Assembly: GCA_011389985.1 (NCBI GenBank)
Contig: JAABTH010000011.1
Span: 1 to 64,000, forward strand
Direction of reading: 5' to 3'
From: Bacillota bacterium
Lineage (GTDB): Bacteria > Bacillota > Dethiobacteria > DTU022
DNA: 64,000 nucleotides
This document shows positions 1 through 64,000 of the stretch, piece by piece. A program made the translations under genes and the position numbers. Every line of letters starts with the position of its first letter. Positions within the stretch are counted from its first letter, which is position 1. The notes below the pieces were generated by a model, which was given only the letters and a program-made list of their open reading frames with translations, ran no database searches and was not told the origin of the DNA.

Positions 1-1505
1 TGCGTCATTAGATAGTATTGTCCACAACCGATGGTATGGCGCCCCGGGGTAGGGTCGGCGCTGAAGTGCAAACCGAGAAGAGGGTCAAAGCGAGGATCAT
101 GCATGCCCGGTTCCTGTCCTCCTGCATGCATGGCAAATTGCGCGCTTTTAGCGCCTATCTTTTCTGAGGCCGCTTTAACACCATCGGCCAGCAGGTCGCC
201 GATGCCTTCGCGAGCGATCATTTTTTTAACAAGCTCAATTATTGCTTCTGCGTTACCCCATTCAAGTTCAAGTCCTCCGGTTTCTTCCCTGCCGATCAAT
301 CCTTTTTCGTAGCACTCAAGGGCAAAGGCTGCAGTATTGCCGGCGGAGATACTGTCCATTCCGGCACGGTTAAGCAGTTCATTGATATAGAAGATTGATT
401 CAAGGTTTTTATTGAGCAGAAGTGCGCCGAAGACAGCACAGGTTTCATATTCGGGTTTGTGGGTTTTACTGAATTCACCTGCGGCAAGGTCATCTATGCT
501 GCAGATTCCGCCGCAGCCGATCACGCAGGAGTAGCAGCTGTATTTTTTAATTTCGCGCTTGATGATCAGGTCTGGGTTAAGATTTTTATAATGCGATTTA
601 TTGAAATCAAGCACCGAACCACCCCAGTTTTTTACAGGCAGGTCGCCTGAGGTTATCCCTAAACTGTTACTCATCGGGGTACCCCATTTCTTCAGGGTCG
701 ACACAAGGGCTGTCATCCCGTCAAGGGCCATTGCGGTTTTCAGTTTACTGATCAGTTTGCCGGCCCAGGGGAGCATACTTCCCTTTAAGATACCGGGCAG
801 TTTTACTTTTTTAACCTTGGCAGCATATTCTTTGCTCAGTTCGCGCATTTTGTTCCTGTCTGCTGCCTCAATTTTCTGGCTGCCGACAAGGACAACTGCT
901 TTAAGTTTTTTTGAACCCATTACTGCGCCGCAGCCTGAGCGTGCAGCAATGCGGCCGCGGTCGTTGCAAATTCCTGAAATGAGAGAAAGCTTTTCGGCGG
1001 CAGGGCCGATTACAGCAATTGCAGGTTTCTTTTTGCCGTCACGGTGTTTTTCTTCCAGGATGTTTTCAGTTTCAACAGCGTCTTTACCCCAGAGATCGGC
1101 AGCATCTTTAAGTCGGGCGCCTTGATCGTCAATGCATAAGTAAACTGGTTTTTCTGATATTCCCTTAAAAAAAATACCATCGTAGCCGCATTGTTTGATT
1201 GCCGGGGATAGTGTTCCACCGCAGTTGGCGTCACCCCAGCCACCCGTTAAAGGAGATTTGCATACTGCCATCCAGCGTCCGGTAAGAAGACTGCCTGTGC
1301 CGGTCAGCAAACCGCTTAGGATGCCCAGAATATTTTCTGGCCCCAGCGGGTCAACATTAACAGGGATATTGCGATAGAGATACCAGGCCCCCAGGCCTGT
1401 TCCTGAGAGATACTGCTCATATACCGTATCGGGTATATGTTCTGTTTCGATAGCTTTATTGCTTAGATCCACCACTAGTATTTTACCGGTATATGCTTTA
1501 CTCAA
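1..1505 (-). CDS. Aldehyde ferredoxin oxidoreductase family protein (3' end outside window)
   Basis: Tungsten-bispterin enzyme that oxidises aldehydes to acids with ferredoxin, in the cytoplasm. The N terminus (SKAYTGKILVVDLSNKAIE) is the usual AOR opening, followed by the Gly-rich pterin-binding region and the MGSKKLKAVV stretch. The 4Fe-4S motif CxxCxxxC is at residues 324, 327 and 331; the fourth Cys would lie beyond the window. The frame is open from the start to the left edge, about 501 codons of roughly 600 expected. No ATG lies near the N terminus: a TTG at 1505, preceded by GAGG and directly downstream of an in-frame TGA, is the only good start. It is the last gene of a HAD-MoaD-AOR operon, 25 bases after moaD. 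Substrate is unknown. Confidence 0.93.
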   Translation of the reverse strand, partial: MSKAYTGKILVVDLSNKAIETEHIPDTVYEQYLSGTGLGAWYLYRNIPVNVDPLGPENILGILSGLLTGTGSLLTGRWMAVCKSPLTGGWGDANCGGTLSPAIKQCGYDGIFFKGISEKPVYLCIDDQGARLKDAADLWGKDAVETENILEEKHRDGKKKPAIAVIGPAAEKLSLISGICNDRGRIAARSGCGAVMGSKKLKAVVLVGSQKIEAADRNKMRELSKEYAAKVKKVKLPGILKGSMLPWAGKLISKLKTAMALDGMTALVSTLKKWGTPMSNSLGITSGDLPVKNWGGSVLDFNKSHYKNLNPDLIIKREIKKYSCYSCVIGCGGICSIDDLAAGEFSKTHKPEYETCAVFGALLLNKNLESIFYINELLNRAGMDSISAGNTAAFALECYEKGLIGREETGGLELEWGNAEAIIELVKKMIAREGIGDLLADGVKAASEKIGAKSAQFAMHAGGQEPGMHDPRFDPLLGLHFSADPTPGRHTIGCGQYYLMT

Positions 1506-1530
1506 TGATCAGCCTCATTTCTGATTTTAG

Positions 1531-1770
1531 TTACCCGCCGGAAATAAATGAAAAAAAACTTACAATGTCGCCATCTTTCAAAAAATCACTTAGACTGGCT
1601 TTTTCGTAATTAACACGGCAGAGATGTACCGTGCCCATGGGAAAGGGGATCCTTAGTTTATGAAAAAGATCGCGCAGTTTTGCCCCTTCATTGAGTTTAA
1701 TATAGCCATTGTCATCAAGAAGACTGCAATCAAGGTACGGTGGTAGGTATACTTTTATTCGCATGGTCAT
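1531..1770 (-). CDS. MoaD/ThiS-family sulfur carrier protein
   Basis: A 79-residue ubiquitin-fold protein ending in Gly-Gly (FFSFISGG), the C-terminal tail that is adenylated and thiocarboxylated in MoaD and ThiS. MoaD supplies the dithiolene sulfurs of molybdopterin. Its position directly before the AOR gene suggests it serves the tungstopterin cofactor of that enzyme. Such AOR-linked MoaD copies are common in anaerobes. The start ATG at 1770 has GGGAG eight bases upstream; a second ATG lies two codons later. The gene begins 4 bases after the HAD phosphatase stop, so translation is probably coupled. No MoaE or MoeB partner is seen in the window. Confidence 0.85.
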   Translation of the reverse strand: MTMRIKVYLPPYLDCSLLDDNGYIKLNEGAKLRDLFHKLRIPFPMGTVHLCRVNYEKASLSDFLKDGDIVSFFSFISGG

Positions 1771-1774
1771 ATCA

Positions 1775-2443
1775 TTATCTCCCGGGTAGCTGCCTCAGCA
1801 GCACAGCAGACAAGGCAGAGACTGAATGAACAATTACTAAAGGATTAGACGCTTTCAGTTCTTCCAGCGAACCGTAACCATAACTAACGGCGATAGAGTC
1901 GAGGTTGTGGGCACGTGCCCCGATTATATCATGTTTCCGGTCACCAACCATGACAGTAAGGTTTCTATCTATTTTTTTCGCTTCATCGAAGAGGCTTTGA
2001 ATTACTTCTGCCTTTTCAATTCTGCTGCCGTCAAGGTTGCTGCCAATAATCAGGTCAAAATAGCTTTCAACCTTATAATTGTTAAGTATCTTCCTTGCAA
2101 ATACTGATGGTTTTGAAGTGGCGACAAAAAGCCGTGATCCGTTTTCAGATAAACTGGCAAGCATTTCTTTTATTCCCGGATAAAGCCTATTTTCGAAAAT
2201 TCCCTTTTCCCTGTAATAGTCACGGTAATATTCAACTGCTTCCTGCGCTTCGTCTTCGCTAAAACCGTATACCTGTTGAAAAGAAAGCTGAAGAGGCGGG
2301 CCAATAAAAGATTTTAATTCATCTGGATCAGTTTTAATGCCGTATTTCTCCAAAGCGTAGCGTACTGATTTGGTTATTCCCACAGCGGAGTCAGTCAGGG
2401 TTCCGTCTAGATCAAAAAAAATATATCTGTAAATGCTGCTCAA
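1775..2443 (-). CDS. HAD-superfamily hydrolase, phosphoglycolate phosphatase-like
   Basis: A cytoplasmic phosphatase of the Gph/PpaX type. Motif I is FFDLDGTLTDS near the N terminus with the nucleophilic Asp. Motif II is the Thr/Ser of ATSKPS, motif III a following Lys, and motif IV VGDRKHD with the Mg-binding acidic residues. A four-helix cap lies between motifs I and II. The start chosen is TTG at 2443 because GGAGG stands 7 bases upstream; an earlier in-frame ATG at 2497 would add 18 residues without a ribosome-binding site. It is the first gene of the operon with moaD and aor, though no pathway link is obvious. Substrate could be phosphoglycolate, pyrophosphate or another small phosphoester. 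Confidence 0.85.
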   Translation of the reverse strand: MSSIYRYIFFDLDGTLTDSAVGITKSVRYALEKYGIKTDPDELKSFIGPPLQLSFQQVYGFSEDEAQEAVEYYRDYYREKGIFENRLYPGIKEMLASLSENGSRLFVATSKPSVFARKILNNYKVESYFDLIIGSNLDGSRIEKAEVIQSLFDEAKKIDRNLTVMVGDRKHDIIGARAHNLDSIAVSYGYGSLEELKASNPLVIVHSVSALSAVLLRQLPGR

Positions 2444-2635
2444 AACTTTACCTCCGGTAACTATAAAATGTAATAGGTCTGATATTTTTGCTTCCAATGA
2501 ATGTTAACTAACATTGCAAGCCTGGCTTTTGAAATATGCTGTAAAACTATTCTGGCTTGCCCGCGCCGGATAATAGGCGTAAAATACATCTATATTCTAT
2601 TATATTATGCAGACTTCGGAAAGGAAAATCTTTAA

Positions 2636-4003
2636 ATGGCCGGTAATTCCGCCCTGATGGGTGAAGAGAGCATCACGAAATTATTGATCCGTTTTTCATT
2701 TCCCGCTACAGTTTCGATGCTGGTTACGGCCACTTATAATATTGTTGACACTATTTTCGTCGGCAGGCTAGGTATTGAAGCAATTGCCGCTTTATCAATC
2801 GCTTTTCCCTTCCAGATGCTTTTGGGGGCGCTTGGAATCGGGACCGGGGTTGGTGCCGCCTCGCTGATATCACGTTCCCTGGGGGCAAATCAAAAAGATG
2901 TGGCCACAAAAGCAGTAGGCCAGGTTATAACCCTATCAGTGATTTACGGTATTATCATTGCCGGGGTTGGCTGGTTGTATTTGGACCAGATCCTGGTACT
3001 CTTTGGTGCCACCCCGGAAATTATTGGCTTTGCCGGGGATTACATGAGCGTAATAACAAGCGGTTCGGTAATGTTTTTCCTGATCATGAGCCTTAACAAT
3101 GTTGTTCGGGGGGAAGGGAACCCTCGCTTTTCCATGAATGTGATGATTGCGACCGCGGTAATCAATGTTATTCTCGATCCTATCTTTATATTTGTTCTTG
3201 GCCTGGGAGTCAGAGGTGCAGCAGTGGCAACAGTTCTCGCCAAGGTAATTGGGGTGATTTTAATCTTTCATTATTTTATTACCGGCCGGGGTGAAATAAA
3301 AATAGATGCTGCCTGCCTCAAATTAAGTTTAAGTAACATACGAAAAATATATGTGATCGGTTTTCCGGCGATTCTCATGCAGGCTTCAATCAACCTGTCG
3401 CTGATAATTGCCAATAACATTTTAGGAGTATATGGGCACATGCCAATAGCCACACTCGGCCTGATCTTTCGCTTGATCATGTTCGCTCTGATGCCTGTTA
3501 TCGGCATATCCCAGGGTTTGCTGCCTATTATCGGCTATAATTTCGGAGCAGGAAAGATGCTTCGTATCCGCGAAGCCCTGCTCAAGGGACTTCTGCTAAG
3601 TGTCGGAGTGGTTACGTTTTTTGGAATTATATATTTTAGCTGGCCTACGCTTTTTCTCAGCATTTTTACAGATGACAGGGAGTTGTTAACTCTTGGAACC
3701 GGTGCTATGAGGATAATGGTATTCATGTTTCCGTTAATTGGCGCCCAGATAGTCTTTACAACATATTTTCAGGCGGCTGGAAGGGGTTTGCCTTCACTGC
3801 TGCTTTCACTTCTACGTGAAGTCCTTTTATTCATACCCCTGCTGTTTATTTTATCAAGCTTATTCGGGTTGGATGGCGTCTGGTATTCCCGGCCTTTAAG
3901 CGATTTGTTTGCTTTTCTAATTACATACATACTTATTTACCGTGAATTAAAACGCCTAAAAATATTTCCGGGTGAAAGCAAACTTTTTGCTGAAAAAAAT
4001 TGA
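2636..4003 (+). CDS. MATE family efflux transporter
   Basis: A 455-residue inner-membrane protein with about 12 predicted transmembrane segments arranged as two similar halves. It fits the NorM/MepA-like multidrug and toxin extrusion family, which exports cationic drugs or metabolites by Na+ or H+ antiport. The opening (ITKLLIRFSFPATVSMLV, then TYNIVDTIFVGRLG) and the GAAVATVLAKVIG segment are typical. The ATG at 2636 has GGAAAGG upstream. It is transcribed away from the HAD-moaD-aor operon, with about 190 bases between the two start codons. Substrate cannot be told. Confidence 0.92.
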   Translation: MAGNSALMGEESITKLLIRFSFPATVSMLVTATYNIVDTIFVGRLGIEAIAALSIAFPFQMLLGALGIGTGVGAASLISRSLGANQKDVATKAVGQVITLSVIYGIIIAGVGWLYLDQILVLFGATPEIIGFAGDYMSVITSGSVMFFLIMSLNNVVRGEGNPRFSMNVMIATAVINVILDPIFIFVLGLGVRGAAVATVLAKVIGVILIFHYFITGRGEIKIDAACLKLSLSNIRKIYVIGFPAILMQASINLSLIIANNILGVYGHMPIATLGLIFRLIMFALMPVIGISQGLLPIIGYNFGAGKMLRIREALLKGLLLSVGVVTFFGIIYFSWPTLFLSIFTDDRELLTLGTGAMRIMVFMFPLIGAQIVFTTYFQAAGRGLPSLLLSLLREVLLFIPLLFILSSLFGLDGVWYSRPLSDLFAFLITYILIYRELKRLKIFPGESKLFAEKN

Positions 4004-4131
4004 ACCTGATCCTGCAGGAATTTATATTACTTTTGGAGAAAGCAAACACATGACTATAACAATACTATAACTTAATATTTGGCCTTACAGTCTTCAGTGC
4101 ACAGTTTAGGGTTGATTGGAGGAGATGTAAA

Positions 4132-4806
4132 ATGACCGATGATATACTTATTGAAAAGGTTTTTACCGCCGGCAGCAGGGTCATTTTGGAATATGTAGAT
4201 TCTAAAGGTGTTGTAAAAAACTGCGGAACCCGTATTGAAGATTTGGAAGGCATTTACCTGGTACTGCAAACACCAACTGTTGGTAATGTTCCGGTTGTGT
4301 TCAGGGAAAGCCAGGAGCTGACTCTGAGGCGTCTCGTTGATCAGAAAAAAGAAGCATATGTAACAAATGTTTTCGTAATAGATATCAGGCAGGGTAAAAT
4401 CCCCCTGCTCGTTTGCAGTAAGCCTAAAAAAGTTGGACGCACCTCGATGCGGCGATTTTCCCGTTTTGATGTTGAACTGCCATTAAAATACTCACCTTCG
4501 GAAGGAAAAGGCAGCGGATTTATCCGTGATATCTCCCTTAGTGGATGCTACGCTCTGCTATCTCCTGATCCCGCGATTGAGGTGGGAGCGGATTTAATCT
4601 TTACAATAACTATTCCGGGGGAAGCCGAATTTACTTTGTCCTGTAAGGTTACCAGAACTGACTTTTCCGGAGACAATCAAACCACCGGTGTGGCTGTTGA
4701 ATTTCACAATGTTTCAGATACGATCCAGGAGATTTTGTATAATTATATATTTCAGCTGCAGCTTACTTCTGACACCATCCTGGGGACCACGCACAGGGAA
4801 GAGTAA
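4132..4806 (+). CDS. PilZ domain c-di-GMP receptor, YcgR-like
   Basis: A 224-residue cytoplasmic protein. Residues about 1-95 resemble the YcgR/PilZN N-terminal barrel. Residues about 100-215 are a PilZ domain with the c-di-GMP-binding RxxxR segment (RRFSR) and the DxSxxG motif (DISLSG), both intact. Proteins of this build act as flagellar brakes or regulate exopolysaccharide on binding c-di-GMP. The ATG follows GGAGG. The gene stands alone and is convergent with the FmdE-like gene. A GGDEF/HD-GYP protein that could make or remove its ligand lies about 6 kb away (10262-12088). Target is unknown. Confidence 0.88.
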   Translation: MTDDILIEKVFTAGSRVILEYVDSKGVVKNCGTRIEDLEGIYLVLQTPTVGNVPVVFRESQELTLRRLVDQKKEAYVTNVFVIDIRQGKIPLLVCSKPKKVGRTSMRRFSRFDVELPLKYSPSEGKGSGFIRDISLSGCYALLSPDPAIEVGADLIFTITIPGEAEFTLSCKVTRTDFSGDNQTTGVAVEFHNVSDTIQEILYNYIFQLQLTSDTILGTTHREE

Positions 4807-4836
4807 AACTGGCAAATATTGATAAAAAATTCAGAT

Positions 4837-5439
4837 CTATCTTTGATAGAGGTCTGCGCAGGGAATGCATACTATTTCACCGTTCTTAATTCTTGCCCGT
4901 GGTTCCATCACTTTTTCTCCGCAAGAAGTACATATAACAGAGTTAAAAATACGGGCTTTTTCCGGCAACTTAATATCTACTTCCTTGAGATCAACCAGAT
5001 CATCAATAGGCGCAGAAAGATATTCTTTCAGGGCAGCTTCGCTTAATTGCGCAAACCTTATTTTTTCTTCTTCCTTAGCTTCACCGGATAAGACCCTGCT
5101 TCGTAGTTTGTTAAGCTCTGGATAGCGGTTGTGATCCAAACCCCTGACTGAAATACGAATCGCTTTATTACTGTTACGCAGGGCAAATGTGTAGACCTGT
5201 TTCCCATAGTCATGAAAGAATAAATTACCCTTACCAAAGGTGCATCCCGTTAGAAACTGGACAGCATCTACCGCACAGCTGTCATTTTCAACTATTGCAA
5301 CTATTTCTTCATCCCGGTCACGTGAACTTTCCAGCGCATTTAAAGCTGCTTCTGATGCACGATACCCGAGAGCAAGACCCATACAGCTGTGTCCGTGAAA
5401 CCTGACTACTTCATCCCATGTGGCAATTGTTGAGCTCAT
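4837..5439 (-). CDS. FmdE-like protein (formylmethanofuran dehydrogenase subunit E family)
   Basis: About 200 residues. The N-terminal FmdE domain shows FHGHSCMGLALGYRA, the conserved His/Cys signature, and later ENDSCAVDAVQFLTGCTFGKGN. A C-terminal zinc ribbon is visible as CTSCGE and CIPCAD. FmdE proteins in bacteria are of unclear role but co-occur with molybdenum/tungsten enzymes; here AOR is encoded 3.3 kb away. The second ATG (5439) is chosen because GGAGG lies just upstream of it, inside the short extension that begins at 5454. It follows the PIG-L gene on the same strand after 56 bases and is convergent with the PilZ gene. Confidence 0.88.
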   Translation of the reverse strand: MSSTIATWDEVVRFHGHSCMGLALGYRASEAALNALESSRDRDEEIVAIVENDSCAVDAVQFLTGCTFGKGNLFFHDYGKQVYTFALRNSNKAIRISVRGLDHNRYPELNKLRSRVLSGEAKEEEKIRFAQLSEAALKEYLSAPIDDLVDLKEVDIKLPEKARIFNSVICTSCGEKVMEPRARIKNGEIVCIPCADLYQR

Positions 5440-5495
5440 AGTAACCTCCGTCATAGTGTTACGAAAATATATAATAGTGCTAATTCTATTATACG

Positions 5496-6266
5496 CTAGC
5501 AGCGCCAGGCTTCCTCTAAAATATGCAGATGCGCTGGGCTAAGTACCTTTAGCGCTTCAACCGGGCTGGTTTTACTATAACCGGCCTGTTTACTGTAATC
5601 AACTGCCTTTGTTTCGAGAAAGGCTTTTAACTGCGTCATCTTTTCCGGTGGGAACTGGCTTTTATGACAGCTGATCGCTTGCAATTTGAGGTCCCAGGTT
5701 TCATCGGAATCGATAAATGTATTAGGATAAGCAGTATAGTAGAAAGCGAGCATCTCAACAGCATGAGGTTTTAATCCTTCCTGCAAATCAGCCGGACAGA
5801 AGTTAGGCATGTTGGCAAGATATGCGGCCTCTGCTGCAGCCATACCAGTGCGGATATGGTCTGTATGAACCTCATAAGGCAGCCATGGATCGCAAACCAT
5901 AACTGCACCTGGTTTAACCTGGCGGATAACCCTGGTTATTTCGGATCTTACCTGCTCATAAGGGAGGTCTCCTCCGTCTGCAAAATCGAGCCACAGCAGA
6001 TCGTTGACCCCTAGAATAGCTGCGCTGTTTTCAGTTTCTGCCCGCCTGATTTTACACAATGCGTTCGGATTTATACCCGGGTCATAAGTTCCGGCCGATC
6101 CATCTGTAACGGTCAGGCAGATTACGGGAATATTTTTACGGGTCAGATTGGCTATGGTTGCGCCGGCGCCTATTTCCATATCATCGGGGTGCGGCTGGAT
6201 GCACAGCAGGCTTTTTGTTTTCATTAAATCGGGGATGGGGTAAAAATCACAGATATGCGGTCTCAT
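5496..6266 (-). CDS. PIG-L/LmbE family deacetylase
   Basis: Zinc-dependent N-acetylglucosaminyl deacetylase fold, about 256 residues. The zinc motif HPDDMEIG (HPDD) is near the N terminus, and the second metal-binding His is in VHTDHIRTG. Relatives deacetylate GlcNAc-malate (BshB, bacillithiol synthesis), mycothiol precursors or unrelated sugars. The start is placed at ATG 6266, which has GGAG upstream; an in-frame ATG at 6335 would add 23 residues with no ribosome-binding site, and a third at MKTKSLL is also possible. It is divergent from the lipoprotein gene at 6474. No bshA or bshC is nearby, so a bacillithiol role is only a guess. Confidence 0.88.
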   Translation of the reverse strand: MRPHICDFYPIPDLMKTKSLLCIQPHPDDMEIGAGATIANLTRKNIPVICLTVTDGSAGTYDPGINPNALCKIRRAETENSAAILGVNDLLWLDFADGGDLPYEQVRSEITRVIRQVKPGAVMVCDPWLPYEVHTDHIRTGMAAAEAAYLANMPNFCPADLQEGLKPHAVEMLAFYYTAYPNTFIDSDETWDLKLQAISCHKSQFPPEKMTQLKAFLETKAVDYSKQAGYSKTSPVEALKVLSPAHLHILEEAWRC

Positions 6267-6473
6267 TTGATCAACTCCGGGTCTGTTTTTGCCTATAATA
6301 TCACTTCTCTTTGACAGAAGCCAGTCAAAAGGCATTCTATAAGTTTTTATAGCGCTTAACTATTCGCAATCCCACGCAATATCTTTTATAATATAATTTG
6401 TCCGAAGCTTAACTTACATAGGATGATTTTTATAGTACAGAGCTAAAGCAGGAAGAAAAGGAGAATAACCAAA

Positions 6474-7088
6474 ATGAAGAAGAGTTTATTAATATTGATT
6501 ATTTTTATCCTGGTAGGGTCGGTTATGATGGGCGGATGCGTAAGTCAAACAGGTGATGAGCCTGGCGTAGAAGAATTAAATCCAGAGCAGGTTGTGATGC
6601 AATTCATAAATGCCCTGAAAAATCTTGATCTTGAAGGGGCCAAGAGTTATATTTCAAGCGGTTACTCCGAAGAGTTTGAGAGAGATTTTCAGGAATTAGC
6701 CGCGGCTATCGCTGAAGAAGGCCCCGAAGCAGAAGCAATTCGAGGAATGTTCAACGCAATATTTGCCAACTCCGATTTTAACGTTACCGGTCATACCGTA
6801 AATGGTGATACGGCTGTTGTCAGTATGGAAAATACTATCCCTGATATGGAGCAGCTTGGAGAGCTGCTTATAGGCAGGTTATTTGAAGTTATGTTCAGTG
6901 GTGAGATTGATTCTGAAAACTTAACCGAAGAAGAAGAGATGCAGCTTTTTGTTGATATCTTTACCGAAGTAATCGGTGAAGCAGAAAAGGTTGTTAACAC
7001 GGCAGAAGTCCCAATGGTAAAAGAAGCTGGTCAGTGGAAAATTGATGGATCAGTTATTGATGAAGTGATGGCCGATTTCGAATTTTAA
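6474..7088 (+). CDS. Predicted lipoprotein, DUF4878/NTF2-like
   Basis: A 204-residue exported protein. A Lys-rich start and hydrophobic stretch lead to a lipobox ending GGC (about residue 22), so it should be lipidated and held on the outer face of the membrane. The mature part begins with an acidic linker, then a segment PEQVVMQFINALKNLDLEGAKSYISSGY that resembles the start of NTF2-like or DUF4878 domains found in small Bacillota lipoproteins. The C-terminal half is very acidic. AAAGGAGA lies before the ATG. The next gene, an M20 peptidase, follows after 87 bases. Function is unknown. Confidence 0.8.
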   Translation: MKKSLLILIIFILVGSVMMGGCVSQTGDEPGVEELNPEQVVMQFINALKNLDLEGAKSYISSGYSEEFERDFQELAAAIAEEGPEAEAIRGMFNAIFANSDFNVTGHTVNGDTAVVSMENTIPDMEQLGELLIGRLFEVMFSGEIDSENLTEEEEMQLFVDIFTEVIGEAEKVVNTAEVPMVKEAGQWKIDGSVIDEVMADFEF

Positions 7089-7175
7089 GGTTTTATGACG
7101 GCGGTAAATATTTTTCAGGTAGGTCCAAGCTAGATCTAAAACTGAACCTGGAAAGCTTTTCGGGGAGGGACAGTA

Positions 7176-8477
7176 TTGATCGATAGAATACGGTCAGCGG
7201 TTGATAATAACCGTGATTACCTGGTTGAATTGATCCGGGATATGGTCAGATTCGGCAGCTATTCCGGTCAATCTGAGGAAATACAATTATTTCTGCAGCA
7301 AAAAATGAATGAATTGGAGCTGGAAGCCCGACTAATTAAGGTAATGCCGGAAAAACTGGAAAAATACAAGGGTTTCAGTTATGACGGTTTTGACTATGAA
7401 CAGCGCTATTCGCTCATTGGCGTTAGAAGGGGAACCGGCGCTACAAAAGGTAAAAATCAGGACAGGTTCAGATCACTGATCTTAAATGGCCATGTAGATA
7501 TTGTTCCACCCGGTGATCTTTCCCGCTGGGACGATCATCCATTAAGCGGCAGATATGAAGGCGGCAGAATATTTGGTCGCGGTTCACTTGATATGAAAGG
7601 CGGCCTGGCAGCAGGGATTACAGCAGTTAAGGTTTTACACGATCTCGGTATTAATACTATCGGCGATATCACCATAGCTTCAGTTTGCGGCGAAGAAACC
7701 GGTGGCTGTGGTGCATTTGCCCTGGTTGAAGATGGCATCAGTGCTGACGGATGTATTATTCTTGAACCGACAAGGCTAAAAATATGCCACATCCAATCGG
7801 GTTGCCACACCTTTAAAATTATGCTTAAAGGAAGGTCTATCCATGCCTGCATGGCCTATAAGGGGATCAATGTAATTGATAAGTTTAACTTGATCTATGA
7901 AGCACTGAAGTTGATGGATAAACACCGGCATGAACGTTTTGCTTCTGAATCAGCCGAAAAAGTTATTTACTATGAAAATCCGGCCAATGTAGCCCCCCTG
8001 AATGTGGGGACTTTAAAAGCGGGAGAATGGCCTTCGAGTGTACCCGATTATCTCGAAGCCCATGGACGTATCGGTATTTTCCCGGATGAAACTGTTGAAG
8101 AGATGCATAAAGAGTTTGAAGATACGGTTAAAGCTGCTGCAGCTTCAGATCCCTGGCTTGCTGATAATATGCCTGACATTGAATGGTACGAAGGGCTTTT
8201 TGAACCTTCAGCTATTGACACAGAGAGCGAACTGATCCAATACCTGGCGGAAAGCCACAGGGAAGCGCTGGGCAGCATAGCAGAATTTGAAGCGGTAACG
8301 TACGGTTCGGATATGCGTATTTTCAATATCTATGGCGGTATCCCCACGGTTCTCTACGGGCCTGGTGATGTAAGCTTAGCTCATACTGTGAATGAGTGTG
8401 CTGATGTTGATGAGATTGCAGAATCAGTGTGTGCAGTAGCGCTTATGCTGATCAAGTGGTGTGGAATAAGTGGCTGA
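7176..8477 (+). CDS. M20 family metallopeptidase (ArgE/DapE/ACY1-like)
   Basis: A 433-residue cytoplasmic zinc hydrolase that cleaves amide bonds of small peptides or N-acylated amino acids. Metal-binding residues are in NGHVDIVPPGD (His-Asp), GRGSLDMKGG (bridging Asp), SVCGEETGG (Glu-Glu), and a late TYGSDMR segment with a following His. A dimerisation lid domain lies between, at about residues 205-320. The start is TTG at 7176 with GGGAGGG 6 bases upstream. It sits 34 bases ahead of polX and may share its transcript. Substrate is not predictable; ArgE, DapE and carboxypeptidase-like members look alike. Confidence 0.9.
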   Translation: MIDRIRSAVDNNRDYLVELIRDMVRFGSYSGQSEEIQLFLQQKMNELELEARLIKVMPEKLEKYKGFSYDGFDYEQRYSLIGVRRGTGATKGKNQDRFRSLILNGHVDIVPPGDLSRWDDHPLSGRYEGGRIFGRGSLDMKGGLAAGITAVKVLHDLGINTIGDITIASVCGEETGGCGAFALVEDGISADGCIILEPTRLKICHIQSGCHTFKIMLKGRSIHACMAYKGINVIDKFNLIYEALKLMDKHRHERFASESAEKVIYYENPANVAPLNVGTLKAGEWPSSVPDYLEAHGRIGIFPDETVEEMHKEFEDTVKAAAASDPWLADNMPDIEWYEGLFEPSAIDTESELIQYLAESHREALGSIAEFEAVTYGSDMRIFNIYGGIPTVLYGPGDVSLAHTVNECADVDEIAESVCAVALMLIKWCGISG

Positions 8478-8511
8478 TTGGTTTGGATAGCCTTAAGCGG
8501 GAGAGATCACG

Positions 8512-10236
8512 GTGAAAATGCACGGTGTGGCCAAGATTCTTGAGGATATCGGGGTACTGCTGGAGCTTAAGGGTGAGAATCCTTTTAAAAGCAGGGCATA
8601 TTACAGCGCGGCCCGCATAATTGAGATGATCGGTGAGGATGAGCTCGAAAAACTTGTCCGTGAAGATAAACTTAAAGAAGTAAAAGGTATAGGGACGGCT
8701 CTTAATGAAAAATTAAAAGAACTTGTGCTTACGGGTAACCTCTCTTACTATGATCAGCTTAAAGCTAATGTTCCGGAAGGTCTATTTGAAATACTGAAGG
8801 TACCGGGTTTGGGCCCGCGTAAAGTCAGCGCTCTCTACGACACCCTGGGGATAACAACTCTGGCTGAACTTGAATATGCCTGCCGTGAGAATCGCCTTGT
8901 TAACCTGAAAGGCTTCGGCCCGAAAACTCAACAGAATATTCTTGAAGGGATCGAATTTTTACGCCGCCACCAGGGCAGGTATTTTTACAGCGAAGCGCGC
9001 CGGATTGCCCAGGATCTGCTGGAAAAGTTAATGGAATTTCCTGCTATCGGAGAAGCCAGCCTGGCCGGCAGCATCAGAAGATGCCGTGAGATAGTTAAAG
9101 ATATTGACCTGGTTGCTTCTACACCTGAACCGGAAAAACTGACCCATTATTTTGCCGGACTGGCATCAATTGAAGAGGTGATTGCTCTTGGCGATACAAA
9201 GGTTTCAGTTCAGCTTAAAGAAGGGATCAATGCCGATCTTCGTGTAGTCGGACTTGATCAATACCCTTACGCACTGCATCACTTTACCGGCAGCAAGGAG
9301 CACAATACAGCCTTGCGTTCAAGGACAAAAAAGATAGGTTTGAAAATAAATGAGTATGGCTTATTCAGGGGAGATGAACTGATAGAATGCAGGGATGAAA
9401 CCGGATTTTTTGCCGCCCTTGGATTAGCCTATATAGAGCCCGAGTTACGTGAAAATAGCGGAGAGATTGAAGCTGCTGAAGAGGGAAATTTGCCCAAACT
9501 CGTTCAGAAAAATGATATTCGGGGCATATTTCATGTACACACCACTTACAGCGATGGTGCCGACTCTTTAGAAGAGATGGTCTGCAGCTGCCTGGATTCC
9601 GGTTTCGAGTATATTGGTATCAGTGATCACAGTCAGTCGGCTTTTTATGCCGGTGGTCTTAAAGCGGATGATTTGGCGCGCCAGCGGGAAGAGATTCTGA
9701 TTCTGCGCGAGAAATATCCTGAAATAGCAATACTAGGTGGTGTTGAATCAGACATTCGGATTGACGGTTCACTGGATTACCCGGATGATGTACTGGAAAA
9801 ACTGGATTTTGTGATTGCTTCAGTTCATTCAGGCCTGAAATTGGAACGATCAAGAATGACAGAGAGGTTAATACGGGCTGTTTTGAACCCGCATGTAACC
9901 ATCCTTGGGCATCCGACCAACAGGCTGCTCCTTGGTCGAGACAGCTCGCCCCTTGACATTGAACAGGTATTTAAAGCTGCTCTTGAAAATGATGTAATCC
10001 TTGAACTTAACGCCAACCCGGCCCGGCTTGATTTGGACTGGAGGCATTTAAAGATGGTTCGCGAAATGGGTCTGCAGGTTTCAATTAATCCGGATGCCCA
10101 TCAGGTTGAAGGCTTGGCCGACACTGCCTTCGGCGTTGCTATCGCCCGCAAGGGTTGGCTTGAAGCTAAAGATGTCTTTAATACTCGTTCTCGGGGGGAT
10201 GTTGAGGCATACCTGGAAAAGAGGCGAAAATATTAA
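8512..10236 (+). CDS. polX: DNA polymerase/3'-5' exonuclease PolX
   Basis: A 574-residue family X polymerase with a C-terminal PHP domain, acting in base-excision and gap-filling repair. Residues about 1-150 form the 8-kDa and helix-hairpin-helix DNA-binding part (VKGIGTAL, VPGLGPRKV, LKGFGPKT). The palm has the GSIRR...DID metal-binding pair and a later Asp in NADLRVV. The PHP exonuclease begins about residue 340 with HVHTTYSDG, followed by GISDHSQS, SVHSG, LGHP and NPDAHQ, a full set of metal ligands. GTG at 8512 follows GGGAGAG; an ATG two codons later is an alternative. Length matches Bacillus PolX. It is convergent with the GGDEF/HD-GYP gene. Confidence 0.96.
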   Translation: MKMHGVAKILEDIGVLLELKGENPFKSRAYYSAARIIEMIGEDELEKLVREDKLKEVKGIGTALNEKLKELVLTGNLSYYDQLKANVPEGLFEILKVPGLGPRKVSALYDTLGITTLAELEYACRENRLVNLKGFGPKTQQNILEGIEFLRRHQGRYFYSEARRIAQDLLEKLMEFPAIGEASLAGSIRRCREIVKDIDLVASTPEPEKLTHYFAGLASIEEVIALGDTKVSVQLKEGINADLRVVGLDQYPYALHHFTGSKEHNTALRSRTKKIGLKINEYGLFRGDELIECRDETGFFAALGLAYIEPELRENSGEIEAAEEGNLPKLVQKNDIRGIFHVHTTYSDGADSLEEMVCSCLDSGFEYIGISDHSQSAFYAGGLKADDLARQREEILILREKYPEIAILGGVESDIRIDGSLDYPDDVLEKLDFVIASVHSGLKLERSRMTERLIRAVLNPHVTILGHPTNRLLLGRDSSPLDIEQVFKAALENDVILELNANPARLDLDWRHLKMVREMGLQVSINPDAHQVEGLADTAFGVAIARKGWLEAKDVFNTRSRGDVEAYLEKRRKY

Positions 10237-10261
10237 ACAGGGAAAAGCTTAAAAGTTTTTA

Positions 10262-12088
10262 TCATTGATTTGCCCGGCGATTCAGCCCGGCAAATTCTTT
10301 CGAGGAGAGAAGGATTCTGACCAGGTCAGGATCAAAATGGTTGCCGGCGCATCTGCTGAATTCAGCGGCAATCTCCTTAACCGTCATCGCTTCCTTGTAA
10401 GGACGGCCGTTTGTCATAACCTCGAAGGCATCGGCGATTGCTGCAATGCGGGCCAGAAGCGGTATTTCCCTGCCCTTCAGACCACGAGGGTAGCCTGTAC
10501 CATCCCAATGCTCATGGTGTGCAAGGATGTCATCTGCAACATGAGCGAACTCCTCAGTAGCCCGGGCGATCCTGAAACCAACCTCCGGGTGTTTCTTTAT
10601 CTCTTGCCATTCTTCTTCTGTCAAGGGATCCTTTTTAACCAGAATATATTCTGGAATATTTATTTTTCCTATATCGTGAAGGGTGATCAACAGGTTCAGC
10701 CGGTTCATTTCGGCATCTGGTAAGTAGAGCTCTTCTCCAATTCTCCGGGCAACATCCTGCATATGCCTGGTGTGGGCTTCAGTTTCATAGCTTTTTGCCC
10801 CCAGGGTTTTGAGAAGAGCCTGTAATACTGTATTTTTAGTGCTTCTGCTTTCGGTTAGTTTTTGCTTGTACATATTATTTTCAGCCAACCTGAGAATCTC
10901 AACAAGGTTTTTGGAGAAGTCAGTTTTGGCGGCAACTCCCAGGGCCATGGATATAGGGATGTCTTCCACATAAACTTTGTTACAGATCTCAGATATCCTA
11001 TGGCAGATCAAACTGGCATCATCAGCGGATGTGCCGGGTAGTATTATTACAAATTCGTCCCCGCCCCAGCGGGCGGTCACATCTTCCTGCCGACAGGTAT
11101 TTTTCATAATGGTTGCCGCAGATTTTAGCATTTCATCTCCGACGGAATGTCCATAGGTATCATTAACCAGTTTCAGCCCGTTTAAATCAGCCATGATAAT
11201 ACTTATGGGAAGCCGCCGGCCTGAATCAAGGCGGTTTATTTCTTCGTCAAGATAGTTGCGGTTGTAAAGACCTGTCAGGCTGTCATGAAGGCTGATGAAT
11301 TTAATCTGTTCTTCATTAATTTTTCGTTCGGTAATTTCGCTGTGTGTTCCGAACATCATAAGCGGGCTTCCGTCGGGTGTTCGTGTTACTACTTTTCCGC
11401 GGTCATGAACCCAAATCCAGTGTCCTTCTTTATGTTTCATCCGGCATTCGCAATCGTAAAATGGAATTTGATTATGGAAATGTTTTTTAAGCAAATTATC
11501 TGAAATTTTCAGGTCTTCAGGGTGAGTTAGTGTTTCAAAAATACGACCTTTCATTTGCAACAATTCATCTAAAGTGTAACCGACTATTCTTGCCCAGGTT
11601 TCATCGTAAACAGCTTCGCCGGTCTGAAGATTCCATTCCCATGTACCTACATTGGAACCTTCAATTATACTTTCCAGTCGCCACCTTTGTGCCTGAAACT
11701 CTCTTTCAGATTTTCTCCGTTCAGTAATGTTGGCATAGATGCCGTAAGCGCCAATCATGTTTCCGTTTATAATAACCGGAATCCCTTTGATAAGCACTTC
11801 TATCGGATTCCCGTATTTGTCGTAACGAGTGCCCTCTTCCTCGGTCTGTTCGCCTGACTGCACCCTGGAGGTAATATTTCGGTCTGCAGAGCCTTTTTTG
11901 CCCATGTCCATCACATCATCGAGAAATTTGCCCCTGATTTCTTCCAGTTGGTAACCAAATAGATCGACGAACGCCTGATTTATATCAACGATGTTATAGT
12001 CGGCATCCATCTGGACAATGGCATCAAGCGAGTTATTAAAAAGAGCTTCCAGGAACAGGTTACGGTTAAATCCATCTTCACAGGCCAT
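10262..12088 (-). CDS. PAS-PAS-GGDEF-HD-GYP cyclic-di-GMP signalling protein
   Basis: A 608-residue protein with two PAS domains (about 10-125 and 130-258), a GGDEF domain (about 262-420) and an HD-GYP domain (about 430-600). The diguanylate cyclase motif is intact (WGGDEF), and the inhibitory RxxD site (RQED) lies five residues before it. The phosphodiesterase motifs are also intact (HDIGK, HHEHWDGTGYP). It could therefore both make and degrade c-di-GMP, with PAS domains sensing redox, light or a ligand. No transmembrane segment or signal peptide is seen. It is divergent from the MORN-DUF4282 gene, with 170 bases between them. The start ATG has only a weak purine-rich site upstream. Confidence 0.94.
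   Translation of the reverse strand: MACEDGFNRNLFLEALFNNSLDAIVQMDADYNIVDINQAFVDLFGYQLEEIRGKFLDDVMDMGKKGSADRNITSRVQSGEQTEEEGTRYDKYGNPIEVLIKGIPVIINGNMIGAYGIYANITERRKSEREFQAQRWRLESIIEGSNVGTWEWNLQTGEAVYDETWARIVGYTLDELLQMKGRIFETLTHPEDLKISDNLLKKHFHNQIPFYDCECRMKHKEGHWIWVHDRGKVVTRTPDGSPLMMFGTHSEITERKINEEQIKFISLHDSLTGLYNRNYLDEEINRLDSGRRLPISIIMADLNGLKLVNDTYGHSVGDEMLKSAATIMKNTCRQEDVTARWGGDEFVIILPGTSADDASLICHRISEICNKVYVEDIPISMALGVAAKTDFSKNLVEILRLAENNMYKQKLTESRSTKNTVLQALLKTLGAKSYETEAHTRHMQDVARRIGEELYLPDAEMNRLNLLITLHDIGKINIPEYILVKKDPLTEEEWQEIKKHPEVGFRIARATEEFAHVADDILAHHEHWDGTGYPRGLKGREIPLLARIAAIADAFEVMTNGRPYKEAMTVKEIAAEFSRCAGNHFDPDLVRILLSSKEFAGLNRRANQ
10269..10294. terminator. Hairpin between convergent polX and GGDEF/HD-GYP genes
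   Basis: Arms TTTGCCCGGC and GCCCGGCAAA can pair with one mismatch and a 6-base loop. It overlaps the last codons of the GGDEF/HD-GYP gene and lies just after polX. No clear T run follows on either strand, so termination is an inference from position. Confidence 0.35.
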
Positions 12089-12258
12089 GCTGCTACCCCC
12101 GGTATTCTACCTTTAGAAAATAATACCATGTAAGTAAGTGATAGAGAAGGTTTTTAATTGGTTATGCAGAAATATTTTTATAATATACGTATTCCGTCAA
12201 AACAGGTAAGGATAGCAGTTAAAGTTAAAAATCCTGAGATGAGAAAGGAGGGCTATCA

Positions 12259-12933
12259 ATGAGCAGGGAAGAATTGACCTATCCGGATGGCAGTCGATAC
12301 AGGGGAGAAGTAAAGAATGGTAAGCGAGAAGGACAGGGGGCGCTGTTAAGGCCGGATGGCTCTAAATATGTTGGCGAATGGCAGGGAAACAGACCTCACG
12401 GGCAGGGAACTATTACCTGGCCTGATGGCAGAAAGTATGTGGGTGAGTGGAAAAATGGAAAGAAGCACGGTTATGGTTCTGAGATTCACAGCGATGGTAC
12501 TATGGTTGAGGGCGAGTGGGAGGAGGGAACATTTATCCGCGAAATAACCTCAGATCCTGAGCCACAATTCGACAGGCATAAACCCAAAGACGCCGAACCG
12601 GTTCGCGAAAGGGGTGTAAATATGCAGGCAGAGGGAAGAAGCTTTTTTTCATCCCTTTTTGATATCACTATGAAGGAAATGATTACCCCTAAAATTATCA
12701 GGATTATATATGTTATCGGAATCATTCTGATCGGTATCGGGGCGCTCGGGGCCATACTGACTTCAATCTTTACCGTGGGATACTCCGGAGCGGGAGCTTT
12801 GCTGGCGACAATTATTGCTGCCCCCATTGGCGCTGTTCTTGGTATTGTTTTCTTAAGGATTTATCTGGAGATTATTATTTTACTTTTTAATATATACGAT
12901 CAATTAAAAGAGATTAAAAGCAGCCTGCGCTAA
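12259..12933 (+). CDS. MORN-repeat protein with C-terminal DUF4282 membrane domain
   Basis: A 224-residue protein. Residues about 6-93 hold four MORN units of the pattern PDGxxYxGEWxxGxxHGxG, ending in GEWEEGTF. A charged linker (about 94-130) follows. Residues about 135-224 match the DUF4282 family: ITPKIIRIIYVIGIILIGIG, then two hydrophobic segments and a basic tail (LKEIKSSLR). MORN repeats bind lipids or proteins, mainly in eukaryotes; in bacteria their role is little known. GGAGGG precedes the ATG. The MORN part should be cytoplasmic because there is no signal peptide. The same cassette occurs on the ABC ATPase (40222-41463) and the heliorhodopsin (52529-53707). Divergent neighbour is the c-di-GMP protein. 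Confidence 0.93.
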   Translation: MSREELTYPDGSRYRGEVKNGKREGQGALLRPDGSKYVGEWQGNRPHGQGTITWPDGRKYVGEWKNGKKHGYGSEIHSDGTMVEGEWEEGTFIREITSDPEPQFDRHKPKDAEPVRERGVNMQAEGRSFFSSLFDITMKEMITPKIIRIIYVIGIILIGIGALGAILTSIFTVGYSGAGALLATIIAAPIGAVLGIVFLRIYLEIIILLFNIYDQLKEIKSSLR

Positions 12934-12975
12934 TGTTATGAGATCACAAAACCGGAAGTGGAGGAATTATTACAA

Positions 12976-14235
12976 ATGCCTGAGATAATAAGTCCGCGGG
13001 AGAGGGTTTTGGCCGCTTTGAATCATCAGGAATCTGATCGTGTGCCGATAGATTTTTGTGGCACACATGACAGCGGTATAAACGTCCTTGCTTATAATCG
13101 TCTCAAAAAACAGATTGGAGTTGATACTCCTACTTACATGCGCGACCCTATCCCCATGCTCGCCTCTCCTGACCTGGAAGAAGGCATGGAAGTGATCAAA
13201 ATGATGGGCGGAGACCTGCTTCCCCTCTCCCGGCATTTAAATTTTGGTGTGCCCGCTGAAAACTGGCAAACCTGGCATCTTAGTGATGGATCTAAATGTC
13301 TTGTGCCGGGAGGTTTTAAACCGGTTGTTAAAAGTGACGGCACGCAGGAGATGAGCCTGCTGGGAGGCCTGGCCTTACTAAGTATGCCGAAGCGGGGACA
13401 TCATTTTAACCTGGTCAGTCGGCCGCTTGGCACAATTGAAAATTTGGCCCAGTTGGAAAAGCTACTTCCCTTTCTCAGACAGAGCGGCGCATTTTCCATA
13501 AGCGATGAGGAGCTGCAGGTGCTTAAACTGAACGCACAGAAATTGCATGCTGAAACCGACTATGCCCTTGTCGCAACGGGAGGGCCCTTGTTTTTTTCTC
13601 TGTACCAGGTAGGTCAGGAGCTTTTCGGTTATGAGAAGTTCTTTACCTTTATGGTTTCCGAACCTGAACTTATTCACTGCTGGCTTGAGTTCCTTGCATC
13701 TACCTGTATAGAAAGGCTTGGAAAATATCTTTCTGTTCTTGCTCCCTACCTTGATGTAATTTTCATGGGTGACGATTATGGTTTCCAGAATGCACCACAG
13801 ATGTCACCTAAAATGTTCCGTGAACTTTTCAAACCGTACCTGGTTCGGGTTTGCCGGGCAGTCAAAGAATTTGCTCCCGATCTAAAAATTCTATTGCATT
13901 CATGTGGCAGCGTAGCTCCCTTTATTCCCGATTTCATTGATGCCGGTATTGATGCCTTGAATCCTGTTCAGATCACTGCCGCGGGAATGGATCCGAACTG
14001 GTTAAAAAAAGAATTTGGCCGGGAAATCACTTTCTGGGGTGGAGGTGTACGAACCCAGAGTACCCTTGTAAATGGAACGGAAGCGGATGTTGCAGCTGAA
14101 GTGCGCGAGTTGATCGAAATATTTAAACCCGGTGGTGGTTATATCTTTTGCCCCATTCACGACATTCAGGAAGAGGTGCCGCCAGGAAAAATACGGGCTA
14201 TCTATGAAACAGCCCAAAAATATTCACATTACTAG
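12976..14235 (+). CDS. URO-D family protein, methyltransferase-like
   Basis: A 419-residue TIM-barrel protein of the uroporphyrinogen decarboxylase superfamily. The opening SPRERVLAALNHQESDRVPIDF is typical of the MtaA/CmuA-like methyltransferase branch rather than true HemE. HSC near residue 310 and a Cys in YIFCPIHD near residue 400 match the zinc-binding HxC...C set of corrinoid-dependent methyltransferases. It may move a methyl group from a corrinoid protein to a thiol or folate, but no corrinoid protein is encoded nearby. The ATG at 12976 is preferred (GGAGG 11 bases upstream); a GTG at 12958 is in frame. It follows the MORN-DUF4282 gene closely and is convergent with the alcohol dehydrogenase. 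Confidence 0.87.
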   Translation: MPEIISPRERVLAALNHQESDRVPIDFCGTHDSGINVLAYNRLKKQIGVDTPTYMRDPIPMLASPDLEEGMEVIKMMGGDLLPLSRHLNFGVPAENWQTWHLSDGSKCLVPGGFKPVVKSDGTQEMSLLGGLALLSMPKRGHHFNLVSRPLGTIENLAQLEKLLPFLRQSGAFSISDEELQVLKLNAQKLHAETDYALVATGGPLFFSLYQVGQELFGYEKFFTFMVSEPELIHCWLEFLASTCIERLGKYLSVLAPYLDVIFMGDDYGFQNAPQMSPKMFRELFKPYLVRVCRAVKEFAPDLKILLHSCGSVAPFIPDFIDAGIDALNPVQITAAGMDPNWLKKEFGREITFWGGGVRTQSTLVNGTEADVAAEVRELIEIFKPGGGYIFCPIHDIQEEVPPGKIRAIYETAQKYSHY

Positions 14236-14247
14236 TCTGTTTTAAAT

Positions 14248-15252
14248 TTAGAACGCAACCAGAGTTTTAATCTTTCCTCCGGAATGATCGTGGAAGGCCC
14301 CAGCTATTTTATCTAGTGATATCAATCCGGTTATAAGGGGAGAGAGATCAACCAGGCCTGAAGCAATCATATCCGCTGCCTTTTTGAACTCTTCATTTGT
14401 TTTTCCAAAAGCAGTAATGATTTTAACTTCTTTTGTTACCAGGCTCAAAAAGTTCAATTCAACCGGCTGGTAACAAATGCTTAAGACTACTACTGTTGCT
14501 CCCGCAGATCCCTGACTGCATGCTTCCTGAATTGTTTCTGGCAATCCGGCGCACTCAAATATAACATTCATGCCCTTGTTATCAGTAAGCTTGTTAATTT
14601 CGCTGTCCAGGCTGTTTATTAAAGGATCGATCGTTTTGGTTGCCCCAATAACTTCGGCAATATTTCTTCTGGCAGGATCCGGTTCGACGACAGTCACAGA
14701 CTTTGCTCCAAAATGTTTTAGCAGGGTCAGAATAACAAGACCTATAGTTCCTGCTCCAAAAATTAAAATATGATCATTTCGGTTTGTTTTTACTTTGTTG
14801 ATTGCATGAAGTCCCACACTAAGTGGTTCAGAGAGTGCGGCCATTTCGAGAGAAGCGTCTTTCGGCAGTTTAACCAGATCTTTTGCCGGAACTAAGACGT
14901 ATTCGGCCATAGCGCCCTGATCTGTTATACCAAGCCTGCGCATATCGCTGCAGAGGTTTTCCTGGCCATTTTTGCATGAGCTGCATTTATTGCACCCGAT
15001 AATGTTGTTACCTGTAACATAATCACCGGGTTTCCAGCCATGACAATCTCTACCAACAGACTCGATGATTCCGGAAAACTCATGACCGATTGTCAAATCG
15101 GGTGGCAGAAAGCCGCTAGTGAAGGCATGAAGATCTGAGCCGCAGATGCCACAGTACTTAATTTTTACCAGGGTTTCTCCCCTGCCCGGTACAGGCAGGG
15201 GTTTTTCCAGGATCTCTAAATTGCCGGGACTGCTTATAACTACTGCTTTCAA
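14248..15252 (-). CDS. Zinc-dependent medium-chain alcohol/polyol dehydrogenase
   Basis: A 334-residue NAD(P)-dependent dehydrogenase of the sorbitol/threonine dehydrogenase type. Catalytic zinc ligands are in CGICGSD and IGHEFSG. The structural zinc loop has four Cys (CNKCSSCKNGQENLC). The Rossmann motif is FGAGTIGL, and the VEPD that follows favours NAD. It oxidises a secondary alcohol or polyol, or an analogous hydroxy acid. It is the last gene of the minus-strand cluster that begins with the SLC13 transporter (20813), 26 bases after the GltS-like gene. Confidence 0.92.
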   Translation of the reverse strand: MKAVVISSPGNLEILEKPLPVPGRGETLVKIKYCGICGSDLHAFTSGFLPPDLTIGHEFSGIIESVGRDCHGWKPGDYVTGNNIIGCNKCSSCKNGQENLCSDMRRLGITDQGAMAEYVLVPAKDLVKLPKDASLEMAALSEPLSVGLHAINKVKTNRNDHILIFGAGTIGLVILTLLKHFGAKSVTVVEPDPARRNIAEVIGATKTIDPLINSLDSEINKLTDNKGMNVIFECAGLPETIQEACSQGSAGATVVVLSICYQPVELNFLSLVTKEVKIITAFGKTNEEFKKAADMIASGLVDLSPLITGLISLDKIAGAFHDHSGGKIKTLVAF

Positions 15253-15278
15253 TTCTTAACCGCCTTTATCAGCCGGGG

Positions 15279-16640
15279 TTAAAACTTGCGCGGGCCGATA
15301 AATTTAAATACTTTTAATAAAATAAAGGAGAAGAGCATTGCGCCTGCATAGATCATGACAACCAATTCAACACTCCAGTTCCACCAGAGTGGAGCATGCA
15401 TAAGAAGCATGTAGCTTAAGACAAAAGGTGCCGCAAAAAGGGCTTGTATACCAAGTTCAAGGCCAACCGGTGTTTCAAACTCCGGATCGGCAATTCTCAG
15501 CAGAAGTAAACCCACTGAAGCAGTTCCGGTGGTAATACCATATACACCCATTGTTCTTTCGAAGCTATAAGCCCAGGTTCTCCTGCCCAGGTAAAAGACA
15601 ACTATCGTTGTCAGAATTCCGGTGACCAGGCCGATAACAAAGATGGGAACAATATACTCCCAGACGATAACAACCTGAATAGCCATAATTGTTGATATTA
15701 TCAAGAAGTCTACAGACCATCCGGTTATTCTGCGTTGAATTCCCGGATCCAGCAGGTGCCCCAGGCCAATTTTGTTAATGATAAATTTAAGTAAGAGAGC
15801 AATTACTATTCCGAAAAAGAAGAAAAAGGCCCAGAGGCTTTTTGCCACATCTTCAGATATAAATTTTCCGATTGCCAACATTAAAAGATAGGTGAGAACA
15901 TAGACCAGCCCGACCAGGGCAGCGTGAAAAGCCAGCGTATCAATATTACCTGAATGGGTGGTCAGTTCACCGGCTGTTTCCTTAATGCTGTCTTTCTGCA
16001 TAATGCCTTTCTGGAATTCCGGGGAAAGGCTTTTTGCTGTTTGAGATGAAAAGCCTTTTCGGATGCCCCAGTTAACCAGGGGGACTCCGACAAAGAAGGC
16101 AAAGGCAAAGCCTAAAACCGCAAATGAAAGGCCCAGGGTTGCGGCATTTTCAAAACCAAACTCTTCCCAGACTCTACCGACGGACAAAGCTTGTCCCGGT
16201 CCCTGGGTAAAGCCGAGTGGAGCGAGGAAGCCGAATATAGGATTAAGGTTATAACCTGCCGAGTTAAAAAGAAAAACGAAAAGAGCTCCGATAATACCCT
16301 GCATGGCCATAACAACCCCGCTGACCAACCCTATCCACAGAGATCCTCTCATGGATTTTTTTGCGGCCAGAACTTTATTCTTACTAATATTGGTGGTCAG
16401 GCCAAGGGAGATAAAAGAGATTATAAAAAGGTGGTAGGCAAAAGTTTCGAGTAAAGAAGTTGATACGTTTATAACGCCGACGCTTAGCAGGACCAGTCCT
16501 AATGTGCCGCCGATAAAGCAGCTGGGGAGCAGAAAGCTTTGAAAGAACTTAACTGAAGCCCTGAGCAGCATGCCGAACAGAAGCATTACAGCCATTATGC
16601 CAAAAACGAGAACCGGCTCAAAGGGAAAAGGTGTATCCAT
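15279..16640 (-). CDS. GltS-like sodium/carboxylate symporter
   Basis: A 453-residue membrane protein related to sodium/glutamate symporters, with about 12 transmembrane segments and a soluble loop near the middle (about residues 205-245). PLGFTQGPGQALSVGR resembles the conserved glycine-rich re-entrant region of GltS. The start at ATG 16640 is chosen because AGAGGAGAG lies just upstream; an earlier TTG at 16703 would add 21 residues. It is in a run with an SDR and a TPP enzyme upstream and an alcohol dehydrogenase downstream, so it may import the acid these enzymes use. Glutamate itself is not certain. Confidence 0.85.
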   Translation of the reverse strand: MDTPFPFEPVLVFGIMAVMLLFGMLLRASVKFFQSFLLPSCFIGGTLGLVLLSVGVINVSTSLLETFAYHLFIISFISLGLTTNISKNKVLAAKKSMRGSLWIGLVSGVVMAMQGIIGALFVFLFNSAGYNLNPIFGFLAPLGFTQGPGQALSVGRVWEEFGFENAATLGLSFAVLGFAFAFFVGVPLVNWGIRKGFSSQTAKSLSPEFQKGIMQKDSIKETAGELTTHSGNIDTLAFHAALVGLVYVLTYLLMLAIGKFISEDVAKSLWAFFFFFGIVIALLLKFIINKIGLGHLLDPGIQRRITGWSVDFLIISTIMAIQVVIVWEYIVPIFVIGLVTGILTTIVVFYLGRRTWAYSFERTMGVYGITTGTASVGLLLLRIADPEFETPVGLELGIQALFAAPFVLSYMLLMHAPLWWNWSVELVVMIYAGAMLFSFILLKVFKFIGPRKF

Positions 16641-16743
16641 ATAATTCTCTCCTCTGCCATAAAATGTGGGTACAATGAAAACGCCTAATTGTCTGGCAAT
16701 CAATACTATTCATATTTGACAATTATTTATAAATACCTTCTTA

Positions 16744-17595
16744 TCAATAGCCGGGTTTAACCGTAGCGTTGCCCAGACCATGCCCCCCGGTTATATTTAA
16801 TACTTCGCCGGTGAGATAATCGGAATCGGGTGATGCTAAGAAAACTACAGCAGCCGCTACATCTTCAGGTCTGCCGAGCCGACCCAGGGGAGTTGCCGAG
16901 GCGATTTCCTCTTTCAGTTTTTCCACTGTTGTTCCCTTAACTCCGGCTTCCATCTCGAGGCCCCATTGTTTAAGATCGGTTTCAATATCGCCCGGGCAGA
17001 GCGCATTAACGCATATATTAAAAGGCGCCAGCTCCAGAGCCATCGAATAAGTAAGACCCAGCACCCCTGCTTTGGCTGCGCTGTAAGCATGCATCCAGAC
17101 GGCGCCGCGCCGCGCAGCCCGTGAAGAAATATTTACAATCTTGCCTCCACCGTTACCAATCATCAGTGGGGCTATTTCACGACAGCAAAGAAAAGTGCCT
17201 GTTAAATTTATAGCAAGTGTTTTTTCCCAGGCAGCCAGGGTAAACTGGGTTAACGGAGCCGGACCGGGAGACCCTCCGGCATTGTTAACAAGAATATCAA
17301 TCCGGCCAAACTTATCTTTTGCCTCAGCAACCATTTTTTGTACAGATTCTTCATCTGCAATATCAGCGTAAAGGGGTAAGGCCTGAACGCCAAGTTTTTC
17401 AATGCCCGCTGCTACTTCGGCCAGTCCTTCTCCCGCCCCGACTTTGTAGTTGGGAAATTCGGCAAAAGGGCCGGCAATATCGGTAACAACAACTGATGCT
17501 CCCTCAATGGCCAGACGGCGGGCACAAACAGCACCTATGCCTTTTTCCCTTCCAGCCCCTGTAACTAAAGCGATTTTTCCTTCAAGTTTGCTCAT
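16744..17595 (-). CDS. SDR family NAD(P)-dependent oxidoreductase
   Basis: A 283-residue classical short-chain dehydrogenase. The nucleotide-binding motif is TGAGREKGIG, the structural motif NNAGG, and the active site Ser in ISSRA plus YSAAK (YxxxK). VVTD after the second strand suggests NAD rather than NADP. The C-terminal LTGEVLNITGGHG is also typical. GGAAAGGA precedes the ATG. It lies 21 bases after the TPP-enzyme gene, so the two are very likely co-transcribed and may act on successive intermediates, for example a ketone made by carboligation. Confidence 0.92.
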   Translation of the reverse strand: MSKLEGKIALVTGAGREKGIGAVCARRLAIEGASVVVTDIAGPFAEFPNYKVGAGEGLAEVAAGIEKLGVQALPLYADIADEESVQKMVAEAKDKFGRIDILVNNAGGSPGPAPLTQFTLAAWEKTLAINLTGTFLCCREIAPLMIGNGGGKIVNISSRAARRGAVWMHAYSAAKAGVLGLTYSMALELAPFNICVNALCPGDIETDLKQWGLEMEAGVKGTTVEKLKEEIASATPLGRLGRPEDVAAAVVFLASPDSDYLTGEVLNITGGHGLGNATVKPGY

Positions 17596-17616
17596 ATTAA
17601 TAATCCTTTCCCGGGG

Positions 17617-19272
17617 TTAGTTAATTTTCCAGGGCAAATCCATTCCGGAAAAACCTGCATCAGGGTCTGTTTTCACATTAATGCAGGCCGGTTTTCCACT
17701 GGCTATCGCTGCTTCAATTGCCGGTTCTAAATCGGCCAGTTTTTCCACATGAGCGCCAAAGCCGCCCATGGTCACGGCAATACGGTCATAGCGCATAGGC
17801 TGCAGCTCTACACCGACAGTTCTGCCAAAATCGCGTCGCTGACCCCGGCGTATCTGTCCCCAACCGCTGTCATTTGAAATAATGCATACTACCGGGATAT
17901 TGTGCCTTACTGCGGTATCAAATTCCATGGCGCTAAAGCCAAATGAACCGTCACCGGTGAGCACAAAAACAGGTCTTTCCGGCTGAGCCAGTTTGCCGGC
18001 AATAGCAAAAGGCAGGCCTACGCCGAGGTGCCCGAAAGCGCCGATCCAGATCAGAGATGAAGGGGCTAGTGCCTTCATGGTCAGAACGGCAAACCCGGCG
18101 ATATCTCCACCGTCTACGGCTACTGAAGCGTTCGCAGGCAGAAGTTTATCGAGTTCCCGGCAAAGTCTTGCCGGGTGAATAAGCTCGGCTTCGGGGTCGG
18201 TTCCCTGTAATGCCGATTCCCGGGCTGCCTCTTTCATGGCCTGGATAGTTACCGGCCAGGAGTCTTCAACATTCACTGCAGTTCCTTCAAACTTGTCATA
18301 AAGCTGAGTAAGAATTGATTTGATGTCGCCAACCAGCCCGATATCAACCGGTCTGTTCTGACCGATTTCCGATGGTTCAATATCCACCTGTATTGTTTTA
18401 GTTGACATTTTTAAGAGCGGCGGCCGACCATAGCCAACTGTCCAATCGAGACGTGTGCCCAGGATAAGGACAACGTCGGCCTGCATAAGTCCTATCGGAA
18501 AAAACCCTCCGGCAAGAGGGTGATCTTCAGGAAAACATCCGCGTCCCATGTTGCGAGTATAGACGGGAATTCCGGTCAGTTCAGCAAAACGGGTCAGCTC
18601 GGCTGAAGCTCCCGACCAGAAAGTTCCGCTGCCGGCCAGTATAACCGGCCGCTCTGCTTTGGCAAGCATTTCTGCAGCTCTGCTGATATCTGTTTCAGCA
18701 GCGCATGATCGGGAGTTGCAGTAATAAGAGGATGGATAACGGACCTGTTTTTCTGTTATTTTTCCACTGATAAGATCAACTGGTATTTCCAGGAATACCG
18801 GTCCTGGTCGCCCGCTTACTGCCTGACGGAAGGCAGTAGCCAGGTATTCCGGTATACGTTCAATCTGGTAAACCTGGCGGGACCATTTTGTCAGAGGCCG
18901 CATCAGCTCTACCTGGTCAATATCCTGCATAGCTCCGATGTCGCGCCGGGCAAGAGAACTGCGGCCGCCAATTAAAACTAGTGGAACTCCGCTTTGTTTC
19001 GCAACAGCCATTCCCGGCAGGGCGTTTACTACACCTGGGCCGGCTGTTACCACGGCCACACCTGGTTGTCCGGTATAACGCGCCCACCCTTCTGCCATGT
19101 GAACGGCTGACTGCTCATGATGCGTATCAATAATGCGTATACCCTCTGTAAGGCAGCCGTTATAAATCGGATTGATATGGCCGCCACTCAGACTGAAGAT
19201 TAACTCTACCCCTTCCTGTTTCAGGGTTTTGGCTACCAGGTCGCCGCCCAGCAGTTTCTGCAGTTCCTCCAT
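17617..19272 (-). CDS. Thiamine-diphosphate-dependent enzyme, acetolactate synthase-like
   Basis: A 551-residue three-domain TPP enzyme. The catalytic Glu is in HHEQSAVHMAEG (about residue 52). A central Rossmann-like domain follows. The TPP/Mg motif runs from GDGSFGFSAMEF to NDSGWGQIR (about 440-475). Length and layout fit acetolactate synthase large subunits, benzoylformate decarboxylase or oxalyl-CoA decarboxylase relatives. It is probably not the biosynthetic IlvB, because no small subunit or ilv gene is near and it is embedded with carboxylate transporters and dehydrogenases. A catabolic decarboxylase or carboligase role is inferred. Substrate is unknown. Confidence 0.88.
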   Translation of the reverse strand: MEELQKLLGGDLVAKTLKQEGVELIFSLSGGHINPIYNGCLTEGIRIIDTHHEQSAVHMAEGWARYTGQPGVAVVTAGPGVVNALPGMAVAKQSGVPLVLIGGRSSLARRDIGAMQDIDQVELMRPLTKWSRQVYQIERIPEYLATAFRQAVSGRPGPVFLEIPVDLISGKITEKQVRYPSSYYCNSRSCAAETDISRAAEMLAKAERPVILAGSGTFWSGASAELTRFAELTGIPVYTRNMGRGCFPEDHPLAGGFFPIGLMQADVVLILGTRLDWTVGYGRPPLLKMSTKTIQVDIEPSEIGQNRPVDIGLVGDIKSILTQLYDKFEGTAVNVEDSWPVTIQAMKEAARESALQGTDPEAELIHPARLCRELDKLLPANASVAVDGGDIAGFAVLTMKALAPSSLIWIGAFGHLGVGLPFAIAGKLAQPERPVFVLTGDGSFGFSAMEFDTAVRHNIPVVCIISNDSGWGQIRRGQRRDFGRTVGVELQPMRYDRIAVTMGGFGAHVEKLADLEPAIEAAIASGKPACINVKTDPDAGFSGMDLPWKIN

Positions 19273-19340
19273 CGTTTAATCTCCCCCTTTGATTGGGATT
19301 ACTTAATTTTATTGATAACCTATGCTGGTCTACCTATCTT

Positions 19341-20813
19341 CTACCAGACCAGCGGTGCGAAGACAAGAAAAGCAATGGTTATGCAGAATGGAATAACCAG
19401 GGTTAAAAAGATGCCTGCTTTGGCAAAATCTCTTATTGTAAAATAACCCGATGCATAGGGAATTACATTGGTCGGGCTTGATGTTACAAGGATAAAGGCC
19501 ATTGAAGTGGCGATGGCTACAGGACCTGCCAGGTACCAGGGATTGATCCCCAGTGAAATAGAAAAGGCGATCATCATGGGGATCAGAATTACACCGGTGA
19601 CAGTGTTGCTGGAGAAGAATACTTTAAGCAGCTCTACGATTAAAACTGCGAAGAAAATGCGGGGGGCAAGGCCCAGGTTGCCAATCGGGGAGAACGAAAT
19701 CATTGCCAGCCAGCGGGCTGCACCGGTTTCAAAAACAATCATACCAAGCGAAAGACCGGCAGCAATTAAAACAATACCGCCCCAGTCGATATCGGCCTGG
19801 GCCTCTTTCCATGAAAGGATATTGATACCCGGCAGAAAGAACGCTACCGCTGCGGCGACTGCGACTATTTCAATCGGTACGGACAAGCCTGTCAGATGTT
19901 TAAGCAGCGGATCGCCTAACCAGAACAACACGGCCAGGCCAAAGATAATCAGAGCTTTTAGTTCGCCTGCGGTAAGCTTGGCAGAAGAACTGGATAATTC
20001 AAGGTCATTATGAATATCAAGATTGTCAATTTTTTCCGGTGGGAAAACCCTGACCAGGATCATGTAAGCCAGGGGCAAAATAAGAAGCGCAGCCGGAAGA
20101 CCGACGATCATCCAGGTCAGGAAGTTAATCGGTATGCCGGCCAGCTCGCGCAGGTAACCAAGAGCTACAATGTTGGCGCCGTTACCTACGGGAGTCGATA
20201 TGCCGCCAATTGCCGAACCCCAGGCTACAGCAATAAGCAGAGCTCGCCCAAAGTTGCTTGCTCCTGGTTTATGCCCCGCTTTTTTCAGAATTGTTACAGC
20301 CATTGGCAGTAAAATTGCGGCTACCGACATGTTAACGATCCACATCGATAAAAAAGCGCCCAGGGCCATAAAAGCGAAAATGATTTTGTGAGGATCTAAG
20401 CCTATTTTACTGAGGATGAGCTGGGTAAAACGATCTGCTAGGCCTGATCGGGTCAGGCCGGAAGAAAGGGTGAGCACCCCAATAAAAAAAATGGTTACAG
20501 TACTGCCGAACCCATAAGCTACTATATCATCGAAGACAGCCAACCTGAAAAAGTAAGCCAGCAGAAGTCCGAACAGGGCGGTTACCGGAAAGGGTATGGC
20601 TTCAGTCAGCCAGAGCACTATTACGAAACCAAGCACCGATAAGGCAGCTTTTCCTTCCACAGTCAGTTCTACAAGACCGTCAGGCGATTGAAGCGGTTCA
20701 GGTAATGGAAGCATATTTATTAAAATCATCAGGGCAACAGCGGCTAATAAATAAAAATACTTTTTATTGTCTGCCGGCTGCTTTTCAGTTATTTTGTAGG
20801 GTTCCTGGGGCAC
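19341..20813 (-). CDS. SLC13/DASS family sodium:carboxylate symporter
   Basis: About 490 residues with 11-12 membrane segments. It shows VLWLTEAIPFPVTALFG near the N terminus and the two substrate/Na+ motifs SSNTVTG and SSPTNVIPYASGYF typical of divalent-anion:Na+ symporters (CitT, DASS). Probable cargo is a di- or tricarboxylate. The GTG at 20813 has GAGGAG 10 bases upstream; an in-frame TTG at 20846 has none. First gene of the five-gene cluster with the TPP enzyme, SDR, GltS-like transporter and alcohol dehydrogenase. A 122-base gap separates it from the RNA methyltransferase upstream. Confidence 0.9.
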   Translation of the reverse strand: MPQEPYKITEKQPADNKKYFYLLAAVALMILINMLPLPEPLQSPDGLVELTVEGKAALSVLGFVIVLWLTEAIPFPVTALFGLLLAYFFRLAVFDDIVAYGFGSTVTIFFIGVLTLSSGLTRSGLADRFTQLILSKIGLDPHKIIFAFMALGAFLSMWIVNMSVAAILLPMAVTILKKAGHKPGASNFGRALLIAVAWGSAIGGISTPVGNGANIVALGYLRELAGIPINFLTWMIVGLPAALLILPLAYMILVRVFPPEKIDNLDIHNDLELSSSSAKLTAGELKALIIFGLAVLFWLGDPLLKHLTGLSVPIEIVAVAAAVAFFLPGINILSWKEAQADIDWGGIVLIAAGLSLGMIVFETGAARWLAMISFSPIGNLGLAPRIFFAVLIVELLKVFFSSNTVTGVILIPMMIAFSISLGINPWYLAGPVAIATSMAFILVTSSPTNVIPYASGYFTIRDFAKAGIFLTLVIPFCITIAFLVFAPLVW

Positions 20814-20935
20814 AGCTGCATCGCTCCTCACCGGTTTAGATAGCAATTATATATTTTTATAGAAATTGTTGAAATAATTTCTATCCGTAAACCTACTATC
20901 CCTGCCTTCATGCCGCATTATTAATTTTGGCCGGA

Positions 20936-22075
20936 TCAGGTGCGGCGGGGCGGCCGGGGGCCGAAATACTGGTAGAAATGCACTTTTATATTTCCGTGAT
21001 ATAATTTTCGCCGTTTAGAAGCCTTTTTCCCGAAAAGGGTTTCGAAATTTTCGCTGGCCGTAAGGATATAATAAGACCATGTATCTAATTTTTTCAGAGC
21101 CTTGCCCATAATTTTATAGAGTTTATCAATATCATCCCGGCTGCCCAGTCTTTCACCATAAGGTGGGTTGCATATAACTTTACCGTACTTCTTCTTCGTG
21201 CTCAGTTCGGCAAAAGGTCTGGCCTGGAAATGAATGGCATCTTCAACGCCTGCCTCCACGGCGTTATTGCGGGCTGTTTTGATCATTTCATCACTGATAT
21301 CGGTACCGGTTATATCAAGTTCACGCCCGAAGTCAGCCCGGTCGTGGGTTTCCCTCCGCGCTTCATGCCAGAGCTCTTTCGGTATTAACGGCCAATCTTC
21401 AGCAGCAAAGTTGCGGTTCATGCCCGGGGCGATGTTCAGGCCAATCATCGCGGCTTCAATGGGTATGGTGCCTGAACCGCAGAAAGGGTCAATCAGGCTG
21501 GTTTCGGGCTGCCAGCGGGAAATCAGGACCAGGGCAGCAGCCAGGTTTTCTCTCAGGGGAGCCCTGCTTCCGGAAACGCGGTAGCCTCTTTTATGAAGGC
21601 CGGCGCCGCTGGTATCTATTGTCAGGGTGGCTGCATCTTTCAAAATAGAAACTTCAACCCGGTAAAGCGGCCCTTCCTCTTTGAACCAGTTGGTTTTATA
21701 GCGGGTTTTAAGGCTTTCAACGATCGCTTTTTTAACAATGGCCTGGCAGTCGGAAATGCTGAAAAGAGTTGACTGCACCGACTTGCCGTCTACGGGAAAG
21801 ACAGCGCCAGAAGGGATGATATCAGCCCAGGGCAGCGCCTTTGTTTTTTCAAAAAGTTCATCAAAAGTAGTTGCCTGAAATTCCCCGACCTTGAGGCGCA
21901 CCCGGTCGGCACTCCGCAGCCAGAGGTTGCTGCGGCAGATTGCCATTTCATCAGCTTTAAACTGAACCCGGCCGTTCTCTACCGTTACCCGGTCATAGCC
22001 GAGCTCTTTCAGTTCACTGGCGACGATCGCTTCCAGTCCGAATGTAGCGGTGGCAATAAGATCTATTCCTGGCAT
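20936..22075 (-). CDS. THUMP domain class I SAM-dependent RNA methyltransferase (RlmL/YpsC-like)
   Basis: A 379-residue protein with an N-terminal ferredoxin-like and THUMP RNA-binding region (about 1-160) and a methyltransferase domain. SAM-binding signature DPFCGSGTIPIEAA and catalytic NPPYGERLG identify the UPF0020/RlmL family, which makes m2G in 23S rRNA. Length fits the single-function Gram-positive form (YpsC) rather than the fused RlmKL of gammaproteobacteria. GAGAGGA precedes the ATG. It follows the DUF2804 gene by 13 bases and is probably co-transcribed. Confidence 0.93.
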   Translation of the reverse strand: MPGIDLIATATFGLEAIVASELKELGYDRVTVENGRVQFKADEMAICRSNLWLRSADRVRLKVGEFQATTFDELFEKTKALPWADIIPSGAVFPVDGKSVQSTLFSISDCQAIVKKAIVESLKTRYKTNWFKEEGPLYRVEVSILKDAATLTIDTSGAGLHKRGYRVSGSRAPLRENLAAALVLISRWQPETSLIDPFCGSGTIPIEAAMIGLNIAPGMNRNFAAEDWPLIPKELWHEARRETHDRADFGRELDITGTDISDEMIKTARNNAVEAGVEDAIHFQARPFAELSTKKKYGKVICNPPYGERLGSRDDIDKLYKIMGKALKKLDTWSYYILTASENFETLFGKKASKRRKLYHGNIKVHFYQYFGPRPPRRT

Positions 22076-22088
22076 ATAACTATCCTCT

Positions 22089-23114
22089 CTACCAGCGGGC
22101 GTGGTGATCTTCAGCCCAGCCGATCAGATTGTCAAATTCGTATACTTTGCCACCGGAATCTGTTACAGCGCCTTTAAAATGACCGATCATCTGGTGAACT
22201 TCTGAACCGAGAAAAAGCGCGTTAGTTTTCGCCACTCTTTCAAAGAAGGGGGTAAACTGAAGATCAACTAATTTTGATAAGGTAGTTTTAATCTTCCAGG
22301 GTTTCATGTAATCAGCCTGGTTATAATCGAAGGTGATATCTTCGCTGATCTTGCTTAAAACCCCGTCTATGCAGATGCCGTTTTCATTCATACCGGTGCC
22401 ATCGGTCCAGCCAGCTCCAAAATTAAGACCAATTGTATGACCGTTACTAATTCCCGATGAGCCGGCCCAGTTCCAGAAACTTGAAAATGGCCACTTGCCC
22501 CGGCCAAAATCGAGACAGGCAAAGCCTTTGTCAGCGGAATACTTTTTCTCACCGATTGTTATAGAACCTTTAGTCGGCATTGTATTTTGCTTTGATGTAA
22601 ACTGAAAACGTTTGTCACTCCACGGTATTACAACATTCAGGGTTTCATGGTTGGTGTTCGAAGTGGCCAGTAAATTGGCTGTAAGGGTTTGTCCCCCAAA
22701 ATCAGGGCATTTTACTTTTATTTCGGTATACTCTTTACCGTTTATGAAGCTGAGCATAAGTTTGGCATCTTCAAAATAAACATTATTCGTAACAAAGTTG
22801 CCCAGGTTACAACCCTTGCCCAATAATCGATCTACTGTCAGTTCATGAAATTGTTTTGTTTTAAAATCGAGGAAGTATATAAAGGCCAGTCCCAGGTAAT
22901 CAATGTCGGAGAGAGTTGCTGAGAATAAAAAGTTATCTGTTGTAACACACCAGTAATTCCAGCGCTTTTTACGCAGTGGGCTGCCTGATAGGTTACAGTT
23001 ATGCAGCGGTCTGCGCGACCAGCCTACCGCTTTCCGGTTTAAGCTACCGTCAGGAAGGCATAAATCTGTCGCTTCGGTTAGTTCTGGTTCAGAATATGCT
23101 TTTACTTCTGCCAA
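22089..23114 (-). CDS. DUF2804 family protein
   Basis: A 341-residue protein of unknown function. LPDGSLNRKAVGWSRRPLHN near the N terminus, followed by KRWNYWCV, and the later GKWPFSSFWNWAGSSG and IGLNFGAGWTDGTGMNEN stretches are those of DUF2804. No signal peptide or membrane segment is seen. It is Trp- and Phe-rich, and the sequence reads like an all-beta, lipocalin-like fold. GGAGGG precedes the ATG. The downstream neighbour is the RNA methyltransferase, upstream is the YccF gene. Confidence 0.9.
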   Translation of the reverse strand: MAEVKAYSEPELTEATDLCLPDGSLNRKAVGWSRRPLHNCNLSGSPLRKKRWNYWCVTTDNFLFSATLSDIDYLGLAFIYFLDFKTKQFHELTVDRLLGKGCNLGNFVTNNVYFEDAKLMLSFINGKEYTEIKVKCPDFGGQTLTANLLATSNTNHETLNVVIPWSDKRFQFTSKQNTMPTKGSITIGEKKYSADKGFACLDFGRGKWPFSSFWNWAGSSGISNGHTIGLNFGAGWTDGTGMNENGICIDGVLSKISEDITFDYNQADYMKPWKIKTTLSKLVDLQFTPFFERVAKTNALFLGSEVHQMIGHFKGAVTDSGGKVYEFDNLIGWAEDHHARW

Positions 23115-23160
23115 ATCTATCCCTCCTGTATAATTTAATTTAAAGTAAAATATATAAGAT

Positions 23161-23529
23161 TCATACTACACGATGCCCGAAAGGAGTAAGGGCCAGCATG
23201 GCAAGTTTTACGTGCTGTCTGGCAAAGGGAATACCGATAATGGTCAAGGCCAGAATAATTGCCAGCAAAAAGTGGGTCAGGGCTATCGTCAGTCCAAAAG
23301 TGATAATCCAGAGGATATTGAAAATGACTGAAACTGTTCCGGTGGCTGAAGGTCCGTCGATGATTACCTTGCCGAAGGGAACCAACCCAAGCAGGGATAG
23401 TTTGAAACACTGAATCCCAAAGGGAATGCCGATAATAGTGATGCAGAGCGCCAGTCCGCCAAGGATGTAAAGCAGAAAGATAACCCAACCGCCTAAAATG
23501 ATCCACAATAGATTACCAAGAATACTCAA
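23161..23529 (-). CDS. YccF domain-containing small membrane protein
   Basis: A 122-residue membrane protein with two copies of the YccF motif: ITIIGIPFGIQCFKLSLLG and, about 50 residues later, LTIIGIPFARQHVKLAMLAL, each after a hydrophobic segment. Three to four transmembrane helices are likely. The family occurs widely in bacteria, with no established function. The start is an ATG after AGGTGGTG. It lies between pgi and the DUF2804 gene on the same strand. Confidence 0.9.
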   Translation of the reverse strand: MSILGNLLWIILGGWVIFLLYILGGLALCITIIGIPFGIQCFKLSLLGLVPFGKVIIDGPSATGTVSVIFNILWIITFGLTIALTHFLLAIILALTIIGIPFARQHVKLAMLALTPFGHRVV

Positions 23530-23661
23530 TCTGTTCGGCCACCACCTGTTAAATAAATTACTACATTCTCATGATAGTTGCTGCAGGTCTGAAAAGCAAG
23601 TCTCTTTGCATCCAGTTTTCACTAACGCTGGGAAAATGCCATAATATCTATAGCTGCCGGA

Positions 23662-25371
23662 CTAAAGGTAGTTTATCAGTTTTCCAATTGCTTTTTCAGT
23701 GTCAATTTTAAAATGAAAGTGGATAACTTTGCGGCCTGCATCCAGTAGGGCCTGCCTGTCGCCCAAAGCCTGGGCGCTTTTAAGCACGCCAAAAGTAATT
23801 GATGAGCTGCTGCTGCCTGGTTGATCAGGTATGGCAATATCTTCAGGCATTTTTCCGGTTAACTGGATAAAAAGGCCGTTACCTGCATCTCCCTTATGCA
23901 GCTGGCCGGTGGAATGTAAAAACCTCGGACCGTAACCGACAGTTACAGCTACACGGTAATCTTCCTGGAGTTTGTCTCTTAAAGCCTGCAGAGCATAATC
24001 TGTTTCGGGTTTTGGGTTCAGATATGCCTGAACAGAGATATAACTGCGTCCTTTAATTTCTTTATCGCCGGGTTCTAAGCTCTTCAGAAACTCCTGCCAT
24101 GTTTCATGCAGATCACTTTTTTTAAATCCGCTGAACACTTCTATTCCCTCAACATTCAGATCTTTGGGGATTTTGGGCAGGGCGCCCTTTTCACTGTATT
24201 CATCGACCATTTTTCTGGCCTGTACTTTTGCCGATTCAACATTAGGCTGATCAAAGGGATTGATTTTCATTGACCAGCCTGCAACAGCCGTGGCCAGCAT
24301 CCAGCGGAATATTTCCCCACCAAGGTCGTAATGATTTTCAAGTTCAAGCTCTATAAGAGGATGTCCGCTTTCGGCCAGTGCCCGGGCTTTATGGTGGGTT
24401 GTTTTGTCGCCGTTCATTTTGTAGTGAATAAAGAGGCGATCGTTAGCATATGTTTCCGGCGGTGCAAGCGTTTCGCCGACAACCGGCAAAATACCTTTAC
24501 CTTCCTTACCGGTGCTTTCAGCAATTAACTGTTCGAGCCATGCTCCGAAGGGCTGCAGGGTTGGGGGAAATATAAAGGTAAGTTTGTCGCGTCCGGCGTT
24601 TGTTAAGGCTCCTGCCACCACTCCGAGCCAGGCCGGGCTCTTTTTGTCTGTTGCCGTTGCTTCGCTCATTCCTTTGGCGGCCATTTTGCCGGCATTTTCC
24701 AGCAGCAGTTCCAAATCAGCTCCGATTAAACCAGCCGGGACAAGCCCAAAATATGATAAAGCCGAATAGCGCCCGCCGATTTCAGGATCGTTAAGAAATA
24801 TCTTTCTGAATTCCAGCTCACGAGCAGTTTTTTCCATGCCGCTTCCCGGGTCGGTAATGGCAATAAAGTGTTTCCCTGCATTGTTTTTGCCCAAAGTTTC
24901 AATCGCCTTGTTATAAAAATATTTCATCAGTGAAATAGTTTCTATTGTTCCGCCGGACTTGGTTGAAACAATAAAGAGTGTTTTGTTATAATCTATGTTT
25001 TTCTCTTTTCCCAGGATAGCGCCCGGATCGGTGCTGTCTAAAACATCAAGATCAAGATAACCGGGCTTTACCCCAAAAACTTTTCGGAAGACTTCCGGCG
25101 CCATGCTTGAACCGCCCATCCCCAGCAAAAGGGCCTGCGTATAGCCGTCATGTTGAACCTGATTTGTTAAATTAACTATCTCGCTCAGTGCCGTGGTCAT
25201 TGTCGCATGGTTCTCAAGCCAGCCGAGCCGGTTAACGATCTCTTCAGGGTTGTCTTTCCACACAGTGTGATCGTGCTCCCGGATCCTCCGGATAACAGAC
25301 TCTTTTTCAAACCTTTTCAATTCTTCATTAATAAGTTCTTCCGGAAAGTTAAAGTATTCAATATTATTCAT
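23662..25371 (-). CDS. pgi: Glucose-6-phosphate isomerase
   Basis: About 569 residues, interconverting glucose 6-phosphate and fructose 6-phosphate in the cytoplasm. Two SIS-type sugar-binding parts are visible: GMGGSSMAPEV and STKSGGTIET in the first half, typical of the longer bacterial form whose relatives are also found fused to transaldolase. ATG 25371 is chosen, with GGAGG eight bases upstream; an ATG two codons earlier is too close to that site. The start overlaps the end of recD by 8 bases, so translation is probably coupled although the functions are unrelated. Confidence 0.9.
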   Translation of the reverse strand: MNNIEYFNFPEELINEELKRFEKESVIRRIREHDHTVWKDNPEEIVNRLGWLENHATMTTALSEIVNLTNQVQHDGYTQALLLGMGGSSMAPEVFRKVFGVKPGYLDLDVLDSTDPGAILGKEKNIDYNKTLFIVSTKSGGTIETISLMKYFYNKAIETLGKNNAGKHFIAITDPGSGMEKTARELEFRKIFLNDPEIGGRYSALSYFGLVPAGLIGADLELLLENAGKMAAKGMSEATATDKKSPAWLGVVAGALTNAGRDKLTFIFPPTLQPFGAWLEQLIAESTGKEGKGILPVVGETLAPPETYANDRLFIHYKMNGDKTTHHKARALAESGHPLIELELENHYDLGGEIFRWMLATAVAGWSMKINPFDQPNVESAKVQARKMVDEYSEKGALPKIPKDLNVEGIEVFSGFKKSDLHETWQEFLKSLEPGDKEIKGRSYISVQAYLNPKPETDYALQALRDKLQEDYRVAVTVGYGPRFLHSTGQLHKGDAGNGLFIQLTGKMPEDIAIPDQPGSSSSSITFGVLKSAQALGDRQALLDAGRKVIHFHFKIDTEKAIGKLINYL

Positions 25372-27424
25372 TATCATTACCTCCTGATAAGATATTGGTC
25401 AGGCCTGAAGCCCGTTCGACTGAATGTTGCAATCCTGTTTTAAGCACCTCTTCAGAGCCTATGATTGAAACTGATTTTTTAGCCCGTGTAACTGCAGTAT
25501 AAAGCAATTCACGCGTTAATGGACGCACGTATTTACCGGGCAGCAGAAGGGCGATATGATCATATTCAGAACCCTGGGCTTTATGGACAGTGCTTGCCCA
25601 GGCCAGTTCAAGTCTGCCGCGCAGCGCTTCCAGCGGGTATGCTGTGTATTTTCCGCTGCGGGGAAAAACTGCCATCGGTTCAGCCGGCAGCCTTCTTGAG
25701 CCCGAAACAGGGGAAACATCAAGGACCAGGCCTGAATCTCCGTTATACAGCTGAAGATTGTAATCATTTCTTGTAACCATCACCGGTTCACCAACCATGT
25801 AGCGTGGACTGTGGTAATAAGGGTAATCTCTTTTGTGGCTCTCTGACCAACGCTTATGAAAGTAAGCATTTATTTCTTCCGAACCTGTCCCTCCTACTGT
25901 AACCCTGGTTACACAGAGTATCCGGAATTTATCAAAGTGAGAGTGAATAATTCTCAGCATTTCAGTTGTTTCTTTGTCAAAACCGGCCGGTCCGGAAATA
26001 TAGCTGTGTTGAATGCGATCTTCAAGATCCGGCAGCCCCTCTGAAAAAAGTGAATGCCAGCGCTCAAAAAACTGAAGATTTTGGTGTGCACTACCCGGCA
26101 ACAGTAACTCTGGACCCTGAAAAGAGAGATCTGATACCTGCCTGCGTATATTTAAATACGGGTTGCTTTTATCCGGCAACTTTAAAATGCCGTCCCTGAA
26201 AGATGCGGCCAGGTTGAGGATACTTTTTCCTGCCGAATCTTCTTCACGGGCCCTATAGCTTTTACTGAGGACAGTAACCCTGTTTAATTCTTCAGCTTTT
26301 TTCGATCTGCAGATGTCGCGCAGCACGGCTCCCGCTTCAATTGATGGAAGCTGGTCGGCATCACCAAGCAATATAAGCCTTGCTTCAGGTTGTAAAGCTC
26401 TGAGCAGTCTGTCCATCATGGCCAGATCGATCATCGAACTTTCATCGACAATAACCAGCAGTTCTGCCAGAGGGTTGTTCTCATTATGCAGAAAAAGATC
26501 GCGACCTGGTGAATAGCCGAGGAGCCGGTGCAGGGTATAAGAAGGAGGACATTGAGCGAATAGCTTTTGGTCTGCCTCGGATAGTGAAGGAATCCCGGCA
26601 AGATGCTCGCTAATCGATTGCCGCATTCTATCGGCGGCTTTTCCTGTAGGCGCGGCCAGGGCGACAGATGCCAGTGCAGGATAGCCAACCCTGGTAACAG
26701 CTCTAAGAATTCCTGCCACTATTGATGTTTTACCGCTTCCCGGTCTTCCACTGATTACTGATATATTCCCGTATAATGCATTGCGGACAGCTTCTTTCTG
26801 TTCCGGGTCAAGCTCTATCATTCCGTGAGGTCCTTTAGACGGAGAGTTAAAAAGATCTTTTATGGCGGTTTCAACGGCATAATCTTCGATAGGCGACACC
26901 GGTATTTCAATTCTTTCAAGCAGGTATTTGCCAACCCTTGATTCCAACACGTGCAGCTTTTGAAAATAGAGACAGTTTTGGTCAATAATAAGAGGCTTGT
27001 ATTCACCCGGGGTTCCCATAATTGAGGTCAGGGCAGAATCTGAATCACCTCTGCTGATATTCTGCGCTGTTGTGACAAGTTCCATCACAGCATTCTGTTC
27101 TTCGACATTGGCAGATAAATCTTCAAGGGTGCGTTCGAGCAGGCTGCCTCTTTCCAGGGGCAGCCTGCTGCTGCCTTCCAATGAAGAAAGCCTGACTGTC
27201 AGAATAAGGGTAAGCAAAGCCCGGTGCTGTCTGCCATTTAGATTCTTACCGGCCAGCCGGGCGATTTCCCAGGCCAGGAAAAGATCTTCGATACTTAAAC
27301 CGATATCTTTTACCCTTTCAACAAGGTCGCATGGAAACTCCGAAAGGCTGCTGGTTGTATTCGCAGAGCTATCCAAAAAATCAGCCCCGCAACCCAATGG
27401 TGTCCAGTTGTTTTTAATTGCCAT
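25364..27424 (-). CDS. recD: Exodeoxyribonuclease V alpha subunit RecD
   Basis: About 686 residues, superfamily 1B helicase that moves 5'-3' within RecBCD. Walker A is SGRPGSGKTS, Walker B is VIVDESSMIDLAMM, motif III is LILLGDADQLPS, and the late motifs STVHKAQGSEYD and LLYTAVTRAKKSV belong to the UvrD-like C-terminal helicase domain. The N-terminal region (about 1-200) is the RecC-contact part. The start is set at ATG 27424 (AGGTG upstream, 65 bases after recB ends); a longer frame to 27562 would run back into recB. Third gene of recC-recB-recD. Confidence 0.93.
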   Translation of the reverse strand: MAIKNNWTPLGCGADFLDSSANTTSSLSEFPCDLVERVKDIGLSIEDLFLAWEIARLAGKNLNGRQHRALLTLILTVRLSSLEGSSRLPLERGSLLERTLEDLSANVEEQNAVMELVTTAQNISRGDSDSALTSIMGTPGEYKPLIIDQNCLYFQKLHVLESRVGKYLLERIEIPVSPIEDYAVETAIKDLFNSPSKGPHGMIELDPEQKEAVRNALYGNISVISGRPGSGKTSIVAGILRAVTRVGYPALASVALAAPTGKAADRMRQSISEHLAGIPSLSEADQKLFAQCPPSYTLHRLLGYSPGRDLFLHNENNPLAELLVIVDESSMIDLAMMDRLLRALQPEARLILLGDADQLPSIEAGAVLRDICRSKKAEELNRVTVLSKSYRAREEDSAGKSILNLAASFRDGILKLPDKSNPYLNIRRQVSDLSFQGPELLLPGSAHQNLQFFERWHSLFSEGLPDLEDRIQHSYISGPAGFDKETTEMLRIIHSHFDKFRILCVTRVTVGGTGSEEINAYFHKRWSESHKRDYPYYHSPRYMVGEPVMVTRNDYNLQLYNGDSGLVLDVSPVSGSRRLPAEPMAVFPRSGKYTAYPLEALRGRLELAWASTVHKAQGSEYDHIALLLPGKYVRPLTRELLYTAVTRAKKSVSIIGSEEVLKTGLQHSVERASGLTNILSGGNDNE

Positions 27425-27489
27425 TATCACACCTGCTTTATTGAACTCAGTCCGGAAATACCTTTTTCGGAAATAAATGTTGTTTTTAT

Positions 27490-30400
27490 TTATATCTTTG
27501 CTTCGCCTGCTGTATGCTTGCTCCTGCTTCCCGGCTCCCGAATGATCACTTCTCCGCCCCACTCATTGCGTTCAACAAATTCCTGTTCCCAGGCAGCAAC
27601 CTCTTCAAAGGGCGGGCGGGAAAACCAGACACCTTTATTTGCCTGCTCACTGTTATCCCTGCAGGCAGGTGCCTCGAATCCCCGTAAAAAGAGATAAAGC
27701 ACCCCGCCGAAGCGAGCGTCGTAATCATGGCAGTTATTTATCCCGAGTAGCCGGATAATGGCCAGGGAGTATACTTTAGCCTGGAGGCTGTAGTTGCTCT
27801 CAACATGTATATTCAGGCTTGCTCTGTCATAGGCGGTCAGTTGGTCGCTTTTCCAGTCAAGCAGGTAGATTTTCCGATCATATTCGAAAACAAGATCGAT
27901 TAGCCCCTGCAGATAACCGCGTAATACCCTGAACGGAAGAGGTGGTTTTTCAACGCTTTCATTCTGATCGGCAGCTAAAAGCTTGTGATAACGCTCCGGT
28001 ATGGGGTAAATGAAAGACATCTCTCTGCGCTGGTGTTTCCCCGAGGCGATGCCACCCGGTATTACAAGGCGACAGTTGTTTTCTAGATTAGTAGTTTCCA
28101 CCGGAATGCTCAGAGCATTATAGACCATTTGCAGGGCAAGGGGCAGATACTCGTTGTTATAGTTAAGATGTCTGGCAGAGGAAGCTGTCCTTTTTTGGAC
28201 AGGTTCAAGTGAAACCCATTCTTCAAAATCATATTGCATAACTTCTTCAGCCGGAGTTTCTTCCAGAAGCGCATGCAGAAATATACCTGTTTCCTTTCCG
28301 CCTGGCAGTTTTTCATGATCCGCCGATTCTGTTTCTTTTGCTTCACCGGTTATTTTTGCTTCCGGTTCAGTGGTTTGGTATTCAGCGCTGATTTCTTCAC
28401 TGCGCATTTCTTCCCGGGTTTCTTCATCGGCGGCAAGTGGTTTCCAGCTGTCTCCCTGTTTGATTCTGGTGTAGCTTGTCAACAGCACTCCCCTGCTGCC
28501 CGGCCTGATCTGCATTGCTTCGTCAGCGCTTAAAGGCGGCATCTCGATTAAGCCTTCCTGAGGCCAGATATTTGTTACCGAGGCAGAAGTCGTTTTTTTA
28601 AAAGTTCGTTTTACGCATGATGCCTCTCTCAGTGTGTATAAACCTTTGTCGTCAAAACTGCTCTTTTCTCGAAGCAGATCAAGCCGCTTTTGGATAGGCC
28701 GGTAAAAGGAGCCGAGGTGATTGTAACCATAGCTTCGTTCTTCCCCGACGGGGGCTAAGCCTTTCCCGAAATAAGGCAGGTAGAGTCTTGATTTTGCCCG
28801 GGTTAGGGCAACATAAAAGAGCCGCTCTTCTTCTTCCCGGTTTTCAAGTTCTATTGCCTCTGCTATCTTTCCGGTTGCTCTTCCGATGTGCAGGTGTCTC
28901 TGGTTATCACTATGATAAATGCTGGTTTTAATGCCTTTGCCGCCGCTGTAACTTCCAAAGCCTCCACCAATGAAAACAACTTCAGCTTCAAGACCTTTGG
29001 CTTTATGCATGGTTAAAATCTGCACTGCTTCCCTGTCTGTCTCGAGCCGCTGGATATCGCCATCGCGTCCTTCCGGCAGTTTTCTGCCGTCAATTCGGGC
29101 TTTAAGACCGCGGGTCAGGGCAGCCAGGGTGATCGGACGTAAATGAGTATCGGCCAGCAGCAGTTCAGAGAGGTGAAGATAGTTGGTGAGCGCCCGTTCA
29201 GAACCGGTAAAGATCAGACGTCTGATCAAACCTGATTCGGCCATAATTGCATCAAAAAAATGTGACCAGGCAAGTGATTCGGCAAGGCGTCTCCATTCAA
29301 AAAGCTGCGCTACGAGGGGATGGCTTTCACCGGCTTCCCGCCAGGCCTGAAGTTCAGCCAGGGGCAGACCAAAAAATGGGGTCAGCCATGCTGACATTCT
29401 AATGCCCGGTTCTCCGGGGTTATCAATTGCACAAAGCAGTTTGTACAAATTATTTGCTTCATCGGTTTGAAAGAGGCCTTCCTGTTTGTAAAAGGCGTGG
29501 GGTATGCCGTAACTGCGCAGCACCTCGCCGATTTGCCTGCCTTCATTACCGGTTCGGGTTAAAATATATATATCGCTCAGTTTTACCGGTTTTGGTGCAT
29601 TATCTTTGTCTCCAGTGTAGAGGCCGCCGTCCGGGTTAACCAGACGGCAAATTTCATCGGCAAAAAAGCTGGCTAAACCATATGTTATTGATTTGGCATT
29701 GAGTTTTTCATCGCCACCGTAAAGCTGGACAAGGTGAACGGGGGGTGCTTTCAGAGTATTACTTTCGAACGCAACCCGGGAAGGATCACCGCACTCAACT
29801 AAATTATTATAGCGGTTAAGACCGCTGAAAAAGGTGGAACCCTCTTTATCTTTTACGGTGAGTATCTCATTAACAGCTTCGATCATTGCTGCGGTCGACC
29901 GGAAATTTTTTGTAAGCGGCAGCAGGGCAGAGTTGTGCTCATTTATTAAGTATTTTTTTGCCAGATCGTAAGTATGTACATCTGCGCCCCGGAAGCCGTA
30001 GATGGCTTGTTTGGGATCTCCGATTACATATAATCGTTCTTCACTGCTGCCATCAACGAATATTCGCCTGAATATTTCCCACTGCACCGGATCCGTATCC
30101 TGAAATTCATCTACCAGGGCATATTTCCAGCGACGTCGTAAAGCCTGCAGTAGCACATCTGCTTTGGGACTGGTCAGGGCATCGAGTACCCCCAGCAGCA
30201 TATCGTCATAATCGATCAGACCCAGAGATTTTTTCTTTGCGGCAAGTTTTTGCTGAATTCGCTTTAAAAATTGATGGACAAAAAAACTTTCTATTCCGGC
30301 ATGCTTTAGCTCGAGATCATTAAGTCCTGCTGTTAATACTTTTATTACTGCAGGTGCGTCAGCTGTGCCTGCTGCCCTGAAAAGATGGCCGATCTGGGTA

Positions 30401-31260
30401 TCTTTAACCTTGTTCAGCGAGCGTTCTTTCTTGGCCCAGTTTGTATAAGCGGCAATCGTCTCCGCTGAGCTGCCTGTGCTATTAATTTCTTCAAGTATAT
30501 TATACAGGTCATCAATAATTGCCTTATAAGAGTTTTTGGCCATGCCTGAATACATTATTTCACCGGCAGCTTTAAGTGTTTCAATAGATGGCAATTTGGC
30601 TATTGCTGTTTTGAGTCCCTGTGGATCCCATACCGGAGTGACCGGACAGCGCTCAGGGCTGCCTTCACGATGACAATTATAGAGGAATTCCTGAAGCTCC
30701 TGCAATGGCCTGCCATTCTCGACCCAGAGTCTTAGCATTTCACCTACCTGGTTTTTCTCCGCCAGGGCTGAACGTACTTCTTCACGGTAGGCCATGCCGA
30801 ATGTTTCGGCCCCGTCTGTATGTTCCTGTTCAAAAAGCCTGCCGCCCAGAAAAGCCTGTTCTGAGAGAACACGTTGGCAAAAACCATGAATCGTCGAAAT
30901 AGCCGCTCCGTCAAATCGGAAAAGCGCTTCACGCAGGCGGGTCCTGGTAGTATCGTCAATTTCCCAGTAATCAAGTGGGTCGGCGCCAGGCGGCAGGGGA
31001 GCATTTTCATCAGAGACTTTTCTAATCAGTGCCCGCAGACGTTCGCGCAGTTCGCGGGTTGCCGCTTCGGTAAAAGTGACAACCAAAATTTCTTCAATCT
31101 TGATCTCTCTGCCGTTCCTGGTATTGATCAGCAGTTCCAGCACAAGGTGCTCAAGGGTAAAGGTTTTACCTGTACCGGCGGAGGCTTCAATTACGGCATG
31201 GCTCCGTGCTAACTCCGGGTTGGTTAATATAGCTGGTTTCTTGTAATAGGCGGTCTTCAT
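27490..31260 (-). CDS. recB: Exodeoxyribonuclease V beta subunit RecB
   Basis: A 1256-residue helicase-nuclease that starts recombination repair at double-strand ends. The N-terminal UvrD/Rep-type helicase has Walker A ASAGTGKT (26-33), motif II LVDEFQDTDPVQW, and late motifs LTMHKAKGLEAEVVF and LFYVALTRAKSRLY. The C-terminal PD-(D/E)XK nuclease shows FLHALLEE (His), GLIDLVFEYD (Asp) and LLDWKSD (Asp, Lys), so nuclease activity should be intact. The start ATG shares one base with the recC stop (TGATG), which implies coupled translation. Length is close to the E. coli protein. Confidence 0.95.
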   Translation of the reverse strand: MKTAYYKKPAILTNPELARSHAVIEASAGTGKTFTLEHLVLELLINTRNGREIKIEEILVVTFTEAATRELRERLRALIRKVSDENAPLPPGADPLDYWEIDDTTRTRLREALFRFDGAAISTIHGFCQRVLSEQAFLGGRLFEQEHTDGAETFGMAYREEVRSALAEKNQVGEMLRLWVENGRPLQELQEFLYNCHREGSPERCPVTPVWDPQGLKTAIAKLPSIETLKAAGEIMYSGMAKNSYKAIIDDLYNILEEINSTGSSAETIAAYTNWAKKERSLNKVKDTQIGHLFRAAGTADAPAVIKVLTAGLNDLELKHAGIESFFVHQFLKRIQQKLAAKKKSLGLIDYDDMLLGVLDALTSPKADVLLQALRRRWKYALVDEFQDTDPVQWEIFRRIFVDGSSEERLYVIGDPKQAIYGFRGADVHTYDLAKKYLINEHNSALLPLTKNFRSTAAMIEAVNEILTVKDKEGSTFFSGLNRYNNLVECGDPSRVAFESNTLKAPPVHLVQLYGGDEKLNAKSITYGLASFFADEICRLVNPDGGLYTGDKDNAPKPVKLSDIYILTRTGNEGRQIGEVLRSYGIPHAFYKQEGLFQTDEANNLYKLLCAIDNPGEPGIRMSAWLTPFFGLPLAELQAWREAGESHPLVAQLFEWRRLAESLAWSHFFDAIMAESGLIRRLIFTGSERALTNYLHLSELLLADTHLRPITLAALTRGLKARIDGRKLPEGRDGDIQRLETDREAVQILTMHKAKGLEAEVVFIGGGFGSYSGGKGIKTSIYHSDNQRHLHIGRATGKIAEAIELENREEEERLFYVALTRAKSRLYLPYFGKGLAPVGEERSYGYNHLGSFYRPIQKRLDLLREKSSFDDKGLYTLREASCVKRTFKKTTSASVTNIWPQEGLIEMPPLSADEAMQIRPGSRGVLLTSYTRIKQGDSWKPLAADEETREEMRSEEISAEYQTTEPEAKITGEAKETESADHEKLPGGKETGIFLHALLEETPAEEVMQYDFEEWVSLEPVQKRTASSARHLNYNNEYLPLALQMVYNALSIPVETTNLENNCRLVIPGGIASGKHQRREMSFIYPIPERYHKLLAADQNESVEKPPLPFRVLRGYLQGLIDLVFEYDRKIYLLDWKSDQLTAYDRASLNIHVESNYSLQAKVYSLAIIRLLGINNCHDYDARFGGVLYLFLRGFEAPACRDNSEQANKGVWFSRPPFEEVAAWEQEFVERNEWGGEVIIREPGSRSKHTAGEAKI

Positions 31261-34200
31261 CAGAAGCCCTCCATGGTAATAATATCTTCAAATAAAGGGC
31301 TGAAGCGCTTAGATACCATTTCGGCAGCTTTATCAGCAGATGGTGGACTATATTGTCGCGGTAAAGGCACAGGACCCCAGAGGCTGGAAAATCTTGCCCA
31401 ACTGTTTTCGGCCAGCTCATTAATATAGTAGGTAAGCAATTTCCCGTCAGGCTGTCCTTTCCGCCTTTTGTAGTACTCAAAGAAAACTGCTTCGCAGGGC
31501 AGCAGGTAGTCGTGAGCACTCCCGATTAATGCGGTTAATATATCTGCAAACCAGGAACGTGCTTTTTGAGGATCCATTGCTTTTAACTGTAAACCTCTTA
31601 ACCCTGTTTCTGCAGGGTTCAAGGCGTAGAGCGATAATATTCGACGTTCAGCATTTTTGGTTTGTTCTGCTGCCGCCAGTGCGGCATGATCGATTATGCC
31701 CCGCAGCAGGTAACGGAAAGTCCGGCCCAGGGTTGCCTGGTCTTTTCCCTGGGGTAATTTTTTCGGCTGAAAATTAATCGAGGTTAACAGATCTTCAGTA
31801 AGTCCATCCGTCAAACCGGTTATTTTAACTTTTAAATGACGCGGTAATTTGTCCGGGCCTTCTACTGTAATCTTGAATTCAAGCGGTTCAAGGACCTTTT
31901 CGCAGGCCCCCTGTTCATAGGAGCTCCCAAAGCGGATCCGGTGCAGGCGTATTGGTTCTGCTGCATTGCCTGTGCTCGGGTTTTTCATACCGAATGCGTC
32001 CGCAAGGCCAGTCTCCCACCCCGCAATAATATCAAAGTGGCGTTTCTCGATTACCTGGCCCAGGGCTCCGACAGGAATTTTACCCTGCAAGCGCAGTTTT
32101 GTTGCGTGCTGCCGGTAAAGATCGGCAGGAATAAGATCGAGGGCTGAAGCTTCAAAGAACAGATCACGCAGTAATCTGGTTTCAACCATTGGGTTTATTT
32201 CAAAATCTTCTTCTTCTATGTCAGCCGGGTCATCTTCACTTTCAGCCAAGCCTAACATTACCGCCGCCCAGCCCTGCATAGGGCATTCAAGAAATCGCCT
32301 GAGAGCAGAGAGAGAAAGGGTGATGACATCTTCTTCAGGAGTAACCATGGTGCCGGAGTTTAGCATTCCGGCAGCTTTCACAGAAGCTGCAAGAGGAGGT
32401 TCACCGGGCAGAGCCAGTATTTTTGAAAGTTTGTTCCAGGTTTCAGGCGGGACAGCTTCCCTGATGTCACCAAGAATATTGCCGGGATTGGAATTGCTTT
32501 TAATTTCTTGTTGAAAAGAGTCTGGATGTGACGGGTAGGTCATTTTTTGCCAATCCAGGGCAATTTCCTGCACCCGGGCTTCAATCCGGGCTTCATCTAT
32601 AAAAGAATCGCTCAGAGCATCTTTTTCATTATAGCGGCGTAATTGCGGTTCGATGCGCAGATCATTTATGCCAACTTCGCCCAGGTAGCCATGTTTTAAG
32701 ATGTGCAGCAGTTCCTGAATGACTGCTGAAGGCTGCAGAGGGTCACCGGTTTGTTCATCCCGGCGAACATAGCTGATATATAGTTTTTCGCGCGCGCAGA
32801 GCAGCGTTTCAAGAAACATGTAACGATCGCGTTCTGAGGGGTCGACATCACCTGACCGGCGCCGGGCAGCCCGCAGGTCAAGAGCATCTCTGCGGCCGGA
32901 TGCCGGGAAAAGACCTTCACCCAGCCCGAGTAAAAATACGATTTTAAATGGTATGGCGCGCATGGGCAGAAAGGAAGAGACAACTACTCCTTCAGCCAGG
33001 TACTGTCCGTGACCGGCGCCTAATTTATCGAGTGACCGCAGGGCCAATTCTGTGGCCGTTCGGCCGCTTACCCTGCATTTAAAGTCCATTTTTTCAAGAC
33101 CGGCAAGAGAGCGGGTTAGACGTAAAAGATCTCTTTCATCAGAGCTTTCTTCTGTGTCAAGGTAAGTTTCAGCTTCCTTGATGAAAAAGGCAGCCCAATC
33201 AGTAATAGTCATATATTTTTCACGGACAAAGCGGGCATCGGCCAATAAAGAGCGGGCCAGCAGGCCAAATCGGGCCGCTGCAGTGATTTTTTCTCCATGA
33301 ATTTCTTCTACCAACCATCGTCCTCCGGCGGTTTTGAAAATCCTGTCATCACCGCTTTTATCTCCGGTCATGCAAGCACCCAGGGCCAGTCGTTTTATTC
33401 CCTGGTCCCAGTTTAGGACATCTTCATCTATATAGGTACCGGCATGGTCGCCATGATCGGCTCCGTAAATGATATTCAGTTTATCGGCAATGTCAGCCAA
33501 ATCGTGAGGGAAAAGATCCTTAAAATGTCCGGTAATGGCAGAGTGACTCATTACATTAAGCATTTCTGCCCTTGAAAACCGACCAAAGGGTAATTTTAGC
33601 AGCAGGCTCATAGCTTCGATAATCCGGCTGCCTGAAACTCCAGACAGATCTGAAACGGAATTCGGAAGATTATGGCAGGCAGCAAATACAGATTCAATTT
33701 GGGGCAGGTAGGTTTCTTTTTCTGCGCTGTTCACAATAACAGCCACATCACTGAACCTAAGAGGGGTTTCGCCGGGCTGTTGTTTATCTTCCCGCATTAG
33801 TTTCCAGATTTCATCGGCTACCCATTCAACCTCCCGGCGAACTGAAGGTGCGGCTACCAGTTTGATTGTTTGATCAGGTCTAAGCGGTTTAATTGCCTCT
33901 GCAGTTGAATTATTTGCACGGTTACCATCGCTGCTTACAGTTGGTTGCCCCAGACTCAGATTTCTTTCCGGCTCGCGCATGAGTATGTCTTGCTGCAGCA
34001 AGTTCAGCAGGCCTCCGCCATATTTTAAGGGATCATCAAAAGTGCTTTCAAAATTGCAGTCGGTCAATTCATCCAACAAGCGCATATGTTCGCGCCCGGG
34101 TCGGCCCCAGTAACGAAGGGCAGGCGTATCTGCTTCCAAAAGGCCGAAAGGATCTTCCGCTTCTGTTTCAACAGCGTCATCTTTTTTGTGATGCGCTGGC

Positions 34201-35171
34201 TTATCGAGGTTAAGACGGTAAAATAGCTCACGGTGAGTTTCCACATCTTCCCAGAATTCGGCACAGGGGTTTAGTGTGTATATCCGCAGGGTGGCAGTTT
34301 CACCAAGCCTGGCAAAAAGCAGCTGGAATATTCTGGCCATATACGAAACACCAAAAATATGAACCGGCGGTAGTTGTGTCTTACTGATCAAGTCAAAAAG
34401 TTTGTCGTCGAAGGTTACCAGGTCAAGTGTAGACCAGCGTCCGCCTTCTGACGGTGGAAATTTTTCAAGAATACCACCACTGCCAAAGACAGACTGCCAA
34501 AGTGCGCGCTGCCATGTAACACCAGAAGCAAGAGAGGGCTCTATTGCGGCGGGATCAGCATAAACAGAGCCTGCCAGGCTGTAGCGATCAGCTGTTTTAG
34601 ATCCAGGTATGCTTTTATTTTCACGCCATGCGGCGATCATTTCAGGCCTGGAGAAGGTGTATTCCTGAAAGAGATAAGCCATTCTTGAAGCAAGCTGAAC
34701 GCGCCGCAGGTCGGCGCCGTCGGCAGCGAGGAGTTCCTGATCTGACGTCTTATTAGCTTCTGGATTATCTGAACTGGAGATGAAAGGTAAGTTTACCCAG
34801 GGGTCGGAGCTTTGAAGATACCGGCACACAGGCTGCAGTTCAGGTTTTTCGAGCAGGTTGTCATCTGATAATACTGCCAGTAAGGCCCCTTCGATGGTAT
34901 CAAGATCAACAAGTTGTATTTCCCCGGGAACAACTTCAGAAAGGATATCATTGATAAAACGTTCAATTCTTCTGAAATGCAGGTTGGCTGCCACACCGGT
35001 AATTTGAGCAAGATTAAAACGCACCCAGGTTTCCATATTACGGTTGGGTGTTACCATTTCAATCGGCTCTAGCGGGTGTGCTTCTCCGATACGCTTTCTA
35101 TTCAGGTTCAGGTCTTCCGCCAGTTTATCCAGCAGGCGTTCAGTCCGGTTTGAATATACCAACTCTATCAC
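31260..35171 (-). CDS. recC: Exodeoxyribonuclease V gamma subunit RecC
   Basis: A 1303-residue subunit that holds the inactivated helicase fold scanning DNA for Chi and splitting the strands. The N-terminal region has the typical PNRNMETWVRFNLAQITGVAANL. Later VFLLGLGEGLFPA and SLSALRRFLECPMQGWA match the helicase-like and nuclease-like parts. It is longer than E. coli RecC (about 1120 residues). First gene of the recC-recB-recD-pgi run. The upstream region, shared with the divergent 35401 gene, holds an inverted repeat. No addA or addB is present in the window. Confidence 0.92.
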   Translation of the reverse strand: MIELVYSNRTERLLDKLAEDLNLNRKRIGEAHPLEPIEMVTPNRNMETWVRFNLAQITGVAANLHFRRIERFINDILSEVVPGEIQLVDLDTIEGALLAVLSDDNLLEKPELQPVCRYLQSSDPWVNLPFISSSDNPEANKTSDQELLAADGADLRRVQLASRMAYLFQEYTFSRPEMIAAWRENKSIPGSKTADRYSLAGSVYADPAAIEPSLASGVTWQRALWQSVFGSGGILEKFPPSEGGRWSTLDLVTFDDKLFDLISKTQLPPVHIFGVSYMARIFQLLFARLGETATLRIYTLNPCAEFWEDVETHRELFYRLNLDKPAHHKKDDAVETEAEDPFGLLEADTPALRYWGRPGREHMRLLDELTDCNFESTFDDPLKYGGGLLNLLQQDILMREPERNLSLGQPTVSSDGNRANNSTAEAIKPLRPDQTIKLVAAPSVRREVEWVADEIWKLMREDKQQPGETPLRFSDVAVIVNSAEKETYLPQIESVFAACHNLPNSVSDLSGVSGSRIIEAMSLLLKLPFGRFSRAEMLNVMSHSAITGHFKDLFPHDLADIADKLNIIYGADHGDHAGTYIDEDVLNWDQGIKRLALGACMTGDKSGDDRIFKTAGGRWLVEEIHGEKITAAARFGLLARSLLADARFVREKYMTITDWAAFFIKEAETYLDTEESSDERDLLRLTRSLAGLEKMDFKCRVSGRTATELALRSLDKLGAGHGQYLAEGVVVSSFLPMRAIPFKIVFLLGLGEGLFPASGRRDALDLRAARRRSGDVDPSERDRYMFLETLLCAREKLYISYVRRDEQTGDPLQPSAVIQELLHILKHGYLGEVGINDLRIEPQLRRYNEKDALSDSFIDEARIEARVQEIALDWQKMTYPSHPDSFQQEIKSNSNPGNILGDIREAVPPETWNKLSKILALPGEPPLAASVKAAGMLNSGTMVTPEEDVITLSLSALRRFLECPMQGWAAVMLGLAESEDDPADIEEEDFEINPMVETRLLRDLFFEASALDLIPADLYRQHATKLRLQGKIPVGALGQVIEKRHFDIIAGWETGLADAFGMKNPSTGNAAEPIRLHRIRFGSSYEQGACEKVLEPLEFKITVEGPDKLPRHLKVKITGLTDGLTEDLLTSINFQPKKLPQGKDQATLGRTFRYLLRGIIDHAALAAAEQTKNAERRILSLYALNPAETGLRGLQLKAMDPQKARSWFADILTALIGSAHDYLLPCEAVFFEYYKRRKGQPDGKLLTYYINELAENSWARFSSLWGPVPLPRQYSPPSADKAAEMVSKRFSPLFEDIITMEGF

Positions 35172-35273
35172 AGATGGTTTCTCCTGACATTAAAGATTCA
35201 GCAGTCTAAATTATATTATTTCCTTTGAAGCGGCAAACTCCTGCATGGCGAAACATATCTTCAGCATTTGCAA

Positions 35274-35309
35274 TTTAGCGGTAAACCTTCTTTAGACAAT
35301 GCCGCTAAA
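35274..35309. promoter_or_regulatory. Inverted repeat in the recC / 35401 divergent region
   Basis: TTTAGCGG and CCGCTAAA form a perfect 8-base inverted repeat separated by 20 bases, midway between divergent recC and the gene at 35401. It could be an operator or a hairpin; no known regulator motif was recognised. Confidence 0.35.
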
Positions 35310-35400
35310 AGGAGGGGCTCAGATAACTGGCAGGCAGGATTTTTCATAAAAATAGTGAAATAATATAAATAATTGCTGATAAATACCGGAGGTGTGATAA

Positions 35401-36285
35401 ATGTTTAAAAACCGCGAAATGATCATGGCCAAAGTAGCCGAGATGCCAACCGGAGAAAAATCACAATCGAACCGTTACTGGTGTCTCACCTGTAAAATGA
35501 TGTTTTCGATGGAAGACCCCGTCTGCCCCTATATGCCAAAAGTATGTATTAACAGCCCCATACCAATAGAACTGGTTGGCCCTGAATCTACAATTTGTCT
35601 TGAAAAAATTGGTCTATTCTACCCAAAGATTCCTCAGAAAATGTTGGCTTATTTAGCCAAAGGCAACCCGAAAGAAATTGCCGAAAAGTGGGTTGAAGTT
35701 TATTTCAAATTCCTTGAAGACTGGAATTTTGAATATAAACACGAGCCTCTGCAGGTTCTTAAAAGCTTTATTATCAGCATATCGGGAAGTGAGACAGGTC
35801 AGCGAATCCGTTCTGGTGCGATCACACTTGTTGTAACTGACATAGAGAAAGTATGGGATGCTAATAGGTTTTTTGCCATACTGAAACCTGCCCTGGAATT
35901 ACTTAAAGCAAAACTCAATCTAAAAGAAGTAATAACAGTTGACAGCCTTGATATACTTGGTGATATGGATACGGGCAAATATTATTGCCCCATGTGCAGC
36001 AAGTTTTTTGAGTTCTCAACACAGAAGGATTCAATCACCTGCCCGCTGATGGCCCAGAAATGCATGGCTGTGCCTACCGATATAAATAAAATCAAATATA
36101 ACCTGGACCACCTGATCAGGGTTTATGATTGTACTCCTGATCTTTATAAGCGTTTTGCTCTTGCACTGGACAGTCAGCCAGGGGCGGTTGAACAACTTCG
36201 CACCATACTGACTGAAGAATGGCAATTTGAGATTGAAGATAAAGCGCTGGAAGAGTTAAGTAACCTGTTCGGTATCAGGGGGTAA
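35401..36285 (+). CDS. Unrecognised protein with two CxxC...CPxMxxxC motifs
   Basis: A 294-residue protein, not recognised. It has two similar Cys clusters about 170 residues apart: C28-x2-C31-x10-C42-P-Y-M-x3-C49 and C196-x2-C199-x14-C214-P-L-M-x3-C221. Each is a likely four-Cys metal site (zinc or iron), and the shared CPxM and following Cys point to an internal duplication. Between and after them are mostly helical segments. No signal peptide or membrane segment is seen. The ATG has a strong GGAGG. It is divergent from recC and 107 bases ahead of an old-yellow-enzyme gene. A role as a metal or redox protein is only a guess. Confidence 0.85.
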   Translation: MFKNREMIMAKVAEMPTGEKSQSNRYWCLTCKMMFSMEDPVCPYMPKVCINSPIPIELVGPESTICLEKIGLFYPKIPQKMLAYLAKGNPKEIAEKWVEVYFKFLEDWNFEYKHEPLQVLKSFIISISGSETGQRIRSGAITLVVTDIEKVWDANRFFAILKPALELLKAKLNLKEVITVDSLDILGDMDTGKYYCPMCSKFFEFSTQKDSITCPLMAQKCMAVPTDINKIKYNLDHLIRVYDCTPDLYKRFALALDSQPGAVEQLRTILTEEWQFEIEDKALEELSNLFGIRG

Positions 36286-36392
36286 ACCCCGTAGATCAGG
36301 GACATAACGACCAGGTGATAAAAAATTGTCATAGCTGCTCATCTTAAGCAAGAAATAAGCCGGATTAGAAAAATATATACAGGAGCATACAA

Positions 36393-37499
36393 ATGAAAAA
36401 AATTTCAGATGAACTGCAAATCAATAATTTAAAACTCAGGAACAGGCTTGTGCTGCCGGCTTTAACAACGAATGCTGCCAATAATGAAGGTGAAGCAACA
36501 AGTGCGGTTATTAATTTTTACAAGAAGAGAGCCGGCTCTGTCGGTCTTGTTATTGTTGAGGCAACCGCAATACGTCCTGATGGCCGTCTTGTGCCGGATA
36601 GCCTGGGGCTGTGGAAAGACAGCCAGGTGGCAGGGATGGCGCAACTGGTGAAAATAATTAAGGCTGCAGGTGCCAGAGTAGTTGTTCAGCTTAATCATGC
36701 CGGTGCGCGGTGTATCCCTGACCAGGGGGCACTGGCCGGAGCTTCACCTTCCGGTTTCCAATTTCGACCTGATCTGAATACTATTATTCTTAAAGAGAAA
36801 CAGATAGAGCTGCTGGTTAATGATTTTGCAGATGCAGCAGGCCGGGCCGTCATGGCTGGATTTGACGGAGTTGAGATCCACGGTGCTCATTTTTATCTGC
36901 TCAGTCAGTTTATTTCCCCATTTACAAACCAGCGGCAGGATCAATTCGGAGGCGATGAAAAAGGGCGGGCTAAATTTCCTCTTGAAGTTATAAAGGCTGT
37001 CCGTAAAAAAATTGGTGAAGATCACAGTATACTATTTCGCTTAAATGCTGTTGAAGGAGTGGACAGAGGACTTACTCTTGACGAAAGTACATCTTTTAGC
37101 CAACTTCTTGCCGGTGCCGGGGTGGACATGCTTGATATTTCTTTTGCCGGTAAAGGTGCCTGGCAGGAGATTAATGGAAACCGTTATTTTGTATTCGCTT
37201 CCGCTCTTTCAAAAAGCGATCCGCCAGGAGTAAATATTAATCATGCAGCACATATAAATAAAGCGACAGGCCTTCCGGTTATTTCTGTGGGCAAGCTGTG
37301 GGACAAGGCTGTTGTTGAAGAGGCGCTAAAAACTGACCATATTGACCTTGTGGCGATTGGAAGACAGATGATTGCTGATCCTGATGCAGCAGAAAAGATT
37401 TTGTGTGATCACTGTGAAGAAACATTTGTCTGCACGGAATGTTCGAATTGCTTTACGACAATCAGAAGTGGGTTACCGGTAGACTGCCCCCTGTGGTAA
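36393..37499 (+). CDS. NADH:flavin oxidoreductase, old yellow enzyme family (barrel only)
   Basis: A 368-residue FMN-binding TIM barrel. HGAHFYLLSQFISPFTNQR and FGGDEKGRAKFPLEVIKAVR are hallmarks of the 2,4-dienoyl-CoA reductase/OYE family, and QLNHAGAR carries the substrate-binding His region. The C-terminal Cys group (CDHC, CTECSNC) resembles the start of the 4Fe-4S segment of the long dienoyl-CoA reductase form, but the protein stops there, without the FAD/NADH domain. It would thus need a separate electron donor or use NAD(P)H directly. GGAG precedes the ATG. Substrate is unknown. Confidence 0.9.
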   Translation: MKKISDELQINNLKLRNRLVLPALTTNAANNEGEATSAVINFYKKRAGSVGLVIVEATAIRPDGRLVPDSLGLWKDSQVAGMAQLVKIIKAAGARVVVQLNHAGARCIPDQGALAGASPSGFQFRPDLNTIILKEKQIELLVNDFADAAGRAVMAGFDGVEIHGAHFYLLSQFISPFTNQRQDQFGGDEKGRAKFPLEVIKAVRKKIGEDHSILFRLNAVEGVDRGLTLDESTSFSQLLAGAGVDMLDISFAGKGAWQEINGNRYFVFASALSKSDPPGVNINHAAHINKATGLPVISVGKLWDKAVVEEALKTDHIDLVAIGRQMIADPDAAEKILCDHCEETFVCTECSNCFTTIRSGLPVDCPLW

Positions 37500-37604
37500 A
37501 GAGGTATAGGAAAACAGTTTGAATATGCGGTATTGTCAGATCTGATCCTGATCGTGGGAAACTACAGCAGATATTAATAGAAATTAATCAGCGAGGATAA
37601 CAAT

Positions 37605-39032
37605 ATGCATAACCAGGGAAGAATAACCTGTAAATCCGGTTTGGGAACTGTTACGTTCTTAGTTACCGTTATCTTAATTTTTATCATCTCATTTTCTGCT
37701 GCTTGCGCGCCGATGAGCAGTCCCGGTGATATTAATGAAGACGGTAAGGTTGATGTAAGGGATGTTGTAATGGTTATGAAATATGTTCTGGATCTGCGTA
37801 CTCTGACTGATGATCAGCTGAAAACAGCTGATTTAAACAATGATGGCGTTATTGATGTGAAGGATGCAACTAAAATGATGCAGCTTTCGCTTGGTTTAAA
37901 TGATCATGTTGACGAAGAGTTTAAACTGGGCAGTGAGGTATTATTTGATAAAATGTTCTACCTGATTCAGGATAAAAAAGTTGGCCTGGTCACTAACCAG
38001 AGTGGAGTAAACGGCAGTGGAAAAAGTACTATTGATTTGCTGTTTGAATCCACAGGGGTGGAACTTATTGCTCTCTATGGCCCTGAACACGGGATAGATG
38101 GCAAGGCTGGCGCCGGCGATTATGTGGAATCTTACACTCACCCCGAATTGGGAATACCGGTCTACAGTTTGTATGGACAAACAAGGATGCCCACTGAGGA
38201 GATGCTTGATGATATTGAGGTGCTCATTTATGATATTCAGGACATTGGTGCGCGTTCATACACCTATATTTCCACCCTAAACTATTGTATGATTGCCGCT
38301 GAAAAGTATAATCTTCCCCTTATTGTGCTTGATCGCCCGAATCCGCTGGGTGGATTGATCGTTGATGGTCCGATGATGGAGGAAAAGTTTAAATCATTTG
38401 TAGGAGTTGATATTCTGCCCATGGCTCACGGTATGACTGTTGGGGAGCTGGCCCGATATTTTAATCGTGAAATTAATGCAGAAGTGGTCATAGTTCCCAT
38501 GGAAGGCTACGATCGGACAATGATTTTCCAGGATACCGGACTCTCCTGGATTCAAACATCACCAAACATTCCTGATATTGATTCTGTCTTTGGCTATATG
38601 GCAACAGGTTTGGGTGAGAATACAGGGGTGTTTCAGGCAGATCAGTTTAAGTGGATTGGCGGAAAGGGACTTGATGAAAGTGAATATGCCGATCTACTGA
38701 ACAGCGCCGGTTTGAAGGGGATAGAATTTATTCCTGAAAGAAGAGGGGAGGCCGGTGGTGTCAGGTTAAAGATAACCGATTACCATCTTTTCAACCCGGC
38801 CCGTAGTGGCATTTATGCCCTGACCTATGCATTTGCCCTGGGTGATTTTAATGTGCCAAAAAGTAATGAAACAAACGTTATGTTTGATAAGATCATGGGG
38901 ACTGCAAAGATGGGAGAATATCTGGAAGCAGGTCTTAGCCCGCAGGAAATAGAGACGCTATTTGCCCCAAATATTGAAAGCTTTAAAGCAATAAGAAAAG
39001 AATATCTTCTGCCGCAGTATGATCCGGAATAG
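37605..39032 (+). CDS. Dockerin-bearing DUF1343/NamZ-like exo-N-acetylmuramidase lipoprotein
   Basis: A 475-residue exported protein. A signal sequence ends in a lipobox-like SAAC (about residue 35). Residues about 42-105 are a type I dockerin with two intact calcium loops (DINEDGKVDVRD and DLNNDGVIDVKD). Residues about 115-475 are DUF1343, whose Bacillus member NamZ releases terminal MurNAc from peptidoglycan; LYGPEHGIDG, IYDIQDIGARSYTYI and LDRPNPLGG are conserved. It should act outside the membrane in wall turnover or recycling. A dockerin on this enzyme is unusual. The matching cohesin is not in the window. Confidence 0.9.
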   Translation: MHNQGRITCKSGLGTVTFLVTVILIFIISFSAACAPMSSPGDINEDGKVDVRDVVMVMKYVLDLRTLTDDQLKTADLNNDGVIDVKDATKMMQLSLGLNDHVDEEFKLGSEVLFDKMFYLIQDKKVGLVTNQSGVNGSGKSTIDLLFESTGVELIALYGPEHGIDGKAGAGDYVESYTHPELGIPVYSLYGQTRMPTEEMLDDIEVLIYDIQDIGARSYTYISTLNYCMIAAEKYNLPLIVLDRPNPLGGLIVDGPMMEEKFKSFVGVDILPMAHGMTVGELARYFNREINAEVVIVPMEGYDRTMIFQDTGLSWIQTSPNIPDIDSVFGYMATGLGENTGVFQADQFKWIGGKGLDESEYADLLNSAGLKGIEFIPERRGEAGGVRLKITDYHLFNPARSGIYALTYAFALGDFNVPKSNETNVMFDKIMGTAKMGEYLEAGLSPQEIETLFAPNIESFKAIRKEYLLPQYDPE

Positions 39033-39074
39033 GGATATCAATATAAAGAAAAAGGGCCAGCATTAGTAAAACAA

Positions 39075-39107
39075 CTGCCGCGTTCCCCTTTTCAGGGAAG
39101 GCGGCAG
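39075..39107. terminator. Hairpin between the convergent NamZ-like gene and the zinc-ribbon gene
   Basis: A 13-base stem (CTGCCGCGTTCCC with GGGAAGGCGGCAG, one mismatch) and a 7-base loop lie between two convergent genes. A strong T run is absent, so it may be a bidirectional terminator or a 3'-end stabiliser. Confidence 0.55.
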
Positions 39108-39171
39108 TGGGTTAATCGCTTAGCTAATATTATTTAATTAATTTTTTATGTAATGTTAATGCAAATGTATA

Positions 39172-39477
39172 TTAATCTACAATATCCATCATTTTACCAC
39201 AGCAAAGGGGGATGACATCTCCTGCTTTTAAGGATAGGACTTTATTGCAGGTTTTACAGTATACCTGGGTGTCGTGTTCAACCCTTTCCTCTGTAAAAGT
39301 TGAATTTTCAGATTCGAGCCCTTCAATGTAGAAGGAAGCGCCTTTATCGTTTTTAGCCGGAACATATTCACCGATAGGAACAAGCTTCCTCGTATCCCTG
39401 ACACAGTCAATTATGATTTTTCTATAAGTAAAGATTACGGCGGCTGAAAATAATAACCCCTGCCCCATAAAGGGCAA
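39172..39477 (-). CDS. Small Cys-rich zinc-ribbon-like protein, start uncertain
   Basis: Up to 101 residues; not assigned to a family. The C terminus has VYCKTCNKVLSL and IPLCCGKMMDIVD, a CxxC...CC arrangement like the iron- or zinc-binding ribbons of desulfoferrodoxin N-terminal domains. The frame overlaps the end of the ABC permease gene by about 55 bases. No good ribosome-binding site is seen for the ATG at 39477, so the true start may be a non-ATG codon nearer 39420. It follows the MORN-ABC ATPase and permease on the same strand and is probably part of that operon. Confidence 0.55.
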   Translation of the reverse strand: MPFMGQGLLFSAAVIFTYRKIIIDCVRDTRKLVPIGEYVPAKNDKGASFYIEGLESENSTFTEERVEHDTQVYCKTCNKVLSLKAGDVIPLCCGKMMDIVD

Positions 39478-40222
39478 GGAATATGGCAGCTGAAACGAGG
39501 CAGAGGGTTATAATAGATTGTTCCCCGGTGACAATTGCATTTGCGTCTAAGAGAGAGTAAAGTGTAAAATATTTAAGCCACTGATTGCTGTCACCGATAT
39601 TTCGCAGCATATTTATTACAAAGAAGAGAATGGGGATACCGCCACCTAGTGCGAGTGAATATTTTGCTTCATTGAAAATACAGGAAGAGAAGAAGCAGAT
39701 AGAGCTGATAGCCAGGGTTAGGAAGATCGTTCCCAGGTTAAGTTTCAGAAAGGCTGAAATATCCATTTCTCCCGGGAACATTGCTTCACTTAGAGCTAGC
39801 CCGGATCCTGTATTAATAATTAACAGTAAGGTAACGCTCGCTGCCATATAAAAAGCCTGAGTAGTAATAATTTTAACCCTCGTATTAGGGCTAGCAAGCA
39901 GGTAGGCCATGGAACCACGATCAACATGGGCAGCTACAAGGCGGTTGGCCAGAATGATGCAGTAGATGAGTGGAAAAATAATTATAATAAAACCATAGTA
40001 GTACAGGGCGATAAAGGTTACCAGGCTGGTGGCAGTATCACTATAACCAAAAGCTTCCATCATTCCCTGCGGCATTGAATCAATAAACTGGTTCATTGCT
40101 TCAACACTATCCGGATCATACATTCCAATCATGACACTCATATACATCAGCAGAATGGCAAAAAAAATCAAGAAGATGATCCAGCTTGATTTTGCGGTAG
40201 CTTTTAAAAGAGAAAAATTCAT
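39422..40222 (-). CDS. ABC-2 type transporter permease
   Basis: A 266-residue integral membrane protein with six predicted helices, the build of ABC-2 exporter permeases. The N terminus (LKATAKSSWIIFLIFFAILL) and an internal region ending AHVDRGSMAYLLASPNTRVKI match permeases of the NosY/bacitracin-export type. It is the partner of the MORN-ATPase gene, whose stop overlaps its start. The pair would form a homodimeric exporter with two ATPases. Cargo is unknown. GGCGG lies before the ATG. Confidence 0.88.
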   Translation of the reverse strand: MNFSLLKATAKSSWIIFLIFFAILLMYMSVMIGMYDPDSVEAMNQFIDSMPQGMMEAFGYSDTATSLVTFIALYYYGFIIIIFPLIYCIILANRLVAAHVDRGSMAYLLASPNTRVKIITTQAFYMAASVTLLLIINTGSGLALSEAMFPGEMDISAFLKLNLGTIFLTLAISSICFFSSCIFNEAKYSLALGGGIPILFFVINMLRNIGDSNQWLKYFTLYSLLDANAIVTGEQSIITLCLVSAAIFLALYGAGVIIFSRRNLYL

Positions 40223-41463
40223 TATAATACCGCCTCCTGCCCATAATATTTTAAAAAGACCTGTTCCAGACTCTGTGAAGCAACCTCAATGCCAAGGACG
40301 TTACACCTGGCCAGGGTTGCGATAAAATGATCGTAATTACCGGAAACATATATCTCAACAGTATTTTTACTGATCTGACCAATCTCAAGGCCGGCTGAAC
40401 GCAAGTGGTTTAAGTCTTCCTTCCTGCCCAGGGTAACAAGGTAGGCCTTACGCTGTGATGATTTAAGCGAATGAACATCTTCTACCGCCACTAAACGCCC
40501 TTCCCGGATAATTCCGGCCCGGTCGCAGGTGCGGTAGGTCTCTTCAAAATTGTGCGAGGACATGAGAATAGTTTTGCCCCGCTCTTTTTCTTCAAGGATC
40601 AGCTCCACAAAGATATTTTGCATCAGGGGATCAAGTCCGCTGGTCGGTTCATCGAGAATATAGACAGCAGGGTCGTGCATAAAAGCAGTTACAATGCCCA
40701 GTTTCTGCTTCATACCCTTTGACATCCGGCGAATCTTTCCTGTAGGATCGAACTCAAATCTTTTGGTCAGATCTCTGCGGCGTGAATTGCCCCTTTTGCC
40801 TCTTAAATCGCCAATCAGGTTTAAAAATTGTGTGCCGCTCATTTCGTCGAAAAAGGCCATTTCTCCGGGAAGGTAACCAAGCTCACTTTGTATCTTAGCA
40901 GCATCATCCCAGCAATCGAATCCGTTAATGGTGCAGCTACCGCTTTTTGGTTTTGTAAAGCCGAGCAGGTTGCGGATTGCTGTTGTTTTACCGGCGCCGT
41001 TGGGTCCGAGAAAACCGAATACCTCACCATGATCAACATTAAAATTAATGTCGAATATGCCCTTACCGTTGCTATAGGTAAAAGTTAGGGTACTGATGCA
41101 GATAGCTTCTTTTTTCCCTGTTTTATTTGGTACGGCAGCGCCTTTCTGCAGTTCATCAATAGAGTGTAAGAATTTGCCCTGATCCCATCTGCCTTTTATT
41201 GTTTTCCCTTTTGGCTGAGCATATTTGCCGTAGCCATGTTTCTTGCCTTCATAGAATTCGCCTTTATATGCAGCTCCATTTGCATAGATTATGATTCCCC
41301 TGCCGTGCGGTTTACCTTCTTGCCATTCACCATCATATTTTGTGCCATCCGGCATAAGCAGTTTGCCCCGGCCGTGAGGGACGTTGTTTTTAAGCTGCCC
41401 AGAGTATTTTCCACCTACCCAGGGTATTCTGACTGTTTCAGGCCCCTGCCCGTATTGGCTCAT
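40222..41463 (-). CDS. ABC exporter ATPase with N-terminal MORN repeats (fusion)
   Basis: A 413-residue protein. Residues about 13-98 hold four MORN units (PDGTKYDGEWQEGKPHGRG is the clearest), ending GRWDQGKF. A short linker (99-118) leads to a full ABC ATPase: Walker A GPNGAGKT at 153-160, signature MSKGMKQKL in place of LSGGQ, Walker B VYILDEPTSGLDP, and the H-loop SSH. The C-terminal tail (about 330-413) is a domain common in ABC-2 type ATPases. The frame is continuous, with a single plausible start and AGGTGACC upstream. The fusion puts a lipid- or protein-binding module on a cytoplasmic motor; I do not know of a described case. It overlaps the permease gene. Confidence 0.95.
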   Translation of the reverse strand: MSQYGQGPETVRIPWVGGKYSGQLKNNVPHGRGKLLMPDGTKYDGEWQEGKPHGRGIIIYANGAAYKGEFYEGKKHGYGKYAQPKGKTIKGRWDQGKFLHSIDELQKGAAVPNKTGKKEAICISTLTFTYSNGKGIFDINFNVDHGEVFGFLGPNGAGKTTAIRNLLGFTKPKSGSCTINGFDCWDDAAKIQSELGYLPGEMAFFDEMSGTQFLNLIGDLRGKRGNSRRRDLTKRFEFDPTGKIRRMSKGMKQKLGIVTAFMHDPAVYILDEPTSGLDPLMQNIFVELILEEKERGKTILMSSHNFEETYRTCDRAGIIREGRLVAVEDVHSLKSSQRKAYLVTLGRKEDLNHLRSAGLEIGQISKNTVEIYVSGNYDHFIATLARCNVLGIEVASQSLEQVFLKYYGQEAVL

Positions 41464-41560
41464 TATAGGTCACCTTTCTTTTGGGAAAATTTAAATTAAG
41501 ATCCCATTTTTTATGCTAGTCAGATTAGTTTCCGCTGCTTAAATTAATTCTCCAAATTGC

Positions 41561-41588
41561 GAATAACCCCTGCAAAGAGGGGCTATTC
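41561..41588. terminator. Hairpin between the CooT-like and MORN-ABC genes
   Basis: GAATAACCCC and GGGGCTATTC pair with one bulge around an 8-base loop. It lies after the CooT-like gene and before the MORN-ABC gene, both on the minus strand. A T run is weak, so it may be a terminator or a processing hairpin. Confidence 0.4.
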
Positions 41589-41622
41589 TTATGATTGTGA
41601 ACAATTTACTTAAAAAACGGAT

Positions 41623-41814
41623 TTAGTCTATAATCATGGAGTCGTTGCTTTCATCCCAACTGATGCTTCTGCTGATTTTAAATTCCTGTGGATCCTGGAG
41701 TAAAGGATATATAGTGAGTGTTCCATCAGCTAAATCTAATTTGTATCTTGAGATTTTATCTGCGAGTTTGTTTTTATCACTCACGGTTTCTTTGTACAAA
41801 GTAATCATACACAT
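41623..41814 (-). CDS. CooT-like nickel-binding protein
   Basis: A 63-residue protein beginning MCMITLYK. The CooT family of small nickel-binding proteins starts with MC(L/M), binds nickel through the N-terminal Cys2, and is linked to carbon monoxide dehydrogenase maturation. The remainder, with the predicted beta strands RYKLDLADGTLTIYP and QEFKISRSISW, fits that fold. GGAGGG precedes the ATG. No cooS, cooC or hydrogenase gene lies in the window, so its client is unknown. Given the short length, assignment rests on the N-terminal motif and size. Confidence 0.7.
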   Translation of the reverse strand: MCMITLYKETVSDKNKLADKISRYKLDLADGTLTIYPLLQDPQEFKISRSISWDESNDSMIID

Positions 41815-42203
41815 AACTATTCAGCCCTCCCCGAAGATTATTTATTCGCCGGATAAAGCTTCATGCTCTATCGCCAAGGCTTACTATTATTATAGATCTA
41901 TTTTTAAAAAGGTGAAAGTTTGATTATAAATTAATGGATACTGACGGGTATAATGGTAATATTGTATTTGCTGTTATTCTGCTGACTAATAATGTGAAAA
42001 CTGCAATACCTTAATACTGCAGGTAAATTAATCATATGCCGAGAATTATTTGTATAATAATTTGTTTATTATAAAAATCTTGTTTGTATCGCACGGTAGA
42101 TCTACAAAAATGGGGCAGATGGTTTTGTTTTTAATGCTCAAGACGTTGCAGGAGATGCTGATTACAAAGCGCTTATATTTACAGAAGAGGGGATGCAATA
42201 ATT
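41815..42203. other. 389-base gene-poor stretch with possible coding remnants
   Basis: AT-rich intergenic DNA between the divergent CooT-like and DMT permease genes. A start-less open stretch (about 42101-42198) ends GDADYKALIFTEEGMQ just before the DMT gene, and a short ATG frame near 41934 begins MDTDGYNGNIVF. Neither has a ribosome-binding site or a recognised relative. They may be leftovers of a decayed gene, or chance. No RNA gene was recognised. Confidence 0.4.
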
Positions 42204-43106
42204 ATGAAATTTCGCGGCAAATGGAAAATAGAAATAGGGTACCTGCAGGTCTTTTCAGCTGCTCTGATTTGGGGTACTTATGGACTATTCGTCAGGGCTC
42301 TTGATTATTCACCTGAATATATACTATTTTATCGTTTCTTTTTTGGTTTTATAGGTTTGCTTATATTCACATCCTTTAAAGAGGGTTTGGCCTGGATGAA
42401 ACCCTCTCTGGTTATTTGGAAGTGGATGCTCATACCGGCTCTTTTAACCGGTCTTTCATGGCTTGCCTATACATACTCTATTAATTACACGAGTGTTTCT
42501 AATGCCGCTTTTTTGATATATACTGCGCCTGTTTTTACTGTTATATTAGCTCCGCTGGTTATAAAAGAGAATCTTGAGGTCAGGACGATAGTAGCGCTTG
42601 TCTTTTCCCTCCTTGGGACAATGGCTATCATGGGTTACAGTAGTTTGTTCAGCTCGGGTACAAGTCTGTTGGGTGACATGATTGCTCTTTTTGGTGGAAT
42701 GACCTATGGCCTTTTGGCTCTTTTCCTGAAAAAAGTACCTGCAGGAATGCTCGGCTTAAAGTCTAATATATTTTTATCTGGTTATATCGCCCTGGCCCTG
42801 CTACCTTTTGTTGTAACTTCTCTGAGCCGGCTCAGCTTGAACGCTTTTCTGCTGTTGCTGCTGTTGGGTCTGTTTCAGCAGACCTTTGCCGCTACCCTTT
42901 TTCATCTGGGGTTAAGGTCAATTAAGGCCCAGCATGCCGGGATACTCACTTATATCGAGCCGCTGGCGGCTACTGTAATGGCAGCGCTATTTCTATATGA
43001 AGGAATTACCGCCGGTTCTCTTTTAGGCGGGTTTTTAATTATTGTTGCCGGTTTAATTATTGTTTTAAAAAGCGATACAGTCCCGGTTCCCAAAAGAGTG
43101 CAATGA
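42204..43106 (+). CDS. EamA/DMT superfamily permease
   Basis: A 300-residue membrane protein with ten predicted helices formed by two EamA halves, the drug/metabolite transporter build (RhaT/YdcZ-like amino-acid or metabolite exporters). Conserved features are WGTYGLFVRAL, AFLIYTAPVFTVILAP and, in the second half, HAGILTYIEPLAATVMAALFL. GAGGGG lies upstream of the ATG. It precedes the hydroxybutyryl-CoA dehydrogenase on the same strand by 68 bases. Substrate cannot be told. Confidence 0.92.
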   Translation: MKFRGKWKIEIGYLQVFSAALIWGTYGLFVRALDYSPEYILFYRFFFGFIGLLIFTSFKEGLAWMKPSLVIWKWMLIPALLTGLSWLAYTYSINYTSVSNAAFLIYTAPVFTVILAPLVIKENLEVRTIVALVFSLLGTMAIMGYSSLFSSGTSLLGDMIALFGGMTYGLLALFLKKVPAGMLGLKSNIFLSGYIALALLPFVVTSLSRLSLNAFLLLLLLGLFQQTFAATLFHLGLRSIKAQHAGILTYIEPLAATVMAALFLYEGITAGSLLGGFLIIVAGLIIVLKSDTVPVPKRVQ

Positions 43107-43174
43107 CAATAAGGTAGGATATTTGCTGTCATTAAATGAACATTAACTATGAAATAAATAAAGGGGGTTTTTAT

Positions 43175-44035
43175 ATGGAAATCAAAAAGATTATGGTTCT
43201 CGGGGCGGGACAGATGGGCGCTGGTATAGCCCAAGTATGCGCCCAGAGTGGTTATCCGGTTGTCCTCAGGGATATCGATCAGAAATTTGTGGATAGTGGG
43301 ATAAAAGTAATAGAAAAAAACCTGCTGAGAAGTGTTGATAAAGGCAGAATTTCTGAGGAAGATAAAGTGGCAGCGCTATCGCGCATCAAAGGTACTGTTG
43401 ACTTACAAGAAGGTGTCGATGCAGATCTGGTGATTGAAGCGGTTGTAGAAAAAATGGAGATCAAGAAAGAATTGTTTCGCAATCTCGATGAACTTTGTTC
43501 TGCGCAGACTATCTTTGCCAGTAACACTTCTTCCCTACCCATTACCAGTATTGCCGCGGTTACTTCGCGTCCGGAAAAAGTGATCGGAATGCATTTCATG
43601 AACCCTGTGCCGGTAATGCAGCTGGTTGAGGTTATCAGGGGTCTGTCTACTTCAGATGAAACCTACAATGTGGTTAAAGAGCTAACGGAAAAACTGAAAA
43701 AAACACCGGTTGAAGTTAATGATTTTCCCGGGTTTGTATCAAACAGGATTTTACTGCCAATGATCAATGAAGCTGTTTATTGTCTGATGGAAGGGGTGGC
43801 TAAGCCTGAAGCAATTGATAATGTAATGAAGCTGGGCATGAATCATCCGATGGGTCCGCTGGCCCTGGCCGACTTGATCGGCCTTGATACATGTTTGTCG
43901 ATCATGGAAGTTTTACACGAAGGGTTGGGTGATTCCAAGTATCGCCCCTGCCCTTTGCTTAAAAAATATGTTTCTGCCGGATGGCTGGGTCGTAAAAGTG
44001 GACGTGGTTTTTATGAATACAACAGCGAGAATTAA
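43175..44035 (+). CDS. hbd: 3-hydroxybutyryl-CoA dehydrogenase
   Basis: A 286-residue enzyme that reduces acetoacetyl-CoA to 3-hydroxybutyryl-CoA, or the reverse, in butyrate metabolism and beta-oxidation. The NAD-binding motif is [12 protein letters not shown]; the active-site segment [16 protein letters not shown] and the [15 protein letters not shown] stretch are conserved, as is GYPVVLRD after the Rossmann motif. ATG 43175 is chosen because AAGGGGG lies directly upstream; an earlier ATG at 43136 would add 13 residues. Other butyryl-CoA pathway genes are not nearby. Convergent with the DUF554 gene. Confidence 0.93.
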
Positions 44036-44063
44036 AATATTATCGTGCAGGATGTAATTTAAT

Positions 44064-44789
44064 TTAACCTAAAAGTTTAATCAGGGGAAGGACCAAAAAG
44101 TAATAGATTACCGGAATAAAAATTGCCGGTAAAAGATTAACTGTTTTGATTTTTTTGATCTCCATCATGCTCAGGCCGATCCCCAGAATCAATATTCCCC
44201 CGATGATTGATATTTCACGAATGACGTTAACTGTTAACAAAGGTTCCAGAAAACCGGCGAAAAGAATGATCGCTCCCTGGTAAAGAAAAACTATACCTGC
44301 CGAGAATATTACGCCGATACCAAGAGTGGAGGCCAGAATCATCGATGTGATTCCGTCCAGGACTGATTTGGCAAAGAGCATGTCATAATTACCTCTGAGG
44401 CCGCTCTCGAGGGAGCCGATGATGGCCATGGTGCCGACACAGAAAATCAGGCTTGCGGTTACAAAGCCTTTTGCTACATTGTGTTCTCCCTGATCATTAT
44501 CTGAACCTACCATGCGCTGCAACATCATACCAAGCTTTTCAAGGCTTCTTTCCAACCCAACCAGTTCGCCGATTATGCCACCGATAACAAGGCTGATAAT
44601 AAATAAAATCGGTTCGCTATCGGGATCCAGAAGACCGCCGATCGCTGTCGTTGCTCCGATAAATAAAACTGATAACCCAATGCCCTGCATTACAATAATC
44701 TTGTATTCTTCTTTTAGCCCTTTATGAACCAGCAGACCAAGCAGGCTGCCAATGATAATAGTTATAGTATTGACATAATTACCTAGCAT
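44064..44789 (-). CDS. DUF554 family membrane protein (YdfK-like)
   Basis: A 241-residue membrane protein with about seven hydrophobic segments. The N terminus (GNYVNTITIIIGSLLGLLVH) and the FCVGTMAIIGSLESGLRG region are those of DUF554. Function is unknown; it has been proposed to be a transporter. GAGGTG precedes the ATG. It is convergent with hbd with 28 bases between, and divergent from the small exported protein at 45073. Confidence 0.93.
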   Translation of the reverse strand: MLGNYVNTITIIIGSLLGLLVHKGLKEEYKIIVMQGIGLSVLFIGATTAIGGLLDPDSEPILFIISLVIGGIIGELVGLERSLEKLGMMLQRMVGSDNDQGEHNVAKGFVTASLIFCVGTMAIIGSLESGLRGNYDMLFAKSVLDGITSMILASTLGIGVIFSAGIVFLYQGAIILFAGFLEPLLTVNVIREISIIGGILILGIGLSMMEIKKIKTVNLLPAIFIPVIYYFLVLPLIKLLG

Positions 44790-44918
44790 TTAACACCTCG
44801 AAAGTATTGTTCAAAAATAGAAAAGTCATTAATCTGACAAAGCAATAAACGCAAAATATAAATTTTCCCTTATTTAGCATGGACCATTATAACATGCTTT
44901 AGTCAGAGTGGCACTACC

Positions 44919-44948
44919 TGGTTTCATTTTATGTGGTTTCATTTTATT
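44919..44948. repeat. Two tandem 15-base copies
   Basis: TGGTTTCATTTTATG is followed at once by TGGTTTCATTTTATT. It lies in the 283-base intergenic stretch between the DUF554 gene and the small exported protein. No function is apparent; this stretch holds nothing else I recognise. Confidence 0.6.
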
Positions 44949-45072
44949 AAATAAGATGGCATCTGGATTGAACTTGAAAAGGGTTTTTGAAAAAGAGGAA
45001 GAAAAGGTTAAATATTCAACAGGTTAAAAATTTACGATCTTATCGGATTGAATAAATACAGGAGGTGCCCAA

Positions 45073-45420
45073 GTGAAGAAAAGTTACATTGTCCTCGGTG
45101 TAGTTTTTCTGCTAATTGCTCTCGCTGTTATTCAGTACCCGGTCATATTTCAGGAAGGCAATCCTATTCCGGTCTTTTTTGGTATTATGGCGATTGAGTT
45201 AACCGGTCGGGATATTGTTCCTATCCCGGAGCTTAAAATGATCCAAAAGGCGGGAGAGGAAGACCACCTAAGCAGTTATCTCGCACAGCGGGAATGGCTT
45301 TTTGCTGATCGACTTGGCTCAGGGATTATTTATAAAAGAAATGGCGAACAACTTAATGTAATTTCCCGCATGTATACAGAGCGTTATATGATTTACGAAT
45401 TTGACAGACCACTACGATAG
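45073..45420 (+). CDS. Small exported or membrane-anchored protein of unknown function
   Basis: A 115-residue protein, not recognised. Residues about 5-25 form a hydrophobic segment (YIVLGVVFLLIALAVIQYPV) that is a signal anchor; the rest is hydrophilic and likely outside. WLFADRLGSGIIYKRNGEQL and ISRMYTERYMIYEF suggest a small beta fold. GTG start with GGAGG 7 bases upstream. It is followed by another small exported protein after 114 bases, and the two may be related in function. Confidence 0.75.
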   Translation: MKKSYIVLGVVFLLIALAVIQYPVIFQEGNPIPVFFGIMAIELTGRDIVPIPELKMIQKAGEEDHLSSYLAQREWLFADRLGSGIIYKRNGEQLNVISRMYTERYMIYEFDRPLR

Positions 45421-45534
45421 AAAATGTTTGATACCTGAGATTTTAACGATTGTTTTAAACATGTTATAATTAAAAAAAGAATTATAAATTAAAGCCGGAT
45501 TTAAAATTGTCCCTGCTTAGAAGAGGTGAAAATC

Positions 45535-46062
45535 GTGAAACGCTTACTTAGGATAGTTACGGTTATGATTGCTTTCATTGCAATTAGCGTTTTTATACCC
45601 CTGGCGATTAATCAGGGAAGCATAACGTATGGTAATGCATGTTACGGCAATAATTTTATAATAGAGATGGAAACCGATAATTCAACAGGGACTACAAAAC
45701 GTCTTCTAGATATCAGCAGTCCCTTTTCAGGGGCTTACTTATACGAGAATGTTACGGTGGTTGGCAGGTCTGAAATTACTGATTCATTTCAAATGAACAA
45801 TTTCAAGCCCGGCACGGATGTCACGGCAGATTTTGAGATTGATGATATATTTGGCTCCGGTTCTTTAGATATGGATGCTTTTAGCGATGATAACCCCGGT
45901 TTTAAAAATGATATTTACCCCAGTGCAGGCCCTGAAAATTCTGCAGATCCGTTAACTGTGATTAGCCCAGAATCGGCAATAAACAGCAGCACAGACGGTA
46001 GAACTGAAGACTTTTTCAGGATGGTTTCACATTATGCCTTCACCTGGTTAGAGTTATTTTAA
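45535..46062 (+). CDS. Exported protein of unknown function
   Basis: About 175 residues, not recognised. A basic N terminus and hydrophobic segment (LLRIVTVMIAFIAISVFIPL) form a signal peptide or anchor. The remainder is rich in Asp, Ser and Asn, with low-complexity acidic stretches near DIFGSGSLDMDAFSDDNPG, and no Cys beyond the early CYGNN. GTG 45535 is preferred (GAGGTG six bases before); a GTG three codons earlier also lies in frame. Confidence 0.65.
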   Translation: MKRLLRIVTVMIAFIAISVFIPLAINQGSITYGNACYGNNFIIEMETDNSTGTTKRLLDISSPFSGAYLYENVTVVGRSEITDSFQMNNFKPGTDVTADFEIDDIFGSGSLDMDAFSDDNPGFKNDIYPSAGPENSADPLTVISPESAINSSTDGRTEDFFRMVSHYAFTWLELF

Positions 46063-46219
46063 AGTTACTCTAGAATTATTTCTTACGCTTAATCCTTCCG
46101 GATAATACAACTGGATCATAAACCGGTTAGCTAAAGCCATGCCGGAAATTTTTTTTCGCAATTTCTGGAAAGGTCCTCACACTGGTGAATCATAGCAAAT
46201 AAATTGGGAGATATTGATC

Positions 46220-48562
46220 ATGACCCCTGAAATCACTCTGACATTTGCAATTTTGCTATTTGCGATTATTCTTTTTGTAACGGAAATCCTGAGGGCTGAT
46301 CTTGTGGCGCTGCTGGTTCTTGTTTTGCTGGTTTTGGCCGGTCTTGTATCGCCCGAAGAGAGTATATCCGGTTTTTCAAACCCCGCTGTAGTTACAATCT
46401 GGGCCGTATTTATTTTATCGGCTGGATTGGCACGCACCGGTGTGGCTGTTAGGCTGGCAGATCAAGTGCTGCGCCTGGGGGGAAAAGGAGAAAGCAGGCT
46501 GCTTGCCGTATTAATGAGCAGCACTGCCGTGGTTTCGGCATTTGTTATCAACGTAGGTGTGGCGGCGATGTTTTTGCCGGTTACTCTGGATATTGCCCGT
46601 AGGACAGGCCGTTCGGCATCCCGATTACTGTTGCCAATGATTTATGGAACAACTGTAGGCGGGATGATCGTGTTGATCGGAACTTCATCTAATTTGGTAG
46701 TCGTTGATTTTTTGCGAGAAGCGGGTATGCGTCCCCCCGGTTTGTTTGATTTTACTCCGGTGGGAATTGTCATCCTGGTGGTTTCAATAATTTACATGCT
46801 GTTAATTGGACGGAGGATTCTTCCCGAAAGAACAACTCCTTCAGTGGATAATATCCAACCGGGTCGAGATTTCAGATTTCATTATGATATTGAAGAACGC
46901 CTTGCTCTGATTACTATCCCCGGCGACAGCCCTTTAGCCGGCAAGACCCTGGCGGAAAGCCGTTTTGGCAGAGCCCTCGGTTTAAATATTTTAAGTGTAA
47001 TGCGTGATGCAGGAACTCACCACATCCCTAAACCTGATTTAAAGCTGGAAACCGGTGACCGTTTACTGGTATTGGGTCGTCTGGATGTAATAGATCAACT
47101 TTCCGGCAAACCGGTGGTGATGATTGAAGACGATGCCCCGAAGGCATCTTGCCTGTTTTCAGAGCGTGTCGGCATGATTGAGCTTGAAGTCGATGAAGAT
47201 TCTGTTTTTAATGGCAAAACTCTGGTTGAACTTGATGCCCGGCATAAGCTGGGAGTAAATTTGCTGGCATTGCGGCGTGGTGATTTGGTTCGTCGGACAA
47301 ATTTGCAGGATGTCAAATTTGAGTCGGGTGATCATCTTCTCTTCAGAGGCTCGTTTGAACACCTGCAGTCTTTACAGGGTCATGACGGGTTTTGCCAGAT
47401 TAACGATTGTGATCCTGAAGAATATAGCCTTGATGAACGCTTATTATATTTGCGCATACCAGAAAAATCGCCTTTGGACGGCAGCACTCTTGAAGATATG
47501 CGACTTGCTCCGGCTTATGGTATATCGATAATGAATATAATTCGTGGGGATCAGGAGTTCCTGATACCAGAGCCTGATATGCGCCTGCAAGAAAATGATT
47601 TGCTGGTTGTCGAAGGTCGACCTGTTGACATCGATATTTTGCGGGGCCATCAGACTCTAAAGATTGAACGCAATCCCGAAGTAGATTTAAAAGATCTTGA
47701 GACGGATTCACTTAGTGTAGTTGAAGTTATGCTGTCACCGCACACAACGCTTACCGGAAAGACTTTGCGTCAGTTGAATTTTCGGGAAAAATTCGGTGTT
47801 TCCGTTTTAGCGATCTGGCGGGGCGACAGTGCTTACAGGACTGGTCTTAATGATATGTCCCTGCAATTTGGAGACGCCTTGCTCTGTTATGGCACGAGAG
47901 AAAAGTTTGAATTACTGGCACGGGACAGTGATTTTGTAATTTTAACCCTTGATTACCGGGAAAAGCTGCTTGTTAAAAAGGCGCCATTAGCGGGGCTGAT
48001 TATGGCTGGAGTATTGGCAGTGGTGGTATTAAATTGGCTGCCGATTTATGTGGCTGCCATAGCCGGGGCGCTTTTAATGATCATAACCCGTTGTCTTTCT
48101 GTTGAAGAGGCTTACCGGGCGATAGAGTGGAAGGCTGTGTTTTTAATTGCAGCGATGCTGCCCCTGGGGATGGCTATGCAGCAGACAGGCGCAGCCGTAC
48201 TGGTTGCCGGCGCCGTAATGGATCTAGTCGGATCATATGGTCCGACGGCAATTTTAGCCGGTATAATGACGTTGACCCTTATTCTAAACCAGTTTATTCC
48301 CAGTCCTGTCAATGCCGTTGTAATGACTCCGATTGCCATTGCATCAGCAACCGGTTTGGGTTTATCTCCCTACCCTTTTGTAATGGGTATTGCTTATGCT
48401 GTAGCTTCCAGCTTCATGACTCCTGTTTCACATCCGATCAATATAATGGTGATGAGCCCTGGCGGATACCGGTTCAGTGATTACTTTAAAAATGGGTTAC
48501 CTTTAACCCTGATAGTTCTTATAGTCAGCGTTCTGCTTTTGCCGGTAGTATTTCCTTACTAA
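46220..48562 (+). CDS. SLC13-type permease with four RCK_C (TrkA-C) domains
   Basis: About 780 residues. An N-terminal membrane half (about 1-200) with SSNLVVVDFLREAG, a cytoplasmic block of four consecutive TrkA-C-like repeats (about 230-580; each ends in a form of GDxLLxxG), and a C-terminal membrane half with SPVNAVVMTPIAIA and SHPINIMVMSPGGY. Such proteins carry sulfate, phosphate or dicarboxylates with Na+. TrkA-C domains often bind a nucleotide or c-di-AMP. Four copies are more than the common two. ATG 46220 follows GGGAG; a TTG two codons earlier is less likely. Confidence 0.92.
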   Translation: MTPEITLTFAILLFAIILFVTEILRADLVALLVLVLLVLAGLVSPEESISGFSNPAVVTIWAVFILSAGLARTGVAVRLADQVLRLGGKGESRLLAVLMSSTAVVSAFVINVGVAAMFLPVTLDIARRTGRSASRLLLPMIYGTTVGGMIVLIGTSSNLVVVDFLREAGMRPPGLFDFTPVGIVILVVSIIYMLLIGRRILPERTTPSVDNIQPGRDFRFHYDIEERLALITIPGDSPLAGKTLAESRFGRALGLNILSVMRDAGTHHIPKPDLKLETGDRLLVLGRLDVIDQLSGKPVVMIEDDAPKASCLFSERVGMIELEVDEDSVFNGKTLVELDARHKLGVNLLALRRGDLVRRTNLQDVKFESGDHLLFRGSFEHLQSLQGHDGFCQINDCDPEEYSLDERLLYLRIPEKSPLDGSTLEDMRLAPAYGISIMNIIRGDQEFLIPEPDMRLQENDLLVVEGRPVDIDILRGHQTLKIERNPEVDLKDLETDSLSVVEVMLSPHTTLTGKTLRQLNFREKFGVSVLAIWRGDSAYRTGLNDMSLQFGDALLCYGTREKFELLARDSDFVILTLDYREKLLVKKAPLAGLIMAGVLAVVVLNWLPIYVAAIAGALLMIITRCLSVEEAYRAIEWKAVFLIAAMLPLGMAMQQTGAAVLVAGAVMDLVGSYGPTAILAGIMTLTLILNQFIPSPVNAVVMTPIAIASATGLGLSPYPFVMGIAYAVASSFMTPVSHPINIMVMSPGGYRFSDYFKNGLPLTLIVLIVSVLLLPVVFPY

Positions 48563-48632
48563 ATGCAGGATATTAGTAATATTTGTTGAAAGGATGTCTA
48601 ACTATAAACAGAACCGGGGGGAGATGATCCTT

Positions 48633-48683
48633 ATGATTATATTTAAACATATTAATGGTGCATTAAATGGTGCATTAATATGA
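48633..48683 (+). CDS. Possible 16-residue leader peptide overlapping the MFS gene
   Basis: An ATG preceded by GGGGGGAG opens a frame encoding MIIFKHINGALNGALI; its TGA overlaps the ATG of the MFS gene (ATGA). The MFS start itself lacks a ribosome-binding site, so the leader may provide translational coupling. The GGTGCATTAA direct repeat makes up most of its coding sequence. It is too short to be confirmed by sequence alone. Confidence 0.5.
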   Translation: MIIFKHINGALNGALI

Positions 48684-49996
48684 AAGATATATTTGGAATT
48701 AAAAGGTCGATCAAAGATGATACAGTTAAAACAGAAGAGCAAAGTTTTTCCTATGCAAAAATCTGGTGGATTGGCTTCGGTTTTCTCGGTGTTCAGTTGG
48801 TTTTTACAACCTATAATGCTTTCCTCCCGCTTATGTATCGGGAGTTTTTTGAATCAAGGGCAATAATCGGTCTATTAATGGGAACTGACAATTTAATCGG
48901 ACTTTTGCTCATACCGATTATCGGCGCCTGGTCCGACAGGGTTAACTCACCGCTGGGGCGCCGGTTACCTTTTATGATTGTAGCAGTACCCGTGGCGGCG
49001 CTCACTTTCTTTGCCATACCTTTTGCTTCTGCCATACTCTGGACCCTAATCATAACCGAAATTATATTTACTGCAGCGATGCACTCTTACAGGGGGCCGG
49101 TTATTACACTGATGCCCGATCATACTCCGCCTGAAAAGCGCTCTGCCGCCAATGGTATTATTAACCTGATGGGAGGCTTAGGGACGCTGATAGCTTTCGG
49201 TGGTCTTTCGCTTCTTTATGATATCGATCCACGCCTTACTTTTGGCATTGGTGCTTTTGTGCTTATAATTACTCTCTTCATTGTCTGGAAAAAAGCTGAC
49301 AGACATCCCCCCTATGTAGACAATACCCTGGTTGCATCAAGAAATCCGATCAGGGAAGCAATCGATGGTATAAAAGTGTTGCTGAAGCCTGAAAATTTTG
49401 GGCAGTTTCTGATATTGGCGGCCATGCTCACCTATTTTATCGGTTTTGCCGGGCTTGATGCCATGTTTCCCATATACGGTGTTGAAACCCTGGGGCTTAC
49501 TGAGGGCCGCGCGGCATTTATTTTGACTACCTTTGCCGGCTCATTTCTTGTATTTGCCCTGCTTGCAGGTTTTATAGGTACACGTATAGGTAAGATACCG
49601 ACGATGCTGCTGGGTCTGGCAATTGTGCCTGCCATGTTTTTATTGGCCATTCCGGTTCGTAACCCCAATGTTATAGCTGTGATATTTGTATTTGCCGGTT
49701 TTGCCTGGGCGCTGGTCAATGTTCAGGCCATGCCTTTAATAGCAGATCTGGGCGGTCGCGACAGAATCGGTTTTTATATAGGCCTTTATTATGTTTTTAC
49801 AATGACCGGACAAATGATTGGACCAAGCGTTCTCGGACTATCAATGGATTTAATAGGCAATCACGGGATGTTTATTGCAGGCGCAGTTGTTTATGCCATC
49901 GGTTTTCTTCTGTTGCGTGCAGGTCAGAAAAGGCTTGGTAAGGATCCTGAAGAAATTGCCCGCGAAGTTAAAGAAAAAGCCGGCATAAAAAGTTGA
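48680..49996 (+). CDS. MFS transporter, SLC45/GPH-like
   Basis: A 438-residue membrane protein with 12 predicted helices. SDRVNSPLGRRLPFMIVAVP after helix 2-3 is the conserved loop of the glycoside-pentoside-hexuronide/sucrose transporter branch, and SYRGPVITLMPDHTPPEKRSA is typical too. It probably moves a sugar or glycoside by cation symport. The gene starts in the stop codon of a short leader frame and has no ribosome-binding site of its own. No sugar enzyme lies next to it. Confidence 0.9.
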   Translation: MKDIFGIKRSIKDDTVKTEEQSFSYAKIWWIGFGFLGVQLVFTTYNAFLPLMYREFFESRAIIGLLMGTDNLIGLLLIPIIGAWSDRVNSPLGRRLPFMIVAVPVAALTFFAIPFASAILWTLIITEIIFTAAMHSYRGPVITLMPDHTPPEKRSAANGIINLMGGLGTLIAFGGLSLLYDIDPRLTFGIGAFVLIITLFIVWKKADRHPPYVDNTLVASRNPIREAIDGIKVLLKPENFGQFLILAAMLTYFIGFAGLDAMFPIYGVETLGLTEGRAAFILTTFAGSFLVFALLAGFIGTRIGKIPTMLLGLAIVPAMFLLAIPVRNPNVIAVIFVFAGFAWALVNVQAMPLIADLGGRDRIGFYIGLYYVFTMTGQMIGPSVLGLSMDLIGNHGMFIAGAVVYAIGFLLLRAGQKRLGKDPEEIAREVKEKAGIKS

Positions 49997-50078
49997 ATTG
50001 CCCTTGCCAACAAGAGTTTTTGATTGTTTTCACCAAGTATAAAGTTACTGTAATGAGCCGCAAAGATTGCTGCAGATG

Positions 50079-50106
50079 TTGCAATATTTGTGTAATTATG
50101 TATAAT
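50079..50106 (+). promoter_or_regulatory. Sigma-A-type promoter ahead of the CHAP-dockerin gene
   Basis: TTGCAA and TATAAT with a 16-base spacer, about 83 bases upstream of the ATG at 50189. The leader between contains short inverted repeats (CAGTA...TACTG around CCC...GGG), and the start codon has no clear ribosome-binding site, so some structural control of translation is possible. Confidence 0.55.
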
Positions 50107-50188
50107 AGTATAAATATAGACAGAAAATAATCCAGGGAGAATATCGTCGCGGACAGTACCCAAGCCGGGTCGGTAAATTACTGAGTTT

Positions 50189-51265
50189 ATGAAGAACACT
50201 ATCAGGGTTGCGATAATTTTAATTGCTGTTTTACTTCAATTGAGTTCCTCCGTATCTTCGTTTGAGGGTTATACGCCGCTTACCAGGGAAGAGTTTGATC
50301 GTTGGCCTTACCTTCCGGAATATACTGTTCTCAATTTTTTCCCATATAAGGGCAATAACTGCACCTGGTATGCACATGGCCGGATGATGCAGCTTGGTTA
50401 TTGTAAATATACTTTGGACAGCATGCGCTATAATGCAAATACCTGGGCAGATAATGCCTCCAGGGGCGCAACTATAACAGATACTCCTGTGGCAGGCTCA
50501 ATTGCTTTTTGGGATAGTGGCGTTTATTATGGCAGCAGTTTGGGACATGTCGGGGTAGTCGAAGCTGTTAGGGAAGATGGCGCCATCCTTGTTTCCGACT
50601 CAAGCAGCAGTAGCAGTGCATACAACATAAAGCAGATTAATCCGGGCAGCAGTATCTGGCCGACCGCTTTTATATCAGTTCCACTGAGCCGGGAAAAATC
50701 AGGGCTTTTTTCTCATGGCGAGCATGTCAGGACAACTGTCAACAACCTGAATTTTCGCCTTGAAGGGGCAAATCAGCATCCCGTTTTGCTTTCAAGAGAC
50801 ACAATTGCTGAGATCAGGGAGCATGTTAGCAATGGAATTTATGCTTCCCAACCGGGCAGCATGTCATCATATCATTACTGGTGGTACGCGGCGGTTGAGC
50901 TTGAAGAGGGGATTAAATACGGCTGGCTGGCTGAAACTTTTTTGGAAACTACCGGTTTGATTGACTCTTCATCACCACCTTTTTCTGATGTTTCTACTGA
51001 AAAGGAACCACCGGTTGAACCTGATCAGGACTATCTGCCGGAGCAGGAACAATTGCCAGATCTAAAATATGGCGATGTCATAGGCAATGGCCTGGTAGAT
51101 GTGAGGGATGTTACCCTGGTTATGCAGCATGTACTGAAAGTGAAGGAGCTTGATCTGGGTCAGTTGGTGTCTGCAGATGTTAATCGTGACGGTGTAATCG
51201 ACGTTTTGGATGTAACGTTAATTATGCGTTACATTTTAGGTTTCATCACTTCACTGGAACAATAA
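50189..51265 (+). CDS. CHAP-SH3-dockerin exported cell-wall hydrolase
   Basis: A 358-residue secreted protein. A signal peptide covers about residues 1-26. Residues about 45-175 are a CHAP amidase/endopeptidase domain with catalytic Cys in NNCTWYAHGRM and His in LGHVGVVE. Residues about 180-260 form an SH3-like wall-binding domain. A Pro/Glu-rich linker follows, then a C-terminal type I dockerin (about 295-355) whose second calcium loop (DVNRDGVIDVLD) is intact while the first (DVIGNGLVDVRD) is degenerate. It should cut peptidoglycan cross-bridges. It is the second dockerin-bearing wall enzyme in the window. Confidence 0.92.
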   Translation: MKNTIRVAIILIAVLLQLSSSVSSFEGYTPLTREEFDRWPYLPEYTVLNFFPYKGNNCTWYAHGRMMQLGYCKYTLDSMRYNANTWADNASRGATITDTPVAGSIAFWDSGVYYGSSLGHVGVVEAVREDGAILVSDSSSSSSAYNIKQINPGSSIWPTAFISVPLSREKSGLFSHGEHVRTTVNNLNFRLEGANQHPVLLSRDTIAEIREHVSNGIYASQPGSMSSYHYWWYAAVELEEGIKYGWLAETFLETTGLIDSSSPPFSDVSTEKEPPVEPDQDYLPEQEQLPDLKYGDVIGNGLVDVRDVTLVMQHVLKVKELDLGQLVSADVNRDGVIDVLDVTLIMRYILGFITSLEQ

Positions 51266-51292
51266 TTAACCTGCCTGCTCTGCCCTGCGGCG

Positions 51293-51961
51293 TTAGAAGC
51301 CCCGGGTTTGACCCTGCCAGGGTGGTTCTTTTCTCTCTTTAAATTCTTCAACTCCAGGCCCATTTAGGCTGCGAAGCCTCCAGATGCCATATATGTAGGT
51401 AATAATCAAGACAATAATGATTACAGGCCACCCAAGGAGTGTATTTGCCCAGGCCAGCGCCGCTGCATCTCCTCCCCGGTATAACAGGTACTGGATCATG
51501 AGACGCATGGCAAAAAAAGCAGACCAGAACAAGGTTACTTCACGGTAAGCAGGTTTTATGTCGCTGCGCCAGAACCACTCGAGAGGCCATCCCCGAGTAA
51601 TGTGACTTGCCCACGCAGCCAAAGGTTTCCCGGCGATCAGGCTTGCCAGGGCCAGCAGCAAAAGAAGGGCGCTGCTTAAAATGGCCGGGATAAAGTAACT
51701 TGCTGCGCTGCGGGTTAATACAGCCAAACCGGAAGCCAGGGCCACACCAAGAAGGCCCCCCAGTGCATAAAACCAGTTTTGCCCGCTTATGAGACGTATT
51801 ATACCAAGGCCTGCAGCCAGGCTCAGGGCAACTATAGCGGCAGTATCAAGCCCTAAAAATCCATTGGTAATAACAAATACCAGCGGCGGTAACAAGGCAT
51901 CCAAGGTTTTTCCTGAAACTACAGATTTTAATTCTTCACCAATTTCATTAATACTGGGCAT
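51293..51961 (-). CDS. DUF3159 family membrane protein
   Basis: A 222-residue protein with five to six hydrophobic segments. The features KPLAAWASHITRGWPLEWFW, then TLFWSAFFAMRLMIQYLLYR, and the Gly/Ala-rich first helices match DUF3159, a family known mainly from Actinobacteria and Chloroflexi-like genomes. Function is unknown. ATG start; GGAAGGA lies upstream. It follows the DUF1475 gene by 31 bases and is convergent with the CHAP-dockerin gene. Confidence 0.85.
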   Translation of the reverse strand: MPSINEIGEELKSVVSGKTLDALLPPLVFVITNGFLGLDTAAIVALSLAAGLGIIRLISGQNWFYALGGLLGVALASGLAVLTRSAASYFIPAILSSALLLLLALASLIAGKPLAAWASHITRGWPLEWFWRSDIKPAYREVTLFWSAFFAMRLMIQYLLYRGGDAAALAWANTLLGWPVIIIVLIITYIYGIWRLRSLNGPGVEEFKERKEPPWQGQTRGF

Positions 51962-51992
51962 GTAAAATAGTCCTTCCGGGTATCAATCTGAA

Positions 51993-52340
51993 TTACCTGT
52001 TTAAATTGTAGCGGGCGCCCATAAAAAAAACCGCCCAGTCATCACCGCTGCGGTAAAGAGCTATCAAAGTATAAAGACTTCCGGCGAAAAAACCGAAAAC
52101 CATCATCAGTATTACCCATATTGCGGCCGAAAATACGTTTTTTTCACGGAATACAATCCAGATAGAAAAGAGGGCGAATCCGACATAAAGATCAACCAGG
52201 GAAACAATTCCCCAGGGATTTGCGAGAAGCGCGGCTCCGTCAATACTGAAGCTCCCATTAACAAAACCATTAATCAGAACAGCTGTCATGGCAATTAGGC
52301 CCAGCCAGGCAATTATTTTTGCTGCTTTCAATTTAATCAC
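51993..52340 (-). CDS. DUF1475 family membrane protein
   Basis: A 115-residue protein with three hydrophobic segments. NPWGIVSLVDLYVGFALFSI followed by WIVFREKN is the DUF1475 hallmark. Function is unknown. AGGAG precedes the ATG. It is divergent from the MORN-heliorhodopsin gene, sharing the 188-base region between them, and is followed by the DUF3159 gene, so the three genes may be jointly regulated. Confidence 0.88.
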   Translation of the reverse strand: MIKLKAAKIIAWLGLIAMTAVLINGFVNGSFSIDGAALLANPWGIVSLVDLYVGFALFSIWIVFREKNVFSAAIWVILMMVFGFFAGSLYTLIALYRSGDDWAVFFMGARYNLNR

Positions 52341-52395
52341 TCCTAAAGAAAAATTTGATACTGCGTACCTGTCAGCAAATTATGATAAATAAGAC

Positions 52396-52423
52396 TTGAA
52401 CTTAATAAGGTTAATGGTAGTAT
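52396..52423 (+). promoter_or_regulatory. Candidate promoter for the MORN-heliorhodopsin gene
   Basis: TTGAAC and TAGTAT with a 16-base spacer; a perfect TATAAT overlaps at 52423-52428. The start codon is about 105 bases downstream, and the GC-rich leader between could fold. The placement is plausible but not unique. Confidence 0.4.
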
Positions 52424-52528
52424 ATAATTACCGGTACCCGGCAGTCAATAGCGGCGAACAACGCGGCTGGAAAATTGGGAAGTGCGACTCAGAGAACAGA
52501 TATCACAGATCTTTTATGAAGGAGGGTT

Positions 52529-53707
52529 ATGATGAATAAACAGAATTATACGTATCCTGACGGAGCAATTTACAACGGTGAATGGAAGAATAACATGCGC
52601 CATGGCCAGGGAATCTGGACAAGGCCTGACGGAACAAGGTATGCCGGTGAGTGGCAAAATGACAAACCGGGTGGAATGGGCACGCTGGTGAAACCGGATG
52701 GCAGTATTTATACCGGAGAGTGGCAATCCGGTAGACGCCATGGCCAGGGCATTTATACCAGACCGGATGGTACTAAGTCAAGTGGTGAATGGAGAGAGGG
52801 TTCCCTGGTTGATGAAAAGCCTCTTGCGCCGGATAAGGCAGAAAGATGCAGAGAACTGGAGAGATCCTATCATCAGCTGAAACGAAAGGTCGCAGAACTG
52901 GAGGGAAGTAAAAAGCAGAAAAAAACAAGACAAATAAGTTTCGCCTATTTAAAAAGATTTAATCTGACCATGGGGATATTACACTTTTTACAGGGGGTGG
53001 CAATGCTCGTTATCGCACTTACAGTCGATCAGGTAAAAGCATTTAAAACCCCGGTCTGGTCATATTTTCTTGAGTTTAACACTGACATTATGCGCCTGGT
53101 TACCAGGCCGGAGCAGATTGCTGAAGTGCCCTTTGGCCTCTTTGTGTCATTTTTCCTGCTGCTATCGGCGCTGGCTCATTTTATCATTGTAATGCCTAAG
53201 GCCAATGAAATTTATAACCGTGATCTTAAAAAAGGTATAAATGTTTTCCGCTGGTATGAGTACTCCTTAAGTTCATCCCTGATGATTATTCTGATTGCAA
53301 TGCTTTTTGGGGTTTATGATATTGGCGCGTTAATTGCCATCTTCGTTCTGAATGCAACAATGAATTGGTTTGGCCTGTTGATGGAGAAATTAAACCAGTA
53401 TACAGAGAAAACAGTGTGGTCGCCTTTTGTATTTGGCTCAATAGCTGGAATAGGCCCCTGGGTTATTATTATTATGCATGCCCTTGGCAATGCTGACCCG
53501 GGTGAGGTGCCCTGGTTTGTATACGCTATAATCGGCTCATATTTTATCTTCTTTAACCTTTTTCCGATTAATATGGTTTTACAGTACAAAAAAGTTGGCA
53601 GATGGGCTGATTATCTTTATGGTGAGAGAGGCTATATCATTTTAAGCTTGGTAGCCAAAAGTGTCTTGGCCTGGCTGGTTTTCTTTGGTGTAATGCAACC
53701 CACCTGA
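52529..53707 (+). CDS. MORN-heliorhodopsin fusion photoreceptor
   Basis: A 392-residue protein. Residues 7-91 are four MORN units (PDGTRYAGEWQNDKPGG is one), residues about 96-134 a charged coiled-coil-like linker, and residues about 138-392 a seven-helix heliorhodopsin. The retinal Lys is K377 in SLVAKSVLAW (helix 7). E244 in RWYEYSLSSSLM matches the counterion E107 of heliorhodopsin 48C12; H217, S373 and probably H152 match H80, S237 and H23. The 27-residue H-E spacing is exactly that of 48C12; E-K is 133 against 134. Heliorhodopsins have a cytoplasmic N terminus, so the MORN part faces inside. GGAGGG precedes the ATG (two adjacent ATGs). No retinal-synthesis gene is in the window. Confidence 0.97.
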   Translation: MMNKQNYTYPDGAIYNGEWKNNMRHGQGIWTRPDGTRYAGEWQNDKPGGMGTLVKPDGSIYTGEWQSGRRHGQGIYTRPDGTKSSGEWREGSLVDEKPLAPDKAERCRELERSYHQLKRKVAELEGSKKQKKTRQISFAYLKRFNLTMGILHFLQGVAMLVIALTVDQVKAFKTPVWSYFLEFNTDIMRLVTRPEQIAEVPFGLFVSFFLLLSALAHFIIVMPKANEIYNRDLKKGINVFRWYEYSLSSSLMIILIAMLFGVYDIGALIAIFVLNATMNWFGLLMEKLNQYTEKTVWSPFVFGSIAGIGPWVIIIMHALGNADPGEVPWFVYAIIGSYFIFFNLFPINMVLQYKKVGRWADYLYGERGYIILSLVAKSVLAWLVFFGVMQPT

Positions 53708-53741
53708 TATTATTATCATCACTGAAGTAATGGCTTACCCG

Positions 53742-53775
53742 GGCCGGGATCTTATCTGTTGAAAAGATTCCGGCC
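53742..53775 (+). terminator. Terminator after the MORN-heliorhodopsin gene
   Basis: GGCCGGGATCTT pairs with AAGATTCCGGCC (one G-U) around a 10-base loop; TTCTTCCTGG follows. It lies 34 bases after the heliorhodopsin stop and could also end the convergent AhpD-like transcript. Confidence 0.6.
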
Positions 53776-53899
53776 TTCTTCCTGGCTTGCTTATTATTTT
53801 AAATTTGATATGCTCTCATTATTGACCAATAACAACTATGAACCAGCGGACATTTGTCAATATCTGTTCAGGGCTGTATTATTTTCAGTTTGACTCTGA

Positions 53900-54298
53900 T
53901 CAATCCTTCTCAGGCGACACATCCGGTTCTACCTGGTAAGCGTCGGCAAGGCGGTTTGTGCCGCAGAAAACATCTACGACTGCCACAATTTCCGAGAGAG
54001 CTTCATTATCCAGACCGAGCCGCTTCACGGCGGCACTGTGTGAGTGAATTCAGTAAACACAATTATTGGTTATTGAAACAGCAAGGGCAATGATTTCTTT
54101 TGTACGTTTGTCGAGCTTCCCCGGCTGCATGACAACTTTTAATTTATTCCACGTTGCTTCCAGGTGGTCGGGATTAATGGCAAGGGCCTGCCAGAAGTTC
54201 GGTATGAAATCAATTTCTTTTGTTGCCTTGATATCATTGAAAACTTCTCTAACCTTACCGGTTGCTTCCTGCTCAGATACCGTTTTTAACAGGGCCAA
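53900..54298 (-). CDS. AhpD-like/carboxymuconolactone decarboxylase-family selenoprotein (in-frame UGA)
   Basis: Read through an in-frame TGA at 54050-54052, this gives 132 residues. The first 82 (from a TTG start with GGAGG upstream) are an AhpD-like domain with RTKEIIALAVSITNNC; after the UGA the frame continues IHSHSAAVKRLGLDNEAL to a normal TGA stop. The family motif is CxxCxxxH, and here it reads C-V-Y-U-I-H-S-H, so UGA sits exactly where the second Cys of the redox pair belongs. A SECIS-like hairpin follows 15 bases later. AhpD-like proteins act in thiol-dependent peroxide removal, and Sec-containing members are known. Selenocysteine genes selA-D are not in the window. A plain nonsense mutation is the alternative. 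Confidence 0.82.
54019..54034 (-). promoter_or_regulatory. Bacterial SECIS-like hairpin
   Basis: On the minus strand, 15 bases after the UGA, GCCGC pairs perfectly with GCGGC around the loop CGUGAA. The distance and the G in the second loop position meet the usual rules for bacterial SECIS elements read by SelB. The stem is short (5 pairs, with a further G-C beyond a U-U mismatch). Confidence 0.65.
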
Positions 54299-54435
54299 TT
54301 TTTTAAACCTCCAATCTCTTATTTTGAAACATATTCTTCAGCTGTCTCTGTTAATCATAGAATCAGGGAATATTACAGTTTATTTTAATCAGCAGAATCT
54401 ATCCAGAAACTTACCCTGTCATGAATAACTTGATG

Positions 54436-55317
54436 TTATAAAGGGTTCTCAAGTGCACTGACCGGGAAATAGCAAATTCCTGTTGTGCCGGGGCCTGAGT
54501 GCACTCCAAGGGCAGGGGATAATTCAGCTACTAATGATTCTACGCATTTAACACGTTTTTCCAGCATAGATCTGATTATTTCGATCTGATCAGGAGCTGC
54601 TGCATGAAGGTAGGCAACTTTAATCTTGCTACCGCTGCCAACAGTTTCTTCGACCATGTTAACCATAGCTTTATAAACTTTTTTTCGACTGTGTTCCCGG
54701 CCAAGGGGTACTATAACACCATCACGCATGCCGATGAGCGGTTTTATATTTAAGACGCTACCCATCAGGTGGGCTGCACTGCCAATACGTCCACCCATAT
54801 GTAGATATTTGAGTGTATCTGCAGTCTGAATCATATTTGCGGTCGGCACTATACGATTAAGTAAGCATATGATTTCATCCACACTGGTGCCCCTGTGTGC
54901 GGCACGGGCTGCTTCAATGACCATCCAACCATGACACATAGCCACATTAAGTGTATCAAATGCTTCCACCCTAAGGCCGCCCAATTTTTCTTCGGCCATT
55001 TCTCCTGCCAGTTTGGCTGCCTGGTAAGTACCGCTGCTTTTTGAAGTTATATGTATGCTGATGATGTTTTTGTAACCTTCAGCCGCTAATAGCTCATAGG
55101 TTTTCAAAAAATCATCCGGTCCCGGGTAAGCTGTACTTGGCAGTTTTTCTAAGGTTGGTAGCCATTGATAGAATTCATCCTGCCTGATGTCAATAAGATC
55201 GCGCCAGACTTTATCCCCGTGGTGGATATAGATGGGAACTAGATGAATATTTAATTCTGCCCTTATTGCTTCCGGAATACTTGCAGAGCTGTCACAGACT
55301 ATTGCAATATCATTCAT
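54436..55317 (-). CDS. DegV family fatty-acid-binding protein
   Basis: A 293-residue cytoplasmic protein of the DegV/FakB family. FakB members present fatty acids to the kinase FakA for phosphorylation. The opening IAIVCDSSASIPEA, the SKSSGTYQAA loop, TLKYLHMGGRIGSAAHLMG and the final GPGTTGICYFP are all conserved. GGAGG precedes the ATG. No fakA is adjacent. Upstream of the AhpD-like selenoprotein gene on the same strand, 137 bases apart. Confidence 0.95.
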   Translation of the reverse strand: MNDIAIVCDSSASIPEAIRAELNIHLVPIYIHHGDKVWRDLIDIRQDEFYQWLPTLEKLPSTAYPGPDDFLKTYELLAAEGYKNIISIHITSKSSGTYQAAKLAGEMAEEKLGGLRVEAFDTLNVAMCHGWMVIEAARAAHRGTSVDEIICLLNRIVPTANMIQTADTLKYLHMGGRIGSAAHLMGSVLNIKPLIGMRDGVIVPLGREHSRKKVYKAMVNMVEETVGSGSKIKVAYLHAAAPDQIEIIRSMLEKRVKCVESLVAELSPALGVHSGPGTTGICYFPVSALENPL

Positions 55318-55528
55318 AAAGGAACCTCCTCTGAATGAAAATGTTTAAGGTTACACTGTAAAGATATTATCACACATATAACATCAAGCCAAAGGCATTT
55401 TAACCGATGATGTTTGAGTGAATATATCTGTGACGGAACGGGTAACAAAAAAAATACCTGCCAGGTATTGACTCAGTGTAATTCACAGGTCCGTTTCCTG
55501 GAACTGCGCTATAAGGTATAATTAAACT

Positions 55529-56758
55529 ATGGAACTTTTATCACCTGCCGGTAACCTGGAAAAACTTAAAACAGCGGTTCGTTTTGGTGCAGATGCAGTC
55601 TACTGCGGGGCTGGCTCATTTTCTCTGCGCGCTCCTGAAACTTCTTTTTCCCTGGATGAACTAGCCGAAGGGGTCAAATTTGCCCATGAACAATGGTGCA
55701 AAGTGTACCTTGCCATGAATATATTTCCATATGATCAAGATTTGGATGCGATGAAAGCCTATTTAGCTAAAGCTGTAAAAATTGGTGTCGATGCCGTTAT
55801 TGTATCCGATCCGGGAGTAGTTTCATTAGCCCAGTCACTTAATGCAGGAGTTAAAATTCACCTCAGCACTCAGGCCAATACTACAAACAGCGAATCGGTC
55901 AGATTCTGGCATAATCAGGGAGTAGCCAGAATTGTTTTGGCCCGTGAGTTGAACCTGGATCAAGTTGGCGCAATCAAGCAAAGTGTTCCGGAAATGGAAC
56001 TTGAAGTATTTGTTCACGGCGCAATGTGTATTGCCTATTCTGGCCGTTGTCTGTTGTCCAGTTTGATGAGCAGCCGTTCGGCCAATCAGGGTTTGTGCAC
56101 GCAGCCCTGCCGCTGGGAATACCGGATACACGAGGTTGGCCGAAATGAGGATCTGACTATTACTGAAGATGAGCGAGGGACTTATTTGCTAAACTCGAGG
56201 GACTTATGTATGATTGAGCACATTCCCGCACTGGCGTCTGCAGGAGTTGACAGTCTGAAAATAGAAGGCCGGATGAAAACAACGTATTATGTTGCAGCAA
56301 CAACTAGAGCTTACAGGTTGGCCCTTGATAATTTCGCTGCGCCAGGTAAATCTTATAAATTTAACCCTGAGCTATTAGCTGAGCTGACCAAGGTATCGCA
56401 CCGTCCGTACAGCACAGGATTTTATCTTCCTGATCTCGTTGATAAAACTGAGCACACTGAAAACTCTTCGTACATCAGGGGTTATGATTTTGTTGGAATC
56501 GTAGACAGTGATAATCTGGAAGCTGGACATTTAACAATTAAAGCCCGGAACAGGTTTGCCGTGGGAGATGAGCTGGAGATTTTAGATCCGCGCTCTGATG
56601 ATGTTACCGTGATCAGAGTTGAGCACATAAGTGATTGTAAAACCGGGGCAGAGATAAATGCTGCCCATAATGGTTATATTGTAGATGTTGCCGGGCCCCG
56701 TGAAAACCGAAATAGAGTAAGTTCCGAAGCGATCGTCAGGAGAAAAGCTGATTTCTGA
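55529..56758 (+). CDS. U32 family peptidase (TrhP/RlhA-like)
   Basis: A 409-residue protein. ELLSPAGNLEKLKTAVRFGA and DAVYCGAGSFSLRA at the start, and GRCLLSSLMSSRSANQG with CTQPCRWEY, are the U32 signature. Members with this layout carry an iron-sulfur site and take part in RNA hydroxylation (tRNA ho5U by TrhP, rRNA by RlhA) rather than clear proteolysis. The C-terminal beta domain (about 320-409) is present. The start is ATG; no ribosome-binding site is obvious, but TATAAT lies 10-15 bases upstream, so the mRNA may be nearly leaderless. Confidence 0.92.
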   Translation: MELLSPAGNLEKLKTAVRFGADAVYCGAGSFSLRAPETSFSLDELAEGVKFAHEQWCKVYLAMNIFPYDQDLDAMKAYLAKAVKIGVDAVIVSDPGVVSLAQSLNAGVKIHLSTQANTTNSESVRFWHNQGVARIVLARELNLDQVGAIKQSVPEMELEVFVHGAMCIAYSGRCLLSSLMSSRSANQGLCTQPCRWEYRIHEVGRNEDLTITEDERGTYLLNSRDLCMIEHIPALASAGVDSLKIEGRMKTTYYVAATTRAYRLALDNFAAPGKSYKFNPELLAELTKVSHRPYSTGFYLPDLVDKTEHTENSSYIRGYDFVGIVDSDNLEAGHLTIKARNRFAVGDELEILDPRSDDVTVIRVEHISDCKTGAEINAAHNGYIVDVAGPRENRNRVSSEAIVRRKADF

Positions 56759-56976
56759 GAGAAAAATTATTTATGTACAATAAAACCATATAAGATCATT
56801 ATTCATAGTCCCGTAAATTTACTGCTTGTAATTATTGTCTAGCTTCATAGCGGGGCTCTCCATATAACACTTGTTTTCCTTATGGTTTACCTTCCTTATA
56901 TCTTAACTATCTTTTTAGTCCCCAATATTGATAGCTTCGGGTATAATAGAGGTTGTGGTTTTAGGAGGTGTCTTTA

Positions 56977-58578
56977 TTGTTCTGGGAAATTACTTTCAGT
57001 TCATTGGGCGGCTTAGGCCTTTTTCTTTTTGGCATTCAAATCATGGCCTCTGGAATGCAAAAAGCAGCCGGGGATCGTTTTCGGCGCATTCTTGAGGTGC
57101 TGACTAATAAGCCCATACTTGGAGCGCTAACTGGTGTGGTGGTTACCTTACTGGTCCAAAGCAGCAGTACCGTTACTGTAATGGTAGTTGGATTTGCCAA
57201 TGCCGGTTTAATGAACCTTTCCCAGGCAATAAGTGTTATTATCGGCGCCAATATTGGAACAACAATAACTGCTCAAATTGTATCATTTAAAATCGGGGTT
57301 GTAATTTTTCCCGCTATCGGCATCGGTTCGCTGCTTAATTTTTTTGGCCGCCGGCGCATCCATCGGTACCTTGGTCAGACGCTTCTCGGTTTTGGTTTGC
57401 TTTTTCTAGGCATGACGACTATGTCTGAAGGGATGAGTCCGCTGAGAGACCTGGATGCTTTTCATAACTTGCTGATGCAGTTTAGTGTTTATCCTTTGTT
57501 GGGAATTCTTTGCGGAGCGGTCTTTACCGCTTTAATTCAGAGCAGCAGCGCTGCAACAGGCGTTATTATTGCGCTCACAATGCAGGATCTCATACCCTTT
57601 CATTCAGCAGTACCGTTGATTCTCGGAACAAATATCGGAACATGTGTAACCGCCATATTGGCCGGAATAGGCGCTAATGTAGCTGCAAGAAGAGCTGCTG
57701 TTGCTCATGTGCTGTTTAATACTTTTGGTGTTATCTTAGCACTAATATTTCTGGATCCATTTACTGATTTGATGATGCAGACAGCCAGTACGATTCCCCG
57801 CCAGGTGGCAAATACCCATACAGCATTCAATCTCTTTGGGACAATTATTTTCATAATATTTATCAGGCAGTTTACTGCCCTGGTATGTAAAATAATACCA
57901 GGGGATGATACAAAATTGGATTTCGGACCCAAATTTCTTGATCCTCGCATTTTGAAAACACCTGCTGCAGCCATAGGCGGGGTTAAGCAGGAGCTATTGC
58001 GCATGGCTATTATTGCCCGGGAAATGCTTGAAGAGGCAATGCAGGTATTTATAAAAAGCGATTTGAAAAAGGTTCAACATATTGAACAGATGGAAGAGTT
58101 GATCAATGATTTGGAAAAAGAAATAAATATCTACCTGGCTGATGTTTCCCAGCATTCCATGACACGCGAACAGTCTGTAATGATCGGCAGCCTGATGTCT
58201 GCGGCTAATGATCTGGAACGGATTGGCGATCATGCAGAAAATATCTTAAGGCTTTCCGAGGAAGCAGTTGAAAACAGGCTGCCTGTTTCAAATGCCGCCC
58301 TAGAAGAATTAACCGATTATTATAAAAAAGTTGATTCTATGCTTGAGAGGGCGACAATTGCTTTTGAAAAAGATGACGGGGAGATGGCTGCTCAGGTTAT
58401 AAAAGATGATGACGAGGTTGATGATCAGGAGAAAATACTCCGCCACGAACATATAGATCGCATCAATACTAAGAAGTGTTATCCAGCCGTGGGGGTAATT
58501 TACCTGGATCTGTTAAGTAACCTGGAACGAGTTGCAGACCATGCTACGAAAATTGCTCATATGGTTTTAGAAAATTAA
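56977..58578 (+). CDS. Na/Pi cotransporter family protein with PhoU-like domain
   Basis: About 533 residues. The N-terminal membrane part has two NaPi repeats with the QSSS motif (LVQSSSTVTVM and LIQSSSAATGV), and the cytoplasmic C-terminal part (about 340-533) is PhoU-like, helical, with ANDLERIGDHAENI and LERVADHATKI. It resembles YjbB/NptA phosphate transporters. TTG at 56977 is chosen, with GGAGG eight bases upstream; a GTG nine bases earlier overlaps that site. It may export or import phosphate. Next downstream is a GH130 phosphorylase-like gene. Confidence 0.93.
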   Translation: MFWEITFSSLGGLGLFLFGIQIMASGMQKAAGDRFRRILEVLTNKPILGALTGVVVTLLVQSSSTVTVMVVGFANAGLMNLSQAISVIIGANIGTTITAQIVSFKIGVVIFPAIGIGSLLNFFGRRRIHRYLGQTLLGFGLLFLGMTTMSEGMSPLRDLDAFHNLLMQFSVYPLLGILCGAVFTALIQSSSAATGVIIALTMQDLIPFHSAVPLILGTNIGTCVTAILAGIGANVAARRAAVAHVLFNTFGVILALIFLDPFTDLMMQTASTIPRQVANTHTAFNLFGTIIFIIFIRQFTALVCKIIPGDDTKLDFGPKFLDPRILKTPAAAIGGVKQELLRMAIIAREMLEEAMQVFIKSDLKKVQHIEQMEELINDLEKEINIYLADVSQHSMTREQSVMIGSLMSAANDLERIGDHAENILRLSEEAVENRLPVSNAALEELTDYYKKVDSMLERATIAFEKDDGEMAAQVIKDDDEVDDQEKILRHEHIDRINTKKCYPAVGVIYLDLLSNLERVADHATKIAHMVLEN

Positions 58579-58663
58579 GCAGAAAATTATTTGAAATTAA
58601 TTTATGTGCATGGACATCAACAAATGTTTATAATATAGTGTCAGTAGCATTATATGGGGAGCG

Positions 58664-60139
58664 ATGTTTAATTTGGCCATACATGTTGATCGTAAGGATA
58701 TCAGGTTCTATCCTGACTCAAAAAGGGTAATTGCCCGTTATTTCTTTCCCGGTGGAGAAGAAAGGGCTTTAAGTATTATAAAAAAAATACTATCCATGTC
58801 TGAAGAGGATATTAGGTTCACTTTAAACCAGGTCCTCACTAACTTCTCGCAACGGCACCGCAATATTTCCAAGATCTACCGTAAGAACTTTAATAATGTT
58901 AAGGATATAATCAAGAAGGTGGAAGTTGAACCTGAAAAATTGTCAAAATCAGCCAAACTGTTGATTGGTTCTTACTTCACTATGGAGTATTCAATTGAAT
59001 CGGCAGCTTTTTTTAACCCCAGTATCATGGAGGATCCCGACCAAACATCTCTCTGCGAGGGGGAAAAAAGGGTAATTGTCAGCTTTAGGGCCACAGGGGA
59101 AGGCCACATATCATCAATTGTATTCAGAAGCGGAATAATCGATCAGGATAACAATCTTCTGTTTAAAGACCCCGGGGAGTTAGTTGATATACCTGAAGCG
59201 ATTAAAAGACATGTATACAATAAGAAGGAATTTGTAGACAAACTATCGGAAATGCATATTCAGGAGAACCTGGTTGGTATGGTTATGGAACACCTAAAGG
59301 ATCATTTTACTTACGGGGATCTGCAGGCTAGTATCGTTCAGGCGATAGAGAGCAATAATCTTGATGCGGTTCAGAGAAAAGTGGTCCAAGATGTTAACTG
59401 GCTGGCGAATTCACATTACGAGATAAGTTTTTCTCTTGATACAGCCCTGTCTGAAAGGGTTATATTTCCTATCTCATATACAGAAAGCAATGGAATCGAA
59501 GATGCCCGCTTCGTAAAATTTACTGAAAACGATGGCTCTGTAATTTATTATGCTACATATACAGCTTTCAACGGATTTACAATTCTTCCCAAGCTGATTG
59601 AGACAACAGATTTTTACACCTTTAAGGTTTTACCTATCCACGGAGAGTATGCTCAGAACAAGGGCATGGCCCTGTTTCCAAGAAAAATCAACGATAAATA
59701 TTGTATGGTTTCCAGGGTTGACGGTGTCAACAATTATATAATGTTTTCAGAAGACATTCATTTTTGGCGTGATGCCCAAAAAATTCAGGAACCGCAGTTT
59801 CCCTGGCAGTATATCCAGGTTGGCAATTGTGGCTCTCCAATAGAAACTGAAAAAGGCTGGCTTTTGCTTACTCATGGAGTCGGCTCGATGCGGCGGTATT
59901 GCCTGGGGATCACTTTGCTTGACAGGGATGATCCGACCAGAGTTATTGGCCAGACGCGTGAACCGCTTTTAGCGCCGAATGATGAAGAGCGCGAAGGTTA
60001 CGTGCCGAATGTGGTTTATTCCTGCGGAGCAATCATTCACAATGGTGAGTTGGTTATTCCATATGCCATGGCTGACTATGCTTCCACCTTTGCGACAGTA
60101 TCACTGGATGAACTTTTTGGGGAAATAGAATATTACTAA
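58664..60139 (+). CDS. Glycoside hydrolase family 130 protein (phosphorylase-like)
   Basis: A 491-residue protein. Residues about 240-491 carry the GH130 five-bladed propeller: GIEDARFVKF, TYTAFNG, GMALFPRKI, SRVDGVNN, GVGSMRRYCLGI and VVYSCGAIIHNGELVIPY. GH130 enzymes mostly phosphorolyse beta-mannosides. The N-terminal 200 residues are an extra domain that I do not recognise. GGGGAG lies 3 bases before the ATG. It is cytoplasmic (no signal peptide) and followed by the DUF815 ATPase after 39 bases. It could supply mannose 1-phosphate. Confidence 0.88.
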   Translation: MFNLAIHVDRKDIRFYPDSKRVIARYFFPGGEERALSIIKKILSMSEEDIRFTLNQVLTNFSQRHRNISKIYRKNFNNVKDIIKKVEVEPEKLSKSAKLLIGSYFTMEYSIESAAFFNPSIMEDPDQTSLCEGEKRVIVSFRATGEGHISSIVFRSGIIDQDNNLLFKDPGELVDIPEAIKRHVYNKKEFVDKLSEMHIQENLVGMVMEHLKDHFTYGDLQASIVQAIESNNLDAVQRKVVQDVNWLANSHYEISFSLDTALSERVIFPISYTESNGIEDARFVKFTENDGSVIYYATYTAFNGFTILPKLIETTDFYTFKVLPIHGEYAQNKGMALFPRKINDKYCMVSRVDGVNNYIMFSEDIHFWRDAQKIQEPQFPWQYIQVGNCGSPIETEKGWLLLTHGVGSMRRYCLGITLLDRDDPTRVIGQTREPLLAPNDEEREGYVPNVVYSCGAIIHNGELVIPYAMADYASTFATVSLDELFGEIEYY

Positions 60140-60178
60140 GTTTAATAAAAGCAGTGTTAAGGTATGAGGGATCCGATA

Positions 60179-61543
60179 ATGGCAGATATAAATAAAGATG
60201 CTCAAAGAGTGTTAAATGCCATAGAATGCCTGACCCTTTATAGGGTTCTTTTTAATGATCCTGTGCTTGGTTGTTTCAAACGGCTGTTACAGCTTCTAGT
60301 TAAAAGAGATCCCACAGCAGCCGGTTTGTATTATGAGTTGATCGGCAGGTTGCTTGAGCTGAATCAAGTTCGAAATTCAGGCAGTATAAATATCTTCAGA
60401 AACTACATGTTAGATCTAATCGCCTCTACAGAAAATATATTCAGCCGCACGAGTGAAAAATATACTTATAGTGAAATTGATCATTTAATAATCAGGGCAG
60501 TTAAGAATGATCTTCGTCTGCTTAAAGTAATCTATGATTTTAATCTAACCGGATACGGAGAGCATTTAACTGACATCCTTGATATAAGTGATTTTGCCCC
60601 CGATTTAGATAGCTTAGTTATAGGGCAGAGTAATGGTGATAGTTATCCTGACTATTATTTCCAAAAAAGAGTCCGGTTTAAAGAGATAATGATATCCTCA
60701 ACCGACTGGAGCGATAATATTATTGGCCTCTATAATTTTTATCACGAAACTGGCAGTGGCAGTTTCGGACGGTTCTGGGCTTTTAAGTGGGAGAGCAGTG
60801 GATCATTCCCGCAGTTAAGAGGTGTTGCCCGCCCGGATTCGATTCGCATTGATGATCTTGTCGGCTATGAAGACCAGAAGGAAGAGATCCTCAGAAACAC
60901 AAAGCAGTTTGTCAGAGGGTTAAGTGCAAACAATATGCTGCTTTACGGGGACCGCGGTACGGGGAAATCGTCTACAGTTAAGAGTCTAATTCATATTTTT
61001 GGGGCAGAAGGTTTACGGATAATTGAAGTATCAAAGCATGATCTGCAAAGTTTACACCTTATTGTGTCCGCAATTGAAGGACGCGCGCAAAAATTTATTA
61101 TATTTATTGACGATCTTTCTTTTGAAGAAGATGAAACAGAGTATAAAGCTTTAAAGGCTTTACTTGAGGGTAGTATTAACCGGCCTCCGGATAATGTTTT
61201 GGTATATGCAACTTCAAATCGCCGGAACATAGTCAGAGAATATTTTAGTGATCGGGAGTCAGATGAGGTAGGCACACAGGATACGTATCAGGAAAAGCTT
61301 TCCCTCGCCGATCGATTCGGGATTAAGCTTGTTTATTCTGCTCCGGACAAGAAAGAGTTTCTTCATACTGTCGATGAGTTGGCCGCCAAAAGTGGAATTA
61401 TGATCAATCAACATGAACTGCACGAACTTGCCCTGCGCTGGGTGCTGTGGCATAATGCCCGCTCGGGCCGCACAGCAAAACAGTTTATAGACGATTTAAA
61501 AGGAAGGCTTGGATTAAGCGCGGATAATTCGGCGGGAAAATGA
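60179..61543 (+). CDS. DUF815 family AAA-type ATPase
   Basis: About 454 residues. The N-terminal 220 residues are helical; the AAA part has DDLVGYEDQKEEIL, Walker A YGDRGTGKSS and Walker B FIIFIDDLSFEE, then YATSNRRNIVREYF and SLADRFGIKL. This matches DUF815, a family of unknown function widespread in Clostridia. ATG 60179 has GAGGG upstream; an ATG 15 bases earlier is in frame. It is close behind GH130 and may be co-transcribed, though no functional link is clear. Confidence 0.92.
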   Translation: MADINKDAQRVLNAIECLTLYRVLFNDPVLGCFKRLLQLLVKRDPTAAGLYYELIGRLLELNQVRNSGSINIFRNYMLDLIASTENIFSRTSEKYTYSEIDHLIIRAVKNDLRLLKVIYDFNLTGYGEHLTDILDISDFAPDLDSLVIGQSNGDSYPDYYFQKRVRFKEIMISSTDWSDNIIGLYNFYHETGSGSFGRFWAFKWESSGSFPQLRGVARPDSIRIDDLVGYEDQKEEILRNTKQFVRGLSANNMLLYGDRGTGKSSTVKSLIHIFGAEGLRIIEVSKHDLQSLHLIVSAIEGRAQKFIIFIDDLSFEEDETEYKALKALLEGSINRPPDNVLVYATSNRRNIVREYFSDRESDEVGTQDTYQEKLSLADRFGIKLVYSAPDKKEFLHTVDELAAKSGIMINQHELHELALRWVLWHNARSGRTAKQFIDDLKGRLGLSADNSAGK

Positions 61544-61560
61544 GATATATTTCTTGATTG

Positions 61561-61703
61561 GTACTACAGCGAAAGATTTTATATTTAAAAAATTTTTAGT
61601 GGCCAAAGCAGTAATTTGTAGCGAAATAATTGCCAGAATAGAAGTTTTCCGCTCAAAAATACCGCAGTTTTTACAAAGAGTTAATGAACCTTCGCTGTAG
61701 TAC
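61561..61703. mobile_element. MITE-like element bounded by 13-base inverted repeats
   Basis: GTACTACAGCGAA at 61561-61573 and TTCGCTGTAGTAC at 61691-61703 are perfect inverted repeats around 117 AT-rich, non-coding bases. Pairing extends partly outward. No clear target duplication is seen. It lies between the DUF815 gene and a decayed gene. A long terminator-like hairpin is an alternative. Confidence 0.5.
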
Positions 61704-61776
61704 TAATTATTTTTAGCACCGGTATTGCGCAGATTAATTAGCAAGTAATCAAATATTCAGGAGGAAAGTAAACGTT

Positions 61777-62988
61777 ATGGATATGGAATAACTTAAAAAT
61801 AAGCCAATTGCAATTTTAGGCGCCGGTGCAGTTGGGAAAGCACAGGCTGCTGATTGTGCCCTGGCCGGAGCAGAAGTACATCTCTGTGATTTGCCGCCCT
61901 TTTCGAAAAAAACTCTTTTTGGGATTATGGAAAGTGGCATAATTTTTTTCGCACACAATTAAACCTTTACGGGTTTGAACGTTCAGGAGTTGCTCGAATG
62001 AAAATGGTAACTGAGGAAGTTGCCGAAGCGGTTAAAGGAGCAGGGTTAGTCATTGTTACCACGCCGGCATTTGGTCATCAGGTTTTTTTGAGAAGCTGAT
62101 TCCATGTTTTGAAGACGGAATGTTTATTCATATCTTTCCCGACAAATTCGGTCCGCTGCTATTACGTAGAATGATGCGTGAAGCAGGTTGTAACAAAAAA
62201 GTAATAATTGGCGGTTGGTCAAGCTCACCTTATGGAAGCAGAGTTGATATCAGGGGTGGAGTGGTTCTTCCTCGTATCCGTGCTTATTACCGGGCAATTA
62301 CCTTAAGAGGCGCTGCGATGCCAATGACAGATCAGGAAGCTTTTCTTGAAAGCGCCAAGTATCTTGGACCAATGGATTGCATTACGAAGAACGACGGAAT
62401 TGATCCAGGGGATACAGCTCTTGATATTGGTTTCAGTAATGTAAACCCTGTCTTACACTGTTCGGGAACTATACTTGGAGTTGGTGTAATGGAAAACTGG
62501 GGAGTAATATATGGCACAGACAAATACGATTATTCTATATACTCGCATGCATACTGCCCCTCTATAGCAAAAGTACAATACTCCTTTTATTTAGAACAAT
62601 GTGCTATTGCCGATGCAATAGGCGTCGGTATCCAACAATTTGAAAAAAGCAGTTTTTCCATAGGGAGAGTATCTTAGGGGCCGAATATATGGGGCCAGAT
62701 TAAGAAATTCCTTTTGAACAACAAGACTACATTCAGTATGGCACAGGCCCTCATGATATTAATAATAGATATATCACTGAGGATATACCGGTTGGTTGTC
62801 ATATTTACCATGAACTAGGTCGCATATTCGGTGTTCATACTCCGGTTATTGATTCTATGATTAATTTGGCCAATGTCATGATGGAAACCGACTACTTCCC
62901 AGACTTAATTCTACCCAAAATATTTACCAGACTAAATGCTACACCGTCGTCCACTGTAGAACTTACTTTGGGAATTTACTATAATTAA
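61777..62988 (+). pseudogene. Opine/octopine dehydrogenase-family pseudogene
   Basis: Pieces in three frames reconstruct an NAD(P)-dependent opine dehydrogenase-like protein: PIAILGAGAVGKAQAADCAL (Rossmann), GLVIVTTPAFGHQVF, FIHIFPDKFGPLLLRRMM, and a C-terminal GPHDINNRYITEDIPVG. Lesions: a TAA at codon 5 (61789-61791), a frameshift near 61943-61955 in a run of seven T, another at the seven-T run 62083-62089, a third near 62650-62674, and an in-frame TAA at 62701-62703. GGAGG still stands before the ATG. Homopolymer indels might be sequencing errors, but the stops are not. The intact enzyme would reduce an imine of an amino acid and a keto acid. Confidence 0.85.
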
Positions 62989-63004
62989 AAGTACTCGAGA
63001 GAAG

Positions 63005-63033
63005 TTGACAAAAATAATCAAAAGCTTTATACT
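63005..63033 (+). promoter_or_regulatory. Strong sigma-A promoter
   Basis: Consensus TTGACA, a 17-base spacer and TATACT, just after the pseudogene. It should drive the oligopeptide-binding protein gene through a leader of about 165 bases. Confidence 0.85.
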
Positions 63034-63042
63034 TGAGGTCAT

Positions 63043-63101
63043 AAATTACTAGTGACGAGAGAAAAGTAATTTCTTCATAGGAATGCGCTTTTCTCTTTTT
63101 T
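63043..63101 (+). promoter_or_regulatory. Attenuator-like leader with terminator hairpin
   Basis: A terminator: GAGAAAAG (63059-63066) pairs with CTTTTCTC (63088-63095) and is followed by six T. An upstream hairpin, AAATTACT (63043-63050) with AGTAATTT (63065-63072), encloses the terminator's 5' arm, so the two structures compete. It lies between the promoter and the gene at 63206, suggesting conditional read-through. No known riboswitch class was recognised. Confidence 0.6.
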
Positions 63102-63205
63102 GTTAGCTGGATTCCTCTAAAAAAATGTTAAAAAAGGAGGTTTTACTTTTTTGTAGAATATTGTCAGAAGATAAAGGAAATCAAAAAATTATTGGAGGGG
63201 AAAAA

Positions 63206-64000
63206 ATGAAAAAATTATTGTTTTTAGCAATGTGCTTTCTGATTGTGACCACTCTTATTCTCAGCGGTTGCACAACAGAAGAAGAAACCGGAGAAGAAAC
63301 CGGAGAAGAAACCGGAGAAGAAATGGTTATAAGGGTGGCAGAGCAGGTTCCGAACCTGATCACACCCGGAGCATGGGACGGACAGGCTTTCAGCCTCAAC
63401 TCCTCAATCTATGACTACCTTATTGAAATGGATGCAAACACCGGCGAATTGGTTCCGGCACTTGCTACCGAATGGGATAGTCCCGAGGGAAAAGTGTGGA
63501 CTTTTAAACTGCGCGAGGGGGTTACTTTCCACGACGGGTCCGACTTTACCGCGGAAGATGTGAAGTTTACCCTTGAACGAACCCAGGATCCCGAGATCGG
63601 GCATCTGAAAGCAGAGGATTTGCAGGTTGTCGAGAAAATTGAGACCCCCGATGACCATACGGTGGTTATTACCCTGGCAGAGGCTTTTCCTACTTTTTAC
63701 TATCTTTTTACCGACTATAATCTTGCCATTCTCTCTTCTGATTACGATTACGGAATGCTGGGTGAATCTGCCCCTATGGGCACTGGAGCTTTCAAACTTG
63801 AGGAGATGGTACCTAAAGAGTCGGCCATGCTGGTGAAAAACGAAAACTACTGGGATCCGGGCCTTCCCAAGGCAGATGCACTGATGATCTATTTTGTTCC
63901 CGATATCGACTCCAGCATATCCCTACTTGAAGCGGGTCAGGTAGACATTGTTCCCCAAATTTCTCCAATTATAAGAGACAGACTTCAAGGTCTGGAAGGG
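63206..64000 (+). CDS. Oligopeptide/nickel-type ABC transporter substrate-binding lipoprotein (3' end outside window)
   Basis: The first 265 residues of a family 5 solute-binding protein. The signal sequence ends in the lipobox LSGC (Cys22). An acidic ETGE-repeat linker follows, then the SBP_bac_5 domain: LIEMDANTGELVPALATEW, TFKLREGVTFHDGSDFTAED, MGTGAFKL and ENYWDPGLPKAD are conserved. It captures peptides (or another ligand such as nickel) outside the membrane for an ABC importer, whose permease genes should follow beyond the edge. GGAGGGG precedes the ATG. Expression probably depends on the attenuator-like leader. Confidence 0.95.
   Translation, partial: MKKLLFLAMCFLIVTTLILSGCTTEEETGEETGEETGEEMVIRVAEQVPNLITPGAWDGQAFSLNSSIYDYLIEMDANTGELVPALATEWDSPEGKVWTFKLREGVTFHDGSDFTAEDVKFTLERTQDPEIGHLKAEDLQVVEKIETPDDHTVVITLAEAFPTFYYLFTDYNLAILSSDYDYGMLGESAPMGTGAFKLEEMVPKESAMLVKNENYWDPGLPKADALMIYFVPDIDSSISLLEAGQVDIVPQISPIIRDRLQGLEG
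63281..63316 (+). repeat. Three tandem 12-base units in the lipoprotein linker
   Basis: GAAGAAACCGGA is repeated three times plus a partial copy, encoding EETG units just after the lipidated Cys. Copy number may vary between strains and change linker length. Confidence 0.85.

Follow-up and report, generated by a model that had tools for sequence, protein, structure and literature searches.

The gene at positions 52529-53707 of the window (the whole 64,000-nucleotide stretch of DNA analysed here) encodes a heliorhodopsin carrying a MORN module, and of this we are nearly certain. The kind is already known and is not new. On the evidence of the sequences, MORN was fused to heliorhodopsin at least twice in one bacterial family; this second fusion and the ABC source of its cassette are, as far as the literature searched shows, additions to published knowledge. 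We propose that the protein is a photosensor whose cytoplasmic MORN arm docks a protein partner, possibly a MORN-bearing ABC exporter, and we give this proposal as a whole a probability of about 0.55.

Domain architecture of the MORN-heliorhodopsin

The gene and its parts are as follows.

52520-52526, forward strand: Shine-Dalgarno sequence AGGAGGG of the gene (read directly from the sequence)
52529-53707, forward strand: MORN-heliorhodopsin gene, 392 aa (ORF reading, Pfam and NCBIfam profiles)
52541-52816, forward strand: MORN cassette, residues 5-96, four beta hairpins (Pfam MORN, model, Foldseek to 6t68/6t4r)
52835-52924, forward strand: linker helix, residues 103-132, with the basic end KKQKK before helix A (model helix, heptad count)
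52940-53704, forward strand: heliorhodopsin domain, residues 138-392, seven helices and a beta hairpin in the A-B loop (PF18761, Foldseek)
53258-53260, forward strand: E244 codon, Schiff-base counterion position (E107 of 48C12), from the alignment, invariant in 85 sequences
53657-53659, forward strand: K377 codon, retinal-binding lysine position (K241 of 48C12), from the alignment, invariant in 85 sequences

The open reading frame is complete, and its frame and coordinates were given exactly in the original prediction, which had also placed MORN units, a linker and a seven-helix heliorhodopsin in this single frame. We found the MORN cassette (residues 5-96), the helical linker (103-132) and a complete heliorhodopsin (138-392) in that order. 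The AGGAGGG lies 2 nt from the ATG at 52529 and 5 nt from the ATG at 52532; therefore, the second ATG may be the true start.

A profile search and a structure prediction of the whole protein, which the original prediction had proposed as checks, both agreed with this assignment. Pfam Heliorhodopsin (PF18761) matched residues 141-389 with E=7.5e-101 and 336.9 bits (cut-off 26.7), and NCBIfam HeR (NF038020) scored 319.8 bits against a cut-off of 100. The AlphaFold model, built on 85 sequences, has a pLDDT of 91.3 (it replaced a 16-sequence model with a pLDDT of 75) and consists of a heliorhodopsin fold and MORN hairpins. In Foldseek, the model matched the heliorhodopsins 7clj/6is6 with TM 0.92-0.93 by target length (7clj: TM 0.93, rmsd 1.8), and the MORN arm matched the MORN1 structures 6t68/6t4r (6t68: rmsd 0.9 over 89 columns).

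Pfam MORN (PF02493) matched the cassette with E=4.7e-21. Three of its repeats are canonical and 23 residues long (14-36, 37-59, 60-82) and the fourth, at 83-97, is degenerate; the four MORN units claimed earlier are thus four hairpins in the AlphaFold model and not four canonical repeats. TbMORN1 and related MORN proteins (6t4r, 6t68, 6t69) share the MORN fold, but they are longer, eukaryotic and without a rhodopsin fusion.

Alignment to heliorhodopsin 48C12 (6su3) pairs H217 with H80, E244 with E107, S373 with S237 and K377 with K241, and the four residues are invariant across 85 aligned heliorhodopsins. This pairing had been predicted together with an identical spacing; the pairing stands, whereas the distance from E to K is 133 residues here and 134 in 48C12. 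The protein thus resembles 48C12 and TaHeR (6su3, 6is6) in fold, retinal lysine, counterion and the His and Ser positions, and differs from both in having the MORN arm and the linker. The best reading of the gene product is a retinal-binding photosensor of the heliorhodopsin family. Members of this family bind retinal, run through a slow photocycle and do not pump ions. They form dimers in which the N termini face the cytoplasm (PMC9529153). The basic KKQKK at the linker end, just before helix A, agrees with such an orientation, the topology itself being a prediction.

Relatives and selection

The 36 MORN-heliorhodopsins reported by Bulzu et al. 2021 all come from MAGs of Dethiobacteria from haloalkaline (soda-lake) sediments (PMC8612252). 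N-terminal MORN fusions in heliorhodopsins, which the original prediction had mentioned, are therefore published, and its heliorhodopsin with a cytoplasmic MORN module has the architecture described there, with the membrane side predicted. The window protein shares with the published ones multiple N-terminal MORN repeats, a complete heliorhodopsin and, by its named relatives, the bacterial group; it differs in having four hairpins where three repeats are typical, and no histidine-kinase neighbour. The zinc-ribbon heliorhodopsins of Thermoplasmatales (PMC8612252) likewise carry another domain at the N terminus of a heliorhodopsin, but both that domain and its host are unrelated to those of the window. 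We took the class name Dethiobacteria for the hosts from PMC8612252; the records of the window's relatives are mostly named Syntrophomonadaceae.

A heliorhodopsin match was found in 19 of the 98 genomes of the class. The four-hairpin cassette on a heliorhodopsin (type A) occurs as 13 intact genes, the window gene and 12 further orthologues. Two genomes, G004 and G010, hold decayed heliorhodopsin fragments at the orthologous place, and the gene of G038 is cut by a contig end. Three genomes have other heliorhodopsins, without MORN in G012 and G011 and with MORN in G007. No MORN was found on heliorhodopsins outside Dethiobacteria among about 70 named relatives. Between close pairs, dN/dS is 0.06-0.15 for MORN, 0.09-0.14 for the linker and 0.02-0.04 for the rhodopsin, so all three segments are under purifying selection. 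Since the 12 orthologues share the architecture and dN/dS is low, the gene is real and a chance frame is excluded.

Heliorhodopsins 73-80% identical to that of the window are also present in three records named Spirochaetales (L082, L081, L084) and one named Kosmotogaceae (L080), one of them on a 230-kb contig. Provided that the binning is correct, these diderm-named records are relevant to the view that only monoderms have heliorhodopsins.

Two independent fusions and the source of the second cassette

In a tree of 85 heliorhodopsin domains, which included the 13 type-A rows and G007, the type-A rows form one group (92/82) and join a MORN-less record named Kosmotogaceae at 100/97. G007 and its MORN-less sister G011 stand on the far side of the tree (100/100). 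By parsimony two MORN changes are needed, and a tree holding all 14 MORN rows together was rejected (AU p=2.9e-5).

Over 102 residues, the G007 cassette shares 81% protein identity with the cassette of a MORN-ABC ATPase from G005 (L154, ABC_tran E=4.3e-32), versus 46% with the window's cassette. At the DNA level, the region from -38 to +318 around the ATG of G007 is 82% identical to the G005 ABC gene, that from +343 onwards is 86% identical to the G011 heliorhodopsin, and that from -289 to -142 is 75% identical to the sequence upstream of the G011 heliorhodopsin gene. The simplest reading of this mosaic is that the 5' end of an ABC gene, ribosome-binding site included, was inserted before a heliorhodopsin. 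An assembly chimera is unlikely, as sequence like that of the G011 locus flanks the cassette on both sides. The main text of PMC8612252 states neither an independent origin of the G007 type nor an ABC-derived cassette.

MORN cassettes in other membrane systems

In the genome of the window, 35 MORN repeats are spread over seven genes: the heliorhodopsin, two MORN-ABC ATPases, a MORN-DUF4282 protein, a solo cassette, a lipoprotein-like protein and a MORN-only protein. Two of these genes are placed in the window as follows.

12259-12933, forward strand: MORN-DUF4282 membrane protein, its cassette 51% identical to the rhodopsin's and the nearest among those compared in the genome
40222-41463, reverse strand: MORN-ABC ATPase (DrrA type), candidate partner, with an ABC-2 permease at 39422-40222 (profile matches)

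Both MORN-ABC ATPases, the one above and that on contig C8, adjoin ABC-2 permease genes, and the solo cassette stands after an ABC operon on contig C34. With only 40-41% identity, the type-A cassette of the window heliorhodopsin is more distant from the two MORN-ABC cassettes of this genome than from that of the MORN-DUF4282 protein. MORN-ABC ATPases were found in 10 of the 13 family genomes with a MORN-heliorhodopsin and in 10 of the 30 others (Fisher p=0.018, with kinship among these incomplete genomes uncorrected and the MORN-ABC frames Pfam-scanned in part), a co-occurrence that is only suggestive. The MORN-heliorhodopsin genomes G001, G003 and G034 (73-86% complete) gave no MORN-ABC match; this and the low cassette identity speak against the proposal.

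By eye, further combinations of MORN repeats were seen in this family (L174, L182, L176 and L181), namely with protein-kinase-like sequence and with a different N-terminal domain (WFVYKNQKQKGPYTW...).

MORN proteins of known structure act as homotypic modules for protein interaction; they also bind other proteins and form homodimers, and they did not bind liposomes (PMC7725318). The original prediction had light changing how the cassette is presented to lipid or a partner; because the solved proteins bind protein and not liposomes, lipid would by analogy be the weaker half. Docking of the MORN arm to a protein partner is, in our view, probable.

The linker and the dimer

In the linker, the a positions are 107, 114 and 121 and the d positions 110, 117 and 124. 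Over 13 orthologues, 77% of the a/d residues are hydrophobic, compared with at most 55% in other registers, and the heptad is retained where the sequence is poorly kept (36% mean identity). The central a position is Asn in 8 of the 13 orthologues and Tyr in the window protein; Asn at this position is typical of parallel dimeric coiled coils. The type-B fusion of G007 lacks a coiled-coil linker, so not every fusion requires one.

Bulzu et al. proposed that the MORN part stabilises the dimer or docks to further MORN proteins (PMC8612252). According to the first proposal, the arm would only stabilise the heliorhodopsin dimer or, as a scaffold, anchor it in a membrane that is alkaline and fluid, without passing on any light signal. 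The linker heptad fits a dimer, MORN proteins form homodimers (PMC7725318), and only one class, a haloalkaliphilic one, has the fusion. Nevertheless, the MORN-less relatives of the survey above include several from alkaliphiles (Alkalibacterium, Halolactibacillus), and the donor of the second cassette is an ABC ATPase, which as a soluble subunit has no need to hold a rhodopsin dimer together. We consider this proposal rather unlikely and prefer docking of a partner.

Neighbourhood of the gene

The features around the gene are listed below, together with a gene found beside the heliorhodopsin in three other genomes.

50189-51265, forward strand: secreted CHAP-dockerin protein, recurrent neighbour (Pfam Dockerin_1)
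51293-51961, reverse strand: DUF3159 membrane protein that recurs next to MORN-heliorhodopsin genes, including the decayed copies of G004 and G010
51993-52340, reverse strand: DUF1475-type small membrane protein, divergent neighbour, at the same place in G001, G003, G005 and G004; in G014 one gene intervenes
53850-53861, no strand: joint of a ~1.9 kb deletion, from blastn against the sister genome G014, which holds a cNMP-binding/aspartate ammonia-lyase gene there
L049:6831-8762, L041:2300-4207 and L044:9236-11095, reverse strand: cNMP-binding domain fused to aspartate ammonia-lyase (TIGR00839 above cut-off), beside the heliorhodopsin in three genomes

No gene is fixed beside the MORN-heliorhodopsin across all genomes, and no shared upstream regulatory motif was found before the 13 genes. 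The cNMP-binding/aspartate ammonia-lyase gene adjoins the heliorhodopsin on the same strand in G014, G036 and G039, but it is located elsewhere in G001 and is absent from the whole window genome, cleanly deleted at the locus; we rejected it as an obligate partner. DegV, a published heliorhodopsin neighbour, was likewise rejected as a conserved one, since among the MORN type it adjoins the gene only in the window and G014.

For some MORN-heliorhodopsins, light is proposed to feed into a two-component system by way of adjacent PAS/HisKA genes, and Bulzu et al. reported histidine-kinase genes near some, on other contigs (PMC8612252). However, none of the genes at 46214-60139 can be recognised as encoding a histidine kinase or a PAS protein, and the nearest PAS gene seen, for a PAS-GGDEF-HD protein, is 40 kb away and recurs beside no intact orthologue. 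For the window protein such an input is highly improbable.

Two other observations were made in the window. Dockerin-like repeats are present on two secreted proteins, at 50189-51265 (Pfam Dockerin_1) and 37605-39032 (by eye). In an AhpD/CMD-type gene at 53899-54298 (reverse strand), an in-frame TGA at 54050-54052 stands where CxxC would have its second Cys (NNCVY-TGA-IHSH). Both this TGA and the reading frame past it are conserved in G014 as well as G033, and a tRNA-Sec (72.5 bits) is present in the genome. From these features, the gene likely encodes a selenoprotein missed by ORF calling.

Retinal supply

Phytoene synthase was found in none of the 43 family genomes (7 controls matched), nor was an RPE65-type oxygenase (2 controls matched). 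Blh-type genes (PF15461) gave 0 of 98 class genomes and also 0 of 14 controls, with six unconvincing sub-cut-off matches in other heliorhodopsin genomes; this search has no positive control, and therefore the argument rests on phytoene synthase and RPE65. The original prediction had left retinal to come from elsewhere in the genome or from outside. With no synthesis gene recognised, the outside is the likelier, and retinal is probably imported or scavenged.

The same result could mean that the protein is a relic or independent of light, the apo-protein being structural or on its way to loss, as the decayed copies in G004 and G010 might suggest. Against this, the lysine and the counterion are invariant in 85 sequences and the rhodopsin has the lowest dN/dS (0.02-0.04), and a supply of retinal from other microbes is proposed for Saccharibacteria rhodopsins (PMC9296517). 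A relic is thus quite improbable, and we retain the reading as a photosensor.

Proposed mechanism and significance

Like other heliorhodopsins, the protein would form a dimer in the membrane, its N termini pointing into the cytoplasm. Its retinal would be taken up from other organisms, the genome showing no route to make it. The linker helices may pair in the dimer and relay what light changes in the rhodopsin to the MORN arms. These arms would hold a protein partner, the most plausible being a further membrane system of the cell that bears MORN, for example an ABC exporter ATPase. Light would thereby tune the partner. Such light-dependent control of a docked partner falls somewhat short of an even chance.

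Published cases show that heliorhodopsins can bind glutamine synthetase (PMC9529153) or an ABC exporter (PMC11109279) and regulate it. That the partner here is an ABC exporter is unlikely in itself; such exporters are the class to test first because the G007 cassette is ABC-derived, because of these published cases and because MORN binds MORN. A working model for the proposed mechanism is OcHeR-OmrDE (PMC11109279), in which a heliorhodopsin binds an ABC exporter and activates it by light. OcHeR, however, is reported to bind by its intracellular loops and belongs to a group in which the exporter is an operon neighbour, whereas the link proposed here is through MORN cassettes; no exporter gene shares an operon with the window heliorhodopsin, and the MORN-ABC gene lies on the opposite strand at a distance of 11 kb. 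More broadly, and a shade more doubtful still, the MORN cassette might be an exchangeable docking tag of membrane systems: tagged heliorhodopsins would bind tagged ABC exporters by MORN-MORN contact, export would depend on light, and G007 would be a natural tag transplant.

For heliorhodopsins, the fusions name a docking module. The cassette derived from an ABC ATPase names a concrete partner class, in line with the published heliorhodopsin-exporter case. If the proposal is true, the MORN cassette would be a ready two-part optogenetic tag, and an anaerobe that makes no retinal of its own would control an exporter by light.
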